From Pseudoxanthomonas sp. Root65 (GTDB lineage Bacteria > Pseudomonadota > Gammaproteobacteria > Xanthomonadales > Xanthomonadaceae): a stretch of 64,000 bases of DNA. Positions within the stretch are counted from its first letter, which is position 1, and every line of letters starts with the position of its first letter. The stretch lies in the NCBI RefSeq assembly GCF_001427635.1, contig NZ_LMHA01000001.1, positions 1,711,133-1,775,132 on the forward strand, read 5' to 3'. This document shows positions 1 through 64,000 of this stretch, piece after piece. The notes under the pieces are model-generated. The model saw nothing but the letters and a program-made list of their open reading frames with translations. It was not told where the DNA came from and did no database searches. The position numbers and the translations under genes are program-made.

Positions 1-1827
1 CAGCGCCTTCTCGTCGGCGAGGAAACTGCCGGTCGCCGTGCCGACGCGTTCGTGCGCCTCCTGCAATGCGGCGACCATCGTGTCGATGGCCGGGATATCG
101 ATGTAGCGATAGTCGCGCAGTGTCAGCAGATGGCCGCGCAGGCGCGAGACCGCGCCCAGTGCATCGACGAACTCGCCGATGCCGTTCCATCCTTCCGGCT
201 GCAGGCGGCCGAGCAGGGCGCGGTGGTCGCGCTGCGCCTGCGCCATCGCTGTCTCGGACTGGCGCCGGATCTCCTGCACCTTCTCGTACTCGTCCAGCAC
301 CGATTCCCCGGTACCGGCGATCTCGTGCAGCAGCGTGGCCAGTCCCTCGCACTGCGCGTCATCGATCCAGTGGTGCAGGTCGAACAGCCGGCGGGTCGCG
401 TGCGTCAGCAGCTGGTAGCGTTGCGCCGAGACATCGGGACGTTCGATCTCGCGGGCGAGATCGAACAGGTTGGACACCGCACGCACCAGTTCGGCATTGC
501 CCAGCCTGGCCATGAACGAGGTGCCGGCCGGTCGCGCCGCGGCGAACTCGTCCGAACTGAACGGCGTCTGCCAGAGCTGCATCTGGTGGACGCGGGTCGG
601 GTCGTCGTTCTCGGCGCGGAACAGCACCATCCGTCCGTCGTGCAGGCGCGCGTAGCCGTGCGCCAGCACGGGCGGCTGCAGGCGGCGCTGCACCAGGTTG
701 TAGACCAGCAGCGCGGCCTGGCCGGTCTCGCGCTCGTAGAACACGTACATGACGTCTTCGCCGTTCGGCGAGCGGATCGTGCGCTTGTACTGCATGTCCT
801 GCACGGCGGCATCGAACGCCTTGTGTTCGCCGTTCTGCAGGTAGTAGCCGCCGGGGAAGATGATGCCGTGGTCTTCGGGCAGCTGGATGCAGGCCTGCAC
901 GATGGCGTCCAGCCGCGTCACCTTGCCGGTCTGGGTGTTGTAGACCAGTCCGCGCCAGGCGCTTTCGCGGTAAGGCAGCACCTTCAGCAGGATCAGCGAG
1001 CCGACGCGCGCGAACTCGATCTGCGCATCGTCCAGCGACTGCGTCCGGTCCTCGACCGGTTCGCTGTAGACGCCGGCGCCGCTCTCGGTATTGTTCTCCA
1101 CCTTCAGAGTGAGGTCGCCGCCGATGGTCTCGACGAACAGGGTGTCGAGGATGTTCAGGTGCGGATGGCGGCCGCTGACTTCCATGTCCTTGGTCGCCCG
1201 CGTCCACTCGAAATCGAAAGGCGGCGGCAGCACGATGTCGCGCTCGCCGCGCGCATCCAGGTAGTTCACCTCGCCGTCGGCGGTCAGCGTCCAGCGGAAC
1301 ACGCGCACGTCGGTGTTCTTCAGGCCGATCTGGAACGCCATCAGCAGGCGGCCGTCGCGGACGATCAGCTGCAGCAGGCGCGCGTCCTTGTAGTAGCTGT
1401 ACAGCTCGTTGAAGTCGCGCTGGAAGGCGCCGTCGGCGAGGAAGCTGGCGGCGATGTCGACCGGCGCCACGTCGTAGCCTTCGCCGGTCTCGACCAGGCG
1501 ATGGATGCCGAACACGTCGGCGACCGAAGTGGTCGCCTTCAGGCCCATGTAGACGTTGAAGCCGAACAGCAGCAGGTCGCCGACCTGCACGATGTCGCGC
1601 CCCACGGAATTGTGTTCGGTGCGGATGCGCAGTCGGCCGATGGCCTCCATCCGGCTGTCGCCGAACTCCTGCAGGCGGCGCGTGTTGAGCGTTTCCACGA
1701 CGCCGCGCAGGCGCAAGCCCTGCTCGTCGAGGCGCCGGCGCAGCACGTCGTAGGCGCCGCCCTGGGCGACCGCCTGATCGACCTGGGCGTCGGTGGAAGG
1801 AGCTTCTGCGTTCGGTGTCACGGACAT
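1..1827 (-). CDS. DNA repair ATPase-like protein (DUF3686/AAA type), N-terminal part, cut by window edge
   Basis: The reading frame stays open from an ATG at 1827 to the window edge, giving 609 visible residues. The text matches my recollection of the large bacterial proteins annotated as DNA repair ATPase, whose N-terminal half is DUF3686 and whose AAA motor lies further C-terminal. No Walker motif is visible, as expected if the motor lies beyond the edge. The visible part is rich in beta-strand-like sequence, then turns helical after about residue 430. The start has a GAGG-rich Shine-Dalgarno region just upstream. It is the last visible gene of the operon, 87 nt after the flotillin-like gene. 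A DNA-repair role is only the family label; the neighbours suggest membrane or stress work. Confidence 0.72.
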   Translation of the reverse strand, partial: MSVTPNAEAPSTDAQVDQAVAQGGAYDVLRRRLDEQGLRLRGVVETLNTRRLQEFGDSRMEAIGRLRIRTEHNSVGRDIVQVGDLLLFGFNVYMGLKATTSVADVFGIHRLVETGEGYDVAPVDIAASFLADGAFQRDFNELYSYYKDARLLQLIVRDGRLLMAFQIGLKNTDVRVFRWTLTADGEVNYLDARGERDIVLPPPFDFEWTRATKDMEVSGRHPHLNILDTLFVETIGGDLTLKVENNTESGAGVYSEPVEDRTQSLDDAQIEFARVGSLILLKVLPYRESAWRGLVYNTQTGKVTRLDAIVQACIQLPEDHGIIFPGGYYLQNGEHKAFDAAVQDMQYKRTIRSPNGEDVMYVFYERETGQAALLVYNLVQRRLQPPVLAHGYARLHDGRMVLFRAENDDPTRVHQMQLWQTPFSSDEFAAARPAGTSFMARLGNAELVRAVSNLFDLAREIERPDVSAQRYQLLTHATRRLFDLHHWIDDAQCEGLATLLHEIAGTGESVLDEYEKVQEIRRQSETAMAQAQRDHRALLGRLQPEGWNGIGEFVDALGAVSRLRGHLLTLRDYRYIDIPAIDTMVAALQEAHERVGTATGSFLADEKAL

Positions 1828-1914
1828 CAGGCCTCATCCTCGCCCGTCCTGGGCGGTCGATGCGGAAATCGGAGCCGGCGGACGGAGCCGCCGGCACGGT
1901 TCAGGCGTGGCGCG

Positions 1915-3888
1915 TCAGGCGTCGGTCGCTTCGGCCGGGCGTCCCGGCGCCGGCAGGCCGGCACCCGCCAGCCGACCCAGCAGCTGCGAGGCGATCGGGC
2001 TTTCGCCCACGATGCCTTCCAGCGCCTTGCCCAGCGAGATGCCCTTGGTCAGCGCATTGAACACGCCGCCGTCGCCGCCGATCAGCTCGATGTTGGCGTT
2101 CTTCAGCGCGCCGGCCAGCACCTCGGCGTTCTCGCGCGAGATCGCCTTGCCCGCATCGATCGACGCCAGCAACTGGCGCAGCTGGGTTTCCAGCAGCATG
2201 CGGAACTCCTCGTGGCTGCGCGCATCCGGGCTCATCTTGCCCATCGCGTCGAACTTCGAGGTCAGGCCCTCGGCTTCGGCGGACATCTTCTTGGCGATGT
2301 TGCTGGCTTCGGCATCGCCCATCGCCTGGGTGGCGCTGGCGTTGGCCTGGCCCAGCTTCTGCGTGCCATCGGCTTCGGCCGTCAGGCGTTCGTTGAGCAC
2401 GCGCGCATCGGCGTTGCCCTGCTTGTAGGTCGCATCGGCCTTGGCTTCCAGCACGCGGGCCTCGGCCAGGCCGGTCTTCTCCATGGCCACGGCGTTGGCT
2501 TCGCGCACCTGTGCCTCGGCCAGACCGGGCGCGGCGCTCTCGGCGCGCACGCCGTCGGCCAGCACGCGCTTGGCTTCGGCCTGCTTGCCGGCGGCCTGCA
2601 GTTCGGCGTCGGCCAGCACGGTCATCTCGACCGCGCGGTGGCGGGCGGCCTGCTCGGCGGCTTCGGCGGCCTTGACGTCCTTGACCAGCGTTTCCTGCGC
2701 GGCGGCCTCGGCGGCCAGCACGGTCACCTGCTTGGCGCGGTCGGCTTCGGCGATTTCGCGGGTCTCCTTGATCTTCTCTTCGGCGACGGCGACCGTCTGC
2801 TCGATCTGGGTACGCTCGCGCACGACGTTGGCCACTTCCATGCGGCCCTGCTCGACCACCTTGTCGCGGTCGACCTGCTGCATCTGCACTTCCTTGTCGG
2901 TGTTGACGCGTTCGAGCTGCTCGGCGCGGGCGACGCGTTCGAGTTCGATGGCCACCGCACGGCGGCGGTTCTGCTCGGCCACTTCGACCTGGCGCAGCTG
3001 TTCCTGTTCGCGGATCTTGATCTGCTCCTCGGTCTCCAGGCGCGCGCGCTCGGACACTTGGCGCTGTTCCTCGATCACCTTGGCGGTCTCGGCCGCTTCA
3101 CGGGCGCGCACGGTCTCGACCTCACGCTGCTGGCGCGCCTCGGCCTCGGCCTGCTGGCGCTCCAGCGCAAGCAGGGCCTCGCGGGCCTCGGTATTCTTCT
3201 TGGTGATCGCCAGCTTCTCGTTCTGCTCCAACTCGTTGGTCTGCACGTTCTGGCGCGCGGTCAGCTCGGTGATCTTGCGGATGCCTTCGGCGTCCAGGAT
3301 GTTGCTGGGGTCGAGCAGGTGCTTGGGCGTCTGCTCCAGGTAGTCGATGGCGACGTCTTCCAGCACGTAGCCGTTGAGGTCTTGGCCGATGACGGCGACG
3401 ATCTCGTCGCGGAACGCCTGGCGCTTGTCGAACAGTTCGGTGAAGTCGAACTTCTTGCCGACCGTCTTCAGCGCCTCGGAGAACTTGGCGTTGAACAGTT
3501 CGTCCACGGCGTGCTTGTCCGACGCGCGGTCGGCGCCGATGGCCTTGGCCACGCGCAGCACGTCGCCGGGCGTCTCGTTGACGCGCAGGTAGAACGCCAC
3601 CGCGATGTCGGCGCGCATGTTGTCCTTGCAGACCAGGCCTTCCTTGCCGCGGCGGTCCACCTGCAGGGTGATCAGGCTGATCTTCATCAGCTCGGCCTTG
3701 TACAGCACCGGGATGATCAGCGCGCCGGTGAAGTGCACTTTGGGCTGCGCGCTCATGTCGTTGACGATGAGGGCGGTGCCCTGTTCGACCTTCTTGTAGA
3801 AGGCCTTGAAGATGCCGATGAAACCGAATCCCAGCACCAGCAGGACAACCAGGCCGATGGCGAAGGGAAGGATGGTGGCAGTGCTCAT
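1915..3888 (-). CDS. flotillin-like SPFH/Band 7 membrane scaffold protein (YqiK-like)
   Basis: A 657-residue protein with one N-terminal membrane segment (about residues 5-27), an SPFH/Band 7 domain (about 45-220), then a very long Glu/Ala/Arg-rich coiled coil (about 230-520) and a Gly-rich C-terminal tail. This is the architecture of bacterial flotillins such as YqiK, which form oligomeric scaffolds in membrane microdomains. AAGGAG lies 7 nt before the ATG. It follows the YqiJ-like gene by 30 nt, and the YqiJ-YqiK pairing is a known arrangement (NfeD-like OB-fold protein plus flotillin). Its association with a PspA-like protein upstream points to membrane integrity or envelope stress. Confidence 0.9.
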   Translation of the reverse strand: MSTATILPFAIGLVVLLVLGFGFIGIFKAFYKKVEQGTALIVNDMSAQPKVHFTGALIIPVLYKAELMKISLITLQVDRRGKEGLVCKDNMRADIAVAFYLRVNETPGDVLRVAKAIGADRASDKHAVDELFNAKFSEALKTVGKKFDFTELFDKRQAFRDEIVAVIGQDLNGYVLEDVAIDYLEQTPKHLLDPSNILDAEGIRKITELTARQNVQTNELEQNEKLAITKKNTEAREALLALERQQAEAEARQQREVETVRAREAAETAKVIEEQRQVSERARLETEEQIKIREQEQLRQVEVAEQNRRRAVAIELERVARAEQLERVNTDKEVQMQQVDRDKVVEQGRMEVANVVRERTQIEQTVAVAEEKIKETREIAEADRAKQVTVLAAEAAAQETLVKDVKAAEAAEQAARHRAVEMTVLADAELQAAGKQAEAKRVLADGVRAESAAPGLAEAQVREANAVAMEKTGLAEARVLEAKADATYKQGNADARVLNERLTAEADGTQKLGQANASATQAMGDAEASNIAKKMSAEAEGLTSKFDAMGKMSPDARSHEEFRMLLETQLRQLLASIDAGKAISRENAEVLAGALKNANIELIGGDGGVFNALTKGISLGKALEGIVGESPIASQLLGRLAGAGLPAPGRPAEATDA

Positions 3889-3918
3889 TGCAGAACTCCT
3901 TGTAGACGGCGCGGGTGC

Positions 3919-4554
3919 TTACTGCTGGTGGAAGGCGGTTTCGGACATGACGCGGTAGGTGTTGTCGCTTTCTAGATGCTCGATCAGCACGACGCGGTCG
4001 CCGCGCGACAGGCGTTCGCCCGGTAGCGTGCGGACCTGCAGGATCAGGCCGGCGCCGCCGTCGTCGAAGTGGGCGCGTCCCGTGCCCGCATCGGCATAAG
4101 GCGAAATCACGGCGCCAGCGCGACCCAGGACCGATGGCGGCACCGGCGGTCGCAGGCGCGCGATCACGGCGGCCAGCGGACGCAGCAGCAGCGAGGTCAC
4201 CAGCGCGCCGGGCAGCAGCGCGGCGATGAGGGTGCCGGCGCCGGCGATCCAGCGCAGGCTGTCGGGCAGGTGCTGCAGCAGGAACAGGTGCACGAAGTAG
4301 GTGATCAGCCAGCCGAAGAACGACAGGATCGTGAGCACCAGCATCATCGGCACGCCGGACAGCCCGAGCTTGGCCAGCATGCCGGCGACCACGTTGGGTT
4401 CGGCGGTGTCGCCGTCGGTGGTCAGCCAGCCGTCGACCGTGTCGAGATCGACGATGCCCGTGGCCGCCAGCAGCCAGTACACCGTGCAGAACGCGAGCAG
4501 CACGCTGTAGACCAGCGTCGGAAAGGTCAGGGCGGTGTTCAGGAACTCGGTCAT
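3919..4554 (-). CDS. YqiJ-like (DUF1449/NfeD-type) membrane protein with C-terminal OB-fold
   Basis: A 211-residue protein with three or more hydrophobic segments in the first 130 residues, followed by a soluble C-terminal domain of beta character. It matches the YqiJ/DUF1449 family, NfeD-like partners of flotillins whose OB-fold domain faces the cytoplasm. GGGAG precedes the ATG by 5 nt. It sits between the PspA-like gene (15 nt upstream) and the flotillin-like gene (30 nt downstream), so all three are surely co-transcribed. The family identity is good. The molecular activity of this family is not established, and a scaffold or partner role with the flotillin is the reasonable inference. Confidence 0.82.
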   Translation of the reverse strand: MTEFLNTALTFPTLVYSVLLAFCTVYWLLAATGIVDLDTVDGWLTTDGDTAEPNVVAGMLAKLGLSGVPMMLVLTILSFFGWLITYFVHLFLLQHLPDSLRWIAGAGTLIAALLPGALVTSLLLRPLAAVIARLRPPVPPSVLGRAGAVISPYADAGTGRAHFDDGGAGLILQVRTLPGERLSRGDRVVLIEHLESDNTYRVMSETAFHQQ

Positions 4555-4569
4555 GGTGGCTCCCTTGGT

Positions 4570-5232
4570 TCAGCGCTTGCGCGCGGACGACGTGATGCGC
4601 TTGCGGGCGCGGTCCAGCACGGCCTGTGCGGGATCGGCGGCATGCTTCTTGCTCTTCCCCTCGCCGGTGGCGCTGCTTGACGGCGTGGGCGCGCGACGCT
4701 GTTTCATCCGCGCGGCAGACGCGAACGCCGGCTCCGGATACAGCAGGTCGCCGGGCTGCCGACGCGCCACGGTCGCCTGTGCCCGCTGCAGGCTGTTCGA
4801 GGCGCGCAGGATGTCCAACTGGTGCTTGAGCCGGCGCAGGCGCCCTTCCAGTTGCTCCACGACATGCGCGAACTGGCGTTCCTGCGTGGCGAGTTGCTGG
4901 CTTTCCGCCGCGCGCTGGCGGCGTTCGGCCTGGAGCTGGACGACCTCGTCCGCGGCCTTGCGCGCCTGCGTGGCGCGACTCTGGCGCAGGGCGGCTTCGA
5001 CCTTGGCTTCCATCTCGCCGATCCGCGCGGCCAGCGCCGCCTGGTGCTGCTCGCTGGCGATGCGGCGCGCCTTCGCCGCCGTGTGTTCGCCGCGCGCGCC
5101 GTGCAGGGCATCGTCGACGGCGCGGATCTCCTCGTCGAGCAGACGCTCGGCACGGTCGCCCATCACGGCGCCGGCAAGTCCTTCCATGCCTTCCTGGATC
5201 CGCTTGAACAGCGTCTTCAGCGTGTCGGGCAT
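4570..5232 (-). CDS. PspA/IM30-like protein (YjfJ-like)
   Basis: A 220-residue, almost entirely helical, highly charged protein with no membrane segment. It begins with an amphipathic stretch and continues as long coiled coils, the PspA/IM30 pattern, then ends in a basic Lys/Arg tail that follows a Pro/Ser-rich linker (about residues 160-190). PspA proteins bind stressed inner membranes and polymerise there. The reading frame is open further upstream, but the ATG at 5232 is the right start because it overlaps the stop of the preceding DUF2170 gene by one base (TGATG), implying translational coupling. The DUF2170-PspA pair mirrors E. coli yjfI-yjfJ. Confidence 0.82.
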   Translation of the reverse strand: MPDTLKTLFKRIQEGMEGLAGAVMGDRAERLLDEEIRAVDDALHGARGEHTAAKARRIASEQHQAALAARIGEMEAKVEAALRQSRATQARKAADEVVQLQAERRQRAAESQQLATQERQFAHVVEQLEGRLRRLKHQLDILRASNSLQRAQATVARRQPGDLLYPEPAFASAARMKQRRAPTPSSSATGEGKSKKHAADPAQAVLDRARKRITSSARKR

Positions 5233-5873
5233 CAGGCCTTCCTCCGCGTCGTCGTGCGCAGGAAGGGCCGGTAGGCGTCGGTGGCGCTGATGACGTTCTC
5301 GGCCAGCGTCTCGATCTCGAACATGACGTTGGCCAGGCTGGAGTGCGTATCGAGCGCGCCGAACATGGTGTAGCCGGCGACGCCGCCGATGCGCTGCATC
5401 CCGATCGTCGAGAGCGGCAGCAACACGTGCGTGCTGAGCACATGCGCATTGAAGGCGGCCGGATCGACCACGTCCTCCACCGGCCACAGGTAGGCCTCCA
5501 CCAGGATCTGCTCGCCACCTACGGCCAGGAACACCGACAGGTCGCCGTATTCGTGCATCACCAGATGCAGGCTGGGTTCCGCGCCCTCGATGGTCTCCAG
5601 GCTGATCAGGCCGTCGCGCACGGTGCTGGCCTGCTGCAATGCATGGCGGATGGCGGCGACGGTCCAGCCGGCCTCGGCGGGCTGCGTGGGCAGGTAGGGG
5701 ATGCCGGCGTCGCGCTCGGCGTCGCGCATCGACTTCTCGATGGCGGCCAGCTCCTCGGCGTACTCCGGCCGGATCCACACGTCCTTCTTGACCAGGCCCT
5801 GTTCGCGCATGCGCTCCCGATAGTTGCGGACATGCAACGTGGAGGCCTTGATCGCAGGGCGCGGAGCTGTCAT
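5232..5873 (-). CDS. YjfI-like DUF2170 protein
   Basis: A 213-residue soluble protein matching the DUF2170/YjfI family. The first 50 residues are basic and helical and resemble a small DNA- or membrane-interacting region; the remainder is the mixed alpha/beta DUF2170 core. The function of the family is unknown, but it occurs next to PspA-like genes. A longer open frame reaches 5999, but the ATG at 5873 is preferred because a near-consensus promoter (5881-5909) places the predicted transcription start on or next to this ATG. There is no Shine-Dalgarno sequence, so the mRNA may be leaderless. It is the first gene of the five-gene stress operon. Confidence 0.78.
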   Translation of the reverse strand: MTAPRPAIKASTLHVRNYRERMREQGLVKKDVWIRPEYAEELAAIEKSMRDAERDAGIPYLPTQPAEAGWTVAAIRHALQQASTVRDGLISLETIEGAEPSLHLVMHEYGDLSVFLAVGGEQILVEAYLWPVEDVVDPAAFNAHVLSTHVLLPLSTIGMQRIGGVAGYTMFGALDTHSSLANVMFEIETLAENVISATDAYRPFLRTTTRRKA

Positions 5874-5880
5874 GAAATGG

Positions 5881-5909
5881 AACTTAGTTCTTACATGTAA
5901 TGCTGTCAA
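5881..5909 (-). promoter_or_regulatory. sigma70-type promoter of the stress operon with a central palindrome
   Basis: On the minus strand a perfect -35 TTGACA (5904-5909), a 17-nt spacer and a -10 TAAGTT (5881-5886) are followed 7 nt later by the ATG at 5873. The spacer contains the perfect 10-bp palindrome TTACATGTAA (5891-5900), well placed for a repressor that would block RNA polymerase. The predicted transcription start coincides with the start codon, so the transcript should be leaderless. Confidence 0.6.
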
Positions 5910-6109
5910 GCGGCATGGCGTGATGGCGCTGCCGGCGTCGTGGCCGGAGTGGAGCTGTCGCAGGCCTGTAACAGGCGGCATGCAAACTGCGCCCTGCAAC
6001 GAGGCACCTCTCTCCTCCCGCGTTGCACCGGAGCCTGGCGGAAGCCGGGCTTCGTGCTTTCCGGGCCCGCCGCCGGCCGTGGCATGCTGGCCTTCATGAG
6101 GATATGTCC

Positions 6110-7195
6110 ATGCCGTTCGCCCGCCTGTTCCTTCTGCTGATGGCCGTGATGTCGGTACTGCCCGCGCGGTCAGGCGACGTGCCGGAGAAGCCGCTCGTCA
6201 TCGCCCACCGCGGCGACAGTGCGCATCTGCCGGAGCACACCCTGGCCGCGTACGCGCGTGCGATCGATGCCGGTGCCGACTACATCGAGCCGGACCTGGT
6301 CGCTACCCGCGATGGCGTGCTGGTGGCGCGCCACGAGAACGAGATCGGCGGCACCACCGACGTCGCGCAGCGGCCCGCGTTCGCTGCCCGCAAGCGCCGG
6401 CAGGTGATCGACGGCGAGGTGTTCGACGGCTGGTTCACCGAAGACTTCACCCTGGCGGAACTGAAGACCCTGCGCGCACGCGAACGCCTGCCGGAACTGC
6501 GCGGCACCGCGCACGATGGCCGCTACGGGATCGCGACGCTGGACGAGATCATCGCGCTGGTGGCCGACCACGCCGCACGCAGCGGGCGCACCCTCGGCCT
6601 GATTCCCGAGCTCAAGCATCCCAGCCACTTCCAGCGCATCGGCCTGCCGATGGAGGAGCGTCTGCTTGATACGTTGGCGGCGCACGCCTACACGCGCGCG
6701 GCGCCGGTGGTGATCCAGTCGTTCGAGCAGGCCAACCTGCGCGCATTGCGCGCGCGCCTGGGGCCGTCGCAGCGGAACATCCGCCTGCTGCAGTTGCTGG
6801 GTCCGGCGGACGCGCAACCGGGCGATGCGCTGGCCGCGGGAAAGCCGACCCGCTATGCCGACCTGATGACGGCGGCGGGACTGCAGGACATCGCCGGCTA
6901 TGCCGAGATCATCGGTCCCTGGACGCGCCTGCTGATCCCGGTGGCGGAAGACGGCACGTGGGAGGCGCCGACAGCGCTGATGGCGGATGCGCGCACGGTG
7001 GGTCTGCAGGTGTGGCCGTACACGTTCCGGCCGGAGAACCACTTCCTGCCGGCGGCGCTGCGCGAAGGCGACGATCCGCGCACGCGCAGCGAGGCGGGAT
7101 CGCTCGCCGAGATCCGTACCCATCTCGCGCTGGGGATCGGCGGGTTCTTCACCGACGATCCGGCGCTGGGTCGGCGCGCGGTGGACGCGCGCTGA
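6110..7195 (+). CDS. glpQ: periplasmic glycerophosphodiester phosphodiesterase (GlpQ-type)
   Basis: About 361 residues with an N-terminal signal peptide ending near residues 20-22, then a GDPD TIM-barrel domain. The hallmark IAHRGDS motif at the barrel start, the nearby EHT, the E-P-D pair and the following HE supply the metal and acid-base residues expected of GDPD enzymes, which hydrolyse glycerophosphodiesters to sn-glycerol 3-phosphate and an alcohol. The length fits periplasmic GlpQ rather than shorter cytosolic UgpQ. Of two close ATGs (6104, 6110) the second is chosen because GAGG at 6098-6101 then lies 8 nt away. It is a lone gene, convergent with fabB with only 6 nt between the stop codons. 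Confidence 0.88.
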   Translation: MPFARLFLLLMAVMSVLPARSGDVPEKPLVIAHRGDSAHLPEHTLAAYARAIDAGADYIEPDLVATRDGVLVARHENEIGGTTDVAQRPAFAARKRRQVIDGEVFDGWFTEDFTLAELKTLRARERLPELRGTAHDGRYGIATLDEIIALVADHAARSGRTLGLIPELKHPSHFQRIGLPMEERLLDTLAAHAYTRAAPVVIQSFEQANLRALRARLGPSQRNIRLLQLLGPADAQPGDALAAGKPTRYADLMTAAGLQDIAGYAEIIGPWTRLLIPVAEDGTWEAPTALMADARTVGLQVWPYTFRPENHFLPAALREGDDPRTRSEAGSLAEIRTHLALGIGGFFTDDPALGRRAVDAR

Positions 7196-7201
7196 GCCGG
7201 G

Positions 7202-8410
7202 TCAGACCCGGCCGAACACCAGGCTGGCGTTGGTGCCGCCGAAGCCGAAGCTGTTGGACATCACCGTGTCGAGCCTCGCATCGCGGCTGGTCTGCACGAT
7301 GGGGAAGCTCGCGGCGTCCTCGGCCAGCGTCTCGATGTTGGCCGAGCCGGCGATGAAGCCGTCGCGCATCATCAGCAGGCAGTAGATGGCCTCGTGCACG
7401 CTGGCGGCGCCGAGCGAGTGGCCCGACAGCGCCTTGGTCGACGAGATCGGCGGCAGCGCGTCGCCGAGTGCGTTGCGGATCGCTTCCAGTTCGATCACGT
7501 CGCCCAGCGGCGTCGACGTGCCGTGCGTGTTGAGGTAGTCCAGCGGCGCGGTGACGCCTTCCAGCGCCATCCGCATGCAGCGCACGGCACCTTCGCCGGA
7601 CGGGGCCACCATGTCGGCGCCGTCGGAGGTCACGCCATAGCCCAGCAACTCGGCGTGGATGCGCGCGCCGCGTTTCACCGCGTGCTCGTAGTCCTCCAGC
7701 ACCAGCATGCCGCCACCACCGGCAATGACGAAGCCGTCGCGGTCGGCATCGTACGGCCGTGAGGCATGGGCGGGATCGTCGTTGCGCTTGCTCGACAGCG
7801 CGCCCATGGCATCGAACATCATCGTCAACGCCCAGTGCAGTTCCTCGCCGCCGCCGGCGAACATGATGTCCTGGCGGCCGGCGCGGATCAGATCCGCCGC
7901 CGCGCCGATGCAATGCGCGGAGGTCGCGCATGCAGCCGAGATCGAATAGCTGACGCCCTTGATCTTGAACGCGGTGGCGAGCGTGGCCGACACGGTCGAG
8001 CACATCGTGCGCGGCACCATGTACGGGCCGACCTTGCGGATGCCGCGCGCGCGCAGCAGGTCGGCGGCCTCGATCTGCCATTCGGCTGAACCACCGCCGG
8101 AGCCGGCGATCAGGCCGGTACGCGGCTGGCTGACCAGCGTCTCGTCCAGGCCGGCATCGGCGATGGCGTCGCGCAGCGCGACATGCGCGAACGCGGCAGC
8201 GTCGCCCATGAAGCGCTTCTGCTTGCGGTCGATCTGCGCCTCCAGGTCGATCTCCGGCGCGCCACCGACCTGGCTGCGGAAACCGAGTTCGGCGTACTGC
8301 GGAATGTGGCGGATGCCCGAGCGGCCTTCGCGCAGCGCGGCCGACACGGTGTCCGCATCGTTGCCCAGGCAGGAGGTGATGCCCAGGCCGGTGATGACGA
8401 CGCGGCGCAT
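7202..8410 (-). CDS. fabB: 3-oxoacyl-[acyl-carrier-protein] synthase I
   Basis: A 402-residue condensing enzyme with the full Cys-His-His set: the active-site cysteine near residue 161 in [10 protein letters not shown], the [11 protein letters not shown] histidine, and the GHSLGAA histidine. Together with FabA it makes unsaturated fatty acids without oxygen by elongating cis-3-decenoyl-ACP. The ATG overlaps the fabA stop by one base (TGATG), so the two are translationally coupled, the classical fabAB operon of gammaproteobacteria. Length and motifs are typical and I see no anomaly. Confidence 0.96.
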
Positions 8411-8925
8411 CAGAAGTTCTCCGTCGAGGTGAACAGGCCCACGCGCAGATCGCGTGCGGTGTAGATCTCGCGGCCGTCGACCAGCATGTGGCCGTCGGCC
8501 ACCGCCAGTACCAGCTTGCGGTTGATCACGCGGCTGATGTCGATCTCGTAGCTGACGCGCTTGGCGGTCGGCAGCACCTGGCCGGTGAACTTCACTTCAC
8601 CCGAGCCCAGCGCGCGACCGCGACCGGGCGCGCCCAGCCAGGTGAGGAAAAAGCCGGTCAGCTGCCACATCGCATCCAGGCCCAGGCAGCCCGGCATCAC
8701 CGGGTCGCCGAGGAAGTGGCACTGGAAGAACCACAGGTCCGGATGGATGTCGAGTTCGGCGCGCACCATGCCCTTGCCGTGCGCGCCACCGTCCTCGCGG
8801 ATCTCGGTGATGCGGTCGAACATCAGCATCGGGTCGTTGGGCAGGCGGCCGCTGTCGGGGCCGAACAGTTCACCGCGCGCGCTGGCCAGCAGCTGTTCGC
8901 GCGAGAAGGAAGCGGGGGCGTTCAT
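8410..8925 (-). CDS. fabA: 3-hydroxydecanoyl-[acyl-carrier-protein] dehydratase/isomerase
   Basis: A 171-residue protein, the standard FabA length when started at the ATG at 8925. His70 (in FFQCHFLGD) and Asp84 (in [10 protein letters not shown]) are in the canonical catalytic positions. The enzyme dehydrates 3-hydroxydecanoyl-ACP and isomerises the trans-2 product to cis-3, which introduces the double bond of unsaturated fatty acids. An in-frame ATG at 8937 is less likely because it would lengthen the protein. Upstream lie a perfect FNR-type box, an inverted repeat and a plausible -10 (see 8952-8993), so oxygen-responsive control is predicted. Confidence 0.96.
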
Positions 8926-8951
8926 TGCGTCGTCCATTCTGCGAAGCGCAA

Positions 8952-8993
8952 ATAATGCACACATGTGCATACGCTTGTCTTGATGCAGATCAA
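8952..8993 (-). promoter_or_regulatory. fabA promoter with FNR/ANR-type box
   Basis: On the minus strand TTGATCTGCATCAA (8980-8993) is a perfect TTGAT-N4-ATCAA FNR box. A -10-like CATTAT lies at 8952-8957. The gap between box and -10 is exactly 22 nt, which puts the box centre at -41.5 from a predicted start at 8945, the class II activation geometry. No convincing -35 hexamer exists, as expected for an activator-dependent promoter. Confidence 0.62.
8955..8970. promoter_or_regulatory. inverted repeat overlapping the fabA -10, candidate repressor operator
   Basis: ATGCAC-N4-GTGCAT, 6-bp perfect arms, with the 8-bp palindrome CACATGTG inside it. It overlaps the predicted -10 and the spacer between the FNR box and -10. 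The position suits a fatty-acid-responsive repressor (FabR-like role), but no regulator gene is adjacent. Confidence 0.4.
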
Positions 8994-9138
8994 CCGGTTT
9001 TTTCCATACGCCGCCGTACCATCGGCGCGACGCAATTGCGGCAAGGGTTTCGCGCGTTCTTTCCGCAAGTCCACACGCAACCGTATCGTTTGAAGATGCC
9101 TCCATGCGATCGCGTACGGCGGCCGATATCATCGCGTG

Positions 9139-10209
9139 ATGCGCAAGATCATCCATATCGACATGGACGCCTTCTACGCGTCGGTGGAGCAGCGCGACGA
9201 TCCGTCGCTGCGCGGACGACCGGTGGTGGTGGCGTGGCGCGGCGAGCGTTCGGTGGTCTGCGCGGCATCGTACGAGGCGCGCGTGTTCGGCGTGCGCTCG
9301 GCGATGCCGGCGGTGCGCGCGGAGCGGCTGTGCCCGCAGGCGGTGTTCGTGCCGCCGGACTTCGCGCGCTACAAGGCGGTGTCGCGGCAGGTGCGCGAGA
9401 TCTTCCTGCGCCACACCGACCTGGTCGAACCGCTGTCGCTGGACGAGGCCTATCTCGACGTCACCACGCCGAAGTCCGACCTGCCGACGGCCACCGCCGT
9501 GGCCGAGACTATCCGTGCGCAGATCCGCGAAGAGACGCAGCTCACGGCATCGGCCGGGGTGGCGCCGAACAAGTTTCTGGCAAAGATCGCCTCGGACTGG
9601 CGCAAGCCCGATGGACAGTTCGTGCTGCGTCCTCACCAGGTGGAAGCGTTTCTGACGCCGCTGCCGGTCGAGCGCATTCCCGGCGTGGGCAAGGTGATGC
9701 AGGGCAGGCTCAACGCCGACGGCATCCGTACGGTCGGCGACCTGCGCGCGTATCCGCAGCATGAACTGGAAGCGCGTTACGGTAGCTTCGGCGGCGGCCT
9801 GTACCGGCGCGCGCGCGGCATCGACGAGCGGCCGGTGGAACCCGACCAGCCGGTGCAGTCGATCTCATCCGAGGACACCTTCGCCAGCGACCTGCTGTTG
9901 TCCGAACTGGAGCCGCACATCGTCCGCATCGCGGAAAAGGCCTGGCAGGCCAGCCGCAAGACCGAGCGTGTCGGCCGCACGGTGGTGCTGAAGCTGAAGA
10001 CGTCGCAGTTCCGCATCCTCACGCGCAGCTTCACGCCGGAGTCGCCGCCGGCGTCGGCGCAGGAGTTCATCGCCATCGCGCTGGCGCTCCGTGAGCGCAT
10101 CGATCTGCCACCCGCCACCCGCTACCGTCTGGTCGGCGTGGGCCTGTCGGGATTCCGCGACCGGGACGAGATGGCGACGCAGCCGGGGCTGTTCGATAGC
10201 TGCGCTTGA
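9139..10209 (+). CDS. dinB: DNA polymerase IV (Y family)
   Basis: A 356-residue Y-family translesion polymerase. The N-terminal [13 protein letters not shown] motif and SLDEAYLD motif carry the catalytic acidic residues. The helix-hairpin-helix-like IPGVGKV segment and the little-finger domain follow. The C-terminus has QPGLF, a beta-clamp-binding pentapeptide. A GTG at 9136 immediately precedes the ATG at 9139 and either could initiate. It is divergent from fabA with a 213-nt shared regulatory region. I see no LexA-like palindrome upstream, so SOS control is not supported by eye. Confidence 0.95.
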
Positions 10210-10327
10210 TCGCGGTCACGGCGTCGCTGTGGCGTTGGTCGGCGCCGCTGGCACTCGTCCCACGTCCCTGCCAGCACGCCTCCGTGCACGGCGGTAGGCT
10301 CGTGCCGTCAACCGGGGGAGGCAGACG

Positions 10328-10807
10328 ATGGAAGCGATCCGACAAGGCGCGGCCGCCGAACTGTGGCAGTCGCTGGTGCGCGAGGCCTGCGCGCGCTGTG
10401 GACAGACGCTGGACGAAGCGCAGGAGAGTTACCTGGTCTTCGTGCTGCTGCGGCACCAGCGCGACGGACACCTGCTGGCGCGCACGCAGGCGCTGGAGTG
10501 GCTGGATGCGCAGTTGCGCGTGGGCAGCGCGCGCGCCGACGCGCTGCGCGACGTGGGCGATCGCTGCCTGCTGATCGCCGGCCTGTTTCCCGCGCTGGCG
10601 CAGCGCCGACGGGTCAGCGTGGACTACTTCATCGACCTGGGACGCGGCGCCTACCAGGGCGTGGCCGATAGCGGACGCAGCGGCTATGCGGAGCTGTTCG
10701 CGCAACTGGCGGACAGCTATCACCACCTGGTCGCGGCGCTGCGCGGCATCCGCGGTGAACGGTTCACCGATGCGTGGACCCTGCACGGCGCGCGCAGGGT
10801 CCACTGA
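10328..10807 (+). CDS. conserved hypothetical protein of about 159 residues
   Basis: A soluble, helical, Leu/Ala/Arg-rich protein with no signal peptide or membrane segment and no catalytic motif I recognise. Its even codon usage, an upstream GGGGGAGGC ribosome-binding region 8 nt before the ATG, and its position between dinB and a convergent btuB support a real gene. It resembles small helical hypothetical proteins seen in Xanthomonadaceae, but I cannot name a family. The last residues are encoded within a strong inverted repeat (10774-10804), so the 3' end of the gene doubles as a hairpin between convergent genes. Confidence 0.65.
   Translation: MEAIRQGAAAELWQSLVREACARCGQTLDEAQESYLVFVLLRHQRDGHLLARTQALEWLDAQLRVGSARADALRDVGDRCLLIAGLFPALAQRRRVSVDYFIDLGRGAYQGVADSGRSGYAELFAQLADSYHHLVAALRGIRGERFTDAWTLHGARRVH
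10774..10804. terminator. perfect hairpin at the end of the hypothetical gene, possible bidirectional terminator
   Basis: GTGGACCCTGC (10774-10784) and GCAGGGTCCAC (10794-10804) are perfect 11-bp arms with a 9-nt loop. The hairpin lies inside the last codons of the upstream gene and 20 nt from the convergent btuB stop. No T-run follows, so intrinsic termination is uncertain; blocking of transcript read-through or 3' exonucleases is plausible. Confidence 0.45.
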
Positions 10808-10824
10808 CAGGATCGCCTGCGCGA

Positions 10825-12690
10825 TCAGTCGCGCGCGCGGTAACGCAGGCTCAGGCCGTACTCGCGACCGGGCTGGTTGTACCAGGCGATCGTTTCGTAC
10901 TGGCGGTCGAACACGTTGCTGGCGCGCGCCTGCACCGACCATTCCTCGGTGATGGCGTACTCCAGTCGCAGGTCCAGCGTGCCGTAACCCGCCAGGCGGA
11001 CGCTGTTGGCGACGTTGTCGTAGCGGTGGCTGGCGCCGTTGGCGGTCAGGCCGATGCGGAAGTCGCCGAACGCGCGGTCCACATCGATGCGTGCGGTATT
11101 GCGGGCACGACGCGGCAGCAGGTTGTCGTGCGTGACCCCGGCGGTGCGGTTGCGCGGATCGGTGTGGCTGAGCTCGGCATTCAGGTCGAAGCCGGCCAGC
11201 GTCACCGCGCCGGTCAGTTCGGCGCCCCGGATGCGGGCTTCCTCGATGTTGACGATGTTGAAGCTGCTGTCGTAGCCGATCAGCTCGTCCACACGCGTGT
11301 CGTACACGTTGAAGGTCCAGTTCCAGTCGTCGCCGTATTGCGCCACGCCCAGGTTGAGGCTGCGCGACTCTTCCGGTTCCAGATCGGGATTGCTGAAGCC
11401 GGGGTAGTACAGGTCGTTGAAGGTGGGCGCCTTGAAACCGGTGCCGGCGCTGGCGGTCAGCTTGAAGCCGCGGGCCAGGTCCATGCCCCAGCCGAGCGTG
11501 CCGGTGGCGTGGTTGCCGAACTGTTCGTTGTCGTCGTTGCGCACGCTCGCCTGCAGGCGATGCGCACCGAAGCGGCCCTGGTACTCGACGAAGGCGCCGG
11601 TGTTGTCGCGCGTGTCCACGGTGAAGGGCGTGGTGCTGGTGATCTCGTCGCGCAGCCAGTCGGCGCCGGCGGTCAGGAGATGCTGTTCGCCGATCGCGAC
11701 GTCGCCCTGGATCGAGGCGTTGTCGCGACGCGTATCGAAGGTGCTGACGTAGGTGCGCGTGCCGGTGGCGGCGTCGGCGAAGTGGTTGTCCGACTCGTCC
11801 GAAGCGCGGCCGAGCTGGGTGGTGAGCGTGGTCCGCGTGGAGGGCTTCCAGGTCAGCTTGCCGCCCAGCACCCGCTGCACGTTGTCGGCCTCGTTGCCGC
11901 TGAAGCTACTGCCGTCGAATTCGTTGAAAGCATCGGCATTCAGCGCGTGGCCTTCCAGCGTCAGCGTGTCGGTGAACCGGTAGCCGCCGCGCACGTTGAG
12001 CGAGACGTTGCGGTAACCGTCGTCGTCGGGCTCATCGGTGAAGCAGCCCTGGAACAGCGTGCCGGAACCGCGGCAGGCGTTGATGCCGTCCGTTTCCTGG
12101 TACGCCGCATTCGCGCCGATCCAGCCACGCTCGCCGCCGTAAGCGAAACCGCCGCTGGCTTCGCGCAGGTGGTGGCTGCCGCCGCCGATGCGCAGCTCGC
12201 GCGACAGGCCCTTGCCGCCACGACGGGTGAAGATCTGGATCACGCCACCGATCGCTTCCGAGCCGTACAGGCTGGAGCGCGGACCGCGCACGATCTCGAT
12301 GCGCTCGATCTGGTCGACCGGCAGATCCTGGAAAGACGCCAGGCCGGCGGTCGCCGAGCCGATGCGGATGCCGTCGACCAGCACCAGCACCTGGTCGGAC
12401 TCGGTGCCGCGCAGGTTGAGGGTGGTCAGCTTGCCCAGGCCGCCCTGATTGCTGAAGCCGACGCCGGCGCGCCCCTTCAGCACATCGACGAGCGAACGGG
12501 CCTGGCTGCGCTCGATGTCCTCGCGGGTGATGACCTGCGCGGGCACCAGGCTGTCCTGCAGCGGAATGTCCGTGCGCGTGCCGGTGACGACGACTTCGTC
12601 CAGCTCGGTGGCGTCCTGCGCCTGCGCAGCGAACGGCAGGGCCAGCGCGACCGCGGCGGCAAGAAGGGAAAGGGAATGACGGCTGTACAT
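10825..12690 (-). CDS. btuB: TonB-dependent vitamin B12 receptor
   Basis: A 621-residue outer-membrane receptor: signal peptide ending at AQA (about residue 24), a TonB box of the ELDEVVVTGTR type, a plug domain (about 45-160) and a 22-strand-type barrel ending in an aromatic terminal strand. The family includes receptors for siderophores and cobalamin. The cobalamin assignment rests mainly on the B12 riboswitch upstream (12821-13000) and on the BtuB-like plug motifs. The frame stays open upstream through the riboswitch, but the ATG at 12690 is chosen for its signal peptide and the GGAG 10 nt before it. No btuCDF transporter genes are in the window. Confidence 0.9.
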   Translation of the reverse strand: MYSRHSLSLLAAAVALALPFAAQAQDATELDEVVVTGTRTDIPLQDSLVPAQVITREDIERSQARSLVDVLKGRAGVGFSNQGGLGKLTTLNLRGTESDQVLVLVDGIRIGSATAGLASFQDLPVDQIERIEIVRGPRSSLYGSEAIGGVIQIFTRRGGKGLSRELRIGGGSHHLREASGGFAYGGERGWIGANAAYQETDGINACRGSGTLFQGCFTDEPDDDGYRNVSLNVRGGYRFTDTLTLEGHALNADAFNEFDGSSFSGNEADNVQRVLGGKLTWKPSTRTTLTTQLGRASDESDNHFADAATGTRTYVSTFDTRRDNASIQGDVAIGEQHLLTAGADWLRDEITSTTPFTVDTRDNTGAFVEYQGRFGAHRLQASVRNDDNEQFGNHATGTLGWGMDLARGFKLTASAGTGFKAPTFNDLYYPGFSNPDLEPEESRSLNLGVAQYGDDWNWTFNVYDTRVDELIGYDSSFNIVNIEEARIRGAELTGAVTLAGFDLNAELSHTDPRNRTAGVTHDNLLPRRARNTARIDVDRAFGDFRIGLTANGASHRYDNVANSVRLAGYGTLDLRLEYAITEEWSVQARASNVFDRQYETIAWYNQPGREYGLSLRYRARD

Positions 12691-12820
12691 CGGATTCGAA
12701 CTCCATCGCGCGCCCCGCGCGCATTTTTCGGCGTGGAGTTGCGACAGAGAGGGAAACGTTGCGGACAGCGCGGCAGACGAGCGGCGGCGCGGCACGCCGC
12801 GACGCCCTCCGCATCGCAAC

Positions 12821-13000
12821 CAGTGGACTTCCGGGCCGGTCTCCGGGCTTGCGAAGGCGTGCACGATGCACGCTGCCGGGGCGCCTTCCCATGCATAAGT
12901 CGCACAGTGGCCGATGCCGCGGTTGTCTTCGCCTACCGTTGCGGGGGCAGCGCCGGAATGCCGCCTGCGCGGGTCACCGGCTTCCCGTTTCAACCCGGAC
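12821..13000 (-). promoter_or_regulatory. cobalamin riboswitch of btuB
   Basis: On the minus strand the leader contains the canonical B12 box AGCCCGGAGACCGGCC (12834-12849), the GCTGCCCCCGCAACGGTA core (about 12934-12952) and the 5' AAACGGGAAGCCGGTG element (about 12974-12989) in the right order. The B12 box ends about 145 nt before the btuB ATG. Adenosylcobalamin binding would be expected to shut off btuB. Confidence 0.93.
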
Positions 13001-13062
13001 GCGGACGCCGCGGGTCACCTGAAAGCGCGCGCAGTATACGGGAAGCCTCCGTCCGCGACGTA

Positions 13063-13240
13063 GAGCGGCGCGTGCTCCGCTGCTTTCAGCGACAGAAGGT
13101 GTGCTGCGTCTAGCAAGCTCGACGCTACGTGGGGCGGTATTGCGAGGAGCTGCTGCCGTGAGGCAATGCGTGGAGTGGAGCTTGCTCTGCTGCTTTCCGG
13201 GAGGGGACGGTGCGCGGCGTCGAGCAAGCTCGACGCTACA
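13063..13240. repeat. duplicated REP-like palindrome pair (about 110-bp period)
   Basis: Two kinds of hairpin alternate. Type A, GAGCGGCGCGTGCTCCGC (13063-13080), recurs as a variant at 13173-13190, each followed by TGCTTTC. Type B, GCGTCTAGCAAGCTCGACGC (13106-13125), recurs as the perfect palindrome GCGTCGAGCAAGCTCGACGC (13217-13236), each followed by TAC. Unit spacing is 110 and 111 bp. Both types fit the GTAG-(stem)-TT-(stem) pattern of Xanthomonadaceae REP elements in opposite orientations, making a BIME-like array between the btuB leader and the TfoX-like gene. Confidence 0.7.
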
Positions 13241-13246
13241 TCGGAG

Positions 13247-13618
13247 TCAGTCGTCCCCGCCGCGCGAATCGAACAGGTTGAGCGAGGGGCCCGTGTCCTC
13301 TTCGCGCTCGGTGTGCGTGGTGGTCACCGGGCCGGCAGCGGGCCGGCCACGCGGCGGTGGCAGCAGCGCGGCGGCCGCGTCGTAGGCCACCAGCAGTTCG
13401 GCGCGGCGGTCCTCCGGCAGCTGTTGCCAATGGCAGTCCAGCAGGGCGCCTTCCAGCGCGTAGAGCAGGTTGAGACTGGGGCGGAAGCCCGCGCGCTTGA
13501 CCCGGATGAAGGCTTCCACCGCGCCCACGCCCTCCAGGTCCTCCTGCGTGCGCAGGCCGACCTGGCGCAGCCAGGCGGCGGACTTGGGGCCGATGTTGCG
13601 CAGCTTGGTGCCTGTCAT
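13247..13618 (-). CDS. TfoX C-terminal-domain protein
   Basis: A 123-residue protein whose first 80 residues match the TfoX/Sxy C-terminal domain (helix-hairpin-helix-like IGPKSAAWLRQVGL). The last 35 residues are a low-complexity, Pro/Arg/Thr-rich tail. TfoX of other gammaproteobacteria activates competence genes, but those proteins also carry an N-terminal domain missing here, so competence control should not be assumed. The ATG overlaps the stop of the fRMsr gene by 4 nt (ATGA), making a two-gene operon. Confidence 0.78.
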   Translation of the reverse strand: MTGTKLRNIGPKSAAWLRQVGLRTQEDLEGVGAVEAFIRVKRAGFRPSLNLLYALEGALLDCHWQQLPEDRRAELLVAYDAAAALLPPPRGRPAAGPVTTTHTEREEDTGPSLNLFDSRGGDD

Positions 13619-14100
13619 GTCAGCGAATCCACGAAGATGGCGGCGATGCGTTCCATGCCCGCCTGGTCGTCGGCATCGAAGCGCGCCAGGCGGGGACTGT
13701 CCAGATCGAGCACGCCGACCAGTTCGTCCCCTTTCACCAGCGGTACCACCAGTTCCGAGCGCGATGCGGAATCGCAGGCGATATGGCCCGGGAAGGCCTC
13801 CACATCGTCCACGCGCTGGGTCTGGCGGGTGCGTGCGGCGGCTCCGCAGACCCCCTTGTCCAACGGGATCCGCACGCAGGCTGGTAAGCCCTGAAACGGA
13901 CCGACCACCAATTCCCGGCCATCGAAGAAATAGAAGCCCGCCCAGTTGAAGTCGGGCAGGGCGTGGTACAGCAGCGCGGCCAGGTTGGCGGCATTGGCGA
14001 TCCGGTCCGGTTCGCCTGCCAGCAGGGCGCGGGCCTGCTCGGCCAGCTGTGCGTATTGTTCCGGCTTGCTGCCGGTGAGCGTTTGCGAGGCGAATGACAT
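13615..14100 (-). CDS. msrC: free methionine-(R)-sulfoxide reductase (GAF domain)
   Basis: A 161-residue single-GAF-domain protein. Three cysteines at 75, 85 and 109, in LPACVRI, KGVCGAA and HIACDSAS, are the redox and catalytic set of fRMsr enzymes, which reduce free Met-(R)-sulfoxide with thioredoxin. Length and motif spacing match the E. coli enzyme. It is the first gene of a two-gene operon with the TfoX-like protein and is divergent from bioD, with a 119-nt gap between the starts. Confidence 0.92.
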   Translation of the reverse strand: MSFASQTLTGSKPEQYAQLAEQARALLAGEPDRIANAANLAALLYHALPDFNWAGFYFFDGRELVVGPFQGLPACVRIPLDKGVCGAAARTRQTQRVDDVEAFPGHIACDSASRSELVVPLVKGDELVGVLDLDSPRLARFDADDQAGMERIAAIFVDSLT

Positions 14101-14219
14101 GGGGCCGATTCTACTCCGCCGCTACGGTGGGGGCCGGATATCATCGCGGGCATGACTACGCATTACCCGAACGCCGCAGCGACTGGACACGTGGGCGGCA
14201 TCGCCGTCGCAGGATCGTG

Positions 14220-14897
14220 ATGGACCGCGCCATGGACCGCCTGTTCGTCACCGGCACCGATACCGGCGTCGGCAAGACCGTCGCCAGCACCGCGCTGCTG
14301 CATGCCTTCCGCGCGCGCGGAATGCGTGCGGTCGGCATGAAGCCGGTCGCCAGCGGATGCGTGGCGACGCCGGATGGCTGGCGCAACGACGATGCGCTGG
14401 CCCTGCAGGCGGCGAGCGATCCGGTACCGCCCTACGACGACCTCAATCCGTACGCGTTGTCGGCGCCGCTGGCGCCGGAGATCGCCGCGCGCGAGGCGGG
14501 CGTGGATGTGCAGCTCGGCGTGCTGGTGTCCGCGTTCGAGCGCCTGCATCCGCTGGCCGACCTAGTGCTGGTCGAAGGCGTCGGCGGCTGGGCGGCGCCG
14601 CTGACCGCCACGCTGGACCAGCGCCATCTGGTGCAGGAACTTCGTCTGCCGGTAGTGCTGGTGGTGGGCATGCGGCTGGGCTGCATCAACCACGCGCGGC
14701 TCAGCGCGCGGGCGATCCAGGACGACGGCGCGCGCCTGGTCGGCTGGATCGCCAACGAGGTCGATCCGGACATGGAACGCCGCGACGAGAACTTCGCGCT
14801 GCTGTCAGCGCGCCTGCCGGTGCCGTGCTGGGGCAGGCTGCCGTATGCGCCGGACGTTGATGCGCGCGTGCAGGCCGCACACCTATCGGTGCCCTAG
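14220..14897 (+). CDS. bioD: dethiobiotin synthetase
   Basis: A 225-residue P-loop enzyme with the family signature FVTGTDTGVGKT at the N-terminus and the KPVASG and EGVGGW motifs that bind diaminopelargonate and ATP. It closes the ureido ring in biotin synthesis. The ATG at 14220 has AGGA 5 nt upstream; a GTG at 14217 and an ATG at 14232 are alternatives. No other bio gene is adjacent, so bioD stands alone here. Confidence 0.94.
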   Translation: MDRAMDRLFVTGTDTGVGKTVASTALLHAFRARGMRAVGMKPVASGCVATPDGWRNDDALALQAASDPVPPYDDLNPYALSAPLAPEIAAREAGVDVQLGVLVSAFERLHPLADLVLVEGVGGWAAPLTATLDQRHLVQELRLPVVLVVGMRLGCINHARLSARAIQDDGARLVGWIANEVDPDMERRDENFALLSARLPVPCWGRLPYAPDVDARVQAAHLSVP

Positions 14898-15015
14898 CGG
14901 GCTGGGGTGTGCGCTGCGCAGAGGACAATGGCGGTGCGACCAACAGCCCGGGCGTCCCGCTGATGGGCGCGTTGCAACGCGTTCGCCCCCGGCGCTGATG
15001 ACTTCAGCGGGCGCA

Positions 15016-15047
15016 TAAAAAACCCGGCAGCGTGGGGGCTGCCGGGT
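15016..15047 (-). terminator. rho-independent terminator of the phasin gene
   Basis: Reading the minus strand, the stem ACCCGGCAG/CTGCCGGGT (9 bp, 8-nt loop, 15022-15047) is followed directly by a run of six T residues, about 55 nt after the phasin stop. It is the cleanest intrinsic terminator in the window. The rest of the 205-nt gap after bioD shows nothing else. Confidence 0.9.
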
Positions 15048-15102
15048 CGGCTGCGCGGAGGGAGGGGGAGCCGCGCAATGAAAACGGTGGAGCGGGCGGG
15101 TC

Positions 15103-15495
15103 TTACTTGCCCTTGGCGGCCTTGGTCGCCTTGGCCACGGAGGCCTGGACGTTGTCGGTCGCGGATTCGAACTGGGTCTTCACTAGCTGGCCGAAGGCCT
15201 CACCGGTCTTCAGGCTCAGGCCGAACACTTCCTGGCTGGCGGCGACGACGCGCTCGGCGTTGTCCTTGGCCACCTGCATGCCCTTCGGCCACAGGGTCTT
15301 GTAGCCCTCGAGGTCGCGGGTTTCGGCCAGTTCGCCGAAGAAGGCGGTGGTGGCGTCGATGTTCTTCTCGAAGGTCTTCAGCTGCACGCCGAACACGGTC
15401 TCGGCGCTTTCCAGGGCCAGACGGTTGGCGCGCGAGGCAGCGGCGGCGAACTGGTGGGTGAACTGGCTGAAGCTTTCGTTGAATTGCGTGGTCAT
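15103..15495 (-). CDS. phasin family protein
   Basis: A 130-residue amphipathic helical protein with the FNESFSQF start, heptad-like Ala/Thr/Phe pattern and Lys/Ala-rich end of the phasin_2 family. Phasins coat polyhydroxyalkanoate granules, though many Xanthomonadaceae phasin-like proteins lack a proven granule role. An in-frame ATG lies further upstream, but the ATG at 15495 has AGGAG 6 nt before it. It is monocistronic, with its own promoter (15535-15563) and terminator (15016-15047), consistent with an abundant protein. No PHA synthase is in the window. Confidence 0.85.
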   Translation of the reverse strand: MTTQFNESFSQFTHQFAAAASRANRLALESAETVFGVQLKTFEKNIDATTAFFGELAETRDLEGYKTLWPKGMQVAKDNAERVVAASQEVFGLSLKTGEAFGQLVKTQFESATDNVQASVAKATKAAKGK

Positions 15496-15534
15496 GGCGT
15501 GCTCCTGAAAGGGGATTTCCATCTGTTGCGACGC

Positions 15535-15563
15535 AGCATAGACAGATCCATGTTGCAGTGCAA
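15535..15563 (-). promoter_or_regulatory. sigma70-type promoter of the phasin gene
   Basis: TTGCAC (15558-15563), a 17-nt spacer and TATGCT (15535-15540) on the minus strand, about 40 nt before the ATG. It is a good match in sequence and spacing. Confidence 0.6.
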
Positions 15564-15650
15564 TAAGTGGCGTATGGAAATCCGACGAACGGTCAGGAGC
15601 CGTTAAAAATCAAACGCTTGTATGCGGTGGTATGAAACCGGTTCCATGCC

Positions 15651-16007
15651 TTACGGGCCGGTGTAGCGGCATCCGGACGTGCAGGTTTCATGCACCACGA
15701 TGGCGCTCAGCAGCGGCAGCACCGGCTTGGTCTGGTCCCAGATCCACTTGGCCAGCTGCTCGCTGGTGGGGTTTTCCAGGCCGGGGATGTCGTTGAGGTA
15801 GTGGTGGTCCAGCCGCTCGTAGATCGGCTTGAAGGCGGCCTTCACGTCGGCGAAGTCCATCACCCAGCCGGCCTGCGGATCGATCGGCCCCGAAAGGTGC
15901 AGCTCGATGCGGAACGAGTGGCCGTGCAGGCGCGCGCACTTGTGGCCTTCCGGCACGTGCGGCAGGCGGTGAGCGGCTTCGACGGTGAAGACCTTGAAGA
16001 TGTCCAT
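15651..16007 (-). CDS. queD: 6-carboxy-5,6,7,8-tetrahydropterin synthase
   Basis: A 118-residue member of the PTPS/QueD family. His13, Cys24, His28 and His30 (EAAHRL, CARLHGH) give the zinc ligands and catalytic cysteine, and the C-terminal [10 protein letters not shown] motif holds the second catalytic part. It converts dihydroneopterin triphosphate to carboxytetrahydropterin in queuosine (preQ0) synthesis. The length is typical of bacterial QueD. It follows rhlE by about 60 nt on the same strand and could be co-transcribed with it; no other que gene is present. Confidence 0.92.
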
Positions 16008-16069
16008 GCGACGGTTCCGGAAGCGGTGGAACGCGCGGCACCGGTCAGGTGCCGCGCGGGTGGATCAAC

Positions 16070-17440
16070 TCAACGGGCGGGACGCGCCTGGCCCTGGCCC
16101 TGGCGGGCACCACCGGTGCGGCCGCCGTCGCGGCGCGGGCCGCTGCTGTGCTTCTTGGGGCCAGCGTGGGCATGGCGCGGAGCCTCGCTGTGCGGGCGGC
16201 GTGCGTGCTTCTGCGGGCCGTTGCGGCGCGGGGTGCGCTCGCCGGCGGGCTGCTCGGCCTTGCCCGGGGCGCTGTTGCCCCAGCGGATCGGGGTCTGCGG
16301 CTCGAAGCCCGGCACGTCGCGCAGGTCCACGTCGCGGCCCAGCATGCGCACGATGGCGCGCAGGTACTTGGCTTCATCCTGCGCCACCAGCGAAATCGCT
16401 TCGCCGGTCGAGCCGTTGCGGCCGGTGCGGCCGATACGGTGCACGTAGTCCTCGGCCACCATCGGCAGGTCGAAGTTGATCACCTGCGGCAGCTGGTCGA
16501 TGTCGATGCCGCGCGCGGCGATGTCGGTGGCCACCAGCACGTTGATGCGGCCGGCCTTGAAGTCGCTGAGCGCGCGCTGGCGGGCGCCCTGCGATTTGTT
16601 GCCGTGGATCGCCGCGGTCTTGATGCCGCTCTTGTCCAGGAACGTCGCCAGCTTGTCGCTGCCGTGCTTGGTGCGGGCGAACACCAGCGTCTGCAGGCGG
16701 CTGTCCTTGGCCAGCAGGTGCAGCAACAGGTCGCGCTTGCGGCTGCCGTCGACCGGGTGGACGCGGTGGGTAATCGTCTCGGCCACCGTGTTCTTCGGGG
16801 TGACCTGGATCTGCTTGGGATCGCGCATGAACTCCATGGCCAGCTCGCGGATCGGCTCGGCGAAGGTGGCGGAGAACAGCATGGTCTGGCGATTCTGCTT
16901 GGGCAGCTTGGCCAGGATGCGCTTGATCGACGGCAGGAAGCCCATGTCGAGCATGCGGTCGGCTTCGTCCAGCACCAGGATCTCGATGCCGGACAGGTCC
17001 ACGCTGCGGCGCTCGAGGTGGTCGATCAGACGGCCCGGGCAGGCGATCACCATGTCCACGCCACGGCGCAGCGCGTCCAGCTGGTTGCCCATGCCGACGC
17101 CGCCGTAGATGGTGGTGCTGGGGATGCGCAGGTACTTGCCGTAGCCGCGCAGGCTGTCGTGCACCTGCACGGCCAGTTCGCGGGTGGGGGTCAGCACCAG
17201 GGCGCGCGGCTTGCGCGGGCCGCGGGCGGCGACTTCCTGCGGGGTGGTGGCCAGGTACTGGATCAGCGGCAGGCCGAATGCGGCGGTCTTGCCGGTGCCG
17301 GTCTGGGCGCCCGCCAGCAGGTCATGGCCTGCCAGGGCCAGTGGGATGGCCTGTTCCTGGATGGGGGTGGGCTGGGTGTAGCCCTGTTCGTCCAGCGCGC
17401 GCAGCAGGGCGGGCGCCAGGCCCAGGTTTTCAAACGTCAT
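16070..17440 (-). CDS. rhlE: DEAD-box ATP-dependent RNA helicase (RhlE type)
   Basis: A 456-residue helicase with all core motifs in order: Q motif PTPIQEQAIP, motif I AQTGTGKT, PTRELA, DEAD box, SAT, and motif VI HRIGRTGR. The core ends near residue 375 and is followed by an 80-residue basic, Gly/Arg/His-rich tail, typical of RhlE and useful for RNA binding. RhlE enzymes remodel rRNA and mRNA and matter in the cold. The ATG at 17440 begins the canonical MTFENLGL start. The upstream 400-nt gap suggests a long leader, which is common for helicases that control their own mRNA. Confidence 0.93.
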   Translation of the reverse strand: MTFENLGLAPALLRALDEQGYTQPTPIQEQAIPLALAGHDLLAGAQTGTGKTAAFGLPLIQYLATTPQEVAARGPRKPRALVLTPTRELAVQVHDSLRGYGKYLRIPSTTIYGGVGMGNQLDALRRGVDMVIACPGRLIDHLERRSVDLSGIEILVLDEADRMLDMGFLPSIKRILAKLPKQNRQTMLFSATFAEPIRELAMEFMRDPKQIQVTPKNTVAETITHRVHPVDGSRKRDLLLHLLAKDSRLQTLVFARTKHGSDKLATFLDKSGIKTAAIHGNKSQGARQRALSDFKAGRINVLVATDIAARGIDIDQLPQVINFDLPMVAEDYVHRIGRTGRNGSTGEAISLVAQDEAKYLRAIVRMLGRDVDLRDVPGFEPQTPIRWGNSAPGKAEQPAGERTPRRNGPQKHARRPHSEAPRHAHAGPKKHSSGPRRDGGRTGGARQGQGQARPAR

Positions 17441-17840
17441 GGTGAAAGCTCCAAAGCCGGCCGGCCGGACACGCACGCAACGCCGGCACAGCGAAGTGCG
17501 GCAACGTAGGACGCGCAGAATGCGGCAAGACCGTGACTCGAAGCGTTCCCTGAAACCGCGCTGCGAGAAGGGGTGCGGAGGCGCCAAAACGGCGGATCCG
17601 AGCTTGCGCAACGAAAGAAGTCGGAGCGGGGCGGGCGCGGGAACTCGCGGGGAGTTCCCTGCGCCGGCGGACCATCGGGGAAACGAACGGCCGCAGGCAA
17701 GCGGCGCGCACTGTACCCGAATCCGGGCCTGAATGGGGGAACGGGGGCTGAAACCGTCGTCTGCGACCGATTGTCGCAGCCCGGGAATCAGTGACTTGCA
17801 GGCGTATCATCACTTTTGAAGACCCGCCCAGCCGACCGCC
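17441..17840. other. 400-nt gap between divergent rhlE and the FNR-type gene
   Basis: No convincing gene. It contains the inverted repeat CTGCGAC-N5-GTCGCAG (17761-17779) and a good -10 TATCAT (17805-17810) reading toward the FNR-type gene, without a clear -35. The rest would be the rhlE leader. No perfect FNR box is present. Confidence 0.5.
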
Positions 17841-18608
17841 ATGAGCCTTCGCATCCTCCGCCAGAACGACGCCCCGGTGCCCGCTGCGCCGGCCGATGGC
17901 GTGGTCTGCCAGGCCAATGCGGCGGGCTGCAGCGGCTGCCTGGTACGCCACCTGGCCATCTGCGCGGCCCTGCCGGTGTCCAAGGCCCATGCGATGGAAG
18001 CCCTGGCCGACGACGCGCGGCTGAAGGCGGGCGAGGCGCTGGTCCGCGAGGGCGAGCCGCGGCGCGGCGTGTTCACCGTGACCAAGGGCGCGCTGCGCCG
18101 GATCCGGCTGCTGCCGGACGGCCGCCGGCTGGTGGCCGGCTTCCTGATGCCGGGCGATTTCATCGGCTTCTCCGGCACCTCGCATTACAGGCACACGATC
18201 GAGGCCATCACCGACAGCACGCTGTGCGAGTTCTCGATGGCCGACATGCGCAGCCTGTGCCATGACCATCCCGAGCTCGAGCGCGAACTGCTGGAGCGCG
18301 CCTGCGTGGAACTGGATGCGACCCGCGGCAACCTGATGACGCTGGCCAGGCTCAACCCGATGGAGAGGCTGGCGGGCTTCCTGGTCGACATGGCGCAGCG
18401 CCGCCGCCGCCAGGGCCAGGACGACAGCGAGGTGGTCCTGCCGATGACGCGCACCGACATCGCCGACTACCTGGGCCTGACCGTGGAAACCGTCAGCCGC
18501 AGCTTCACCCGCCTGCGCCAGGAAGCCAGCATCGCCACCGACGACCCGCACCATGTGCGCCTGCTCAACCGCATACGCCTGGATGCGCTGGCGGAAGCGC
18601 GGGGCTGA
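17841..18608 (+). CDS. FNR-type oxygen-sensing Crp/Fnr transcription regulator
   Basis: A 255-residue Crp/Fnr protein with a cyclic-nucleotide-binding fold and C-terminal helix-turn-helix. Cysteines at 30, 33 and 41 (C-x2-C-x7-C), another at 23, and a central Cys129 in the STLCEF position of E. coli Cys122 can hold an oxygen-labile 4Fe-4S cluster. The 2-7 spacing is that of FnrN/FixK-like regulators rather than E. coli FNR (2-5). The recognition helix TVETVSR keeps Glu216, Ser219 and Arg220, the residues that read TTGAT-N4-ATCAA. Perfect boxes lie upstream of ccoN and fabA. It is convergent with the cydDC end of the cbb3 operon. Confidence 0.88.
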   Translation: MSLRILRQNDAPVPAAPADGVVCQANAAGCSGCLVRHLAICAALPVSKAHAMEALADDARLKAGEALVREGEPRRGVFTVTKGALRRIRLLPDGRRLVAGFLMPGDFIGFSGTSHYRHTIEAITDSTLCEFSMADMRSLCHDHPELERELLERACVELDATRGNLMTLARLNPMERLAGFLVDMAQRRRRQGQDDSEVVLPMTRTDIADYLGLTVETVSRSFTRLRQEASIATDDPHHVRLLNRIRLDALAEARG

Positions 18609-18635
18609 GGCGTCCGGATTTCCGAAACTCCTGGG

Positions 18636-18702
18636 TGTGGGAGCGACGTAAGTCGCGATGAAGCTTTACTGGTGGTCCATCGCGACTTACGTCGCTCCCA
18701 CA
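18636..18702. repeat. REP palindrome between the FNR-type gene and cydC
   Basis: Perfect 25-bp arms, 18636-18660 and 18678-18702, beginning TGTGGGAGCGACGTAAG, separated by 17 nt. This is the common GTGGGAGCGACGTAAGTCGC REP of these bacteria in an inverted pair. The right arm overlaps the last codons and the TAA stop of cydC. The hairpin separates two convergent transcripts and may terminate or protect both. Confidence 0.88.
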
Positions 18703-20390
18703 TCCGACTGCGTGAGCTGTTCCAGGGCCAGCTTTCCATCGCGCAGCCGGTAGCGCGTGTCCACCACGCCGTCGGGCAGTTCGGCGTGGCTGATGATCAG
18801 CACGCTGCGTCCCTTCGCGGCATCGGCGAGGTCCCGCATCAGCGCGTCGGCGGTGTCCTGGTCGAGCCCTTCGGTGGGTTCGTCGAGCAGCAGCAGGGGC
18901 GCGTCGCGCAACAGGGCGCGCGCCAGCGCCAGCCGGCGCGACTGGCCGGCGGACAGCGTGGCGCCGTTCTCGCCGACCCAGGTGTCGAGGCCGGCGTCGC
19001 GGAAGCGGTTGTCCAGCTTCACCTGCGCCAGTACCTGCCACAGGCGCGCATCGTCCGCTTCGGTATCGCCGAGGCGCAGGTTCTCGCGCACGCTGCCGGA
19101 GAACACCGGCGCATCCTGCGGCAGCCAGGCGATGCGCGCATGCCACTGCGCGGGGTCCAGCGACCGCAGGTCGTCGCCGGCGAAGCAGATGCGGCCTGCC
19201 TGCGGCGCGCGCAGTCCCAGTACCAACGCCAGCAGCGACGACTTGCCTTCGCCGCTGTCGCCGGCCACCAGCACGCGCTCGCCGGGCGCGACGTGGAGGC
19301 TGGCGCCATCCAGCACGCGCCGGGTCGTGCCTGGCCACGCGAACACGATGTCGTGCAGGTCCAGGGCACCCTCCACTGCCGGTGGCCGCACGCCGGTGAC
19401 ATCGCCCTCCGTCGCGGTCGGATCGACCACGTCCTGCAGCCGTTGCGCGGCCACCGTCGCCGCGCGCCAGGCCTGCCACGACGGCGCGATGGCGCTGCAG
19501 GCCTCCAGCACCGCGACGCTCATGAAGAACAGGCCGCCGGCCGCGGCCGCGCCCACGCGGTCCGCGTGCACCGCCGCCATCAGCACCCACAGCATCGCCG
19601 GCAGGGTCAGTGCGGTCACCCCGGCATGGGCCAGGGCGGCGAGGGCGAGCCGCTGCTTGCGCCGGTCCTCCCAATGGGCAATGTCGCGGCTGCGTGCATC
19701 CAGCGCCACCAGCCACGCCGATGTCGCGTCCATCGCCGCCAGGTCCTGCTGGCCTTCGATGCCTTCCTGCACGGCGGCCCGCAGGCGCATGCGGGCGCTC
19801 GCGCGTTCCTGTTCCAGCGCGGCGACGCTGCGCGCGGACAGCCACGGCGCAAGCACCGCGATCAGCACCAGTGCGACCAGCAGCACGATGCCGGCAAGCG
19901 GCAGCACCATCAGTGCCACGGTGACGGCAAACAGGCACAGCGCCAGCAGCGCGAACAAGGGCCCGAGTGCGCGCACCAGCACGCCATCGACCGCGTCGAT
20001 GTCCGCCATCAGCCGCGCCATCAGTTCGCCGATGCGGAACCGGCCCAGCCCCAGCGGCGCCAGCGGCAGCGCGCGGCTGAAGAACCACGCCCGCAGGTCG
20101 CGCGCGATCCGCAGCGTCACGTCGTGACCGAGCAGCTTCTCGCCGTAGCGCGACAGGATGCGCACGAAGGTCAGCGCGCGGATGCCGGCCGACGGGCCGA
20201 AGAAGTTGAAGCCGACCGCGGCGCTGCCGGCCAGGGCCGCCGCCGTCAGGAAGTGTCCGGACAGGCCGAGCAGTGCGGTGCCGGCCAGCAGCGTCAGCAG
20301 CAGCAACCCGACCGACAGCGCCATGCGCGGGCGATGCCGTGCGATCACGTCCCGCAGCGATGTCGTGTCGTCGTCCCGGTGCGGGCTCAC
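18687..20390 (-). CDS. cydC: heterodimeric ABC exporter subunit CydC (thiol reductant export, cytochrome bd assembly)
   Basis: A 567-residue half-transporter: six membrane helices in the first 300 residues, then an ABC domain with Walker A GDSGEGKSS, signature LSAGQSRR and Walker B LLLLDEPTE. With CydD it exports cysteine and glutathione to the periplasm, needed to assemble cytochrome bd. It overlaps cydD by 4 nt (ATGA). The final residues (VGAT) and stop codon are provided by a REP element, so the C-terminus may have been redefined by insertion of the repeat. Confidence 0.9.
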   Translation of the reverse strand: MSPHRDDDTTSLRDVIARHRPRMALSVGLLLLTLLAGTALLGLSGHFLTAAALAGSAAVGFNFFGPSAGIRALTFVRILSRYGEKLLGHDVTLRIARDLRAWFFSRALPLAPLGLGRFRIGELMARLMADIDAVDGVLVRALGPLFALLALCLFAVTVALMVLPLAGIVLLVALVLIAVLAPWLSARSVAALEQERASARMRLRAAVQEGIEGQQDLAAMDATSAWLVALDARSRDIAHWEDRRKQRLALAALAHAGVTALTLPAMLWVLMAAVHADRVGAAAAGGLFFMSVAVLEACSAIAPSWQAWRAATVAAQRLQDVVDPTATEGDVTGVRPPAVEGALDLHDIVFAWPGTTRRVLDGASLHVAPGERVLVAGDSGEGKSSLLALVLGLRAPQAGRICFAGDDLRSLDPAQWHARIAWLPQDAPVFSGSVRENLRLGDTEADDARLWQVLAQVKLDNRFRDAGLDTWVGENGATLSAGQSRRLALARALLRDAPLLLLDEPTEGLDQDTADALMRDLADAAKGRSVLIISHAELPDGVVDTRYRLRDGKLALEQLTQSDVGAT

Positions 20391-22063
20391 GGCGTGCCTC
20401 CATCGATATGCACGCGGCCGTCGCGTACCTGCCAGACCCGCGTCATCGCCGCCTGCGCGGTGGCGCTGTGGGTGGCGAGCACCACGGCGCGGCCGCGCGC
20501 GAACTGCTGGATCGCCCGCAGCACGGCGGCTTCCGTATCGGCATCGAGGAAGGCGGTGGGCTCATCGAGCAGCAGCAGGTCGGGATCGCGCAGGAACACA
20601 CGCGCCAGCGCCACGCGCCGCGCTTCGCCGCCGGACAGGCCGAAGCCGCGTTCGCCGATCACCGTGTCCAGTCCATCGGGCAGGCGCGCCGCGAAGCGCA
20701 TGACCTGCGCGGCTTCGGCGGCCTGCTCCAGTTCCGCCTCGCTGGCATCGGGCCTGGCCATGCGCAGGTTGTCGCGCAGGCTGCCGGCGAACAGGAACGG
20801 CCGCTGCGGTGCGTAGCCGATGCGCAGGCCGGGCGCGCGCTGCAGGCTGCCCGCGTGCACCGGCAGCCAACCGGCCAGCGCTTCCAGCAGCGTACTCTTG
20901 CCCTCTCCGCTGGCGCCGACCAGGGCGACATGCTGGCCGCGTTGCAGCTGCAGCGTGATGTCGTGCAGCACGTCGCGCGCGGCAGCGGGATGGCGCAGCG
21001 CGCCCCCCTGCGCGCTGACCAGCGAGGTGGCCGATGCTTCCGCTCCATCGCCGGTCGAAAGGGCAGGCGCGTCGACGTCGAGCACCAGCGCGATCTCGTC
21101 CATCGCCGCCAGCGCCGCGGCGCGGTCGTGGTAATGCGTGGCCAAGCGCCGCAGCGGCGCGTAGAACTCCGGCGCCAGCAGCAGGCAGAACACGCCCATG
21201 CCCAGCGTCAGCGGTGCCGCGCGCAGGTCGAGCATGCCGAGATAGGTCAGGCCCAGGTACAGCGCGATCATCGCCACGCTGAGCGAAGCGAAGAACTCCA
21301 GCACCGCCGAGGACAGGAAGGCGATGCGCAGCACGCGCAGGCTGCGCACGCGCAGTTCCTCGGCGGCGGCGCGGATGCCCGCCAGTTCCGACGCGCCGCG
21401 TCCGTACAGCCGGATCAGGCCCAGTCCGCGCAGACGGTCGGCGAAATGCCCGCCCATCCGGGTGAGCGCCTGCAACTGGCGCTGGCTGGCCGCCTGCGCG
21501 CCCCAGCCGACCAGCATCATGAACACCGGTACCAGCGGCATCGTCAGCAGCAGCACCAGGCCGACGGTGCGGTCGACGACGAACGCGGCCAGCAGGATCG
21601 CCAGCGGTACGCCCACGACTTCCGCCCGCAACGGCACGAAGCCGCCGAAGTAGCCTTCCAGCGCATCCACGTGCGCGCCCATGCGTTCGGCCAGCGCACC
21701 GCTCTGCTGCGAGCGCACCCAGACCGGCCCGCGCGCGACCAGGCCACGCGCGATGCGCGCCCGCAGGTCGATGCGGATGCGCTCGACGGCACGATCCGCG
21801 AGCCGGCGGCTGGCCCAGCCCAGGCCGGCGCGCAGCAGCAGTGTCGCCAGCAGGGCACCGAGTAGCGGCAGCAGCCTGACCGGTGGTTCGCCGTCGACGA
21901 ACGCGCGCTGCAGGCAGAGCGCGATCAGCGCGGCCTGCGGCAGCACCAGCATGCCGCCGATCACGCCCAATGCACTGGCGGCACGAAGGGGTTTGCGTGC
22001 GACATCGCCCAGCGCCTGCAGACGCGTCTTCGCTGTCGCGCGCGTGGGCGCGTCGCCGATCAT
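20387..22063 (-). CDS. cydD: heterodimeric ABC exporter subunit CydD
   Basis: A 558-residue partner of CydC, with a membrane domain followed by an ABC domain holding Walker A GASGEGKST, signature LSGGEARR and Walker B LLLLDEPTA. The ATG at 22063 overlaps the stop of the TauE-like gene by 4 nt, fixing the start although the frame is open further upstream. It is unusual that cydDC form the tail of the cbb3 oxidase operon instead of following cydAB, and this links maturation of both terminal oxidases to one promoter. Confidence 0.9.
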   Translation of the reverse strand: MIGDAPTRATAKTRLQALGDVARKPLRAASALGVIGGMLVLPQAALIALCLQRAFVDGEPPVRLLPLLGALLATLLLRAGLGWASRRLADRAVERIRIDLRARIARGLVARGPVWVRSQQSGALAERMGAHVDALEGYFGGFVPLRAEVVGVPLAILLAAFVVDRTVGLVLLLTMPLVPVFMMLVGWGAQAASQRQLQALTRMGGHFADRLRGLGLIRLYGRGASELAGIRAAAEELRVRSLRVLRIAFLSSAVLEFFASLSVAMIALYLGLTYLGMLDLRAAPLTLGMGVFCLLLAPEFYAPLRRLATHYHDRAAALAAMDEIALVLDVDAPALSTGDGAEASATSLVSAQGGALRHPAAARDVLHDITLQLQRGQHVALVGASGEGKSTLLEALAGWLPVHAGSLQRAPGLRIGYAPQRPFLFAGSLRDNLRMARPDASEAELEQAAEAAQVMRFAARLPDGLDTVIGERGFGLSGGEARRVALARVFLRDPDLLLLDEPTAFLDADTEAAVLRAIQQFARGRAVVLATHSATAQAAMTRVWQVRDGRVHIDGGTP

Positions 22064-22785
22064 GTCGGCAGCGGCTGGCAGCCGAGCGCTGCCAGCACGC
22101 CGTGCAGCGCGGGGTGCCGCATCAGCCACGGCGAGGCGATCGTCAGCACGCCGGCGGCGAAGACGAAGGCGGCGGCCGTGCGACGCACCGATGCGCGCTG
22201 CCAGTGGCGGCCCAGGCGCGCACCGGACCAGGTCAGCGTCACCATCATCGGCAGCGTGCCCAGGCCGAACACGGCCATCGTCAGCGCGGCATCGCCTGCG
22301 TTGGCCTGCAGCCACGCCACCGTCAGCAGGCTCAGGCTCAGGCCGCAGGGCAGCCAGCCCCACAGCGCGCCCGCCACCAGTCGCCGCGGCAGCGTGTCCG
22401 CCGGCAGCACGCGCGCATGCAGCGGGCGCAGCGCCTGCCACACCCGGGCGCCGGGACGGGCAAGCACGTCGAGTCGGCCACGCTGGTCCAGCAGGCGCAG
22501 CGCCAGCAGCACCAGCGCCAGCCCCACGCCGACGCGCATGGCGAGCACCGCGGTGTCGTGCCGCGCCAGCGATAGCAGGCCACCGCCGAACGCGCCGACC
22601 AGCGCACCGGCCAGCGTGTAGCCGCCAACGCGTCCGAGATTGAGCTGCAACGCGCTGCCCCAGCCCTGGCGGGACGAGACGGCGGAAAAGCCGGTAGCGA
22701 TGCCGCCACACATCACCGCGCAATGCGTGCTGCCCACCAGGCCAGCCAGCAGCGCGGCGAGCAGGACCGGGACGTCAGGCGCCAT
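22060..22785 (-). CDS. TauE/SafE-like (DsbD-type) membrane protein of the cbb3 assembly cluster
   Basis: A 241-residue protein with about six membrane helices. It has paired cysteine motifs, HCAVMCGG near the N-terminus and LPCGL near the middle, typical of the family annotated as sulfite exporter TauE/SafE or DsbD-like protein that follows ccoS in many proteobacteria. The cysteines suggest copper or thiol handling for oxidase assembly, but the exact substrate is unknown. It overlaps ccoS by 11 nt and cydD by 4 nt. Confidence 0.82.
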   Translation of the reverse strand: MAPDVPVLLAALLAGLVGSTHCAVMCGGIATGFSAVSSRQGWGSALQLNLGRVGGYTLAGALVGAFGGGLLSLARHDTAVLAMRVGVGLALVLLALRLLDQRGRLDVLARPGARVWQALRPLHARVLPADTLPRRLVAGALWGWLPCGLSLSLLTVAWLQANAGDAALTMAVFGLGTLPMMVTLTWSGARLGRHWQRASVRRTAAAFVFAAGVLTIASPWLMRHPALHGVLAALGCQPLPT

Positions 22786-22969
22786 CGTCGCCTGCGCGGA
22801 CGGGCGGCGTGGCCGGCGCGCGCGGCTGCGCCGGTGCGTCGTCGAGGATGTCCAGCGCCGGCGTGTCCAGGTCGTCGAACTGGCCCTTGCGTACCGCCCA
22901 CGCGAACGCGGCGATGGCCAGGCCCAGCAGGACCAGGCTGATCGGCAACAGCATCAGCAGGATGTTCAT
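22775..22969 (-). CDS. ccoS: cbb3 oxidase maturation protein CcoS
   Basis: A 64-residue protein with one N-terminal membrane helix followed by the family signature WAVRKGQFDDLD and an acidic, Pro-rich tail. CcoS is required for cofactor insertion into cbb3 oxidase. It overlaps ccoI by 4 nt (ATGA), and its size is typical. Confidence 0.92.
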   Translation of the reverse strand: MNILLMLLPISLVLLGLAIAAFAWAVRKGQFDDLDTPALDILDDAPAQPRAPATPPVRAGDDGA

Positions 22970-25338
22970 GCCGCCATCTCCGTGGAGGTGCGCGCCAGCC
23001 GCAGCGCATTGAGGGTGACCACCAGCGAGGATACCGCCATGCCCAGCGCCGCGATCCACGGGGTCACCAGGCCGGCGGCCGCCAACGGCACGGCGAGCAG
23101 GTTGTAGCCGGCCGACCACGCCAAGTTCTGCTTCACCAGCCGCCGCGACAGGCGGGCGATGCGCACCGCGTCGGCGATGCGCAGCAGCGACGGGCCGGTG
23201 GCGACGAGATCGGCCGCCTGCTGCGCCAGCGGTGCGCCTTCGCCCATGGCGATGGACACATCCGCTCCGGCCAGCACCGGCGCATCGTTCAGACCGTCGC
23301 CGACCATCGCGACGATGCGGCCTTCCGCCTGCAGCTGGCGCACGTAGGCCAGTTTTTCTTCCGGCGACTGGCGTGCGAGCGCCGTGCCGATGCCGAGCAC
23401 ATGCGCCAGCCGCCGCACCGCCGCGTCGCCGTCGCCGCTGGCCAGATGGATCCGCAGGCCCTGCACGCGCAGCGCCGCGACCGCCGCGGCGGCATCGTCG
23501 CGTGGCCGCTCGTCCAGGGTGAAGCGGCCGACGCCACGCGTGCCGTCGCCCAGCCACAGTGCACCGTCGTCGTCGCGACCCGCGGCCCAGTCGGCGCGTC
23601 CGAAGCGCCAGTGGCGGCCATCGACCTCGCCTTCCACGCCGAGGCCGGCATGGGTGACAACGGACTGGGCCGGGCGGCACACATCGACATCGGCGAAAGC
23701 GGTAGCGATGGGATGGCCGCTGTCCTTTTCCAGCGCCGCGACCAGGCGCGTGGCCGCGTCCGCGTCCAGCCCGCCGAAGGCGTCCACGGCCACGCGCGCC
23801 GGCCGGCCGTCGCTGAGCGTGCCGGTCTTGTCGAACACCACGTCGGTGGCGCGCGCCAGCGTGTCCAGCGCTTGCGGCCGCGTGGCCAGCACGCCGCAGC
23901 GCGCCAGCGCGCCGTGTGCGGCGGCCAGCACCGCCGGCACCGACAGCGACAGCGCGCAGGGGCAACTGATCACCAGCAGGGCGAGCGTTACTTCAAATGC
24001 GCGTTCGGGCTGGTACATCCGCCAGCCGATGTAAACGCACACCGCGAGCAGCAGCAGCGAGACCACGAAATGGCGGCCAATGCGGTCGGCGAGCTGCGCC
24101 AGCGGCGGGCGATGGCCCTGCGCGCGATCGACCAGTTCCGCCAGCTGCGACAGGCGCGTCGCGGTGCCGGTGGCGGTGACGCGCAGGCGTGCCGGGCGCT
24201 CGCGGCACGTGGTGCCGGCGTAGACCGTCTCGCCGGCATGGCGGCGCACCGGCCGGGACTCGCCGGTCAGCAGCGCTTCCTCGAAATCGGCGGCCGCGTC
24301 CAGCAGCACGCCATCGGCCGGCACGCCGTCGCCGGCGGCCACGCAGGCCACGTCTTCGACCCGCAGCGCCGACGGCGGCACCGATTCGCGCGTGCCGTCG
24401 TCGCGCTCGCGGATCGCGAACACCGGTTGTGCGCGCGCCAGCGCGTCCACCTGCGCGGTGGCGACGTTGCGCGCGCGCTGTTCCAGCATGCGTGCGGCCA
24501 GCAGCAGGAACACGAACATCACCGCCGCGTCGTACCAGACATGCGTGCCGCCGCGGATCGTCTCGAGCAGGCTGGCGAAGTAGGCCATGAGGGTGGAGCT
24601 GGCGATCAGCGTGTCCATGCCCACGTGGCGCGCGCGCAGTTCGCGCGCCATGCCGGCCAGGAACGGCCAGCCGCTGTAGAACACCACCGGCGTGCTGACC
24701 AGGAAGGTCAGCCAGCGGAACAGGTCGCGCGTGGGCAGCGGCATCGTCGCGTTGACGTCGAGGTACAGCGCCTCGGCCAGCATCATCGCCTGCAGCGAAC
24801 CCAAGCCGGCCACGCCGAGCCGCAGCAGCCAGCGCCGACGCTCGGACAGGCGCGCCTGTTCGCGCGCGTCGCCGGTGGCGAGATACGGCCGGTAGCCGAG
24901 CATCGCCAGGCGCTGCAGCAGTACTGACAGCGTCGTGCGCGCCGGATCCCAGGCGATGCGGATGCGGCCGGTGACCGCGTTGGCGCTGGTGTCGAGCACG
25001 CCGGCCTCGCGCGCCAGGGCGCGGTCGATCAGCCAGGCGCAGGCGGCGCAGCGCATGCCGTCGGTGAGCAGCACGATCTCGCATCCGCCGTCGATGGCGC
25101 GGCTGTGTTCGTCCAGCAGTTCGCTGCGGTCCCAGCTCTGCAGGTCCAGCCGATCGGCCTGCACGCGGTTGCCGTTCGCGCTGCGCAGGCGGTAGTAGCT
25201 GCCGAGGTCGGCGTCCTGGATCCACGTCGCGGCGGCGGCGCAGCCCTGACAGCAGAACGCGTGCCCGTCCGCGGTGACGGGAGGCCCGCCGGCGACCGGC
25301 TCGCCGCAGTGATGGCAGGACACCACGGGCGCGTCCAT
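22966..25338 (-). CDS. ccoI: copper-transporting P1B-type ATPase for cbb3 oxidase assembly
   Basis: A 790-residue P-type ATPase. The N-terminus has CHHCGEP and FCCQGC cysteine pairs, then a heavy-metal domain with MRCAACAW. The core has TGES, the transmembrane CPC motif (SCPCALSLS), DKTGT phosphorylation site, SGHPIA and GDGLNDAP. CcoI exports copper for assembly of the binuclear centre of cbb3. It lies 8 nt after the ccoH stop and overlaps ccoS. Length and motifs are standard for CcoI/FixI. Confidence 0.95.
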   Translation of the reverse strand: MDAPVVSCHHCGEPVAGGPPVTADGHAFCCQGCAAAATWIQDADLGSYYRLRSANGNRVQADRLDLQSWDRSELLDEHSRAIDGGCEIVLLTDGMRCAACAWLIDRALAREAGVLDTSANAVTGRIRIAWDPARTTLSVLLQRLAMLGYRPYLATGDAREQARLSERRRWLLRLGVAGLGSLQAMMLAEALYLDVNATMPLPTRDLFRWLTFLVSTPVVFYSGWPFLAGMARELRARHVGMDTLIASSTLMAYFASLLETIRGGTHVWYDAAVMFVFLLLAARMLEQRARNVATAQVDALARAQPVFAIRERDDGTRESVPPSALRVEDVACVAAGDGVPADGVLLDAAADFEEALLTGESRPVRRHAGETVYAGTTCRERPARLRVTATGTATRLSQLAELVDRAQGHRPPLAQLADRIGRHFVVSLLLLAVCVYIGWRMYQPERAFEVTLALLVISCPCALSLSVPAVLAAAHGALARCGVLATRPQALDTLARATDVVFDKTGTLSDGRPARVAVDAFGGLDADAATRLVAALEKDSGHPIATAFADVDVCRPAQSVVTHAGLGVEGEVDGRHWRFGRADWAAGRDDDGALWLGDGTRGVGRFTLDERPRDDAAAAVAALRVQGLRIHLASGDGDAAVRRLAHVLGIGTALARQSPEEKLAYVRQLQAEGRIVAMVGDGLNDAPVLAGADVSIAMGEGAPLAQQAADLVATGPSLLRIADAVRIARLSRRLVKQNLAWSAGYNLLAVPLAAAGLVTPWIAALGMAVSSLVVTLNALRLARTSTEMAA

Positions 25339-25346
25339 GGCCGGGC

Positions 25347-25868
25347 TCAGCCGCCTCCGAGCGAAGGTGCCAGCCGCGAGGCCTGCGTCTCCTTCTGCAG
25401 GCGGCCGCGGATGCGCCAGGCGCTGTTCGCGGGCGTGAGCTGCAGGTTCCAGTCGTGCCGCGTGTCGATCTCGGCGGGGGCGGTCCAGCCGGTAGTCGTG
25501 CGCGACAGCGGCAGGCGCAGGTCCTGTGCCGCTTCGGTGGGATGGGTCAGCACCAGCACGAGCGAGGTTTCGCGACCGAACTCGCCGGTCACCGCGGTCA
25601 GTTCCACATGGTCCGGGCGCACCTGCAGGATGGCGCTGAGCTTGCGCTGCGCGGCGCGCTCGTCCGGTCCCAGGTCAGTGGTCTGGATCTGCGACACGCG
25701 CTGCACCTCGTCGATGACGGGATCGGCGCCACCGGCGCGCACGGCGGTGACCACCAGCCAGAGGCCGGCCACGACCGAGGCCAGCGGCAGGCCCCAGACC
25801 AGCCACACCATCGGTTCCTTCCAGAACGGGCGGGCGTTGGCGGCGGAGGCATCGGGTTTCGTGGTCAT
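25347..25868 (-). CDS. ccoH: cbb3 oxidase assembly protein CcoH/FixH
   Basis: A 173-residue protein with a short cytoplasmic N-terminus containing FWKEPMVW, one membrane helix (about residues 22-42) and a periplasmic beta-rich domain, matching FixH/CcoH. CcoH interacts with CcoN and CcoP during assembly. The ATG at 25868 overlaps the ccoG stop by 4 nt. An overlapping upstream open frame is not coding. Confidence 0.85.
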   Translation of the reverse strand: MTTKPDASAANARPFWKEPMVWLVWGLPLASVVAGLWLVVTAVRAGGADPVIDEVQRVSQIQTTDLGPDERAAQRKLSAILQVRPDHVELTAVTGEFGRETSLVLVLTHPTEAAQDLRLPLSRTTTGWTAPAEIDTRHDWNLQLTPANSAWRIRGRLQKETQASRLAPSLGGG

Positions 25869-27487
25869 GGGGAGGGTCCGAAGTAACTGCTGTCCACGGT
25901 CTTCTGCGTGCCGGTATCGACATCGCGGACGGTGAATGTCACGGCATGGCGGCCATGGAGGGTGGCGGGTGCGTTGGCGGTGACGGCCAGCGACAGGACT
26001 TGCTCGGGTTCGGCGCGCACCGTCAGGTCGCCGTCGCGCAGGACGATGCCGGGCGAGTCCGATGCCAGCGTCACGACATAGCGATGCGATTGCTGGTCCT
26101 TGTTGATCAGCTTGAGCGTGTAGCTGTTCTCGACCTGACCTTCGGCGACTTCGCGGTACAGCGCATTGCGGTCGCGCAGCACTTCGGCGATCAGCGCGTC
26201 GCGGTGGAACACGCCCCAGCCCCAGGCCATCACCAGCCCCAGCAGCAGGGCGCCGTAGACGACGATGCGCAGCCGCAGCACCTTCGACGGCTTGCCGTCG
26301 ATGGCGTTCTGGGTGGTGTAGCGGATCAGTCCCTTCGGATAGCCCATCTTGTCCATCACGTCGTCGCAGGCGTCGATGCACGCGCCGCAGGCGATGCACT
26401 CGTACTGCAGTCCGTTGCGGATGTCGATGCCGGTGGGGCAGACCTGCACGCAGATCGTGCAGTCGATGCAGTCGCCCAGCTGGTCCGGGACGAACTTCGG
26501 CAGCGGTTCGATCACCGCGCCGGCACCGGCGAAGGTGATGGTACCGTGCGCACCGAGTCGCTGGTCGGCAGCGCTGGGGTGCGCGTTGGCACGCACCACG
26601 TAGTCGTAGGCGGTGACCTGGTCGAGCAGGCCGCGCGCGCGTTCCAGCACGCTGCCCAGGCCGCGCTTGCGCGGGCCGCGCGGCTCACCGCGCATCGGGT
26701 CGTAGGCGATGATCAGCGTGTTGCGGTCGAACATCGCGCTCTGGAAGCGCGCATACGGACACATGTACTTGCACACCTGCTCGCGCAGGAAACCGGCGAA
26801 GCCCCACGTGGCCAGCGCATAGAACAGCACCCAGAACGTTTCCCAGCCGCCCCAGGCGAACGGCCACAGGCGCGCACCGAGATCGAGGATGGGGGTGAAG
26901 AAGCCGACGAAGGTGAAGCCCGTCCACAGCGCGAACACGGTCCACAGCACGTGCTTGCCGCCCTTGCGCAGCAACTTGTTGGCGCTCCACGGCGCCGCAT
27001 CCAGCTTGATGCGCGCGCTGCGGTCGCCTTCGGTCCAGCGCTCCATCCACAGGAACACTTCCGTCCACACCGTCTGCGGACAGGCATAGCCGCACCACAG
27101 GCGTCCGGCCAGCGCGGTGAAGAAGAACAGCGCCATCGCCGCGATGATCAGCAGCATGGCGAGGAACAGGAAATCCTGCGGCCAGAACACCAGCCCGAAC
27201 ACGTAGAACTTGCGCGCCGGCAGGTCGAACAGCACGGCCTGGCGGTCGTCCCACGGCAGCCACGGGAACAGGTAGTACATGCCCAGCAGCCACCACACCG
27301 CCACCACCCGCAGGCGGTTGAGCCTGCCGGCCACGTCGCGCGGATACACCTTGCGCTCGCTGACATAGAACGCATTGCCCTGCGCATCCACCACGTCCAG
27401 CGGGATGCGCCGTCGGGCGGTGTCGGCAGCGGGCGGCGTCGGCGGTGCTGGCGTGGACATGGGCGGCTCTGTCGTGGCGGGCGTCAT
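25865..27487 (-). CDS. ccoG: cbb3 oxidase accessory protein CcoG (RdxA/FixG), membrane iron-sulfur protein
   Basis: About 540 residues: Pro-rich N-terminus, several membrane helices with the WCGYACPQTVW motif, two 4Fe-4S ferredoxin motifs (DCIDCTICVQVCP and ECIACGACIDACD), a final helix and a periplasmic Ig-like domain. CcoG is a cupric reductase for cbb3 copper delivery. Compared with the usual family pattern there appears to be an extra stretch of about 50-60 residues between the GEPRG motif and the first ferredoxin motif. The start is uncertain because neither ATG (27487, 27460) has a clear ribosome-binding site. It is separated by 49 nt from the preceding gene. Confidence 0.9.
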   Translation of the reverse strand: MTPATTEPPMSTPAPPTPPAADTARRRIPLDVVDAQGNAFYVSERKVYPRDVAGRLNRLRVVAVWWLLGMYYLFPWLPWDDRQAVLFDLPARKFYVFGLVFWPQDFLFLAMLLIIAAMALFFFTALAGRLWCGYACPQTVWTEVFLWMERWTEGDRSARIKLDAAPWSANKLLRKGGKHVLWTVFALWTGFTFVGFFTPILDLGARLWPFAWGGWETFWVLFYALATWGFAGFLREQVCKYMCPYARFQSAMFDRNTLIIAYDPMRGEPRGPRKRGLGSVLERARGLLDQVTAYDYVVRANAHPSAADQRLGAHGTITFAGAGAVIEPLPKFVPDQLGDCIDCTICVQVCPTGIDIRNGLQYECIACGACIDACDDVMDKMGYPKGLIRYTTQNAIDGKPSKVLRLRIVVYGALLLGLVMAWGWGVFHRDALIAEVLRDRNALYREVAEGQVENSYTLKLINKDQQSHRYVVTLASDSPGIVLRDGDLTVRAEPEQVLSLAVTANAPATLHGRHAVTFTVRDVDTGTQKTVDSSYFGPSP

Positions 27488-27536
27488 GCTGGCGCCGCGT
27501 CGGCGCGCGAGGGAGCGACGGGTTGTCGCAGGCCGC

Positions 27537-27833
27537 TCACTCCGGCGGCAGCGCGCGGTTGAAGCGGCTGGCCGGGCGCAGCAGGATCCAGGTGAACAGG
27601 CTGCTGGCGGCGGTCGCCAGCCAGAACATGAAGAAACCCAGCGTGTAGCCGAGTTCGCGGCTGATCGCCAGGTCGGGGAAGGTCATGTCGCGCAGCGTCA
27701 GCGGATCGACGAAGGCGAAGAACACCATCGTCGCCACGCCGGCCGCGAAGAAGCTGGGCCAGAGCACCGCCCCGACGCGCTGCGCGAGCGGCCGGGGCGG
27801 ATGATCGAAGCGGGGCTCGGTGAAGTCGCTCAT
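27537..27833 (-). CDS. small two-helix membrane protein between ccoP and ccoG
   Basis: A 98-residue protein with two hydrophobic helices (about 25-45 and 62-85), an acidic/Pro-rich N-terminus and a basic end. It overlaps the ccoP stop by 4 nt (ATGA), so it is translated with the oxidase. I do not recognise a named family. Its place exactly between structural and assembly genes suggests an accessory subunit or assembly factor for cbb3. It is distinct from CcoQ, which is also present. Confidence 0.75.
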   Translation of the reverse strand: MSDFTEPRFDHPPRPLAQRVGAVLWPSFFAAGVATMVFFAFVDPLTLRDMTFPDLAISRELGYTLGFFMFWLATAASSLFTWILLRPASRFNRALPPE

Positions 27834-28765
27834 TTCGCGCCGGCGGCCGCCTGGCCCTGCTTGTGCGAGAGCGACCAGACGTACGACGCCACCAGCCGCG
27901 CGCGCGTCTCGCCCAGCAGTTCGCGATGGGCCGGCATCACGCCATGGCGTCCGCGGTTGATCGTCGTGCGCAGGCTGTCCTTGCTGTTGCCGTACAGCCA
28001 GTAGTCGTCGGTCAGGTCGGGCGCGCCGAGTTCCTGGTTGCCGGTGCCGTCGGCGCCATGGCAGGCGACGCAGAGGCCGTCGTAGAGCGGTTTGCCCTGC
28101 GCGGCCATGAAGTTGTTCTTCATGCCGGCCTGCGGATCGTTCAACACGTTGACGTAGGCGATGACGTAGTCGACCGCGTTGGGGCCGCCCATGTTGGTCA
28201 GTGCGGTCCCCCATTCCGGCATCACACCCTCGCGGCCGTCCAGCACGCTCTGCAGCACGAGGTCGGGGGTGCCGCCCCAGTGCCAGACGCCATCGGTGAG
28301 GTTGGGATAGCCGATTGCGCCCTGGCCGGTGGAGCCGTGGCAGGTGGCGCAGGTGTTGTTGAAGATGGACTGTCCCAGCGCAAGCGCCTTCGGGTCCTTG
28401 GCCAGCTGGTCGATGGGCTGGTGGGCGAACGGCGCGAAGGTCGCTTCCAGCTTCCTGTCCTGCAAGGCCTTGGCCTGGTCGTGCTCGCCAGTGGAGGACC
28501 ACTTGGCGTATCCCGGAACGATGCCCAGGCCGCCGTACCACGCGATGTAGCCGATGCTGAAGACGATGGTCAGGTAGAACAGGTTGATCCACCACCGCGG
28601 CAGCGGCTTGTTGTACTCGGTCAGGTCGCCGTCCCAGACGTGCGAGGTGTCTTCCGGCGCCGGGTCGCCCGGACGGCGGCGGCCGGTCCACCAGAGCAGC
28701 CACACGCAGCCCAGGATGTTCAGTACGACCAGCGCGACGATGAAACCGATCCAGCCTGCGCTCAT
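27830..28765 (-). CDS. ccoP: cbb3 oxidase subunit III, di-heme cytochrome c
   Basis: A 311-residue membrane-anchored di-heme cytochrome c. It has two N-terminal hydrophobic segments (about 5-27 and 58-80), the latter preceded by the conserved NKPLPRWW motif, then two c-type heme motifs CATCH and CVACH in the periplasm, each with a downstream Met-containing loop. CcoP passes electrons to CcoO and CcoN. The start overlaps the ccoQ stop (ATGA). Confidence 0.96.
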   Translation of the reverse strand: MSAGWIGFIVALVVLNILGCVWLLWWTGRRRPGDPAPEDTSHVWDGDLTEYNKPLPRWWINLFYLTIVFSIGYIAWYGGLGIVPGYAKWSSTGEHDQAKALQDRKLEATFAPFAHQPIDQLAKDPKALALGQSIFNNTCATCHGSTGQGAIGYPNLTDGVWHWGGTPDLVLQSVLDGREGVMPEWGTALTNMGGPNAVDYVIAYVNVLNDPQAGMKNNFMAAQGKPLYDGLCVACHGADGTGNQELGAPDLTDDYWLYGNSKDSLRTTINRGRHGVMPAHRELLGETRARLVASYVWSLSHKQGQAAAGAK

Positions 28766-28902
28766 GGGTTGCTCTCCCCGTCCTCACCCAGCGGCATGCG
28801 CGCCGCATCCTCGAAATCCGCCTTGCGGCGCGGGCTCCAGGCCCACACCCAGCCGGCGATGAACAGCACGATCAGTACCCCGGTCACGATCCCCGATACC
28901 AT
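28762..28902 (-). CDS. ccoQ: cbb3 oxidase small subunit CcoQ
   Basis: A 46-residue protein with one membrane helix (about residues 5-23), the WAWSPRRKADFEDAA segment typical of CcoQ, and an acidic tail. It lies between ccoO (3 nt after its stop) and ccoP (4-nt overlap). CcoQ stabilises the CcoNOP complex. Confidence 0.93.
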   Translation of the reverse strand: MVSGIVTGVLIVLFIAGWVWAWSPRRKADFEDAARMPLGEDGESNP

Positions 28903-28905
28903 GGC

Positions 28906-29526
28906 TCAGCCTCCCCTCGGCGCGGCCTTGCCCAGCCCTTGCAGGTAGGCGACCACGGCGTCCAGTTCTGTCCTGCCCTCCACGTCGGTGGTGGCGTTGT
29001 CGATCTCTTCGTCGCTGTACGGATCGCCGATGCGCTGCAGCGTCTTCATGCGCTGCGCGACCTCGACGCCGTCGACCTTGGCGTTTTCCAGCCAGGGGAA
29101 GGACGGCATGTTCGATTCGGGTACCACGTCGCGCGGATTGATCAGGTGCACGCGATGCCAGTCGTCGGAGTAGCGGCCACCCACGCGGGCCAGGTCCGGC
29201 CCGGTGCGCTTGCTGCCCCACTGGAACGGGCGGTCGTAGACCGATTCGCCGGCCAGCGAGTAGTGGCCGTAGCGCTCGGACTCGAAGCGCAGCGTGCGCA
29301 CCATCTGCGAGTGGCAGTTGTAGCAGCCCTCGCGGATGTAGATGTCGCGGCCGGCGAGCTGCAGCGCAGGGTAGGGCTTCACGCCTTCCAGGGGCTTGAT
29401 CGCCTCGGCCTGGAACATCAGCGGGACGATCTCGGCCAGGCCGCCGAACGACACCGCCACCGCGATCAGCACCGCCATCAGGCCGACGTTCTTCTCGACT
29501 TTCTCGTGTGAATTTCCATTGCTCAT
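28906..29526 (-). CDS. ccoO: cbb3 oxidase subunit II, mono-heme cytochrome c
   Basis: A 206-residue subunit with one N-terminal membrane anchor (about 15-37) and one heme c motif CYNCHSQM, with the distal Met region near SNMPSFPW. These are signature features of CcoO. It follows ccoN by 12 nt. Confidence 0.96.
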
Positions 29527-29538
29527 GTCGTGGGCTCC

Positions 29539-30984
29539 TCAGGCGCGCGCCTGGCTGGCATCGGGCGGCAGGATCGGCTGCGGGGCGGTGGCGCGGGCGC
29601 TGGCGACCTGGAAGGTCTTCCAGGTGTTCCAGGCCATGATCAGCATGCCGGCGAACACCAGCAGGCCGCCGCCCAGCCGCACCAGGTAGTAGGGATAGGT
29701 CGCGTTCAACGCCTCGACGAAGCTGTAGGTCAGCGTGCCGTCAGCGTTGGTGGCGCGCCACATGAGGCCCTGCATCACGCCGGCGATCCACATCGAGGCG
29801 ATGTAGAACACCACGCCCAGCGTGTGCAGCCAGAAGTGCGTGTCGATCGCCTTGACCGAGAACATCTGCTCGCGGCCCAGCAGCTTCGGCAGCAGCGCGT
29901 AGACCGAGCCGATGGTGATCATCGCCACCCAGCCCAGCGCGCCGGCGTGAACGTGGCCGATGGTCCAGTCGGTGTAGTGGCTCAGCGAGTTGACCGTCTT
30001 GATCGACATCATCGGCCCCTCGAACGTGCTCATCATGTAGAACGAGAGCGAGACGATCAGGAACTTCAGGATCGGGTCGGTGCGCAGCTTGTGCCACACC
30101 CCGGACAGCGTCATGACGCCGTTGATGGCGCCGCCCCAGCTGGGCGCGAGCAGGATCAGCGAGAACACCATGCCCAGGCTCTGTGCCCAGTCCGGCAGCG
30201 CGGTGTAGTGCAGGTGGTGCGGACCGGCCCACATGTAGATGGCGATCAGCGCCCAGAAGTGCACGATCGAGAGCCGGTAAGAATAGATCGGGCGGCCGGC
30301 CTGCTTGGGCACGAAGTAGTACATCATCCCGAGGAAGCCGGCGGTCAGGAAGAAGCCCACCGCGTTGTGGCCGTACCACCACTGCACCATCGCATCGACC
30401 GCGCCGCTGTAGACCGGGTACGAATGCAGCAGCCCGCTCGGCAGCGCCAGGCTGTTGACGATGTGCAGCAGCGCCACGGCGATGATGTAGGCGCCGAAGA
30501 ACCAGTTCGCCACGTAGATGTGCTTGACCGCGCGCCGGGCGATGGTGCCGAAGAACAGCACCGCGTAGGACACCCACACCACCGCGATCAGCACGTCGAT
30601 CGGCCAGACCAGCTCGGCGTATTCCTTGCCCTGGGTCAGGCCCAGCGGCAGCGAGACCGCCGCGGCCACGATGACCAGCTGCCAGCCCCAGAACACGAAC
30701 GCGGCCAACCTGTCGGACAGCAACCGCACATGGCAGGTCCGCTGCACCACATGCAGGCTGGTGGCGAACAGCGCGCAGCCGCCGAACGCGAAGATCACCG
30801 CGTTGGTGTGCAGCGGGCGCAGCCGGCCATAGCTCAGCCACGGCACGTCGAAGTTCAGCGCCGGCCAGTACAGCTGGGCGGCGATCAGTACGCCCACGAG
30901 CATCCCCACGATCCCCCAGACCACGGTCATCACCGTGAACTGGCGCACCACCTTGTCGTTGTAAGTCCCCTGGACGCCTTGCAT
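29539..30984 (-). CDS. ccoN: cbb3-type cytochrome c oxidase subunit I
   Basis: A 481-residue catalytic subunit with about 12 membrane helices and the conserved His ligands for heme b, heme b3 and CuB (for example [28 protein letters not shown] and [10 protein letters not shown]). The enzyme reduces oxygen to water at high affinity. AGGAG lies 7 nt before the ATG at 30984; the frame is open upstream but has no signal for initiation. It is first in a 12-gene operon. A perfect FNR box is centred 62 nt before the ATG. Confidence 0.97.
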
Positions 30985-31011
30985 GCGGCCTCTCCTGTTC
31001 TGGTACGGCGG

Positions 31012-31053
31012 ATTCTCGGGACCGGCCGACGGAACCGCATTGATCAGGATCAA
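31012..31053 (-). promoter_or_regulatory. ccoN promoter with FNR/ANR-type box
   Basis: The FNR box (TTGATCAGGATCAA on the plus strand, 31040-31053) is perfect. Reading toward ccoN, a -10-like GAGAAT lies at 31012-31017, exactly 22 nt from the box, giving a -41.5 class II position and a predicted start near 31005. The same box lies 146 nt before the divergent cydA, where it might also act. Confidence 0.75.
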
Positions 31054-31198
31054 CCCCTCGTGGTGGTCGATGGCAGAGGGGGCGCGCGGGAGGCCGGGAG
31101 AGGGAGGGCGAGGCCAGGGAAAGGGGGTGCGACAGACGGTCGCCCCTCGCTGTGACATGACAGGGCTAGAATCCCCGGCAAGGTCCCAGGAGCTCCCC

Positions 31199-32770
31199 AT
31201 GCCCGACATGACCGTTGTCGAACTGTCCCGGCTGCAGTTCGCGCTCACCGCGATGTACCACTTCCTGTTCGTCCCGCTGACGCTGGGGCTCTCCTTCCTG
31301 ATCGCCATCATGGAGAGCGTCTACGTCATGACCGGGCGCGACATCTGGCGGCGCATGACCCTGTTCTGGGGCACGCTGTTCGGCATCAACTTCGCCATGG
31401 GCGTGGCCACGGGCATCGTGATGGAGTTCCAGTTCGGCATGAACTGGTCCTACTACAGCCACTACGTCGGCGACATCTTCGGGGCGCCGCTGGCGATCGA
31501 AGGCCTGATGGCGTTCTTCCTGGAAGCCACCTTCATCGGCCTGTTCTTCTTCGGCTGGGACAAGCTGAGCAAGGTGCAGCACCTGGTGGTGACCTGGCTG
31601 GTGGCGCTGGGGTCCAACTTCTCGGCGCTGTGGATCCTGGTGGCCAACGGCTGGATGCAGAATCCCGTCGGCGCGGTCTTCAATCCCGAGACCATGCGCA
31701 TGGAGATCACCGACTTCATGGCGGTGATCTTCAATCCGGTGGCGCAGGCGAAGTTCGTGCACACCGTATCGGCCGGCTACGTGACCGGTGCGATGTTCGT
31801 CATGGCGATCAGCGCGTTCTACCTGCTGCGCGGCCGCAACGTCGACTTCGCCAAGCGCTCGATGGCGGTGGCCGCCAGCTTCGGCCTGGCCGCGGCGCTG
31901 TCGGTCGTGGTGCTGGGCGACGAGAGCGGCTACGCCACCAGCGAACACCAGAAGATGAAGCTGGCCGCGATCGAGGCGATGTGGGAGACCGAACCCGCGC
32001 CGGCTGGTTTCAACGCCTTCGCGCTTCCCGACCAGAAGAACCAGACCAACCATTACGCGCTGCACATCCCGTACGTGATGGGACTGATCGGCACGCGCTC
32101 GTTCACTACCGAGATGCCGGGCATCCTGGACCTGGTGGAACGCGCCGAGGGCCGCATCCGCAACGGCCTGCTGGGCTACGAGGCGCTGCAGACGCTGCGC
32201 GCCAACAAGCACGACGGCACTGCGCGGCAGGTCTTCGAGGCGCACTGGCGCGACATCGGCCACGCCCTGCTGCTGAAGCGCTACCGCGAGGACATCGGCA
32301 ACGCCACCGAGGAGGAGATCGTGCGTGCCGCGCACGACACCGTGCCGCACGTGGCGCCACTGTTCTGGAGCTTCCGGCTGATGGCGGGGCTGGGCTTCTA
32401 TTTCATCGCCTTCTTCGCGGTGGCGTTCTACCTGGCCAGCCGGCAGCGGCTGGACCGCTACCGGTGGTTCCTGAAGGTGGCGTTCTGGAGCCTGCCGTTG
32501 CCGTGGCTGGCGATCGAAGCCGGTTGGCTGATCGCCGAGTACGGGCGGCAGCCATGGATCATCGACGGCGTGCTGCCCACGTTCCTCGCCGCGTCCGGAC
32601 TGCAGCTGCACCAGGTCGTGATCTCGCTCACCGGCTTCGTGCTGGTCTACACGGTGCTGGCGATCATCGAGGTGTGGCTGATGCGCAAGCTGATCCTCAA
32701 GGGCCCCGAGCATCTGTCGGCGCCGCAGCCCGATGGGGAAGGCGTACCACAACCGGCCCCGGCGGGCTGA
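31199..32770 (+). CDS. cydA: cytochrome bd ubiquinol oxidase subunit I
   Basis: A 523-residue subunit with about nine membrane helices. His21 (AMYHFL) and a second His in [10 protein letters not shown] are heme ligands, and the [21 protein letters not shown] stretch and following region form the long, E. coli-type Q loop with the [12 protein letters not shown] segment. It oxidises ubiquinol and reduces oxygen without pumping protons. AGGAG lies 6 nt before the ATG. A possible -10 TAGAAT is at 31167-31172. It is divergent from ccoN and heads the cydABX operon. Confidence 0.97.
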
Positions 32771-32782
32771 CGGGAGAGACGC

Positions 32783-33928
32783 ATGGACACGATTCCGCTC
32801 GACTACGCCACGCTGCGCCTGATCTGGTGGCTGCTGCTGGGCATCCTGCTGATCGGCTTCGCGGTGATGGACGGTTTCGACCTGGGCGTGGCGACGCTGC
32901 TGCCCGCAGTGGCGCGCACCGACGAAGAGCGCCGCATCGTGCTGAACGTCATCGGTCCGGTGTGGGAAGGCAATCAGGTGTGGCTGATCCTCGGCGGCGG
33001 CGCGATCTTCGCCGCGTTCCCGCCGCTGTATGCGGTCAGTTTTTCCGGGTTCTACCTGGCGATGTTCCTGATCCTGTTCGCGCTGATCCTGCGGCCGGTC
33101 GGCTTCAAGTTCCGCAGCAAGGTGCCCGATCCACGCTGGCGCGCCGCGTGGGACTGGTCGCTGTTCGTCAGCGGGCTGGTGCCGGCGCTGGTGTTCGGCG
33201 TGGCGATGGGCAACGTGCTGCTGGGCGTGCCGTTCCACTTCGACGACACCCTGCGGATCTTCTACGAAGGCGGGCTGTTCGGCCTGCTGACGCCGTTCGC
33301 GCTGCTGTGCGGCCTGGTCAGTGTGGCGATGCTGGTGATGCACGGCGCCGGCATGCTGGCGATGAAGACCTCCGGCGACATCGCGCTGCGTGCGCGCCGC
33401 TACGGCAGCCTTGCGGCGCTGGCGACGGCGGTGCTGTTCGTGATCGGCGGCCTGTGGGTCGCGCGCATCGACGGCTATGCGCTGCAGGTGGCGATGGACC
33501 CCGCCGGCGCCTCGAATCCGCTGGCCAAGGTGGTGGTCGCGCAGCCCGGCGCGTGGATGGACAACTACGCGCGCTGGCCGCTGGCGTGGCTGCTGCCGGG
33601 GCTAGGCGTGGCGGGTGCGTTGCTGAGTGCGCTGCTGTTGCGTGCCGGGCGCGCCGGGCAGGCCTTCCTGTCGTCGGCGACCAGCATCACCGCCATCATC
33701 CTGACCCTGGGCGTGGCGGCGTTTCCGTTCCTGCTGCCGTCGTCCACACAACCCGGTTCCAGCCTGACGCTGTGGGACGCCTCGTCCAGCCACATGACGC
33801 TCTTCATCATGCTGCTGGCCACGGCGTTCTTCCTGCCCATCGTGCTGCTCTACACCGCCTGGGTCTTCCGCGTGCTGCGCGGCAAGGTCGACCAGCACGG
33901 CATGGGCCGCAACCCCAACGCGTACTGA
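32783..33928 (+). CDS. cydB: cytochrome bd ubiquinol oxidase subunit II
   Basis: A 381-residue integral membrane subunit with eight or nine helices and the family motifs [26 protein letters not shown] and a C-terminal [12 protein letters not shown]. It pairs with CydA to form cytochrome bd. It follows cydA by 12 nt, and its stop is next to the cydX ribosome-binding site. Confidence 0.97.
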
Positions 33929-33939
33929 GGAGCATCGCC

Positions 33940-34056
33940 ATGTGGTACTTCAGCTGGATCCTGGGCGCCGGCCTGGCCGCGAGCTTCGCCATCCTCAACG
34001 GCATGTGGTACGAGCTGCGCGAGAACGACCGCGACGCCGAACGCCGCGCCCCCTGA
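33940..34056 (+). CDS. cydX: cytochrome bd small subunit CydX
   Basis: A 38-residue protein beginning MWYFSWILG, with one membrane helix and a charged C-terminus rich in Glu, Asp and Arg. This is the classic CydX pattern, required for stability of the bd oxidase. GAGGAG precedes the ATG by 7 nt, and the gene begins 11 nt after cydB. Confidence 0.95.
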   Translation: MWYFSWILGAGLAASFAILNGMWYELRENDRDAERRAP

Positions 34057-34212
34057 CCGGCCTGCGCCCGGTCGCCGGCGGCCCTGGCGCGGCCGGGACC
34101 TGCGGCACTCGGCGCGCCGTCGCGGTTCCGGCATCATCCGGACGGTGACGGGCATGGTGCCCGCACGGCCATGCCCTCCCGCAGGGTGCGGCCTCCGGCA
34201 CGGAGAGGCGCC

Positions 34213-35634
34213 TTGAACCGAATCGCAACCGCGTTGTTCGTCCTGTTGGCTGTTCCCGCCGCGCACGCGGTGGAACTGCCGCGGCTGTTTTCCGATGGCA
34301 TGGTCGTGCAGCGCGACCAGCCCGTGCAGGTCTGGGGCCGCGCGGCGCCGGGCGCGCAGGTCACGGTGAGCTTCGCCGGTACGGCGGCGCCGGCCACGCA
34401 GGCCGATGCCGACGGCCGCTGGTCGCTGGAGCTGCCGGCGCAGACCGCCGGCGGACCCCACGTGATGCGCATCGACGACGGCAAGCAGCCGCGCGTGCTG
34501 AACGACGTGCTGGTCGGCGACGTGTGGCTGGCCAGCGGGCAGTCGAACATGGAGTGGTCGATCGCGCAGGCCGCCGACCCCGACGCCGAGATCGCACGCG
34601 CGACCGATCCACAGATCCGCCACTTCAAGATTCCCCGCTCCTGGGCCGGCACGCCCCAGGCGCAGCTCGCCGGGGGCGAATGGGTGGCCGCGTCGCCGCA
34701 GGTGGCGGGCAGGTTCTCGGCGGTCGCCCATCATTTCGCGCGCGAGCTGCGCGCGGTCACCGGGGTGCCGGTCGGCATCATCGACAGCACCTGGGGCGGC
34801 AGCCGCATCGAAGCCTGGATCGATGCGCCGTCGCAGGGACTGGACGAGGTCAAGGTGGCGGCAGACGCCGCGTCGCTGGGCGAGGACGACGACATCAATC
34901 AGCGTCCCGCGTTGCTCTACAACGCCATGATCCATCCGCTGCAGCCCTACGCGATGCGCGGCGTGATCTGGTACCAGGGCGAATCGAATGCCAACACCGT
35001 GGAAGACGCGCTGCGTTACCGCCGGCAGTTCCCCGCGCTGATCGACCAGTGGCGCGGCCAGTGGCGCACGCAGTGGGACGCGCCCAGCCTGCCGTTCCTG
35101 TGGGTGCAGCTGGCCAACTATTCCTCGGGCAAGGACCGCGGCGACGCGAGTCCGTGGGCGGTGCTGCGCGAGGCGCAGTCGATGACGCTGTGGATGCCGG
35201 GCACGGCGCAGGCGGTGACCATCGACATCGGCGATCCGTCCGACATCCATCCGCGCAACAAGCAGGACGTGGGACGACGGCTGGCCCTGGCGGCACGCCA
35301 CGTGGCGTACGGCGAGGCCGTGGCCTTCCACGGTCCCACGCCGCAGTACACCCGCTTCGAGGGCAAGGCGGCGCATGTCGAGTTCGGTACGTCGGGCGGC
35401 ACGCTGGCCGTCCGCGGCGGCGGTACGCGCGTGCGGGGATTCGCGCTGGCCGGCACCGACCAGGTGTTCCATCCGGCGGAGGCGGTGCTGCAGGACGGAC
35501 GCGTGGTGGTGCGCAGCGCGGCGGTGCCGCGTCCGGCGGCCGTGCGCTACGGCTGGTCCGACAACCCGGCCGCCGCCGACCTGGTCAACACCGACGGGCT
35601 GCCCGCGTCGCCGTTCCGCAGCGACAACTGGTGA
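34213..35634 (+). CDS. secreted sialate O-acetylesterase-like enzyme
   Basis: About 473 residues with a signal peptide ending AHA, an Ig-like region, then an SGNH-type esterase domain. LASGQSNMEW carries the nucleophile serine, WYQGESNA the oxyanion and Glu/Asn block, and DPSDIHPRNK the Asp-His pair, all as in sialate O-acetylesterases (SASA domain). These enzymes deacetylate sialic acids or, in plant-associated bacteria, xylan side chains; the substrate here is not determinable. The start is taken as TTG at 34213 because GGAGAGG lies just before it and it gives a clean signal peptide; an ATG at 34171 would add a basic non-signal extension. It stands alone. Confidence 0.84.
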   Translation: MNRIATALFVLLAVPAAHAVELPRLFSDGMVVQRDQPVQVWGRAAPGAQVTVSFAGTAAPATQADADGRWSLELPAQTAGGPHVMRIDDGKQPRVLNDVLVGDVWLASGQSNMEWSIAQAADPDAEIARATDPQIRHFKIPRSWAGTPQAQLAGGEWVAASPQVAGRFSAVAHHFARELRAVTGVPVGIIDSTWGGSRIEAWIDAPSQGLDEVKVAADAASLGEDDDINQRPALLYNAMIHPLQPYAMRGVIWYQGESNANTVEDALRYRRQFPALIDQWRGQWRTQWDAPSLPFLWVQLANYSSGKDRGDASPWAVLREAQSMTLWMPGTAQAVTIDIGDPSDIHPRNKQDVGRRLALAARHVAYGEAVAFHGPTPQYTRFEGKAAHVEFGTSGGTLAVRGGGTRVRGFALAGTDQVFHPAEAVLQDGRVVVRSAAVPRPAAVRYGWSDNPAAADLVNTDGLPASPFRSDNW

Positions 35635-35713
35635 GCCGGATCGCGGCAGGATTCAGAGGGGATTTAGCCAGCGCGTGATGCGGCGCGGATCCTCACGAAT
35701 TCGTTCCGGGAAT

Positions 35714-35753
35714 CTAATGGGTGCTTAACTTCGGGCTAATTGAGCCTTAATCC
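35714..35753 (+). promoter_or_regulatory. four half-sites at 11-bp period, PmrA/QseB-type operator array
   Basis: TAA triplets occur at 35715, 35726, 35737 and 35748, each within a C(T)TAA(T/C) context: CTAAT, CTTAAC, CTAAT and CTTAAT. The 11-bp direct-repeat spacing is that of OmpR-family regulators and closely resembles the PmrA box YTTAAK-N5-YTTAAK. The array ends 12 nt before the first ATG of the seven-gene cluster, whose penultimate gene encodes a regulator of this type. Confidence 0.6.
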
Positions 35754-35765
35754 AGCGCTTCCAGC

Positions 35766-36434
35766 ATGCCCGCCATGCACTGGATCCGCTCCCACATCGC
35801 CCTCGCGCCGCTGCCCGGCCGGTTCGTCAGCGTCCACCTGCTCGACCGGGACGATCCCGGTCGCGGCGAGGTGGAAGCCTTCATCGCCCGCGTCTACCAC
35901 GACCGCTACGGCGCGACGCTGCGGACGTTCTTCCCGCACCTGCTCGCCTACCGCGACAGCGATGGCCGTCTCGCCGCCGCGGTCGGCATCCGCGCCGGCG
36001 GCGAGGGGCCGCTGTTCGTCGAACATTACCTGGACGCGCCGGTGGAACAGGCCATGGCGCAGCGCCACGTCGCCCGGGTGGACCGGCAGCGCGTGGTCGA
36101 GGTCGGCAACTTTGCTGCCACGTCGCCGGGCATCGCCCGCGAACTGATCCTGCAGCTCGCGCTGACCCTGCAGTCGGCCGGCATGGACTGGGTGTTGCTG
36201 GTGGCCACGCAGCAGCTGCGCAACGCCTTCGAGCGCCTGCGCCTGCCGATGGTGGAGCTGGCCGAAGCGCGCGCCGAGCGGCTGGGCGACAGCGGCGGCG
36301 ACTGGGGCCGCTATTACGCCTCTCGGCCGCGGCTGATCTGCGGCAACCTCGCCGATGGCGTCGCCTACCTGCGTGGTACGCAGCGGCCGCCGGCCTGCGT
36401 GGGCCTGGATCTCTGCCTGGCGGGCACGCCATGA
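35766..36434 (+). CDS. thermostable hemolysin family protein (N-acyltransferase-like)
   Basis: A 222-residue protein matching the thermostable hemolysin family (T_hemolysin), which I recall as belonging to the N-acetyltransferase-like fold group together with autoinducer synthases. The central segment VVEVGNFAATSPG and the following helix resemble the acyl-donor-binding core. No signal peptide is present, arguing against a classical secreted hemolysin. A second in-frame ATG at 35775 is equally plausible; neither has a strong ribosome-binding site. It overlaps the next gene by 4 nt (ATGA). In this context an acyl-transfer step in making a small molecule is a more attractive role than hemolysis, but that is inference. 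Confidence 0.8.
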   Translation: MPAMHWIRSHIALAPLPGRFVSVHLLDRDDPGRGEVEAFIARVYHDRYGATLRTFFPHLLAYRDSDGRLAAAVGIRAGGEGPLFVEHYLDAPVEQAMAQRHVARVDRQRVVEVGNFAATSPGIARELILQLALTLQSAGMDWVLLVATQQLRNAFERLRLPMVELAEARAERLGDSGGDWGRYYASRPRLICGNLADGVAYLRGTQRPPACVGLDLCLAGTP

Positions 36435-37936
36435 CGCGGCCGATGGATATCGTGCTGCGCAGCGCCGGTGATCGCGCCGTGCCGCGCGTGATCACGGCGC
36501 AGGGTGCGCTGGACGATCGCGCACTGGCGGCGCGGATCGACGCGCTGGTCATGTGGCTGGCCAAGACCGGCATGCGCCGCGTCGCCAGCCGTCTGGACAA
36601 CGGGCCGTCCTGGTTCGTGCTGGACCTGGCGCTGCGCGAGGTCGGCGGCGTGCACGTGCCGCTGCCGATGTTCTTCTCCGAGGCGCAGATGCGGCACGCA
36701 CTGGCCAACAGCGGCGCGCAATGCGTGGTCACCGCGCGCGAGGACGCCATGCCGCCGGGTGCGGAAGCGCTGACCGGATTCGTCGACGGCGAACGCCTGG
36801 CCTGCTGGCGTACGCCGGCCGACGGGTCATCGGCGGCCCCCCTGCCGGCGCGCACGGCGTGCATCACCTACACCTCCGGCACCACCGGCCGGCCGCGCGG
36901 CGTGTGCCTGGACGCGGACACCCTGTTCACCGTCGCGGCCTCGCTGGTGGATGCCGCTGCGATCATCGCGCCGCGCCGCCACCTGTGCCTGATGCCGCTG
37001 GCGACGCTGCTGGAAAACGTGGCCGGCCTGTACGCCACGCTGCTGGCCGACGCCGAGATCGCGCTGCCGTCCTTGACGGAGATCGGCTACACCGGCGCCA
37101 CCGGCCTGGACGTGCCCACGCTGCTGCGCTGCCTGCACCGCTACCAGCCGGAGAGCGTGATCCTGGTGCCGCAGCTGTTGCTGGCGCTGGTGATGGCGGC
37201 CGAGCAGGGCGCGCCGTTGCCGGCGTCGCTGCGCTATATCGCGGTCGGCGGTGGCCGCGTCGGGCCTGGCCTGCTGAAGCGCGCCCGCGCGCTCGGCATG
37301 CCGGTGTTCGAAGGCTATGGCCTGACCGAGTGCGGATCGGTGGTATGCCTGAACCGGCCGGACGCCCTGCGCGATGGCAGCGTCGGGCGTCCGCTGCCGC
37401 ATGCGCGGGTCTCGCTGATCGACGGCGAGCTCTGCGTCGACGGCGCGCGTGCGCTGGGCTACCTCGGCGGCGAATCCCTGCCGGACGGGCCGGTGCGCAC
37501 CGGCGACCTGGGCCATCGCGACGACGACGGCTTCATCCACATCACCGGCCGCCGCAAGAACGTCTTCATCACCGCGTTCGGTCGCAACGTGTCGCCCGAA
37601 TGGGTCGAGAGCGAACTGCTCGCGCATCCGGCCATCGGCCAGGCCGTGGTCTGGGGCGAAGGCCAGGCGGACAACGTGGCGGTGCTGGTGCCGCGCCGCG
37701 CCGACCTCGACGACACGCGCCTGCGTCGCGCCCTGGCCGAGGTCAACGCGGGGCTGCCCGACTACGCGCGCGTGGCGCGCTTCGTGCGTGCGGCCGCCCC
37801 CTTCACTGCCGACGCCGGCCTGCTGACCGCCAATGGCCGGCCGCGACGCGACGCGATCCTGTCCCGCTACCAGGCCGATGTCGATGCCTGCTACCAGCGT
37901 CCCCCCAACGCCTTGCCTGCCGGAGTTCCCGCATGA
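36431..37936 (+). CDS. AMP-forming acyl-CoA synthetase/ligase
   Basis: A 501-residue ANL-superfamily enzyme. The P-loop motif ITYTSGTTGRPRGV, GYGLTECGS and TGDLGHRDDDGF are intact. The hinge and C-terminal domain follow (ITGRRKNVFITAFGRNVSPE). At the A10 position, where family members usually have a catalytic lysine, the sequence reads LLTANGRPRRD, an apparent Lys-to-Arg change. The enzyme should at least adenylate a carboxylic acid, probably fatty. It is coupled at both ends by ATGA overlaps to the hemolysin-family and diiron genes. No carrier protein is encoded nearby, so CoA, AMP or the next enzyme would be the acceptor. Confidence 0.88.
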   Translation: MTRPMDIVLRSAGDRAVPRVITAQGALDDRALAARIDALVMWLAKTGMRRVASRLDNGPSWFVLDLALREVGGVHVPLPMFFSEAQMRHALANSGAQCVVTAREDAMPPGAEALTGFVDGERLACWRTPADGSSAAPLPARTACITYTSGTTGRPRGVCLDADTLFTVAASLVDAAAIIAPRRHLCLMPLATLLENVAGLYATLLADAEIALPSLTEIGYTGATGLDVPTLLRCLHRYQPESVILVPQLLLALVMAAEQGAPLPASLRYIAVGGGRVGPGLLKRARALGMPVFEGYGLTECGSVVCLNRPDALRDGSVGRPLPHARVSLIDGELCVDGARALGYLGGESLPDGPVRTGDLGHRDDDGFIHITGRRKNVFITAFGRNVSPEWVESELLAHPAIGQAVVWGEGQADNVAVLVPRRADLDDTRLRRALAEVNAGLPDYARVARFVRAAAPFTADAGLLTANGRPRRDAILSRYQADVDACYQRPPNALPAGVPA

Positions 37937-38607
37937 GTTTCCATGACGCGCTGGTCGCCCAGACCACGCACGAACGCAATGGGCTGCTGTCCATTCCGAT
38001 CATCCAGTCGGCGCTGGCCGGCCGCATCGCGCGCGACGACTACGTCGCCTTCCTCACCCAGGCCTTCCACCACGTCCGCCACACCGTGCCGCTGCTGATG
38101 GCCTGCGGCGCGCGCCTGCCGGCGCGCCTGGAGTGGCTGCGCACGGCGGTGGGCGAGTACATCGACGAGGAGATGGGCCACCACGAGTGGGTGCTGGACG
38201 ACATCGCCGCCTGCGGCGAGGACCGCGCCGCCGCGCAAGCGTCCGCGCCGTCGCTGGCGACCGAACTGATGGTCAGCTACGCCTACGACACCATCCAGCG
38301 CGGCAACCCGGTCGCCTTCTTCGGCATGGTGCTGGTGCTGGAAGGCACCAGCGTGGCGCTGGCCACGCGTGCGGCCAACACGATCCAGCAATCGCTGGAC
38401 CTCCCACGCAACGCCTTCAGCTACCTGCTTTCGCATGGCGACCTGGACATCGAGCACGTCGGCTTCTTCCGGCAGCTGATGGATCGCATCGACGACCCCG
38501 CCGACCAGGCCGCCATCGTGCACGCGGCGCGCCGCTTCTACGTGCTCTACGGCGACATCTTCCGCACCCTGCGCGACGGCGGTGTGCGCCTGGCGGAAGC
38601 CGCATGA
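37933..38607 (+). CDS. heme-oxygenase-like diiron oxidase family protein (iron-containing redox enzyme)
   Basis: A 224-residue all-helical protein of the TenA/PqqC/heme-oxygenase-like fold. Candidate iron ligands are the Glu and His in EYIDEEMGHHEW, the Glu in VLEGTS and the Asp/Glu/His in LDIEHVGFF, the arrangement of heme-oxygenase-like diiron oxidases such as UndA. Members of this group do oxidative decarboxylation, N-oxygenation and C-C cleavage in natural product pathways. The gene is coupled by 4-nt overlaps to the ligase and dehydrogenase genes, so it likely acts on the ligase product or its derivative. The exact reaction is unknown. Confidence 0.8.
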   Translation: MSFHDALVAQTTHERNGLLSIPIIQSALAGRIARDDYVAFLTQAFHHVRHTVPLLMACGARLPARLEWLRTAVGEYIDEEMGHHEWVLDDIAACGEDRAAAQASAPSLATELMVSYAYDTIQRGNPVAFFGMVLVLEGTSVALATRAANTIQQSLDLPRNAFSYLLSHGDLDIEHVGFFRQLMDRIDDPADQAAIVHAARRFYVLYGDIFRTLRDGGVRLAEAA

Positions 38608-39446
38608 TGGACCTCGCCGGCAGGACCGTGATCGTCACCGGTGCCAGTGGGGGTATCGGCGTGCCGCTGTGTGCGGCGCTGCTCACCGCCGGTGCGCACG
38701 TGCTGGCCGTGGGGCGCGACGAAGCCAGGCTGCGTCGCCTCGCCCAGCAACTGCCCGCCGGGCGCCTGTCATGGGCGGTGGGCGATGTCGCGACCGAAGA
38801 AGGCCGCGCGCGCGTGCTCGACGCCGCGCATGCCGCCCGTCCCACGCCGTCGGTACTGGTGCTTGCGCACGCGCAGGCCGCGTTCGGCCTGTTCGAGGAC
38901 CAGTCGCCGGAGGAGATGGCGCGGCTCATGCAGACCAACCTGGTGGCGCCGATGCTGCTGGTGCATGGCTTGCTGCCGGTACTGCGCATGCATGCGATGT
39001 CGTCGGTCGTCGTGGTCGGTTCGACCTTCGGCAGCCTGGCGTTTCCCGGTTTCGCCGCGTACAGCGCCAGCAAGTTCGGCCTGCGCGGACTGACCGAAGC
39101 GCTGGCGCGCGAGTACGCCGATACGTCGCTGCGATTCCAGTACCTGTCACCGCGCGCCACCCGCACGCCGTTCAACACGCCGGCGGTCGATGCCCTCAAT
39201 GCCGAACTGAAGGTGGCCAGCGATGCGCCCGCCGAGGTCGCGCGCCAATTGATCGCCGCGATCACCCAGGGCACCTCGCGGCTGCAGCTCGGCTGGCCGG
39301 AAAAACTGTTCGCACGCCTCAACGGGCTGGTACCCGGTCTGGTCGACCGCAACCTGCGCGCCAGCCTGCCCATCGTCCGTCGCCACGCGCGACGATCCCG
39401 CCCGTCTGCTGTCGAGACCCTTCGTCATGAACCTCAATCACGGTAA
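38604..39446 (+). CDS. short-chain dehydrogenase/reductase
   Basis: A 280-residue SDR with the cofactor motif TGASGGIG near residue 14, an NLVAP segment and the Ser-Tyr-Lys triad in GSTFGSL and YSASKFG. The last 80 residues resemble the membrane-associated DltE-like or fatty acyl-reductase-linked SDRs, with LFARLNGLVPGLVDR as an amphipathic end. It probably reduces a keto or aldehyde intermediate. The start overlaps the diiron gene stop (ATGATG; 38604 or 38607). Its end overlaps the next gene by 20 nt. Confidence 0.86.
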   Translation: MMDLAGRTVIVTGASGGIGVPLCAALLTAGAHVLAVGRDEARLRRLAQQLPAGRLSWAVGDVATEEGRARVLDAAHAARPTPSVLVLAHAQAAFGLFEDQSPEEMARLMQTNLVAPMLLVHGLLPVLRMHAMSSVVVVGSTFGSLAFPGFAAYSASKFGLRGLTEALAREYADTSLRFQYLSPRATRTPFNTPAVDALNAELKVASDAPAEVARQLIAAITQGTSRLQLGWPEKLFARLNGLVPGLVDRNLRASLPIVRRHARRSRPSAVETLRHEPQSR

Positions 39447-40092
39447 GTCCATGCTCTTCCTTCTCCTCATGTCCACCGCGCTGGTCGTCGGCATCGCGAT
39501 GGCCGCCGAACCTGGCGCCACCACCGCCACCCAGGTGCGCGACCGCTGGGCGCAGATCAACTACCAGGTGCCGAAGGCGCAGCGCGAATCGGCCTTCGAG
39601 GACCTGCTGCACCAGGCCGAGAAGATCCGCCAGGCGCATCCGCGCGACGCGTCCGCGCTGATCTGGGAAGGCATCGTGCTGTCGAGCCTGGCCGGCGAGA
39701 AAGGCGGCGTGGGCGCGCTGGGGCTGGTGAAGCGCGCGCGTGCCGACTTCGAGGCGGCCATCCAGATCGCGCCCGATGCGCTCGATGGTGCGGCCTATAC
39801 CAGCCTCGGCGCGCTGTACTACCAGGTGCCCGGCTGGCCGCTCGGCTTCGGCGATGACGACACCGCACGCACGATGCTGCGCAAGGGACTGGCGATCGAT
39901 CCGGACGGCATCGACGCCAACTACTTCTACGCCGACTTCCTGCGCGACCAGAAGGACTGGGCCGGCGCGCGCACCGCGTTCCAGAAGGCACTGGCGGCGC
40001 CGGCGCGTCCCGGCCGCGAGGTCGCCGACGCCGGTCGCCGCCAGGAAGCGCAGACCCGCTTGAAAGACGTCAACACCCATCTTGCGCACTGA
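39427..40092 (+). CDS. exported TPR-like protein of the acyl-ligase cluster
   Basis: A 221-residue protein with an N-terminal signal peptide ending in AMAAE (about residue 27). The rest is helical with TPR-like repeats (for example AEKIRQAHPRDASALIWEG and the segment around NYFYADFLRDQKDWAGA). This family is often annotated as a tetratricopeptide hypothetical protein. It overlaps the SDR gene by 20 nt and lies 24 nt before the response regulator. A periplasmic adaptor or sensor-partner role is possible, but I have no direct evidence. Confidence 0.72.
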   Translation: MNLNHGKSMLFLLLMSTALVVGIAMAAEPGATTATQVRDRWAQINYQVPKAQRESAFEDLLHQAEKIRQAHPRDASALIWEGIVLSSLAGEKGGVGALGLVKRARADFEAAIQIAPDALDGAAYTSLGALYYQVPGWPLGFGDDDTARTMLRKGLAIDPDGIDANYFYADFLRDQKDWAGARTAFQKALAAPARPGREVADAGRRQEAQTRLKDVNTHLAH

Positions 40093-40116
40093 GGGGGTGC
40101 CGACCAGACTGGCCAC

Positions 40117-40791
40117 ATGCGCATCCTGCTGGTGGAAGACGACCTGTCGCTGGGCGAAGGCATCCGGACCGCGTTGCGGCGCGGTGCCTTCGCCGTCGAC
40201 TGGGTGCAGGACGGTGCCAGCGGCCTGCTGGCGGCACGCGACGGCGGCTTCGATCTGGTCGTACTGGACTTGGGGCTGCCGCGGATGGATGGCATCGAGG
40301 TGATCCGCCAGTTGCGCGCCGCCGGCGACGCGGTGCCCATCCTCGTGCTCAGCGCCCGCGAGCGTCCGGCCGATCGCACGCTCGGCCTGGATGTCGGCGC
40401 GGACGACTACCTGGGCAAGCCGTTCGATACCGCCGAGTTGCTCGCACGCGTGCGCGCGCTGATCCGGCGCAGCGCGGGCCGCGCGCATCCTTCGCTGGAA
40501 TCGGGCCCGCTGCGGCTGGATCCCGCCGCACTCACCGCCACCTGGAAAGGGCGTCCGCTCGACCTGACCCGGCGCGAGTTCGCCCTGTTGCGCGTGCTGA
40601 TGGAGCAGCGCGGTCGGCCGATGGCGCGCGAGGCCATCCAGCAGCACCTGTACGGCTGGGATGCCGATGTCGCCAGCAACGCCGTCGATGTGCATGTCCA
40701 CCAGCTCCGCCGCAAGCTGGAGCCCGGCATCATCCGCACCGTGCGCGGCCTGGGGTATGCGCTGGGCGATCTCGCCGGAGACGCGGCATGA
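40117..40791 (+). CDS. OmpR-family response regulator (PmrA/QseB-like)
   Basis: A 224-residue regulator with a receiver domain (acidic pair in LLVEDDLSLGEG, phospho-acceptor Asp in VVLDLGLPRMDG, conserved Thr/Ser and the Lys in GKPF) and a winged-helix DNA-binding domain with the NAVDVHVHQLRRKL recognition segment. Sequence and partner kinase resemble PmrA/QseB. It overlaps the kinase by 4 nt and is the probable reader of the 11-bp repeat array upstream of the cluster (35714-35753), which would make the whole operon self-regulated. Confidence 0.9.
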   Translation: MRILLVEDDLSLGEGIRTALRRGAFAVDWVQDGASGLLAARDGGFDLVVLDLGLPRMDGIEVIRQLRAAGDAVPILVLSARERPADRTLGLDVGADDYLGKPFDTAELLARVRALIRRSAGRAHPSLESGPLRLDPAALTATWKGRPLDLTRREFALLRVLMEQRGRPMAREAIQQHLYGWDADVASNAVDVHVHQLRRKLEPGIIRTVRGLGYALGDLAGDAA

Positions 40792-42176
40792 GGTCGATGC
40801 GCGCGACCCTGCTGTGGCTGTTGCTGGGCGCGCTGGCGGTGGTGATGGCGGCCGCCGGCCTGCTCAGCTATCGCGCCGGCCTGCAGGAAGCCGGCGAGAT
40901 GTTCGATGCGCGCCTGGTGCAGTCCACGCGCGTGCTGGTGAGCCTGGTCGATGAGCCGCTCAGCGAACTCAACGCCTATCCGGGCGAACCGATCGTGCTG
41001 CGGGGCTGGCATGGCGAGGCGCATGGCGTCGGCGAGGCGCTGGCGTTCGACGACGGGCATGCCTACGAGAACAAGCTGGCGTTCCAGGTCTGGGATGCGC
41101 AGCGCCGCCTGCTGTTGCGCTCGGACAGCGCGCCCGTGCGTCCGCTGGCGACGTTGCGGGCGGGTTACGAGGACGTGGTGGTGGATGGCGCGCACTGGCG
41201 CGCGTTCACGCTGCAATCGCCGAACGGCCGCTGGTTCCAGTCCGCCGAACGCACCGACATCCGCGAGGAACTCGCCGGCGATATCGCCGGCGGTACGCTG
41301 CTGCCGCTGCTGCTGTCGCTGCCGCTGATCGCGCTGGTGGTCTGGTGGAGCGTCGCGTTGGCGACGCGTTCGCTGCGGCGGATATCGCACGAGATCGGCC
41401 AGCGCGATCCGGAACGGCTGGCGCCGCTGGATCCGGCCGACGTGCCGCAGGAAGCGCGCGGCCTGGTCGACGCCATCAATGGCCTGCTGCACCGCCTGGA
41501 CATCGCGTTGGCACGCGAGCGCACCTTCGTGGCCGACGCCGCGCACGAGCTGCGCACGCCGATCAGCGCATTGAAGGTGCATGCCGACAACGCGCGTCAC
41601 GCCCGCGACGATGAGGAGCGCGATGCCTCGCAGCAGCAACTGGCGGCCAGCGTGCTGCGCGTCGAGCGCCTGGTCGCCCAACTGCTGTCATTGAGCCGCG
41701 CCGAAAGCACGGGACGTGTTCTCGAACGCGCGCGCCTGGACCTGGCGGCGCTGGCAGGCACCGAGATCGATGCGGCGCGGCCCTTGCTCGATGCCAGGAG
41801 CCAGGTGCTGCGGCTCGACCTGCAACCCGTACAGGTGTCCGGCGACGAGGTCGCCCTCGGCCTGCTGGTGCGCAACCTGGTGGAAAATGCCGCACGCCAC
41901 GCACCCGCCGGCGCCATCATCGCGGTGCGCACGTGGAAGAGCGGCGAGAAGGCCTTCCTTGCGGTCGAAGACAGCGGCCCGGGCATTCCCGAGGAGGAGC
42001 GCGAGCGCGTGTTCGACCGCTTCTACCGCCGGTTGGGCAGCCACCACGAGGGCAGCGGGCTGGGCCTGGCGATCGTCAAGGAAGTGGTCATCACGCATGC
42101 CGGCACGATCCGGCTGGCGCCGTCGTCGCAGCTTGGCGGCCTGGCCGTGTCGGTGGAACTGCCGGGCCTGGCCTGA
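40788..42176 (+). CDS. sensor histidine kinase (QseC/PmrB-like)
   Basis: A 462-residue kinase with two membrane helices (about residues 7-27 and 162-185) flanking a periplasmic sensor of about 130 residues, then HAMP, the His-box DAAHELRTPISALK, and a catalytic domain with the N box NLVENAARH and G boxes DSGPGIP and GSGLGLAIV. The N-terminal sensor is the 2CSK_N type typical of QseC-like kinases. It is the last gene of the seven-gene cluster. The ligand is unknown; a product of the cluster is a testable guess. Confidence 0.9.
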   Translation: MRSMRATLLWLLLGALAVVMAAAGLLSYRAGLQEAGEMFDARLVQSTRVLVSLVDEPLSELNAYPGEPIVLRGWHGEAHGVGEALAFDDGHAYENKLAFQVWDAQRRLLLRSDSAPVRPLATLRAGYEDVVVDGAHWRAFTLQSPNGRWFQSAERTDIREELAGDIAGGTLLPLLLSLPLIALVVWWSVALATRSLRRISHEIGQRDPERLAPLDPADVPQEARGLVDAINGLLHRLDIALARERTFVADAAHELRTPISALKVHADNARHARDDEERDASQQQLAASVLRVERLVAQLLSLSRAESTGRVLERARLDLAALAGTEIDAARPLLDARSQVLRLDLQPVQVSGDEVALGLLVRNLVENAARHAPAGAIIAVRTWKSGEKAFLAVEDSGPGIPEEERERVFDRFYRRLGSHHEGSGLGLAIVKEVVITHAGTIRLAPSSQLGGLAVSVELPGLA

Positions 42177-42194
42177 GCGTTGTCGGTGGCGGCC

Positions 42195-42644
42195 TCAGCG
42201 CGGCGCCACGGCGGACAGCCGCTTGCGCATGCACACCGCTGACGCCGGGCAGAGCGAATGGAATTCCGCGGAAGCCTGCAGTGCGGCAGGCGCCTGCTCC
42301 CGAGGCAGTGCTTCAAATGCCTGCAGGGTGAAGAAGCGCTCCGCGGTCTGCGTCAGCAGATACAGGGCATCGATCTCCTGCAGCCGCGCTTCGGTTTCCA
42401 GTGCCGCCACCAGCCGGCGCGCGATGCCCTGGCCCTGGTACGCGGGCGCCACGGCGAGCGAGCGCAGCAGGCCTGCCTGGCCGAAGCGCTGCAAGCCGAT
42501 GACGCCGGCCAATGCACCGTCGCGCTCGTCGACGAGGAACGTCGCCATCGCATCCGCCAGATCCTCCGTCGGCAGCGACGATTGCGTCAGCAGCGCCAGG
42601 ATGCGCGGCAGGTCGTCGTCGGTCGCGGTGCGGATCGTGGTCAT
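42195..42644 (-). CDS. ArsN2-like GNAT acetyltransferase
   Basis: A 149-residue GNAT enzyme with the acetyl-CoA-binding motif VAPAYQGQGIARRL and the C-terminal ending LCPASAVCMRK, which is characteristic of ArsN2-type proteins found with arsenic-resistance genes. GAGGA lies 6 nt before the ATG. No ars operon is nearby, so the arsenic link is only by family. It is convergent with the sensor-kinase gene. The 241 nt between its start and moeA hold no clear feature. Confidence 0.82.
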   Translation of the reverse strand: MTTIRTATDDDLPRILALLTQSSLPTEDLADAMATFLVDERDGALAGVIGLQRFGQAGLLRSLAVAPAYQGQGIARRLVAALETEARLQEIDALYLLTQTAERFFTLQAFEALPREQAPAALQASAEFHSLCPASAVCMRKRLSAVAPR

Positions 42645-42885
42645 GCGGGTTCCTCGGGCAGGGGCAGGGTCATCGGAGCCGCGGTCGTGCACCGCCGTGC
42701 GCAGTGCGCCGGGGCGGAACTCAGGGCGGGGCGCGGCCAAGGCCGCAAGGACGGCGCTCGTTTACATGATGCCGGAACAGGGGAATCATCAGGTCGCTCA
42801 TGGCTCACGCAGCGGTCGGCGGTTTGGCAAGCGCGCACGGTGGCACTAGGCTGCCCGGCATCTGGGTTCGTAAGAGCGAGAGGCA

Positions 42886-44115
42886 GTGATCGGTTATCAC
42901 GAGGCGGTGGCACGGCTGCTGGAGGGCGCCGAGCGGTGCGGCGAAGAGTGCGTCGCGTTGGGCCGTGCGGCCGGGCGCATCCTGGCCGGCGACATCGTCA
43001 GTCCGATGGCGCTGCCGGCATTCGACAACGCCGCGATGGACGGAGTAGCGCTGGCCGGCGATGGACCGGCAGCACGCGCCGGCAGCTGCTGGGCGCTGGC
43101 GTCGCGGATCGCGGCGGGCGACGTGCCGCCGCAGGACGACGCGCATGCCTGGGAGGTCATGACGGGCGCGGCATTGCCGACGCGGGCGGCCACCGTGGTG
43201 CCGCTCGAAGGCATCGAGCGGCTGCCGGACGCGCGTGTCCGCCTGCGGGATGACGCGTCGCCGGGGGCGCATATACGCCGCCGCGGCGAGGACGTGCGGG
43301 AAGGCGACGCGTTGCTGGCGTCGGGCACCGTACTCCACGCCGCGCAGCTGATGCTGCTGGCGGGCGTCGGACAGCACGAGGTCGCGGTCGCACGACGTCC
43401 GCGCGTGGCCGTGCTGGCGACCGGTCGCGAAGTGATCGCGGCCGGCCAGGCACTGCCGCCCGGCAGCATCCATGACGCGACGTCGCCGTATCTCGCGGCC
43501 GCGATCGCGGCCGCAGGCGCGGAGCTGGTCCACCACGCGCGCGTTGGCGATGACGTGGCCACCTTCCAGTCCGCCATCGATGCGGCGCTGGCGCTCGACG
43601 TCGACCTGGTGCTCAGCACGGGTGCGGTGTCGAAGGGCTGCTACGACTTCGTGCCCGCCGCGCTGGAGGCGCGCGAGGCCGAACGGTGCTTCCATGGCGT
43701 GGCGATGCGGCCCGGCAAGCCGCTGCTGGCGGCGCGGCTGCGCGAAGGTCCGGTGGTCGTCGGCCTGCCCGGCAATCCGCTGTCGACGGCGGTGGGCTTC
43801 CGCTTCCTGGTCGAGCCGCTGCTTCGCGCATGGCTGGGGATGCGGCCGGAACCGGAGCGCCGCCTGCCGTTGGCGGCCGCCTGCGACAAGCGCGCCGGGC
43901 TGCACGCCATGTTCCACGGCCACCTGCGTTGCGACGGGGAAGGCCGGCTGCACGCCCATGTCGCCGAGGCGCAGGCCTCGTTCCGCCTGCTGCCGTTCGC
44001 GCAGTCGTCGGTGTGGATCAGCGTGCCTGCCGACGCCGCCCGCATCGACGCGGGGACACGCGTGCAGGTGCATGGCCACGGCCATCTGCATCCGCCCGGG
44101 TGGCTTCCGGCATGA
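42886..44115 (+). CDS. moeA: molybdopterin molybdenumtransferase
   Basis: A 409-residue MoeA with typical motifs: LPAFDNAAMDGVA, the GEDVREGD segment, STGAVSKGCYDFVP and the GLPGNPLSTAVGF molybdopterin-binding motif. It inserts molybdenum into adenylated molybdopterin. The likely start is GTG at 42886, after a GAGAGG region. It overlaps mobA by 4 nt. A few usual residues of the SGGVS motif are replaced (STGAVS), which appears acceptable in this family. Confidence 0.93.
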   Translation: MIGYHEAVARLLEGAERCGEECVALGRAAGRILAGDIVSPMALPAFDNAAMDGVALAGDGPAARAGSCWALASRIAAGDVPPQDDAHAWEVMTGAALPTRAATVVPLEGIERLPDARVRLRDDASPGAHIRRRGEDVREGDALLASGTVLHAAQLMLLAGVGQHEVAVARRPRVAVLATGREVIAAGQALPPGSIHDATSPYLAAAIAAAGAELVHHARVGDDVATFQSAIDAALALDVDLVLSTGAVSKGCYDFVPAALEAREAERCFHGVAMRPGKPLLAARLREGPVVVGLPGNPLSTAVGFRFLVEPLLRAWLGMRPEPERRLPLAAACDKRAGLHAMFHGHLRCDGEGRLHAHVAEAQASFRLLPFAQSSVWISVPADAARIDAGTRVQVHGHGHLHPPGWLPA

Positions 44116-44660
44116 CGCGCGAATGGCGTGCGGTATTGCTCGCAGGCGGGCGCTCCTCGCGCATGGGCACGGAAAAGGCTGCGCTGCCCTGGGGCGACGG
44201 CACGCTGCTGAAGCACATGCGCACGTTGCTGCTCGCTGCGGGCGCGAACGACGTGGTCGTCAGCGGGAATCACCCGCAGTTCGACGGCATACCGGACGGC
44301 ATGCCCGACACCGGGCCGATGGGCGCACTGGCGCAACTCGCGCCGCGTCTGCAGGACGGTACATGGATGGTGGTGCCGGTCGACATGCCACTACTGTCCG
44401 CCGACCTGCTGCAGGCTTTGCTGGCGACCGACGCCGCCTGCGCCTGCGTGGAGGATCACCCGCTGCCGATGGTGCTGCGGATCGATGCGCGGGTGCGTGC
44501 GGTGATGGACGAAATCGGCGCATGTGAGGAGCGCGCACGGTCGTTGCGTGCGCTGCAGGCGCGCTTGCAGGCGAGATGCATGCCCGCACCGCCGTGGCGG
44601 GCGGCGCTACGCAACTGCAACACGCCGGAAGCGTGGTCCGCGCTGCGGGCGATGCGCTGA
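44112..44660 (+). CDS. mobA: molybdenum cofactor guanylyltransferase
   Basis: A 182-residue MobA with the nucleotide-binding start LLAGGRSSRMGTEKAALPWG and the PVDMPLL metal-binding region. It attaches GMP to the molybdenum cofactor. It is translationally coupled to moeA. The enzyme is a little short but complete. Confidence 0.92.
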   Translation: MTREWRAVLLAGGRSSRMGTEKAALPWGDGTLLKHMRTLLLAAGANDVVVSGNHPQFDGIPDGMPDTGPMGALAQLAPRLQDGTWMVVPVDMPLLSADLLQALLATDAACACVEDHPLPMVLRIDARVRAVMDEIGACEERARSLRALQARLQARCMPAPPWRAALRNCNTPEAWSALRAMR

Positions 44661-44679
44661 CAGGCGGAGGCTTCGGCGG

Positions 44680-45279
44680 TCAGCCGTGCAGCCTGATCGC
44701 CGTCTCGGCCACCACGCGGCCCTGGTAGCGGGCGCCTTTCAGTTCGTTTTCCGAGGGCTGGCGTGAGCCGTCGCCGCCGGCGATGGTACTGGCGCCGTAG
44801 GGCGAGCCGCCGGTGATCTCGTCCAGCGTCATCTGCCCGGCGTGGCCGTAGTCCAGGCCCACGATCACCATGCCGAAATGCAGCAGGTTGGTGATGATCG
44901 AGAACAGCGTGGTCTCCTGGCCACCGTGCTGGGTGGCGGTGGAGGTGAACGCCGCGCCGACCTTGCCATGCAGGGCGCCGCGCGCCCACAGGCCGCCGGC
45001 CTGGTCTAGGAAGTTGGCCATCTGCGAACTCATGCGCCCGAACCGCGTGCCGGTGCCGACGATGATCGCGTCGTAGTCGGCCAGTTCCGCGATCGTGGCG
45101 ATCGGCGCGGGCTGGTCCAGCTTGTAGTGCGAGGCGCGCGCCACGTCCTCGGGCACCAGTTCGGGCACGCGCTTGATGTCGACCTGCGCGCCGGCGCCGG
45201 TCGCGCCCTCGGCGATCGCCTGCGCCATCGTTTCGATATGCCCGTAGGCGGAGTAGTACAGTACCAGGATCCTGGCCAT
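44680..45279 (-). CDS. wrbA: NAD(P)H:quinone oxidoreductase, type IV (WrbA)
   Basis: A 199-residue flavodoxin-like protein starting [16 protein letters not shown], with the WrbA loops [16 protein letters not shown] and [10 protein letters not shown]. It reduces quinones by two electrons and protects from redox stress. The ATG at 45279 is favoured over 45285 because AGGAG is then 8 nt away and the length matches E. coli WrbA. It lies 12 nt after a small AraC regulator gene. Confidence 0.95.
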
Positions 45280-45291
45280 CGTCATTGCTCC

Positions 45292-45738
45292 TCAGGGATG
45301 TGCGTGCGCGTAGGACGGTTCCGACGGGGCCAGTGTGCGCACCGCCCCCGTGGTACCGGCGTGATGGTGCTGGCGCGAGAACGTGCGCGGCGAGACGCCG
45401 ATCGCGCGGCGGAAGGTGCGGGTGAAGTGGCTCTGGTCGTAGAAACCCAGGGCGGCCGCGGTATCGGCGATGCGCTGGTCGCCGCGCGCGAGCATTTCCT
45501 TCGCGCGCTCCAGGCGCAGCCGCATCACGTAGGCCATCGGACTGCAGCCGGTGCGCTGGCGGAACTGGCGGGCGAAATGGAAGCGGCTGATGCAGGCGGC
45601 CGAGGCGATGTCGGCGAGCGTGAAGTTCCGGCCGAGGTTGTGCAGGATGAAGGTGTCCGCACGGCGGAAGGCGCGCTCGTTCAGGCCGGCGGCAGGGCGT
45701 GGATCGGAAGCGTGGAGATCCTGGCAGGCTGGCGTCAT
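45292..45738 (-). CDS. small AraC-family transcription regulator (DNA-binding domain only)
   Basis: A 148-residue protein made almost solely of the two helix-turn-helix motifs of AraC proteins (LADIASAACISRFHFARQF and IADTAAALGFYDQSHFTRTF). It lacks the usual ligand-binding N-terminal domain, as in MarA/SoxS-type regulators. Being immediately upstream of wrbA on the same strand, it may regulate wrbA and itself in response to redox stress. The ligand, if any, is unknown. Confidence 0.87.
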   Translation of the reverse strand: MTPACQDLHASDPRPAAGLNERAFRRADTFILHNLGRNFTLADIASAACISRFHFARQFRQRTGCSPMAYVMRLRLERAKEMLARGDQRIADTAAALGFYDQSHFTRTFRRAIGVSPRTFSRQHHHAGTTGAVRTLAPSEPSYAHAHP

Positions 45739-45823
45739 GGTGTGTGGTCGGCTATGTGGCGTGCGCTGTGCGCATCGCGTGGTCCCCTTCGTCTAAGGTG
45801 CGGGGACGCGCGCAGCACCGGAA

Positions 45824-45943
45824 CCCCAATCGGCGTAGTCGACCGCTCCCCCAATCGGGGGAGGCTGCGGCGTCGCCGATCCCCGGCGGGCGCCGGGCAG
45901 CCGCAAGCACGTGCCGGCCATGCGCGGGTCCCCCGTATTGGGG
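45824..45943. promoter_or_regulatory. three CCCCAAT sites upstream of the LuxR-type response regulator
   Basis: CCCCAAT occurs at 45824-45830 and, as part of the 7-bp-arm inverted repeat CTCCCCC-AATC-GGGGGAG, at 45846-45863, and reversed in CCCCGTATTGGGG at 45931-45943. The region lies between divergent AraC and LuxR-type regulator genes. The recurrence suggests a regulator-binding array. Confidence 0.4.
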
Positions 45944-46003
45944 CTTCGCGCCGGACCGGATGGCGCGCTATGGTGGCGCGCACTCCGGCCTGAGCCCGCA
46001 CCC

Positions 46004-46660
46004 TTGGCCTCTCCTTCTTCCGTAAGTCCTTCCGCATCCGATGGCACGATCCGGGTGCTGGTCGTGGACGACCATCCGCTGTTGCGCGAAGGCATCGCTG
46101 CGGTGCTCGCCACGCAGCCGGACATGCGCGTGCAGGCCGAGGCGAGCGAAGGCGCCGAGGCGGTCGCACTGTATGCAAGGCTGCGCCCGGACGTGGTGCT
46201 GATGGACCTGCAGATGCCGGGCATGGATGGCATCAGCGCGATCCGCGCGATCCGCGAACAGGATCCGGCCGCGCGGATCGTGGTGCTGACCACTTACCAG
46301 GGCGATGTGCAGGCGCTGCGTGCGCTGCGCGCCGGTGCGCATGGCTACCTGCTGAAGAGCATGTTGCGCCGCGAACTGGTGGACACCATCCGCACCGTGC
46401 ATGCCGGCGGCCGGCGCGTGCCGGCGGAAGTCGCCGACAGCCTGGCGGCGCACGTGGCCGATGACGGCCTGAGCGGACGCGAGATCGACGTGCTGCGGCA
46501 GGTGGCCGAAGGCAATGCCAACAAGCGCGTGGCGCGCAACCTGGGCATCTCGGAAGAGACGGTCAAGGCGCACATGAAGAGCATCCTCTCCAAGCTGGGC
46601 GCCAACGACCGCACCCATGCCGTCACCATCGCGATCAAGCGCGGCATCATGCCGCTCTGA
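46004..46660 (+). CDS. NarL/LuxR-family response regulator
   Basis: A 218-residue regulator with a receiver domain (VLVVDDHPLLREG, phospho-acceptor Asp in VVLMDLQMPGMDG, Lys in GYLLKSM) and a C-terminal LuxR helix-turn-helix (LSGREIDVLRQVAEG, ISEETVKAHMKSIL). The start is uncertain: an ATG lies at 45911, but the extra N-terminus would be non-conserved and would overlap the CCCCAAT sites, so a TTG at 46004 is preferred. The likely partner is the beta-propeller kinase at 48047-51109, separated only by a hydrolase gene. Confidence 0.88.
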   Translation: MASPSSVSPSASDGTIRVLVVDDHPLLREGIAAVLATQPDMRVQAEASEGAEAVALYARLRPDVVLMDLQMPGMDGISAIRAIREQDPAARIVVLTTYQGDVQALRALRAGAHGYLLKSMLRRELVDTIRTVHAGGRRVPAEVADSLAAHVADDGLSGREIDVLRQVAEGNANKRVARNLGISEETVKAHMKSILSKLGANDRTHAVTIAIKRGIMPL

Positions 46661-46754
46661 CCGCGGCGCGGGTTCGCGCACGGATGTGCAATCGCGCCGT
46701 CATGGCGGGCGTGCACGCTGACACGGTCTCCACACCCGCAAGGCGACCCTCAGC

Positions 46755-47729
46755 ATGCGCGATCACGACGCCACGCCCGCCGACCCGCAACGACGCCGCG
46801 TACTGGTCGCCGGCGCGGCGGCCACCGCGCTCGCCGCGCTTCCCGCCCTGTCGCTGACGGCAGCGGGCACCCGCTCTCCCACCATCCCCCACGAGGAACG
46901 ACGCATGGCGACCTTCACCACCAAAGACGGCACGACGATCTGGTACAAGGACTGGGGCAAGGGGCCCGTGGTCTCCTTCAGCCACGGCTGGCCGCTCAGC
47001 GCCGACGCCTGGGATCCGCAGATCTTCCACCTGGCCAGCAACGGCTTCCGCTGCATCGCCCACGACCGCCGCGGGCATGGCCGCTCCAGCCAGCCCTGGC
47101 AGGGCAACGAGATGGACACCTACGCCGACGACCTGGAGCAGCTGTTCGAGCACCTGGGCGTCAAGGACGTGGTGATGATCGGTCATTCGACCGGTGGCGG
47201 CGAAGTCGCGCGCTACATCGGCCGGCATGGGACCCAGCGGGTGAAGAAAGCCGTGCTGATGGGCGCGGTGCCGCCGATCATGCTGAAGACCGACGCCAAC
47301 CCGGGCGGTCTGCCGATGTCGGTGTTCGACGGCTTCCGCCAGGCGTATCTCGCCGACCGTGCGCAGTTCTTCCTCGACGTCGCCAGCGGTCCGTTCTTCG
47401 GCTACAACCGGCCCGGCGCGAAGGTGTCGGAGGGCAACATCCGCGCCTGGTGGACGCAGGGCATGCAGTCCGGCTTCCAGAACGCCTACGACTGCATCAA
47501 GGCCTTCTCGGAAACCGACTTCACCGAGGACCTGAAGAAGTTCGACGTCCCCACGCTGATCATCCACGGCGACGACGACCAGATCGTGCCGATCGATGCC
47601 TCGGCCAGGCTGTCGGCCAAGCTGGTACCGGGTGCGACGCTGAAGATCTATCCCGGCGGCTCGCACTCGCTGGGCGACACCAGCCGCGAACAGCTCAACG
47701 CCGACCTGCTGGCGTTCGCTGCGGCCTGA
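46755..47729 (+). CDS. alpha/beta hydrolase (non-heme chloroperoxidase-like) with Tat-like signal
   Basis: A 324-residue hydrolase with catalytic Ser in GHSTGGG, Asp in HGDDDQIVP and His in GGSHSLG, the pattern of perhydrolases and haloperoxidases. The N-terminus has [18 protein letters not shown], a twin-arginine-like signal. A second ATG at 46905, preceded by GAGGAA 7 nt away, would start exactly at the mature enzyme, so a cytosolic form may also be made. It lies between the response-regulator and kinase genes. Confidence 0.88.
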
Positions 47730-48046
47730 TGCCATCGCCGCGGCCAGGGAGGGCCGCGACCAGCGAAGCCGCCGGCCGCGCAGGCGGGCGTCACTACGCG
47801 CCCGCCCATCACCTGCATCCGGACCGGATGCACTGCCACCACCCCAGGTGTCCTGCGGCGATGAGCCGCCGGGCACGCTCGCGTGCGTCCGTTGCGGCGA
47901 GTGCGTCCAGACCGGCCGCGCCGGATGACGCTCGGACGGGGAATCCGACACGCGAGGCGGGCTCGGTTAAAGTGAGCTGACGCGTCGCGCGCGGAGGGGC
48001 GTGCCGGTGCGGACGGACGGGGTCGGCGGTTCATCAAGGGGGCAGG
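47730..48046. other. 317-nt gap after the hydrolase gene
   Basis: It holds a perfect 8-bp-stem hairpin, GGCGGGCG/CGCCCGCC (47783-47806), without a T-run, and a weak -10-like TTAAAGT near 47967 for the downstream kinase. I see no gene. Confidence 0.4.
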
Positions 48047-51000
48047 TTGGCCAGCGCGTGCAGCAGGCAGGACGGGCGTGCCGGGAGCCGGTGCGGGCCA
48101 CGCGCGTGGCTGGCCGGCCTGTGCCTGTTGCTGTGCGCGCAGTTCGCGCATGCGCTGGATCCGCAGCGCCAGATCGCCCAGTTCCACCACACCGCGTGGA
48201 CCGTCAAGCAGGGTGCGCCGGGGCAGGTGACCGCGCTGGCGCAGACCACCGATGGCTATCTGTGGCTGGCCACGCAGGTGGGCCTGTTCCGCTTCGACGG
48301 TGTGCAGTTCGAGCGCTACGCGCCCGACGATGGGCAAGGGTTTCCCGCCACCAGCATTTCCACCCTGTACGCCACCGCCGACGGCGGTCTGTGGATCGGT
48401 TTCCGCTACGGCGCGGTCAGTTTCCTGCAGGCGAACCGCCTGACCCATTACGGCGAAGCGCAGGGACTGCCCACCAGCACGGTGTTTCGCTTCGCGCAGG
48501 GCGCCGATGGCCGCCTGTGGGCGGCGACCTTCAGCGGGCTGGTGTACCTGCACGAGGGGCGCTGGTATCGCGTCGATCGCGACTGGCGCGTGCCCGGCAC
48601 GCAGGCGCGCACGGTGTTCACCGATCGCGACGGCACGCTGTGGGTGGCGACCGACGCCGGCATCGCGCGGTTGCGGAAAGGTGCGCAGGTGTTCGAGACG
48701 CTCGACATCGCCGTGGGCCGCATCAGCCAGATCGCGCAGGCGCCCGATGGCGGTCTGTGGATCGCCGAGAACGAAGGCGGTGTGCGCCAGCTGCCGCTCG
48801 AACGTGCGGTGACCACGCATTCCCTGCCGACGCCGTCCGCCGGCCTGCTGTTCGATCGCGACGGCACGCTGTGGGCCACCACGATGGGCGAGGGCGTGCA
48901 CCGGCTGGCGCAGCCGCTGCGGCCGGTCGCGACGAGCGACGACGCGGCATTCGAGCGCTTCCGCCAGGACGACGGCCTGAGCGCCGACTACCTGCTGCCG
49001 GTGCTGGAAGATCGGGAAGGCACGGTGTGGGTGGGCAGCAGCCGCGGGCTGGACCGCTTCCGCCACACCAACGTCGTGCCCGCGACGCTGCCTGATGGCG
49101 CGCAGGATTTCGCCCTCGTCACCGATGCCGACGGCACGTTGCTGGTCGGCAGCCGCAATCGTCCGTTGCTGGAACGGGATGGTGCGCACTGGCGTGAGGC
49201 CGACCTGCCGCCGCCCTTGACCGCCGCGCACCGCGACCGCGACGGCACCGTGTGGCTGGGCGGTCCGGGCGGACTCTGGCGCTGGCGTGATGGACGCGCC
49301 ACGCCGGTGACGCCGCTGCCGGTGTCCGGCTACTCGGGCGTACAGGCGATCGCCCACGATGCGGACGGCGTGCTGTGGGTGTCGTTGAACACGCCCGGCA
49401 TCCACCGCCTGGCGGACGGTCGCTGGCAGCAGGTGCGCGGTCGCACCGGCCTGCCGCCCGGCTCATCGCCGCTGGTGCTGCTGTCGGCTGCCGACGGCGC
49501 GCTGTGGATGGGCTATGCGCGCGGCCAGATCGCGGTGATGCGGGGCGAGGCCGTGCAGGCGATCGGGGCTGCGCAGGGCTTGCGGGTGGGCAACGTCACC
49601 GCGCTGGTGGAAGGGCGCGACGGCATCTGGATCGGCGGCGAGCGTGGCCTGGCCCGCTACGCGGACGGCAGGCTGCACGCCCTGCGTCCGCTGCCCGACA
49701 GTCCGTTCCGCGGCATCAGCGGGATCATCGAGACGCGTGCGGGCGACCTGTGGTTGAACGGTGCGCAGGGGGTGCTGCACATCAAGGCGACCGACGTTCC
49801 GCGGCTGTTCGACGCGCGCGCCGATGCGCCCGCCTACGAGCGCTTCGACTTCCTCGATGGCCTGCCGGGCGTGCCCGCGCAGTTCCGCCCGATCCCCACA
49901 GCCACCGAGGGACGCGACGGAAAACTGTGGTTCGCCACCACCAGTGGTGTGGTGTCGATCGATCCGGTCGCGATCCGCCGCAATCCCCTTCCGCCGCCGG
50001 TCACGGTGTTGTCGCTCACTGTCGACGATCACCTGCATCGCGTGCAGGGCGGTGCGATGCAGCTGCCGCCGGGAACGCGCAACCTGCAGATCGCCTACAC
50101 CGCGCTCAGCCTGTCCATCCCGGAGCGGGTGCGCTTCCGTTACCGGCTGGTCGGCTACGACGAGGGCTGGCAGGACGCCGGCACGCGGCGCACCGCCTTC
50201 TACAACGATCCGGGCCCCGGCCGTTATGTCTTCCAGGTGATCGCCGCCAACGACGATGGCGTATGGAACAGCGTCGGCGCCTCGCTGCCCATCGTCATCG
50301 CGCCGCGTTACTACCAGACCCCGTGGTTCGTGGTGCTGTGCGTGGTGGCCGGCGTCTCCCTGCTCTGGATCGCCTACCTGCTGCGCCTTCGCCACTTGTC
50401 GGCGCAGATCCGCGAACGCCTGCAGGAACGCCACCGCGAGCGCGAGCGGATCGCGCGTGAGCTGCACGACACCCTGCTGCAGAGCGTGCAGGGGCTGATC
50501 CTGCGCTTCCACGCGGTGGCCGAATCGCTGGGCCGCGACGCGCCGACCCATGCGGCGATGGAGCGCGTGCTGCAACGCGCGGACGACGTGATGGGCGAAG
50601 CGCGCGGGCGCGTGCTGGACCTGCGCGCGCACCCGCCGGGCGAGCTGCCGGACATGCTGGCCGCGCTGGGCGAGGAGCTGGTGCCCGATTACGCGATCGA
50701 CTTCCGCATGATCGTGGACGGCGCCCCGCGCACGCTGGATCCGCTCGTCTGCGACGAGGTGTACCGCATCGCGCGCGAGGCCGTGCTCAACGCCTTCCAG
50801 CACGCGCACGCCGCCCACGTGGTTGTCGAGCTGGCCTACGACACCGATGGGCTGACCGTGCGCGTCCGCGACGACGGCTTGGGCTTGCCGCGGGAAGTGC
50901 TGCAGGCCGGCGGACGCCACGGGCACTGGGGCCTGTCCGGCATGCGCGAACGCGCCGAGCGCATCGGCGCGATGCTGGAGCTGCAGTCCAGCGGCGGCAA

Positions 51001-51109
51001 GGGCACCGATGTCGCCCTGCGCGTCCCTGCGGAGGTGGCGTATCGCGGGAAGCCGCCTGCGGCACGTTGGTGGCGGCGGTTGTTGAGGCGGAGACGCGCC
51101 GCTCGGTGA
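48047..51109 (+). CDS. beta-propeller (Reg_prop/Y_Y_Y) sensor histidine kinase
   Basis: A 1020-residue kinase: N-terminal signal/anchor (about 18-36), a periplasmic region of some 14 short repeats with the DGxLWxxT/A/G signature (two seven-bladed Reg_prop propellers, about residues 55-660), a Y_Y_Y Ig-like domain (about 670-760), one membrane helix (about 770-790), and a HisKA_3/HATPase module with ERIARELHDTLLQSVQGL. It resembles the triple-Y kinases of Xanthomonadaceae and Bacteroidetes that sense carbohydrates or other extracellular ligands. The start is taken as TTG at 48047, after GGGGGCAGG. The likely partner regulator is at 46004. Confidence 0.9.
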   Translation: MASACSRQDGRAGSRCGPRAWLAGLCLLLCAQFAHALDPQRQIAQFHHTAWTVKQGAPGQVTALAQTTDGYLWLATQVGLFRFDGVQFERYAPDDGQGFPATSISTLYATADGGLWIGFRYGAVSFLQANRLTHYGEAQGLPTSTVFRFAQGADGRLWAATFSGLVYLHEGRWYRVDRDWRVPGTQARTVFTDRDGTLWVATDAGIARLRKGAQVFETLDIAVGRISQIAQAPDGGLWIAENEGGVRQLPLERAVTTHSLPTPSAGLLFDRDGTLWATTMGEGVHRLAQPLRPVATSDDAAFERFRQDDGLSADYLLPVLEDREGTVWVGSSRGLDRFRHTNVVPATLPDGAQDFALVTDADGTLLVGSRNRPLLERDGAHWREADLPPPLTAAHRDRDGTVWLGGPGGLWRWRDGRATPVTPLPVSGYSGVQAIAHDADGVLWVSLNTPGIHRLADGRWQQVRGRTGLPPGSSPLVLLSAADGALWMGYARGQIAVMRGEAVQAIGAAQGLRVGNVTALVEGRDGIWIGGERGLARYADGRLHALRPLPDSPFRGISGIIETRAGDLWLNGAQGVLHIKATDVPRLFDARADAPAYERFDFLDGLPGVPAQFRPIPTATEGRDGKLWFATTSGVVSIDPVAIRRNPLPPPVTVLSLTVDDHLHRVQGGAMQLPPGTRNLQIAYTALSLSIPERVRFRYRLVGYDEGWQDAGTRRTAFYNDPGPGRYVFQVIAANDDGVWNSVGASLPIVIAPRYYQTPWFVVLCVVAGVSLLWIAYLLRLRHLSAQIRERLQERHRERERIARELHDTLLQSVQGLILRFHAVAESLGRDAPTHAAMERVLQRADDVMGEARGRVLDLRAHPPGELPDMLAALGEELVPDYAIDFRMIVDGAPRTLDPLVCDEVYRIAREAVLNAFQHAHAAHVVVELAYDTDGLTVRVRDDGLGLPREVLQAGGRHGHWGLSGMRERAERIGAMLELQSSGGKGTDVALRVPAEVAYRGKPPAARWWRRLLRRRRAAR

Positions 51110-51407
51110 CGACGAGGTGTGCGCTGGCGAAGGACCTCGATGGAGCGATGGGTCGGGTGTGGTCGTTTGGCTTCTGACCCATAGCGGACCGTTGAATCAA
51201 CGAGTCTGATGTCGGTCAGAAGCGGACATCGTCCCTAGCCTGATCAGGATGAGATATCCCGCAAGCCACTACTGGAGCCGACTCTCGGGGGAAGGGCATC
51301 GCTGCTCTCCAGGTTACCGCGCGGCCTCTCTACGTCGCGTCCGCCATGCCGATGAGCAGATGGTGGGGTACGCTGGCGTGGGAGCCGCGCGATAACGTAT
51401 GGTTGGC
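51110..51407. other. 298-nt gap with repeat remnants
   Basis: No gene. CTTCTGACC (51171-51179) and GGTCAGAAG (51214-51222) form a 9-bp inverted repeat with AGCGGAC copies next to both arms. Similar words (GACCC, TGTCCGCT, GGGTC) recur at 53549-53575. These look like remnants of an interspersed repeat. Confidence 0.4.
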
Positions 51408-53156
51408 TTACGGCGACGCGAGCGGCGTGTTGCTGCTGCTGTAACGCACCGAACGGAACACCTGTCCAGTCGCCTTGCAATCGCCCGGCTCCCAAGCACG
51501 CTCGGGCGCCAAGCCGTAGTTGGATTGGCAGCTCCACCCGGCATCTGTCATGAAGCACATGCGCACGTCCACATGGGCGGTGCAACTGTTGACGATGCGT
51601 CCAATCAATCCGCTGCTGCTGGGGCACACGTGTGTCTTCGTGACCGGTTGGCCAACGCACGTGTCGGCGCGATCTTGGGTTGACGCGCTGCCTACACCGG
51701 CCGCCCTGACTCTGGAAGTATCCGGCGCGGCGCTGAGCGCCGCAGCAGCGGCACGACGGTCAGCATATTCCGCCGCGATCGCCTCCTGACGCTCCGTAGC
51801 GGCACGCGCGTTCGCGAGCTCGCGCGCGTACTGGTCCGATCCGGCCGCACTGCCTTGACGTTCGGACGTGGCCTGACGTGCCGCCTGGTCGAGAGTGGCG
51901 TCCAGACGCGCGCGCGATTGGGCTTCGCTTTCAACCGCAGCTGCGGTGGCCTGCACGAGGCTGTTGTACGCCGCTGTGGCCAAGCGCTGCTGCTGATCGG
52001 CGCGGTCCCGTTCCTCTTCGCGACGCGCCTCGGCCTGGCGTTGCTGCTCGGCCGCTGCGTACGCCCGCACGTTGTCGACCGCGTCTTGGGTTGCGGGGGA
52101 GAACCATGCGGTCCCCACGTAGTCGAGATCGCCGATGGCCCGTCTGATGCCAAAGCTGCGCTTGCCGCCATTCTGATGGTACGTCAGGCCTCCGGTCGTG
52201 TCGTTGGGATGGAACACGAGCACCACGTAACCGCCCCGGATGTCGTAACCGATGACCAAGTCGCCCGGTTCGCGCGGGTCTGCATAGTAGCCATCCAAAG
52301 GATCGGTGGCAGGTGCACCGGGAGTGCCAGCAATATAGGCCACGCTGTTCGCAGTGGCGGCGCCATGCCAGTTCTCCAGCAGTTCGAACCGCCCCGGCGT
52401 GGCGGTCGGGCGAATCAACATACGGCCGGTGCGTGCACCGCCGAGGCTGCCATGGTGCAGCGCCAAGGACGCGCCGTCGCGGTAGACATCGAGCGTGTAC
52501 GTGGCGCCCCACGGATTGGTGCCGACGAACGACCGGCCGATGCGTGCATCCAGCCAACCGAAGCTCGTGTTCGTGGGGGTTTGTACAGGCGCAGCGACGA
52601 CCGGCGCCGCGGGCCCCTCGTTGGCGGGCGCAGTGCGGGTGACAGGCTTGGTGGTCGCGACGATCACATCCTCAGCAGGGGCCAGCGACCCTATCTGTGG
52701 TGAATAGGTCCAGGTCCTGTTCACCTTGGCGACTTGGTTGTCGCTACCCAGCTTGACCGACTCGGCCACCAGCCGTCCGTCGACCAGCGACATGCGGTAG
52801 GGCAGCTTGATGATGCCGCGGCGTATCCACAAGATGGAACCGTCCGCGCCGATACTTCCATCGTAAACGTGCGAGCGGCTGTGTTCCTGCACTAGCGTGC
52901 CGGGCACCGCGCCGGGACGGATCGTAGCCGATTGTTGGGTGATACCGGTTTCAACCAGCGTGTCGTTTGGCCCCCACGCCCACGTCATGCTGCCGTTCTC
53001 GCCTTGCCATGTCCTGCCGGCAAGCTGAGCGTACACGCCCCAGTGGTTTGCGTCGCGCGGCGCAACGCTGGGTCCGTCCGTGGGTGACGCAGCGCGGACG
53101 TTGCCGGCCGCACACACGAGCAGCACGAACAACAGCTGTCGGACATGATGAAGCAT
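51408..53156 (-). CDS. secreted protein of unknown function with coiled coil and Cys-rich end
   Basis: A 582-residue exported protein. The signal peptide ends near NVRAA (residue 22). Two beta-rich repeats follow: each starts with a W-x-x-x-G-R-x-W/F motif (LAGRTWQGENG near 45 and IGRSFVGTNPWG near 200), suggesting a duplicated lipocalin-like or avidin-like fold. A Gln/Glu/Arg/Ala-rich coiled coil spans about 370-480, and the last 80 residues contain six cysteines. I do not recognise the family. GGGGGAAGG lies upstream of the ATG. Codon use and composition appear less G+C-biased than the neighbours, so recent acquisition is possible. Confidence 0.75.
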   Translation of the reverse strand: MLHHVRQLLFVLLVCAAGNVRAASPTDGPSVAPRDANHWGVYAQLAGRTWQGENGSMTWAWGPNDTLVETGITQQSATIRPGAVPGTLVQEHSRSHVYDGSIGADGSILWIRRGIIKLPYRMSLVDGRLVAESVKLGSDNQVAKVNRTWTYSPQIGSLAPAEDVIVATTKPVTRTAPANEGPAAPVVAAPVQTPTNTSFGWLDARIGRSFVGTNPWGATYTLDVYRDGASLALHHGSLGGARTGRMLIRPTATPGRFELLENWHGAATANSVAYIAGTPGAPATDPLDGYYADPREPGDLVIGYDIRGGYVVLVFHPNDTTGGLTYHQNGGKRSFGIRRAIGDLDYVGTAWFSPATQDAVDNVRAYAAAEQQRQAEARREEERDRADQQQRLATAAYNSLVQATAAAVESEAQSRARLDATLDQAARQATSERQGSAAGSDQYARELANARAATERQEAIAAEYADRRAAAAALSAAPDTSRVRAAGVGSASTQDRADTCVGQPVTKTHVCPSSSGLIGRIVNSCTAHVDVRMCFMTDAGWSCQSNYGLAPERAWEPGDCKATGQVFRSVRYSSSNTPLASP

Positions 53157-53956
53157 GGCCTTCCCCCTTGAGTACGGATGCATTCTAATCAACAACAGAC
53201 CGCCTGGATGACAAGCTGTCGACACGCGATTCATGCCTGCGACGTAAAAACTCTATGCCTTCTGACGACAGGCTTGAGGTGGCATTCCGCCTTCTCCAGC
53301 CGCTCAGCCAGGCCTAGCCGCGTAGGACCCTAGCCACACGGCATCCGAACAGGCTTGCGGCTGGGACCAACGCGCCTGCGGGCAGGACTCTCGCTGCTCA
53401 ACCCATCCCCCTGACCACCATAGTCAGGTTAGCCAAGGGCATGGGATCTGGATCGGCCTACTCCTGATTCTTGCCCAGCACTTGATTATTGGCCGTGATC
53501 GGAGCGGCCAATTCTTCTTAGATGGAGGCCTATCCATCACTCGAATCTGACCCGAAGCGATGTCCGCTCTGGGTCGCTAGCTGACCTGCTCAATCGTCTC
53601 GGTCTCGGTCTCGGACTCGCCTGCGGATCGCACGCTTGCCATGGATCCTACGATCCTCGAACGACACCATCATGTCTCCGTGAGATCGGGGGCTTACTCG
53701 TGGTTCGGTGTGGACGCAAAGAAGGTCCAGCGCAGAGAGGACACCCTCGACGCTAATCTTCCAGAGCGGATGCGGCAGCCGAACCAGACCGTGGTAATGC
53801 CCACAAACGGCAAGCCCGTACAGCAATGTGGAAACGGCGTGAGGAGCGCTGAAAGGGCGCTTACGTACTGCATCCCGTTGAATCCGTTTCCACCACTCTC
53901 GCGTAGATCACCTGCCTACATTGGGTAGGCGTTACCCGCTCCGAGGGGAGAGGACC
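53157..53956. other. 800-nt gene-poor gap of lower G+C
   Basis: Short open frames exist on both strands (53590-53826 minus, 53641-53928 plus), but neither has a ribosome-binding site or a recognisable sequence. A tandem CGGTCT/CGGTCTCGG stretch lies at about 53598-53618. The composition is visibly less G+C-rich than the rest. I can support no gene. Confidence 0.5.
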
Positions 53957-54739
53957 ATGCAGATCAAATTTCTTGGCGCTGCCTTGCTGATGGCGGCAGG
54001 GCCGGCATTCGCGGCAGGCCCCGAGCAGGGAAAATTTTCGATGTCGGTGTTGGGCGGCGTCGACTTTCCGGTCAGTGGCGACGTCCACTCAGGCGCCGTG
54101 GCGCCGGTGCCGGATCTCGGTCCGTTGAATCCCGCACTGGCAGGCGTCAGCGCGGAGTTGCGCATCCGCTCCCGTAGCCACGACCAGATCTACGGCAACG
54201 CCATGTCCTGGGGCCTGGAAGTGGGCTATGGACTGAGTGACCGGAGCGAAGTCTTCCTCCAGGCCAGGGAGACCAGCGCCGATGACGGTCGCGTGCGCGT
54301 CGGTGCCGCCTACGTGCCGGCGCTCGATACCGAGCTGGATGTCTTCGGCCGGTTCTCCGGCTATGACGCGTACACGTGGGAGGCGGGTTACCGGCACTTC
54401 TTCCGCGACGCTGGCCGGGTCAGGCCGTTCGTCGCGGCGCGGCTGGGCGCGACCGAAACCGATGCCATCCGCGCCACCTTCGAGATTCCCGACGCCGCCA
54501 TCACGATTCCCAATGCGCCGTTCTACGAGAAGGCCTGGGCGCTGAGCGGCGGAATCGAAGCCGGCGTGCAGATCCCGTTCACCGAGCGCTTCAGCATGAA
54601 GGTCGCCGCAGGGTTGAACTACATCGACGATCTTTCCGACGACGATTCGGCGATCGCCGGGCTCGGCCTGGCGCGCATCAACGATACCGGCAGCCGTGTC
54701 TCGGTTCCGCTCAGCATCACCGGCCGCTGGGACTTCTGA
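53957..54739 (+). CDS. outer membrane beta-barrel protein (OmpW-like size)
   Basis: A 260-residue protein with a signal peptide ending at AFAAG (about residue 20) and alternating hydrophobic/polar strands ending in the terminal RWDF, a classic outer-membrane signature. Aromatic residues flank repeats such as WGLEVGYGL and WEAGYRHFF. The fold is likely an 8- to 12-strand barrel (OmpA/OmpW-like). GGGGAGAGG lies just before the ATG. No close family can be named and its function is unknown. Confidence 0.8.
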   Translation: MQIKFLGAALLMAAGPAFAAGPEQGKFSMSVLGGVDFPVSGDVHSGAVAPVPDLGPLNPALAGVSAELRIRSRSHDQIYGNAMSWGLEVGYGLSDRSEVFLQARETSADDGRVRVGAAYVPALDTELDVFGRFSGYDAYTWEAGYRHFFRDAGRVRPFVAARLGATETDAIRATFEIPDAAITIPNAPFYEKAWALSGGIEAGVQIPFTERFSMKVAAGLNYIDDLSDDDSAIAGLGLARINDTGSRVSVPLSITGRWDF

Positions 54740-54821
54740 GCACGACCAACGGTGGGCACGGCAACGTGCCCGCCGCCCACGCAAGACGTTCGGCAACGAA
54801 ACACCAGCAGAGCGATATCGG

Positions 54822-54841
54822 CCGACCGTCGCGTCGGTCGG
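54822..54841. terminator. hairpin downstream of the outer membrane protein gene
   Basis: CCGACCG/CGGTCGG arms with a 6-nt loop, about 80 nt after the gene. No T-run follows, so it is only a possible terminator. Confidence 0.3.
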
Positions 54842-54918
54842 TTGAACTCAAGCCAAGAGGCTGAGATTGCAGCCACTGTGAATGTGTTTCGACGGGCGCG
54901 TTGCCCCGCAAGCAGACC

Positions 54919-55275
54919 TCAGCTTCCCGTCCGCTGCCCGATCCATAGCCGATTGCCGTCGGGATCCTCGATGCGGAACTCGCTCATGCCGTAGAAGGGG
55001 TGGCTGATCGAAGGCACGTCCAGGCCGCGCCGCCGCAGGTCGCGGTGGTAGGCGAAGATGTCGTCGGGGTACAGGTAGATCACCGACGTGCGTGGTGCAT
55101 CCGGCGGCTGGTTGATCGATTCGTCCACCATCAGCCGGCACTCGTCCAGCACCAGCATCGCCCAACGCCATTCGTCGTTGCGCTTTTCCACCGCAAAGCC
55201 CAGCTTTGCGTAGAACCCGACGCTCGTCGGCATGTGGCGGACGGGAAGCATCGGAATCGCGCGCTGCATCTTCAT
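54919..55275 (-). CDS. VOC-family (glyoxalase/bleomycin-resistance-type) protein
   Basis: A 118-residue single VOC domain with the beta-alpha-beta-beta-beta repeat pattern, VGFYAKLGF at the start and the conserved FRIEDPDGNRLWIGQ ending, which carries the metal-ligand Glu and C-terminal turn. VOC proteins include glyoxalases and bleomycin-binding proteins. It overlaps the TetR regulator by 4 nt and is likely controlled by it. The substrate is unknown. Confidence 0.88.
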   Translation of the reverse strand: MKMQRAIPMLPVRHMPTSVGFYAKLGFAVEKRNDEWRWAMLVLDECRLMVDESINQPPDAPRTSVIYLYPDDIFAYHRDLRRRGLDVPSISHPFYGMSEFRIEDPDGNRLWIGQRTGS

Positions 55276-55871
55276 TCACTTCTCCTTGTCTGGTCGTCGG
55301 CGGGGGCGCCGGTCTGCAGTGCGCGCGTGGCCGCTGCCGTGGACAGCTGCAACGCCACGGCCAGTTCCTGCGCACTACACTTGGCCTCGCCCAGCAACCA
55401 GGCCACCACCGGCGAGAACAGGCCGTCGGCAAGCCCATGTGCGGCGAGACGCGCGGGAATGCGCAGGCGACTGCGTTGCGCAGGAGATAGCGTGTTCTCC
55501 ACATGCACGACCAAGGTGCTGCGGACAATGCGTAGCGCAGCGCCCTGGAACAGGCTGCGTGCGAGCGCGCGGTTCTGCCAGAAGTGCTCGAGGATCGCGC
55601 ACACCTTGTTGACGTCCGCCCGCTCGCCCACCAGATGGGCCAGCGTCTGGAACGGTCCTTCCAGGCTGGCGGCGAGCAGTTCGTCCTTGTTGCGGAAGTG
55701 CTCGTAGAACGTCGAGCGGCTGACGCCCGATCGCGCCAGCACATCGCCGACGCGGATCTCGTGGTAGCGCTGACTGAGCACCAGCGAGAAGAACGCCGCC
55801 ATCAAGTCCTGGCGCGTGCGCCGCCTGCGGGGATCTTCGTTGGGCTCAAGCGGGGTCATGGGCCGGATCAT
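55272..55871 (-). CDS. TetR-family transcription regulator
   Basis: A 199-residue regulator with the helix-turn-helix VGDVLARSGVSRSTFYEHFRNKDEL and a helical ligand domain. The ATG at 55871 has AGGG 8 nt upstream; 55859 and 55892 are alternatives. The gene is coupled to the VOC protein and divergent from a DUF4386-like membrane protein. A 26-bp inverted repeat (55885-55910) between them is a likely operator. Confidence 0.88.
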   Translation of the reverse strand: MIRPMTPLEPNEDPRRRRTRQDLMAAFFSLVLSQRYHEIRVGDVLARSGVSRSTFYEHFRNKDELLAASLEGPFQTLAHLVGERADVNKVCAILEHFWQNRALARSLFQGAALRIVRSTLVVHVENTLSPAQRSRLRIPARLAAHGLADGLFSPVVAWLLGEAKCSAQELAVALQLSTAAATRALQTGAPADDQTRRSE

Positions 55872-55884
55872 CCCACGAACCCTG

Positions 55885-55910
55885 CCGGACATTGGGTCGC
55901 GATTGTCCGG
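55885..55910. promoter_or_regulatory. inverted repeat, probable TetR operator
   Basis: CCGGACA (55885-55891) and TGTCCGG (55904-55910) are perfect 7-bp arms with a 12-nt centre, lying 14 nt before the TetR start and 55 nt before the divergent gene. Confidence 0.55.
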
Positions 55911-55965
55911 AAACCGGCGGTGATCGCACCGCTAGCCTGTGTGTTCTTCCTCGCAGGGGCATCGC

Positions 55966-56673
55966 ATGAACACCACGTCATCCCGCGCGCCCGATGTCCT
56001 GCCGTGCGGCCTGCTGCTGATCGCAAGCGGCGTGCTGGCACCGCTCATCATGATCTTCCATCCCACCGCACAAGGCGCCGACATGGCGGCGCGGCTTGTC
56101 AGCCTCACGGAGATATCGTCGCTCAGCCGGCACGTGCACCTGGCGATGATCGCGTGCATCGTCGCGCTCTGGTTGTCGCTGACCCACCTCGCGCGGTGCT
56201 GGCCGGGGAGTGGCGGGGTAGGGGCTGCGGCGCGCCTGTACGCGCTCGGCGCCGTCGCGATGCTGGGTGCGGCGCTGATCAGCGGCTTCCTCATCGGCGA
56301 CTACCTGCAGCGGGTCATGCCGCTGATCCCGCACGCCGAGGACGCACTGCCGTCGGTGCTGCTGGCCTTCTCCGCCAACCAGGTGCTGGCGGGATTCGGC
56401 ATGCTCGGCATGTCGGCGGGCATCGCGCTGTGGTCGGTCGCCATGCTGCGCCAATCCGGGCCGCTGGCGATCGCATGCGGCGCCTACGGCGTGATCGCGG
56501 GCCTGCTGTGCCTGATCGGCTATGCCGCGGGATGGATCGCGCTCGACGTCACCGGCATGACCTTCGTCGTCGTGGCACAGAGTCTCTGGTACTGCCTGCT
56601 GGGCCTGTGGGTCGTCCGGGCTTCACAGCGCCTCATGCCAACGACATTTTCCGGAGACGGCCCTCGCGATTGA
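55966..56673 (+). CDS. DUF4386-like integral membrane protein
   Basis: A 235-residue protein with about six membrane helices and a weakly conserved pattern that resembles DUF4386-type proteins. Residues 12-35, 58-78, 95-120, 145-165, 175-195 and 205-225 are hydrophobic. AGGGG lies about 7 nt before the ATG. Divergent from the TetR gene, it is likely controlled by it. The function of the family is unknown. Confidence 0.75.
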   Translation: MNTTSSRAPDVLPCGLLLIASGVLAPLIMIFHPTAQGADMAARLVSLTEISSLSRHVHLAMIACIVALWLSLTHLARCWPGSGGVGAAARLYALGAVAMLGAALISGFLIGDYLQRVMPLIPHAEDALPSVLLAFSANQVLAGFGMLGMSAGIALWSVAMLRQSGPLAIACGAYGVIAGLLCLIGYAAGWIALDVTGMTFVVVAQSLWYCLLGLWVVRASQRLMPTTFSGDGPRD

Positions 56674-56710
56674 CGCCAGGCCCACCTTCGCCCGACCCCA
56701 GGAACCCACC

Positions 56711-57208
56711 ATGCTCGTTCCCTATTCGCCCACCTGGCCGCTGATCTTCCAGGACCTCTGCCAGGAACTGCTGCCGGCGTTCACCGGTGTGCCGATCGAG
56801 ATCCTGCATATCGGCAGCACCGCGGTCCCCGGCCTGGCGGCCAAACCGGTCATCGACCTCCTGCTGGGTGCGCCCACGCTCACCACGATCGAAGCCCGCA
56901 TCGCGGACCTCGTGCAGCTGGACTACACCTACCGGCCGCACTATGAAGCCGCGATCCCGCAGCGCCGCTACTTCGTCAAGGACATCGCCGGCGACCTGCG
57001 CATCCACCTGCATGGCGTCGAACATGGTGGGCGACTCTGGAGGGAACATCTCCGCTTCCGCGACCTGCTGCGCGCCGACGACGCACGTCGATGCGAGTAC
57101 GAAGCCCTGAAGCGACGGCTCGCCATTACGCATGCGGGCGACAAGACGGCGTACACCCTGGCGAAGGGTGCCTACATTCGATCCCTGTTGTCCGCCATGG
57201 AGGAATGA
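56711..57208 (+). CDS. GrpB family (UPF0157) protein
   Basis: A 165-residue protein matching GrpB/UPF0157, a nucleotidyltransferase-like fold. The conserved HIGSTAVPGLAAKPVIDLL motif near residue 33 and the later HLHGVEHGG carry the family signature. The function is not established; a nucleotidyl-transfer role is suggested by the fold. It starts 37 nt after the DUF4386-like gene. Confidence 0.9.
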   Translation: MLVPYSPTWPLIFQDLCQELLPAFTGVPIEILHIGSTAVPGLAAKPVIDLLLGAPTLTTIEARIADLVQLDYTYRPHYEAAIPQRRYFVKDIAGDLRIHLHGVEHGGRLWREHLRFRDLLRADDARRCEYEALKRRLAITHAGDKTAYTLAKGAYIRSLLSAMEE

Positions 57209-57281
57209 TCTTCCGGCAATGCCGCGCCGCAGGGAGCCCGCTCGCGACACGCTGTCCGGGTTCGACCTTCAAGCGCCATGC

Positions 57282-57533
57282 TCACGTCTGCTGACTCGGA
57301 AGCGGACTGCGTTCTCCCATCCAGTCAAGCGCTTCCGCATGCACCCGAAGCATCGCCTCCAGCCTCGCCTGCACGTGCGCGAGATCGTCCGCGCCAGCCT
57401 CCTTCACGATCGCGTCCGCCAGCGCATCGAACTGCGGCCAGAACTGGGCTTCGTGGCGGAGATGCTGCAGCCAGGGTGGCAGCATCTCCGCCAGTCGATC
57501 CAGTTCCGCTTCGAGCTGGGCGCGCGATTTCAC
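57282..57533 (-). CDS. small hypothetical protein after the cyclic glucan synthase gene
   Basis: An 83-residue helical, acidic protein with no signal or membrane segment. The start overlaps the glucan synthase stop by 4 nt (ATGA), so it is translated from the same mRNA. I do not recognise the family. The coupling suggests a partner or regulatory role for the synthase, but I have no direct evidence. Confidence 0.65.
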   Translation of the reverse strand: MKSRAQLEAELDRLAEMLPPWLQHLRHEAQFWPQFDALADAIVKEAGADDLAHVQARLEAMLRVHAEALDWMGERSPLPSQQT

Positions 57534-60500
57534 GGCGCGGCGCGGGGCCAGCGTGCCTCCACCCGATGCACGCTGCCATCGTCCACCAGCGGGAAGCGCA
57601 TGCCTGCCTGTTCCGTGCCATCCAGTTGCAGCATGGGTGTGCCGTCATCGCCTTGTTCCACCGCGATGACGTAGAGCGTGGAACCGAAGCGGTAGCGCAG
57701 TTCGTACTGTGTCCATTCGCGCGGCAGGCAGGGATGCAGGGCCAGCTCGTCGCCGAGGCGCTGCAGGCCCAGCAGCGATTCGGTCAGCAAGCGGTACATC
57801 CAGCCGGCCGAGCCGGTGTACCAGGTCCAGCCGCCACGGCCGACATGGGGTGCCACGCCATACACGTCGGCGGCCAGTACGTAGGGCTCCACCTTGTAGA
57901 CGGCGGTCGCATCCGGATCCTGCGCGTGGTGGATCGGGTTGATCATGCGCGCCAGTTCCCACGCCCGCTCCGCATCGCCCTGGTGCGCGAAGGCCATCGC
58001 GGCCCAGACCGCCGCATGGGTGTACTGGCCGCCGTTCTCGCGCACGCCGGGCACGTAGCCGCGGATGTAGCCGGGGTCCTTCGGCGTGGTGTCGAACGGC
58101 GGATCGAGCAACTGGATCAGGCCCGCTTCGCGCTTCACCAGATGGCGGTCCAGCGACGCCATCGCCTGCCGCGCACGTGCGGGATCGGCGGCACCCGACA
58201 GCACCGACCAGCTCTGCGAAATCGAGTCGATCCTGCATTCGTCGCTGGTCGAAGAGCCCAACGGCGTGCCGTCGTCGAACCATGCGCGCCGGTACCACTG
58301 GCCGTCCCAGGCGTGGGCTTCCAGGTTCGCGCGCAGGCGCTCGGCATGTTCGACGCATTCGTCGGCGAACGCGTCATCGCCGCGCACGCGTGCGACCTCG
58401 ATGAAGCGCTGCAGCGTGTCGTAGAGGAAGAAGCCCAGCCACACGCTCTCGCCACGCCCGGCCTCGCCGACGCGGTTCATGCCGTCGTTCCAGTCGCCGG
58501 TGCCGATCAGCGGCAGGCCGCGTTCGCCCAGCAGGCTGCAGCCGCGCCGCAAGGCCAGCACGCAATGCTGGTAGAACGACTGCCGTAGGTGCGACGTGGC
58601 GGGCATGTCGTAGTACGACTCCTCGTCGGCGTTGACCGGTCGCCCATCGACGAAGCCCACCTGTTCGTCCAGCACGCTGGCATCGCCGGTCACCTGCAGG
58701 TAGCGCGCGGCCGCCAGCGGCAGCCACAGGTAGTCGTCCGAGCAGCGCGTGCGCACCCCGCGCCCCTGCGGCGGATGCCACCAGTGCAGCACGTCGCCCT
58801 GCGGGAACTGATGCGCCGCGCACAGCAGCAGGTGCGAGCGGGTCAACGCCGGCCGGGCATGCAGCGTCGCCATGGTGTCCTGCAGCTGGTCGCGGAAGCC
58901 GAACGCGCCGCCGGACTGGTAGTAGCCGCTGCGCGCCACGTAGCGGCAGGCGAGGGTCTGGTACATCAGCCAGCCGTTCACCAGCGCGTCGACAGCGGGA
59001 TCGGGCGTGCTGACCTGCACGGACGTCAGCAGTCCGCGCCAGTGGATGCGCACGGCGTCCAGCGCATCGTGCGCGCGCTGCGTGCCCTGCACGCGACGGG
59101 CGAGGTACAGCGCGTCGTCTTCGTCCTTGCCCATGCCGAGCCGGAACACCGTCTCCGACGCCTCGCCATCGGGCAGCGACAGCGGCACCTGGATGGCCGC
59201 GCACGGATCCAGTCCCACGCCCAGGCGGCCGGACAGGCGTTCGCGTTGCAGTGCCGCCGGATCGGCCATGCTGCCGTTGCGGCCGAGGAACTCCGTGCGG
59301 TCGCCGGTGAAGCTGCAGCCGCTGGCATCGGTGTCGAAGAACGCGACCCGGCCGCCGAACTCGGTGTTGTACGGATTGCGCGCGGTCAGCACGCCGCTGG
59401 CGGCATCCTGCGCGGTGACGATGTGCATCTGCGACCTGACGCGCAGGTCGCCCAGTACCCATTCCACGTAAGCGGTGGCCGAGAGGCGGCGTGCGCGCCC
59501 GGACAGGTTGCGCAGCTTCAGCACCGAGTACTTGACTGCATCGTCGACGGCCACGTACACCCACAGCTCGCTGGCGATGCCGTCCTCGACGTGCTCGTAC
59601 ACGCTGTAGCCGAAGCCGTGGCGCGTGCGGTACGCCCCGCGGCCGCGGCGTGGCAACGGCAGCGGCGACCACACGTGGCCGCTGTCTTCGTCGCGCAGGT
59701 AGAAGGCTTCGCCGCCGCTGTCGGCGACCGGGTCGTTGTGCCAGGGCGTGAGGCGGAACTCGTGCGCGTTCTCGAACCAGGTGTAGCCGGCCATGCTTTC
59801 GCTGACCACCGTGCCCAGCCGCTCGTTGGCCATCACGTTGCACCAGGGCGCGGGCGTCGGGCCGTCTTCGCGGGTGACGATGACGTACTCGCGGCCGTCG
59901 GCAGCGAACGCGCCAGTGCCGTTGTCGTGGACGAACGTGTCGGCCACCGGCTCGAACGGCCAGGTGTCGTCCTCTTCGTCGATGACGACGGGCGGCGGCA
60001 GCCCGGTGGATGCTGTGGGTGCCGGACGTTCAGCATGTTCCTCGCGCGGCCCTTCGCCGAGCAGCGACGGCATGATCCGCTCGGCAGGCTCGCGGCGGCC
60101 GATCTGCGCGGCCAGCGAGCCCTGCTGGTCGCTGATGATCACCCGCGCCACCGATTGCAGCAGGATGCGGTCCTCCTGCGACATCTGCTGGCCGGGGCGC
60201 ACGAAGATGCCGCCCGGACGATCCAGCACGTTGGCCTCGGGATCGGCCGAGATCATGCCCAGGATCAGATCCTGCAGCTGCTGCCGGTAACCGGCCTGGC
60301 TCTCGTTCCAGATCACCAGGTCCGCACGCAGGCCCTTGAGGCGCCAGTACGCGTGCGCCTGCACCATCTGCCGCACCAGTTCGATGTTGTCGGCATCGGC
60401 GACCTGCAGCAGCACGATCGGCAGGTCGCCTGAGATCGCATGGCCCCACAGGCCCGACTGGCCGCGCTGGTTCTGCAGCAGCACGTCGGCGTCCGCGCGC

Positions 60501-63500
60501 AGCAGCGGGTGCGCGTAGACGATCAGTCCTGCCAGCCGCTCGTAGAGTTGCGCATCCGCCTGCGAGGCGTTGATCTGCCGGCGCACGACCTGGCTGTGCG
60601 TCCACGCCAGGTCGAAGACGCGGTCGGCCAGCCGGCGGTCGCGGTACTTGTCGATCAGGCCGGCACAGGCGTCGCGATCCCGGCCCACGCCATGCACCAT
60701 GTCGATCATCGCCGTCTGCCCCGGTGCCAGTTCGATCCGGCAACGGATGGCGACGATCGGATCCAGCACCGAACCCTCGCTGTCGGACAGCGCGTCCTGC
60801 GCCGACAGGGCCACCGGCGTGCGCGGGGTGTTGCCGCGGCCGAGGAAGCGGGCGCGGTCGGTCTCGTACGAGATCGCGGTGATGTCGGCATCGTGCACGG
60901 CCACCAGATGGAACATCCACGGCGGCACTTCGTCGTGCGCGCGCGGCCGTCGCGTGCACAGCAGCGCCTGTTTCTCGCGCACGATCTCCGACTGCACGAA
61001 CAGGTTGCTGAAGGCCGGGTGCAGTTCGTCCGCGATGGCCGGCGCCAGCACCACTTCGGCGTAGGTGGTGATCTCGATGGTGCGCGTGCGCCGGCTGCGG
61101 TTGCCCAGCCGCAGCCGGCGCAGTTCGATGTCGTCCTCGGCGGAGATGGCGATCTCAAGATGGCTTTCGTAGCCGCGCTTGCGGCCGCGGAACTCGGCCT
61201 TGGCATCGGAGAAGATCGCTTCGTACTGGTCCACCGGCACGCATGCCGGCTGCAATGACGTGGACCAGAACTCGCCGCTCTCCACGTCGCGCAGGTAGCA
61301 GAAGTTGCCCCAGTGGTCGCGCGTGCCGTCCTCGCGCCAGCGCGTGACCGCCATGTCGCGGTGACGGCTGTAGCCGCCGCCGGCGCTGGTGACCAGGCCG
61401 TGGTAGCGGCCGTTGGAGAGCAGCTGTACCGCCGGCCGCGACGTCCCCGGGTTGCGGAAGATGCGCAGCTGGGTCTCGGTTTCGGTGGGCGCGGCGCGGG
61501 TGCCCAGCGTCTCGGCCTCGTGCGGGTGGAACACGCCGGTATGCGGAATGCGTTCCTGCAGCAACAGCAGCGTCGCCTGGAACTCGGCATCGGCCACGAA
61601 GCGCTGCTGCATCGGCTGCTGCCGCAGCAGGTGGACGAGCGCGAGGAAGCCCATGCCCTGGTGGTGGGCCATGAACGACCGCACCACCACGCAGTCCTGT
61701 CCGGGCGGCACCCGCGCCGGCGTGTAGTCGATAGCCTCGTACATGCCGAAATGACCACCGAAACCCAGCGCGGCCTGCCGCTGCAGGTTCTCGCAGGCGG
61801 CTTCCGGCGCCACCATCAACGCCATCATGCTGGCGTAGGGCGCGATGACCAGGTCCTGGCCCAGGCCGCGCTTCAGGCCCAGTCCGGGCACGCCGAAGGC
61901 GCGGTACTGGTAGTTCATGCGGGCGTCGACAGTGTTGTAGCCCGACTCCGAGATGCCCCACGGCACGCCATGGTGTTCGCCATGCTGGATCTGCGCTTCC
62001 ACCGCATGCCGGGACGTCTGGTCCAGCAGCGTATCCGGGTAGCTGGGCATGACCAGCGGCGGCATCAGGTACTCGAACATCGAGCCGCTCCACGACAGCA
62101 GCGTGGCATCGCCGTTGACCTCGGTCAGCAGGCGGCCCAGCGCGAACCAGCTCTCCTGCGGCAACTGCCCCTGCGCGATCGCCACGAAACTGCACAGCCG
62201 CGCTTCCGACGCCAGCAGGTCGTAAAGCCCGCTGTCCAGGCGGTGCTCGTCGACGTTGTAGCCGATCGCCAGCAGGTGGCGCGCGCGGTCGTAGAGGAAT
62301 TCGTATTCCATCAGCGAGAACTGCCCGGCGATGTGCGCCAGCCGTTCGAGCTGGTGGATGCGTTCGCGCGCACGGCGGGTGGCCAGCGGATGGGCCGAGG
62401 CGTCCTGCAGTTCGCGCAACGTGGGAATGCGTTCGCCGGTCCAGGCGCTGGCGTCGGGCAACAGGAACTGCAGCTCCGCATGCGCCGAACGACAGCTTTC
62501 GACCAGCGCGGTGGGCCAGTGGTGCGGATGCAGAGGCATCGGACTCGCGGCAGGCCAGGCCGCTGCGATGCCGTCCGCGTGCACCACCAGGCGCGCCAGC
62601 ATGCGTTCGGCATCGATGACGGTCGCCGGCGGCTCCCGCTGCGCCTGTGCCAGTACCGCACCGAATTCGATCAGCGCACGCGACAGGGCTTCGTCGTCGG
62701 AGCCCGCGTCCGCGGCCACGTCTTCCAGAACGGCCAGCGTATCGCCCAGTCCGCCGAAGGTGGCGGGCGCCAGCACCGGCGCATCGGCCAGCGCCAGCAG
62801 GCCCTGGCGCAGGGTCAGCAGGTGCCCGGCCAGGTTGCCGCTGTCCACGGTGGAGATGTAGGCCGGCGGCAGCGGCTGCAGGGTTTCGGTGTCGTACCAG
62901 TTGTAGAAGTGGCCGCGATGGCGCGGCAGCGCCTCCAGCGTGTCGAACACCAGGCGGGTGCGCTCCATCACGCCACCGGCCTGCAGGTAACCGAAATCGT
63001 ATGCGGCCAGGTTGGCCAGCAGCGACAGGCCGATATTGGTCGGCGACGTGCGTCGCGCCACCACCAGCGCCGGATGCTCCTGCACGTTGTCGGGCGGCAG
63101 CCAGTGGTCCTCGGCGCGCACGTAGGTCTCGAAGAACGCCCAGGTACGCCGCGACAGCGTGCCGAGGAAGGCGAGCTGCGGTACGGACAGCTTCTCCGTC
63201 CGCTGACCGGTGGGACGGCCCAGCCAGGCCATGACGGCAGGCGACACCAGCCAGAGCAGCAGCAACGGTGCGGCCACCCACAGCGCCGCGGGTTGCCGCA
63301 TCGCCAGCAGGGCGGCGATGGAGGTCGCGATCAGCGGTGCGGGCGCCATGCCGAGCAGTTCGGCGCGCATGCCGCCGCCGAGGCTGCGTTCCACTTCGCT
63401 GGAGGGATTCCACTGCAGCAGATGCCGGCGCGTGACCAGCAGGCGCCAGAGCGTACGCAGGATCGCGTCCACGCTGAAGAAGGCTTCGTACGGCAGGCAG

Positions 63501-64000
63501 GCCACATTGACCACCGCGCGCTGGAGTTGCCGCAGGCTCGACCGGCCCACCTGCACCAGATGCGTCTCCAGCGGCATGTCGACCGGCCAGGCGAATACGT
63601 CGCGCAACGCCGGCAGCAGCACCGGCAGCGCCCACAGGCTCAGCAGCCAGGCGGTCCAGGCGAGCGGGGCCGGCGAGAACAGCCAGCCCAGCACCAGCAA
63701 CGCCACCGTGGCCGCCGGCACCAGGCTGCGGCGCAGGTTGTCGAGCAGCTTGCCGCGCGAGAGCCAGGACAACGGGTTGCGCTCGAACCCGCCATCGCGG
63801 CGCGGCACCCACGGCAGCAGCCAGGGCAGCAACTGCCAGTCGCCGCGGATCCAGCGATAGCGGCGCTTCACGTCTGCCGCATAGCGCGCGGGATACTCCT
63901 CGAACAGCCGCACGTCGCTGACCAGACCGGCGCGCGCGTAGCAGCCTTCCAGCAGGTCGTGGCTGAGGATGCGGTTGTCGGGGAAGCGGTCGGCCAGCGC
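57530..64000 (-). CDS. ndvB: cyclic beta-1,2-glucan synthase-like protein (NdvB type), C-terminal part, cut by window edge
   Basis: The frame is open from the right edge to 57530, giving 2156 visible residues of a giant protein. At the edge it reads through the end of a family-2-like glycosyltransferase (LLEGCYARAGLVSDVRLFEEYP, VKRRYRWIRGDWQ) followed by a few membrane helices. Then come a glycoamylase-like region (ESGYN near 61.9 kb) and two glycoside hydrolase family 94 modules, with the catalytic Asp in GTGDWNDGMN (about 58.5 kb). This is the Chvb/NdvB order. Such enzymes make periplasmic cyclic beta-glucans for osmoadaptation and host contact. The N-terminus is outside the window. Confidence 0.93.
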   Translation of the reverse strand, partial: ALADRFPDNRILSHDLLEGCYARAGLVSDVRLFEEYPARYAADVKRRYRWIRGDWQLLPWLLPWVPRRDGGFERNPLSWLSRGKLLDNLRRSLVPAATVALLVLGWLFSPAPLAWTAWLLSLWALPVLLPALRDVFAWPVDMPLETHLVQVGRSSLRQLQRAVVNVACLPYEAFFSVDAILRTLWRLLVTRRHLLQWNPSSEVERSLGGGMRAELLGMAPAPLIATSIAALLAMRQPAALWVAAPLLLLWLVSPAVMAWLGRPTGQRTEKLSVPQLAFLGTLSRRTWAFFETYVRAEDHWLPPDNVQEHPALVVARRTSPTNIGLSLLANLAAYDFGYLQAGGVMERTRLVFDTLEALPRHRGHFYNWYDTETLQPLPPAYISTVDSGNLAGHLLTLRQGLLALADAPVLAPATFGGLGDTLAVLEDVAADAGSDDEALSRALIEFGAVLAQAQREPPATVIDAERMLARLVVHADGIAAAWPAASPMPLHPHHWPTALVESCRSAHAELQFLLPDASAWTGERIPTLRELQDASAHPLATRRARERIHQLERLAHIAGQFSLMEYEFLYDRARHLLAIGYNVDEHRLDSGLYDLLASEARLCSFVAIAQGQLPQESWFALGRLLTEVNGDATLLSWSGSMFEYLMPPLVMPSYPDTLLDQTSRHAVEAQIQHGEHHGVPWGISESGYNTVDARMNYQYRAFGVPGLGLKRGLGQDLVIAPYASMMALMVAPEAACENLQRQAALGFGGHFGMYEAIDYTPARVPPGQDCVVVRSFMAHHQGMGFLALVHLLRQQPMQQRFVADAEFQATLLLLQERIPHTGVFHPHEAETLGTRAAPTETETQLRIFRNPGTSRPAVQLLSNGRYHGLVTSAGGGYSRHRDMAVTRWREDGTRDHWGNFCYLRDVESGEFWSTSLQPACVPVDQYEAIFSDAKAEFRGRKRGYESHLEIAISAEDDIELRRLRLGNRSRRTRTIEITTYAEVVLAPAIADELHPAFSNLFVQSEIVREKQALLCTRRPRAHDEVPPWMFHLVAVHDADITAISYETDRARFLGRGNTPRTPVALSAQDALSDSEGSVLDPIVAIRCRIELAPGQTAMIDMVHGVGRDRDACAGLIDKYRDRRLADRVFDLAWTHSQVVRRQINASQADAQLYERLAGLIVYAHPLLRADADVLLQNQRGQSGLWGHAISGDLPIVLLQVADADNIELVRQMVQAHAYWRLKGLRADLVIWNESQAGYRQQLQDLILGMISADPEANVLDRPGGIFVRPGQQMSQEDRILLQSVARVIISDQQGSLAAQIGRREPAERIMPSLLGEGPREEHAERPAPTASTGLPPPVVIDEEDDTWPFEPVADTFVHDNGTGAFAADGREYVIVTREDGPTPAPWCNVMANERLGTVVSESMAGYTWFENAHEFRLTPWHNDPVADSGGEAFYLRDEDSGHVWSPLPLPRRGRGAYRTRHGFGYSVYEHVEDGIASELWVYVAVDDAVKYSVLKLRNLSGRARRLSATAYVEWVLGDLRVRSQMHIVTAQDAASGVLTARNPYNTEFGGRVAFFDTDASGCSFTGDRTEFLGRNGSMADPAALQRERLSGRLGVGLDPCAAIQVPLSLPDGEASETVFRLGMGKDEDDALYLARRVQGTQRAHDALDAVRIHWRGLLTSVQVSTPDPAVDALVNGWLMYQTLACRYVARSGYYQSGGAFGFRDQLQDTMATLHARPALTRSHLLLCAAHQFPQGDVLHWWHPPQGRGVRTRCSDDYLWLPLAAARYLQVTGDASVLDEQVGFVDGRPVNADEESYYDMPATSHLRQSFYQHCVLALRRGCSLLGERGLPLIGTGDWNDGMNRVGEAGRGESVWLGFFLYDTLQRFIEVARVRGDDAFADECVEHAERLRANLEAHAWDGQWYRRAWFDDGTPLGSSTSDECRIDSISQSWSVLSGAADPARARQAMASLDRHLVKREAGLIQLLDPPFDTTPKDPGYIRGYVPGVRENGGQYTHAAVWAAMAFAHQGDAERAWELARMINPIHHAQDPDATAVYKVEPYVLAADVYGVAPHVGRGGWTWYTGSAGWMYRLLTESLLGLQRLGDELALHPCLPREWTQYELRYRFGSTLYVIAVEQGDDGTPMLQLDGTEQAGMRFPLVDDGSVHRVEARWPRAAP

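Follow-up and report, generated by a model that had tools for sequence, protein, structure and literature searches.

What does a gene annotated as a 'thermostable hemolysin' do in a cluster of enzyme and sensor genes? We analyzed a 64,000-nucleotide stretch of the Pseudoxanthomonas sp. Root65 genome (the window), in which ORF calls place seven genes in the order TH-AMP-HDO-SDR-TPR-RR-HK, all in a single orientation on the + strand, at positions 35766-42176 (Table 1). Our answer, given with little better than even confidence, is that the operon encodes a pathway, induced by an envelope signal, whose product is an acyl-derived small molecule or a lipid. The proposal rests on the observed gene order, co-occurrence, intact catalytic residues, a gene fusion, an enzyme swap and promoter repeats, and the chemistry itself is what we infer.

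Table 1. Features of the cluster, in window coordinates
Feature	Position	Strand	Assignment or support
Promoter box, four YTAA half-sites (CTAA-TTAA-CTAA-TTAA), 11-bp period	35714..35750	+	Predicted site for the operon's own RR
TH, 'thermostable hemolysin' family PF12261	35766..36434	+	Pfam T_hemolysin 3.5e-58
AMP, AMP-forming acid ligase	36431..37936	+	Pfam AMP-binding 1.1e-44
HDO, heme-oxygenase-like diiron oxidase, PF14518	37933..38607	+	Pfam Haem_oxygenas_2 1.4e-31
SDR, classical SDR reductase	38604 (or 38607)..39446	+	Pfam adh_short 2.3e-35
TPR protein	39427..40092	+	Pfam TPR, weak repeats
RR, OmpR/PhoB-type response regulator	40117..40791	+	Pfam Response_reg + Trans_reg_C
HK, sensor histidine kinase	40788..42176	+	Pfam 2CSK_N + HisKA + HATPase_c

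Gene order, distribution and published copies

ORF calls and Pfam assignments agree on seven tightly coupled genes, as the original prediction had claimed, and confirm the gap of 24 nt between TPR and RR. Adjacent genes overlap by 4 nt at TH/AMP, AMP/HDO and RR/HK, by 4 nt (or 1 nt if SDR starts at 38607) at HDO/SDR and by 20 nt at SDR/TPR. The functional unit starts upstream of TH, at the promoter box. Since just 15 nt separate this box from ATG 35766 and ATG 35775 could also serve, the start of TH is uncertain.

To describe the cluster elsewhere we used 109 entries, the window plus 108 fetched loci picked for carrying TH or HDO; L081 duplicates L038, and L105 and L135 have common upstream DNA. 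A scan of genome contigs gave at least 584 confirmed stretches, and the loci drawn from it, the best 80 of 584, are biased toward relatives of the window. ORFs were called mechanically, so that N termini may be overlong and a few odd gene orders (e.g. AMP before TH) are artefacts. TH-AMP-HDO-SDR are contiguous on the same strand in 83 of the 109 entries, and all seven genes occur in identical order in 51, with TPR before SDR in 5 more; the grouping is therefore not due to chance. All four enzyme genes are also found in 23 of 28 fetched class loci, including L058 with a shortened HDO. Among 299 sampled genomes, TH occurs in 67 and this HDO in 68; both are present in 65 of the 70 genomes having either one, and they lie 1.9-2.4 kb apart in 60 of those 65. 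Records from alpha-, beta-, gamma- and zetaproteobacteria preserve the gene order, and the core TH-AMP-HDO-SDR-TPR holds together across Pseudomonadota. Distance correlations among the seven proteins reached r 0.80-0.91 (59 loci, species relatedness left in), a measure that cannot separate enzymes from sensors because the correlations of RR and HK are as strong as those of the enzymes. Across the loci compared, no exporter gene is a constant member of the set.

Finding the enzyme genes apart in relatives had been named as an outcome that would speak against a pathway. They are mostly together, with exceptions at L048, L056, L059, L060 and L211. This HDO is missing genome-wide in the genomes of L048 (G265), L056 (G133) and L060 (G213), with no replacement at those loci. 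TH has no adjoining AMP or SDR in L056 and only TPR as a neighbor from the set in L060, so that TH may be able to work on its own.

In the literature we found no named product, in line with the original prediction, but the gene set itself is partly in print: the dth region, a Pseudoalteromonas cluster, a Pseudomonas alcaligenes cluster and VP1729/VP1731/VP1735 are published parts, and the promoter repeats are new. V. cholerae dthC (VCA1110) adjoins the delta-thermostable hemolysin gene, so that the gene of an adenylate-forming enzyme neighbors TH as in the window; the portions of that paper available to us name a hemolysin region and give neither pathway nor product (PMC12208996). Its dthC mutant fed C13:0 made C15:0 and not C17:0, which lends weak support to an acyl substrate; acs1 and prpE mutants share this chain-length result, and the authors propose indirect causes (PMC12208996). 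Pseudoalteromonas carrageenovora PCAR9_p0005-p0014 has the same genes and order as the window plus an FTR1 system, going by the paper and by another record of the species; the accessible text calls it a 'potential virulence cluster', with no diiron oxidase or biosynthetic interpretation (PMC6262041). With fungal exudate, P. alcaligenes AVO110 strongly induced its copy (AMP-binding 389-fold, iron-containing redox enzyme 373-fold, SDR 318-fold, TPR 107-fold and response regulator 38-fold), TH not being among the induced genes of that table (PMC8304167, Table 4, part of the paper available).

Predicted enzymes and the TPR protein

TH matched PF12261 at 196.7 bits (curated cut-off 27), gave no NCBIfam match and, in a profile search against solved structures, returned merely two histone matches at E 1. 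Inspection of its N terminus by eye revealed no signal peptide, an observation compatible with leaderless export. Residues R107, E112, E86 and W180 are conserved in 99-100 of 101 sequences. In a profile-profile comparison with 41 families, FeeM (N-acyl amino acid synthases) ranked first (P 1.1e-4), the match being weak at 56% probability over 98 columns. LuxI and the OlsB-type Acetyltransf_5 followed with scores of 23.0 and 22.6 (P 0.013 and 0.0057, respectively), barely above the 21.9 (P 0.019) of the best unrelated control. FeeM and LuxI profiles aligned with TH across the E112 region in both comparison runs, and Acetyltransf_5 reached it in one of two; all three likenesses are weak, and Pfam holds TH separate as PF12261. 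TH looks like an acyltransferase-like enzyme, not a toxin, a prediction that agrees with the doubt first cast on the hemolysin label. Counting against it, a Vibrio alginolyticus thermostable hemolysin was toxic to zebrafish according to the available part of PMC6262041.

AMP has the ANL ligase fold and core motifs, with S149, G150, D359 and R374 in 102 of 104 sequences. The A10 catalytic lysine is normally required for adenylation, and here the position holds arginine in the window and in 95 of the 104 sequences overall, with lysine in 3, which lowers the claim of adenylating activity; the fold is still that of an ANL ligase. HDO is assigned by sequence to the heme-oxygenase-like diiron oxidases: all six diiron ligands of the E, H, E, H, D, H metal site (E80, H83, E137, H168, D172 and H175) are kept in 102-103 of 103 sequences, and the nearest solved structure is 3dde (E 3.9e-22). 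SDR matched NF006565 at 317 bits (cut-off 238) and carries the classical Ser-Tyr-Lys plus Asn set, with S140, Y153 and K157 in 102 of 102 sequences and N112 in 101.

AMP and HDO are fused into one protein in L144 and L214. In L059 and L211, whose genomes lack HDO in a genome-wide search, HDO is replaced by a TauD-type oxygenase; the TauD gene adjoins TH/AMP, and identity between the two TauDs is 39%. L211 continues with two class-III aminotransferases and an amidase, the aminotransferases occupying the expected place of SDR. A heme-oxygenase-fold diiron oxidase in a small biosynthetic operon is also known from the UndA, BesC, SznF and MboA (mangotoxin) clusters, as far as the available part of PMC13185094 describes them; their partner genes differ from those of the window, and MboA, the one compared, matched the window HDO at E 0.0024.

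The TPR protein is probably periplasmic and distantly like BstC and TatT. Its N terminus is signal-like by eye, it matched the BstC structure 7t1s at E 1.6e-8, and a TPR relative from L144 gave a TatT match. We dropped a sterol link via BstC, since the match spans part of a TPR protein and falls far below the cut-off (44.4 bits against NF045602, the BstC equivalog, cut-off 350).

Promoter repeats and the sensor pair

The four-copy box has one match in the window vs 0 in 100 shuffles, and the three-copy form is found nowhere else in the 3.89-Mb genome. Upstream of TH in 15 congeners, at least two copies occur in 14, at least three in 12 and all four in 9. Where RR-HK lies downstream, the repeats precede 50 of the 61 loci (1.4 expected), or 49 of 60 when each distinct locus is counted once. 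Shuffles for this count and for the strict three-half-site scan preserve single-base composition, and those for the two-copy scan dinucleotides. The strict scan lost most other lineages, and the two-copy form regained them; other boxes are present at some loci with other sensors. A sigma-54-like pattern was limited to six loci (3 of 12 NtrC-like and 3 of 21 others). Given the promoter repeats, the sensor pair very likely regulates the enzyme operon, bearing out the proposal of an enzyme set with its own sensors.

RR appears QseB/PmrA-like and HK QseC-like with a 2CSK_N domain. QseBC/PmrAB models were the best for both proteins, all under curated cut-offs, so that the NCBIfam equivalog thresholds are missed (RR vs QseB 9e-70, 234.8 bits, cut-off 345; HK vs QseC 2e-70, 237.7 bits, cut-off 475). 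The 11-bp direct repeats resemble the PmrA box; as distinct from QseBC and PmrAB, the window pair is tied to the enzyme operon. The two-component system is the least constant part of the cluster. Elsewhere another system lies upstream, or an NtrC-like pair or nearby FecR/TonB-receptor genes are found, and it looks as though lineages wired the same enzyme set to different membrane sensors. We set aside a quorum-sensing circuit (a kinase beside a LuxI-like synthase), as the kinase is not constant and product sensing is without support. The acidic ExxE of HK close to its first membrane segment (E34 in 73% and E37 in 63% of 59) was not taken as evidence of metal sensing.

Proposed pathway and competing explanations

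In the pathway that we favor, the AMP-forming ligase would activate a carboxylic acid, which HDO, using O2 and paired with the ligase, would oxidize to leave a carbonyl (a TauD enzyme doing so in some lineages). SDR would reduce the carbonyl, with two aminotransferases in its place in the divergent L211. TH, acting as a FeeM-type N-acyl-transferase-like enzyme, would transfer an acyl group onto an acceptor that is most likely an amine, and the TPR protein may serve as periplasmic carrier or presenter of the product. The predicted role of the kinase is to report an envelope or metal signal, upon which the regulator would bind the 11-bp direct repeats and induce the operon. The promoter box offers a direct handle for induction, and the chemistry can be tested by way of the fusion and the oxygenase swap. 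More tentatively, and with the odds against it, this would be a Pseudomonadota-wide pathway to an N-acylated product not yet described, whether signal, lipid or metallophore, made by a toxin-named LuxI/FeeM-type synthase, as a fixed cassette with an interchangeable oxygenase (HDO/TauD) and repeatedly re-wired sensors. If so, the namesake heat-stable hemolysis would stem from the amphiphilic product rather than from the protein.

Several alternatives have to be weighed. The product could instead be a modified aminolipid retained in the envelope and not secreted, with OlsB-like N-acylation by TH and lipid shuttling by the TPR protein; this is possible, if somewhat unlikely. The QseBC/PmrAB-like sensor, the PmrA-like repeats and the resemblance of the TPR protein to lipid-binding BstC fit such a role, as do phosphoethanolamine-transferase-like proteins near some copies (clusters c7 and c8, which like the neighbor families c5 and c10 were assigned by eye). 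Acetyltransf_5 ranked third of 41 by score against TH, yet scarcely over controls, and the set has no second, OlsA-like acyltransferase. To our knowledge an O2-dependent diiron oxidase would also be unusual for lipid remodeling. A metal link, with a product that is a metallophore or acts in handling iron, is unlikely. A cupredoxin, an FTR1 permease and a barrel-like protein follow closely after HK in 18 loci, with L045 and L051 having two of these (families from Pfam on L053 members only, the barrel by eye), and the P. carrageenovora record annotates a cupredoxin and iron transporter at the same place. A receptor lies beside L144 and L215: a sigma factor, FecR and a TonB receptor come after the Novosphingobium copy, and L215 adjoins FecR and a TonB receptor with a sub-threshold STN match. 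Also, iron activation was proposed for the Pseudoalteromonas cluster in the accessible part of PMC6262041. Such a transporter or receptor is nevertheless missing from most of the 109 entries, including the window, where no receptor adjoining the set was seen by eye; the set is without a hydroxamate, catechol or NRPS enzyme, and FTR1 could be explained by the iron that HDO itself requires.

Use of exogenous fatty or other acids is a distinctly improbable role, even if beta-oxidation commonly involves enzymes of the AMP and SDR kinds. The P. alcaligenes authors, in the part of their paper available, interpret their exudate-induced copy as a beta-oxidation / 'fatty-acid' cluster and report that a fadD mutant is outcompeted there. 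However, the core set lacks acyl-CoA dehydrogenase, hydratase and thiolase, and TH, HDO and the TPR protein are out of place in beta-oxidation. A virulence cluster centered on a protein hemolysin is very improbable. The family name suggests it, along with the virulence reading and zebrafish toxicity cited above and a network analysis tying VP1735 to VP1729 (PMC10469919, part available). Against this, TH has an enzyme-like conservation and no signal peptide by eye, and the cluster occurs in records of Mariprofundus, Gallionella, Methylotenera and Polynucleobacter. These four genera lead harmless lifestyles. By the title of a 2002 paper by Fallarino, the V. cholerae haemolysin reportedly makes no direct contribution to virulence. 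The hemolysin label probably points the wrong way. Should the cluster be biosynthetic, what genomes are scored for as a 'hemolysin virulence factor' would be a metabolic enzyme.

The operon and its conservation

ORF calls recovered all seven genes where the original prediction had placed them, and Pfam bore out the assigned families: a 'thermostable hemolysin' (TH, PF12261), an AMP-forming ligase (AMP), a heme-oxygenase-like diiron oxidase (HDO, PF14518), a reductase (SDR), a TPR protein (TPR), a response regulator (RR) and a histidine kinase (HK). The 4-nt overlaps said to couple the enzyme genes are present at TH/AMP, AMP/HDO and HDO/SDR, as well as at RR/HK, and SDR/TPR overlap by 20 nt; the TPR-RR gap is 24 nt, as had been described. 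A search for conservation of the gene order found TH-AMP-HDO-SDR contiguous in 83 of 109 entries (108 fetched loci, L numbers, plus the window) and all seven genes in 51/109. The earlier observation is right, and stronger than it was put.

In the class sample, TH was found in 29 of 274 genomes, including the window's own (3.89 Mb, six contigs). The other 28 TH loci were fetched, two of which (L036 and L043) are truncated by contig ends, and near TH they carry AMP and SDR in 25, TPR in 24 and HDO in 23, one of these being shortened. Among 299 genomes of the phylum sample, TH was detected in 67 and HDO (threshold E 1e-25) in 68, the two occurring together in 65; TH lacks HDO in genomes G391 and G514, and HDO lacks TH in G445, G502 and G506. 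The two genes lie 1.9-2.4 kb apart on the same contig in 60 of the 65 and on separate contigs in the remaining five. A named genome scan gave at least 584 confirmed stretches, the best 80 of the 584 bearing gamma-, beta- or zetaproteobacterial or unplaced proteobacterial names. HDO also matched in 25 plasmid records, three weakly or partially (Methylibium, Deefgea, Methylosinus), and the five-gene core (TH to TPR) was present in all five regions inspected: Pseudoalteromonas, Vibrio parahaemolyticus, Citrobacter freundii, Variovorax and Novosphingobium. In Novosphingobium, AMP is fused to HDO. Among the matches listed, the nearest named relatives of the window HDO are Pseudoxanthomonas HDOs (92% and 90%), and the window's host probably belongs there too. 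Since TH occurs in 16 of 38 species of the window's genus, own species counted, the gene set is accessory there. At L066 (Xanthomonas phaseoli) the TH match is split in two and SDR has no match at the printed threshold; this copy may be decaying.

Coordinates of features in the window and in other loci
Feature	Sequence	Position	Strand	Basis
CTAA-TTAA-CTAA-TTAA, 11-bp steps, 5' of TH	window	35714-35750
Seven-gene operon	window	about 35766-42176	+	ORF calls, Pfam
ArsN2 arsenic-resistance N-acetyltransferase, convergent with HK	window	42198-42647	-	154 bits (cut-off 125)
Low-oxygen respiration island just 5' of operon: Fnr-, cydDC-, cbb3 oxidase cluster- and cydAB-like genes	window	about 17800-33900		by eye
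HDO internally shortened (155 aa); cytochrome-like genes between TH and AMP (by eye)	L058	4733-9446
Second TH copy, immediately 5' of radical SAM gene	L220	8795-10523		radical SAM gene matches ArsS, 459 bits
Second TH copy, immediately 5' of radical SAM gene	L221	9264-10924		radical SAM gene by eye
PNPOx-type and radical SAM genes adjoining operon	L035	2127-3564		Pfam
PNPOx-type and radical SAM genes adjoining operon	L111	251-1725		by eye

Promoter repeats and sensors

The four-copy YTAA box has one match in the window and none in 100 shuffles, and even its three-copy form has no second match anywhere in the window's genome. Upstream of TH in 15 TH-bearing congeners, at least two copies were found in 14, at least three in 12 and four in nine. 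YTAA-N7-YTAA is present in 50 of 61 loci with RR-HK downstream (expected 1.4; 49/60 distinct loci after duplicate removal), the misses being L049, L059, L066, L106, L107, L108, L114, L118, L120, L136 and L140, and in 7 of 33 loci without downstream RR-HK. Of six distinct loci with another two-component system upstream, five carry TTNAC repeats (6/7 before duplicate removal) and one of the six also has the YTAA pair; six more loci have sigma-54-like sites. Neither TTNAC repeats nor sigma-54-like sites occur in any of the 61. The enzymes are thus constant and the sensors variable.

Enzymes and proposed oxygenase chemistry

Profile-profile comparison ranked FeeM, the N-acyl amino acid synthases, first against TH among 41 families (P 1.1e-4, probability 56%), followed by score by LuxI (23.0) and Acetyltransf_5 (22.6), the best unrelated family being hardly lower at 21.9. 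With the smaller TH profile of the first run, the alignments of all three covered the region of E112; with the larger profile the Acetyltransf_5 alignment spanned only 32 columns, outside that region. This ranking supports, rather than proves, the reading of TH as a putative acyltransferase. Its residues R107 and W180 (100 each) and E112 and E86 (99 each) are conserved among 101 sequences, and a search of solved structures gave no useful match. The HDO ligands E80, H83, E137, H168, D172 and H175 are each conserved in at least 102 of the 103 sequences, and the SDR Ser/Tyr/Lys in 102/102. AMP retains its core motifs, with Arg at the position of the A10 lysine in 95/104. The nearest solved structures are 3dde for HDO (annotated as a domain of unknown function, E 3.9e-22; next MboA, 0.0024), NRPS adenylation domains and OSB-CoA ligases for AMP, FabG-like reductases for SDR, and designed TPR proteins and BstC for TPR.

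AMP and HDO form a single protein in Novosphingobium pentaromativorans (L144) and in L214 (genome G507). At L059 HDO is absent from the locus and the genome by profile search, and a TauD gene (1.8e-27) lies inside the operon; at the gammaproteobacterial L211, whose genome likewise has no HDO match, the genes after TH and AMP encode a TauD (6.8e-33), two class-III aminotransferases and an amidase. The two TauDs share 39% identity, and the HDO profile works as a search, as its matches in the 68 phylum-sample genomes indicate. We infer that the pathway requires oxygenase chemistry rather than the HDO fold and that the oxygenase may leave a carbonyl for reduction or amination. Counting against this, however, G265, G133 and G213 have no HDO match genome-wide and no replacement seen at their loci, and at L056 and L060 neither AMP nor SDR accompanies TH.

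Published copies and neighbouring genes

In PMC6262041, the Pseudoalteromonas copy is termed a potential virulence cluster, conserved in 24 Pseudoalteromonas genomes. That paper names Vibrio alginolyticus and Nautella as having similar clusters, and cites toxicity to zebrafish for a thermostable hemolysin of V. alginolyticus. PMC8304167, the source of induction figures for the Pseudomonas alcaligenes cluster, interprets the genes as fatty-acid beta-oxidation and states that growth in fungal exudate had earlier been shown to require the cluster's fadD, evidently in the mutant screen of PMC6344628. VP1729, VP1731 and VP1735 are named in PMC10469919. VCA1110 (DthC) is assigned to the dth region in PMC12208996, where mutants of this gene, of acs1 and of prpE are all reported to form C15:0 and no C17:0. 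PMC5183988 lists a TH gene with the transcripts of Aeromonas that were captured in a ciliate, and HDO chemistry is reviewed in the introduction of PMC13185094. The accessible portions of the literature searched, mostly outside subscription journals, name no product of the cluster. Overall, the reading of the operon as making an acyl-derived small molecule or lipid is the best supported.

The operon continues into cupredoxin, FTR1 and barrel-like protein genes in 18 loci and into two of these in 2 more, and FecR and TonB-receptor genes adjoin the Novosphingobium copy and L215. The second TH copies of L220 and L221 come from two genomes of one genus; an arsenite-methyltransferase-like gene, scoring under the family cut-off, lies near that of L220. 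A SAM methyltransferase gene stands beside TPR in Novosphingobium L144 and in L213 (Pfam), with a similar protein recognised by eye in L212.
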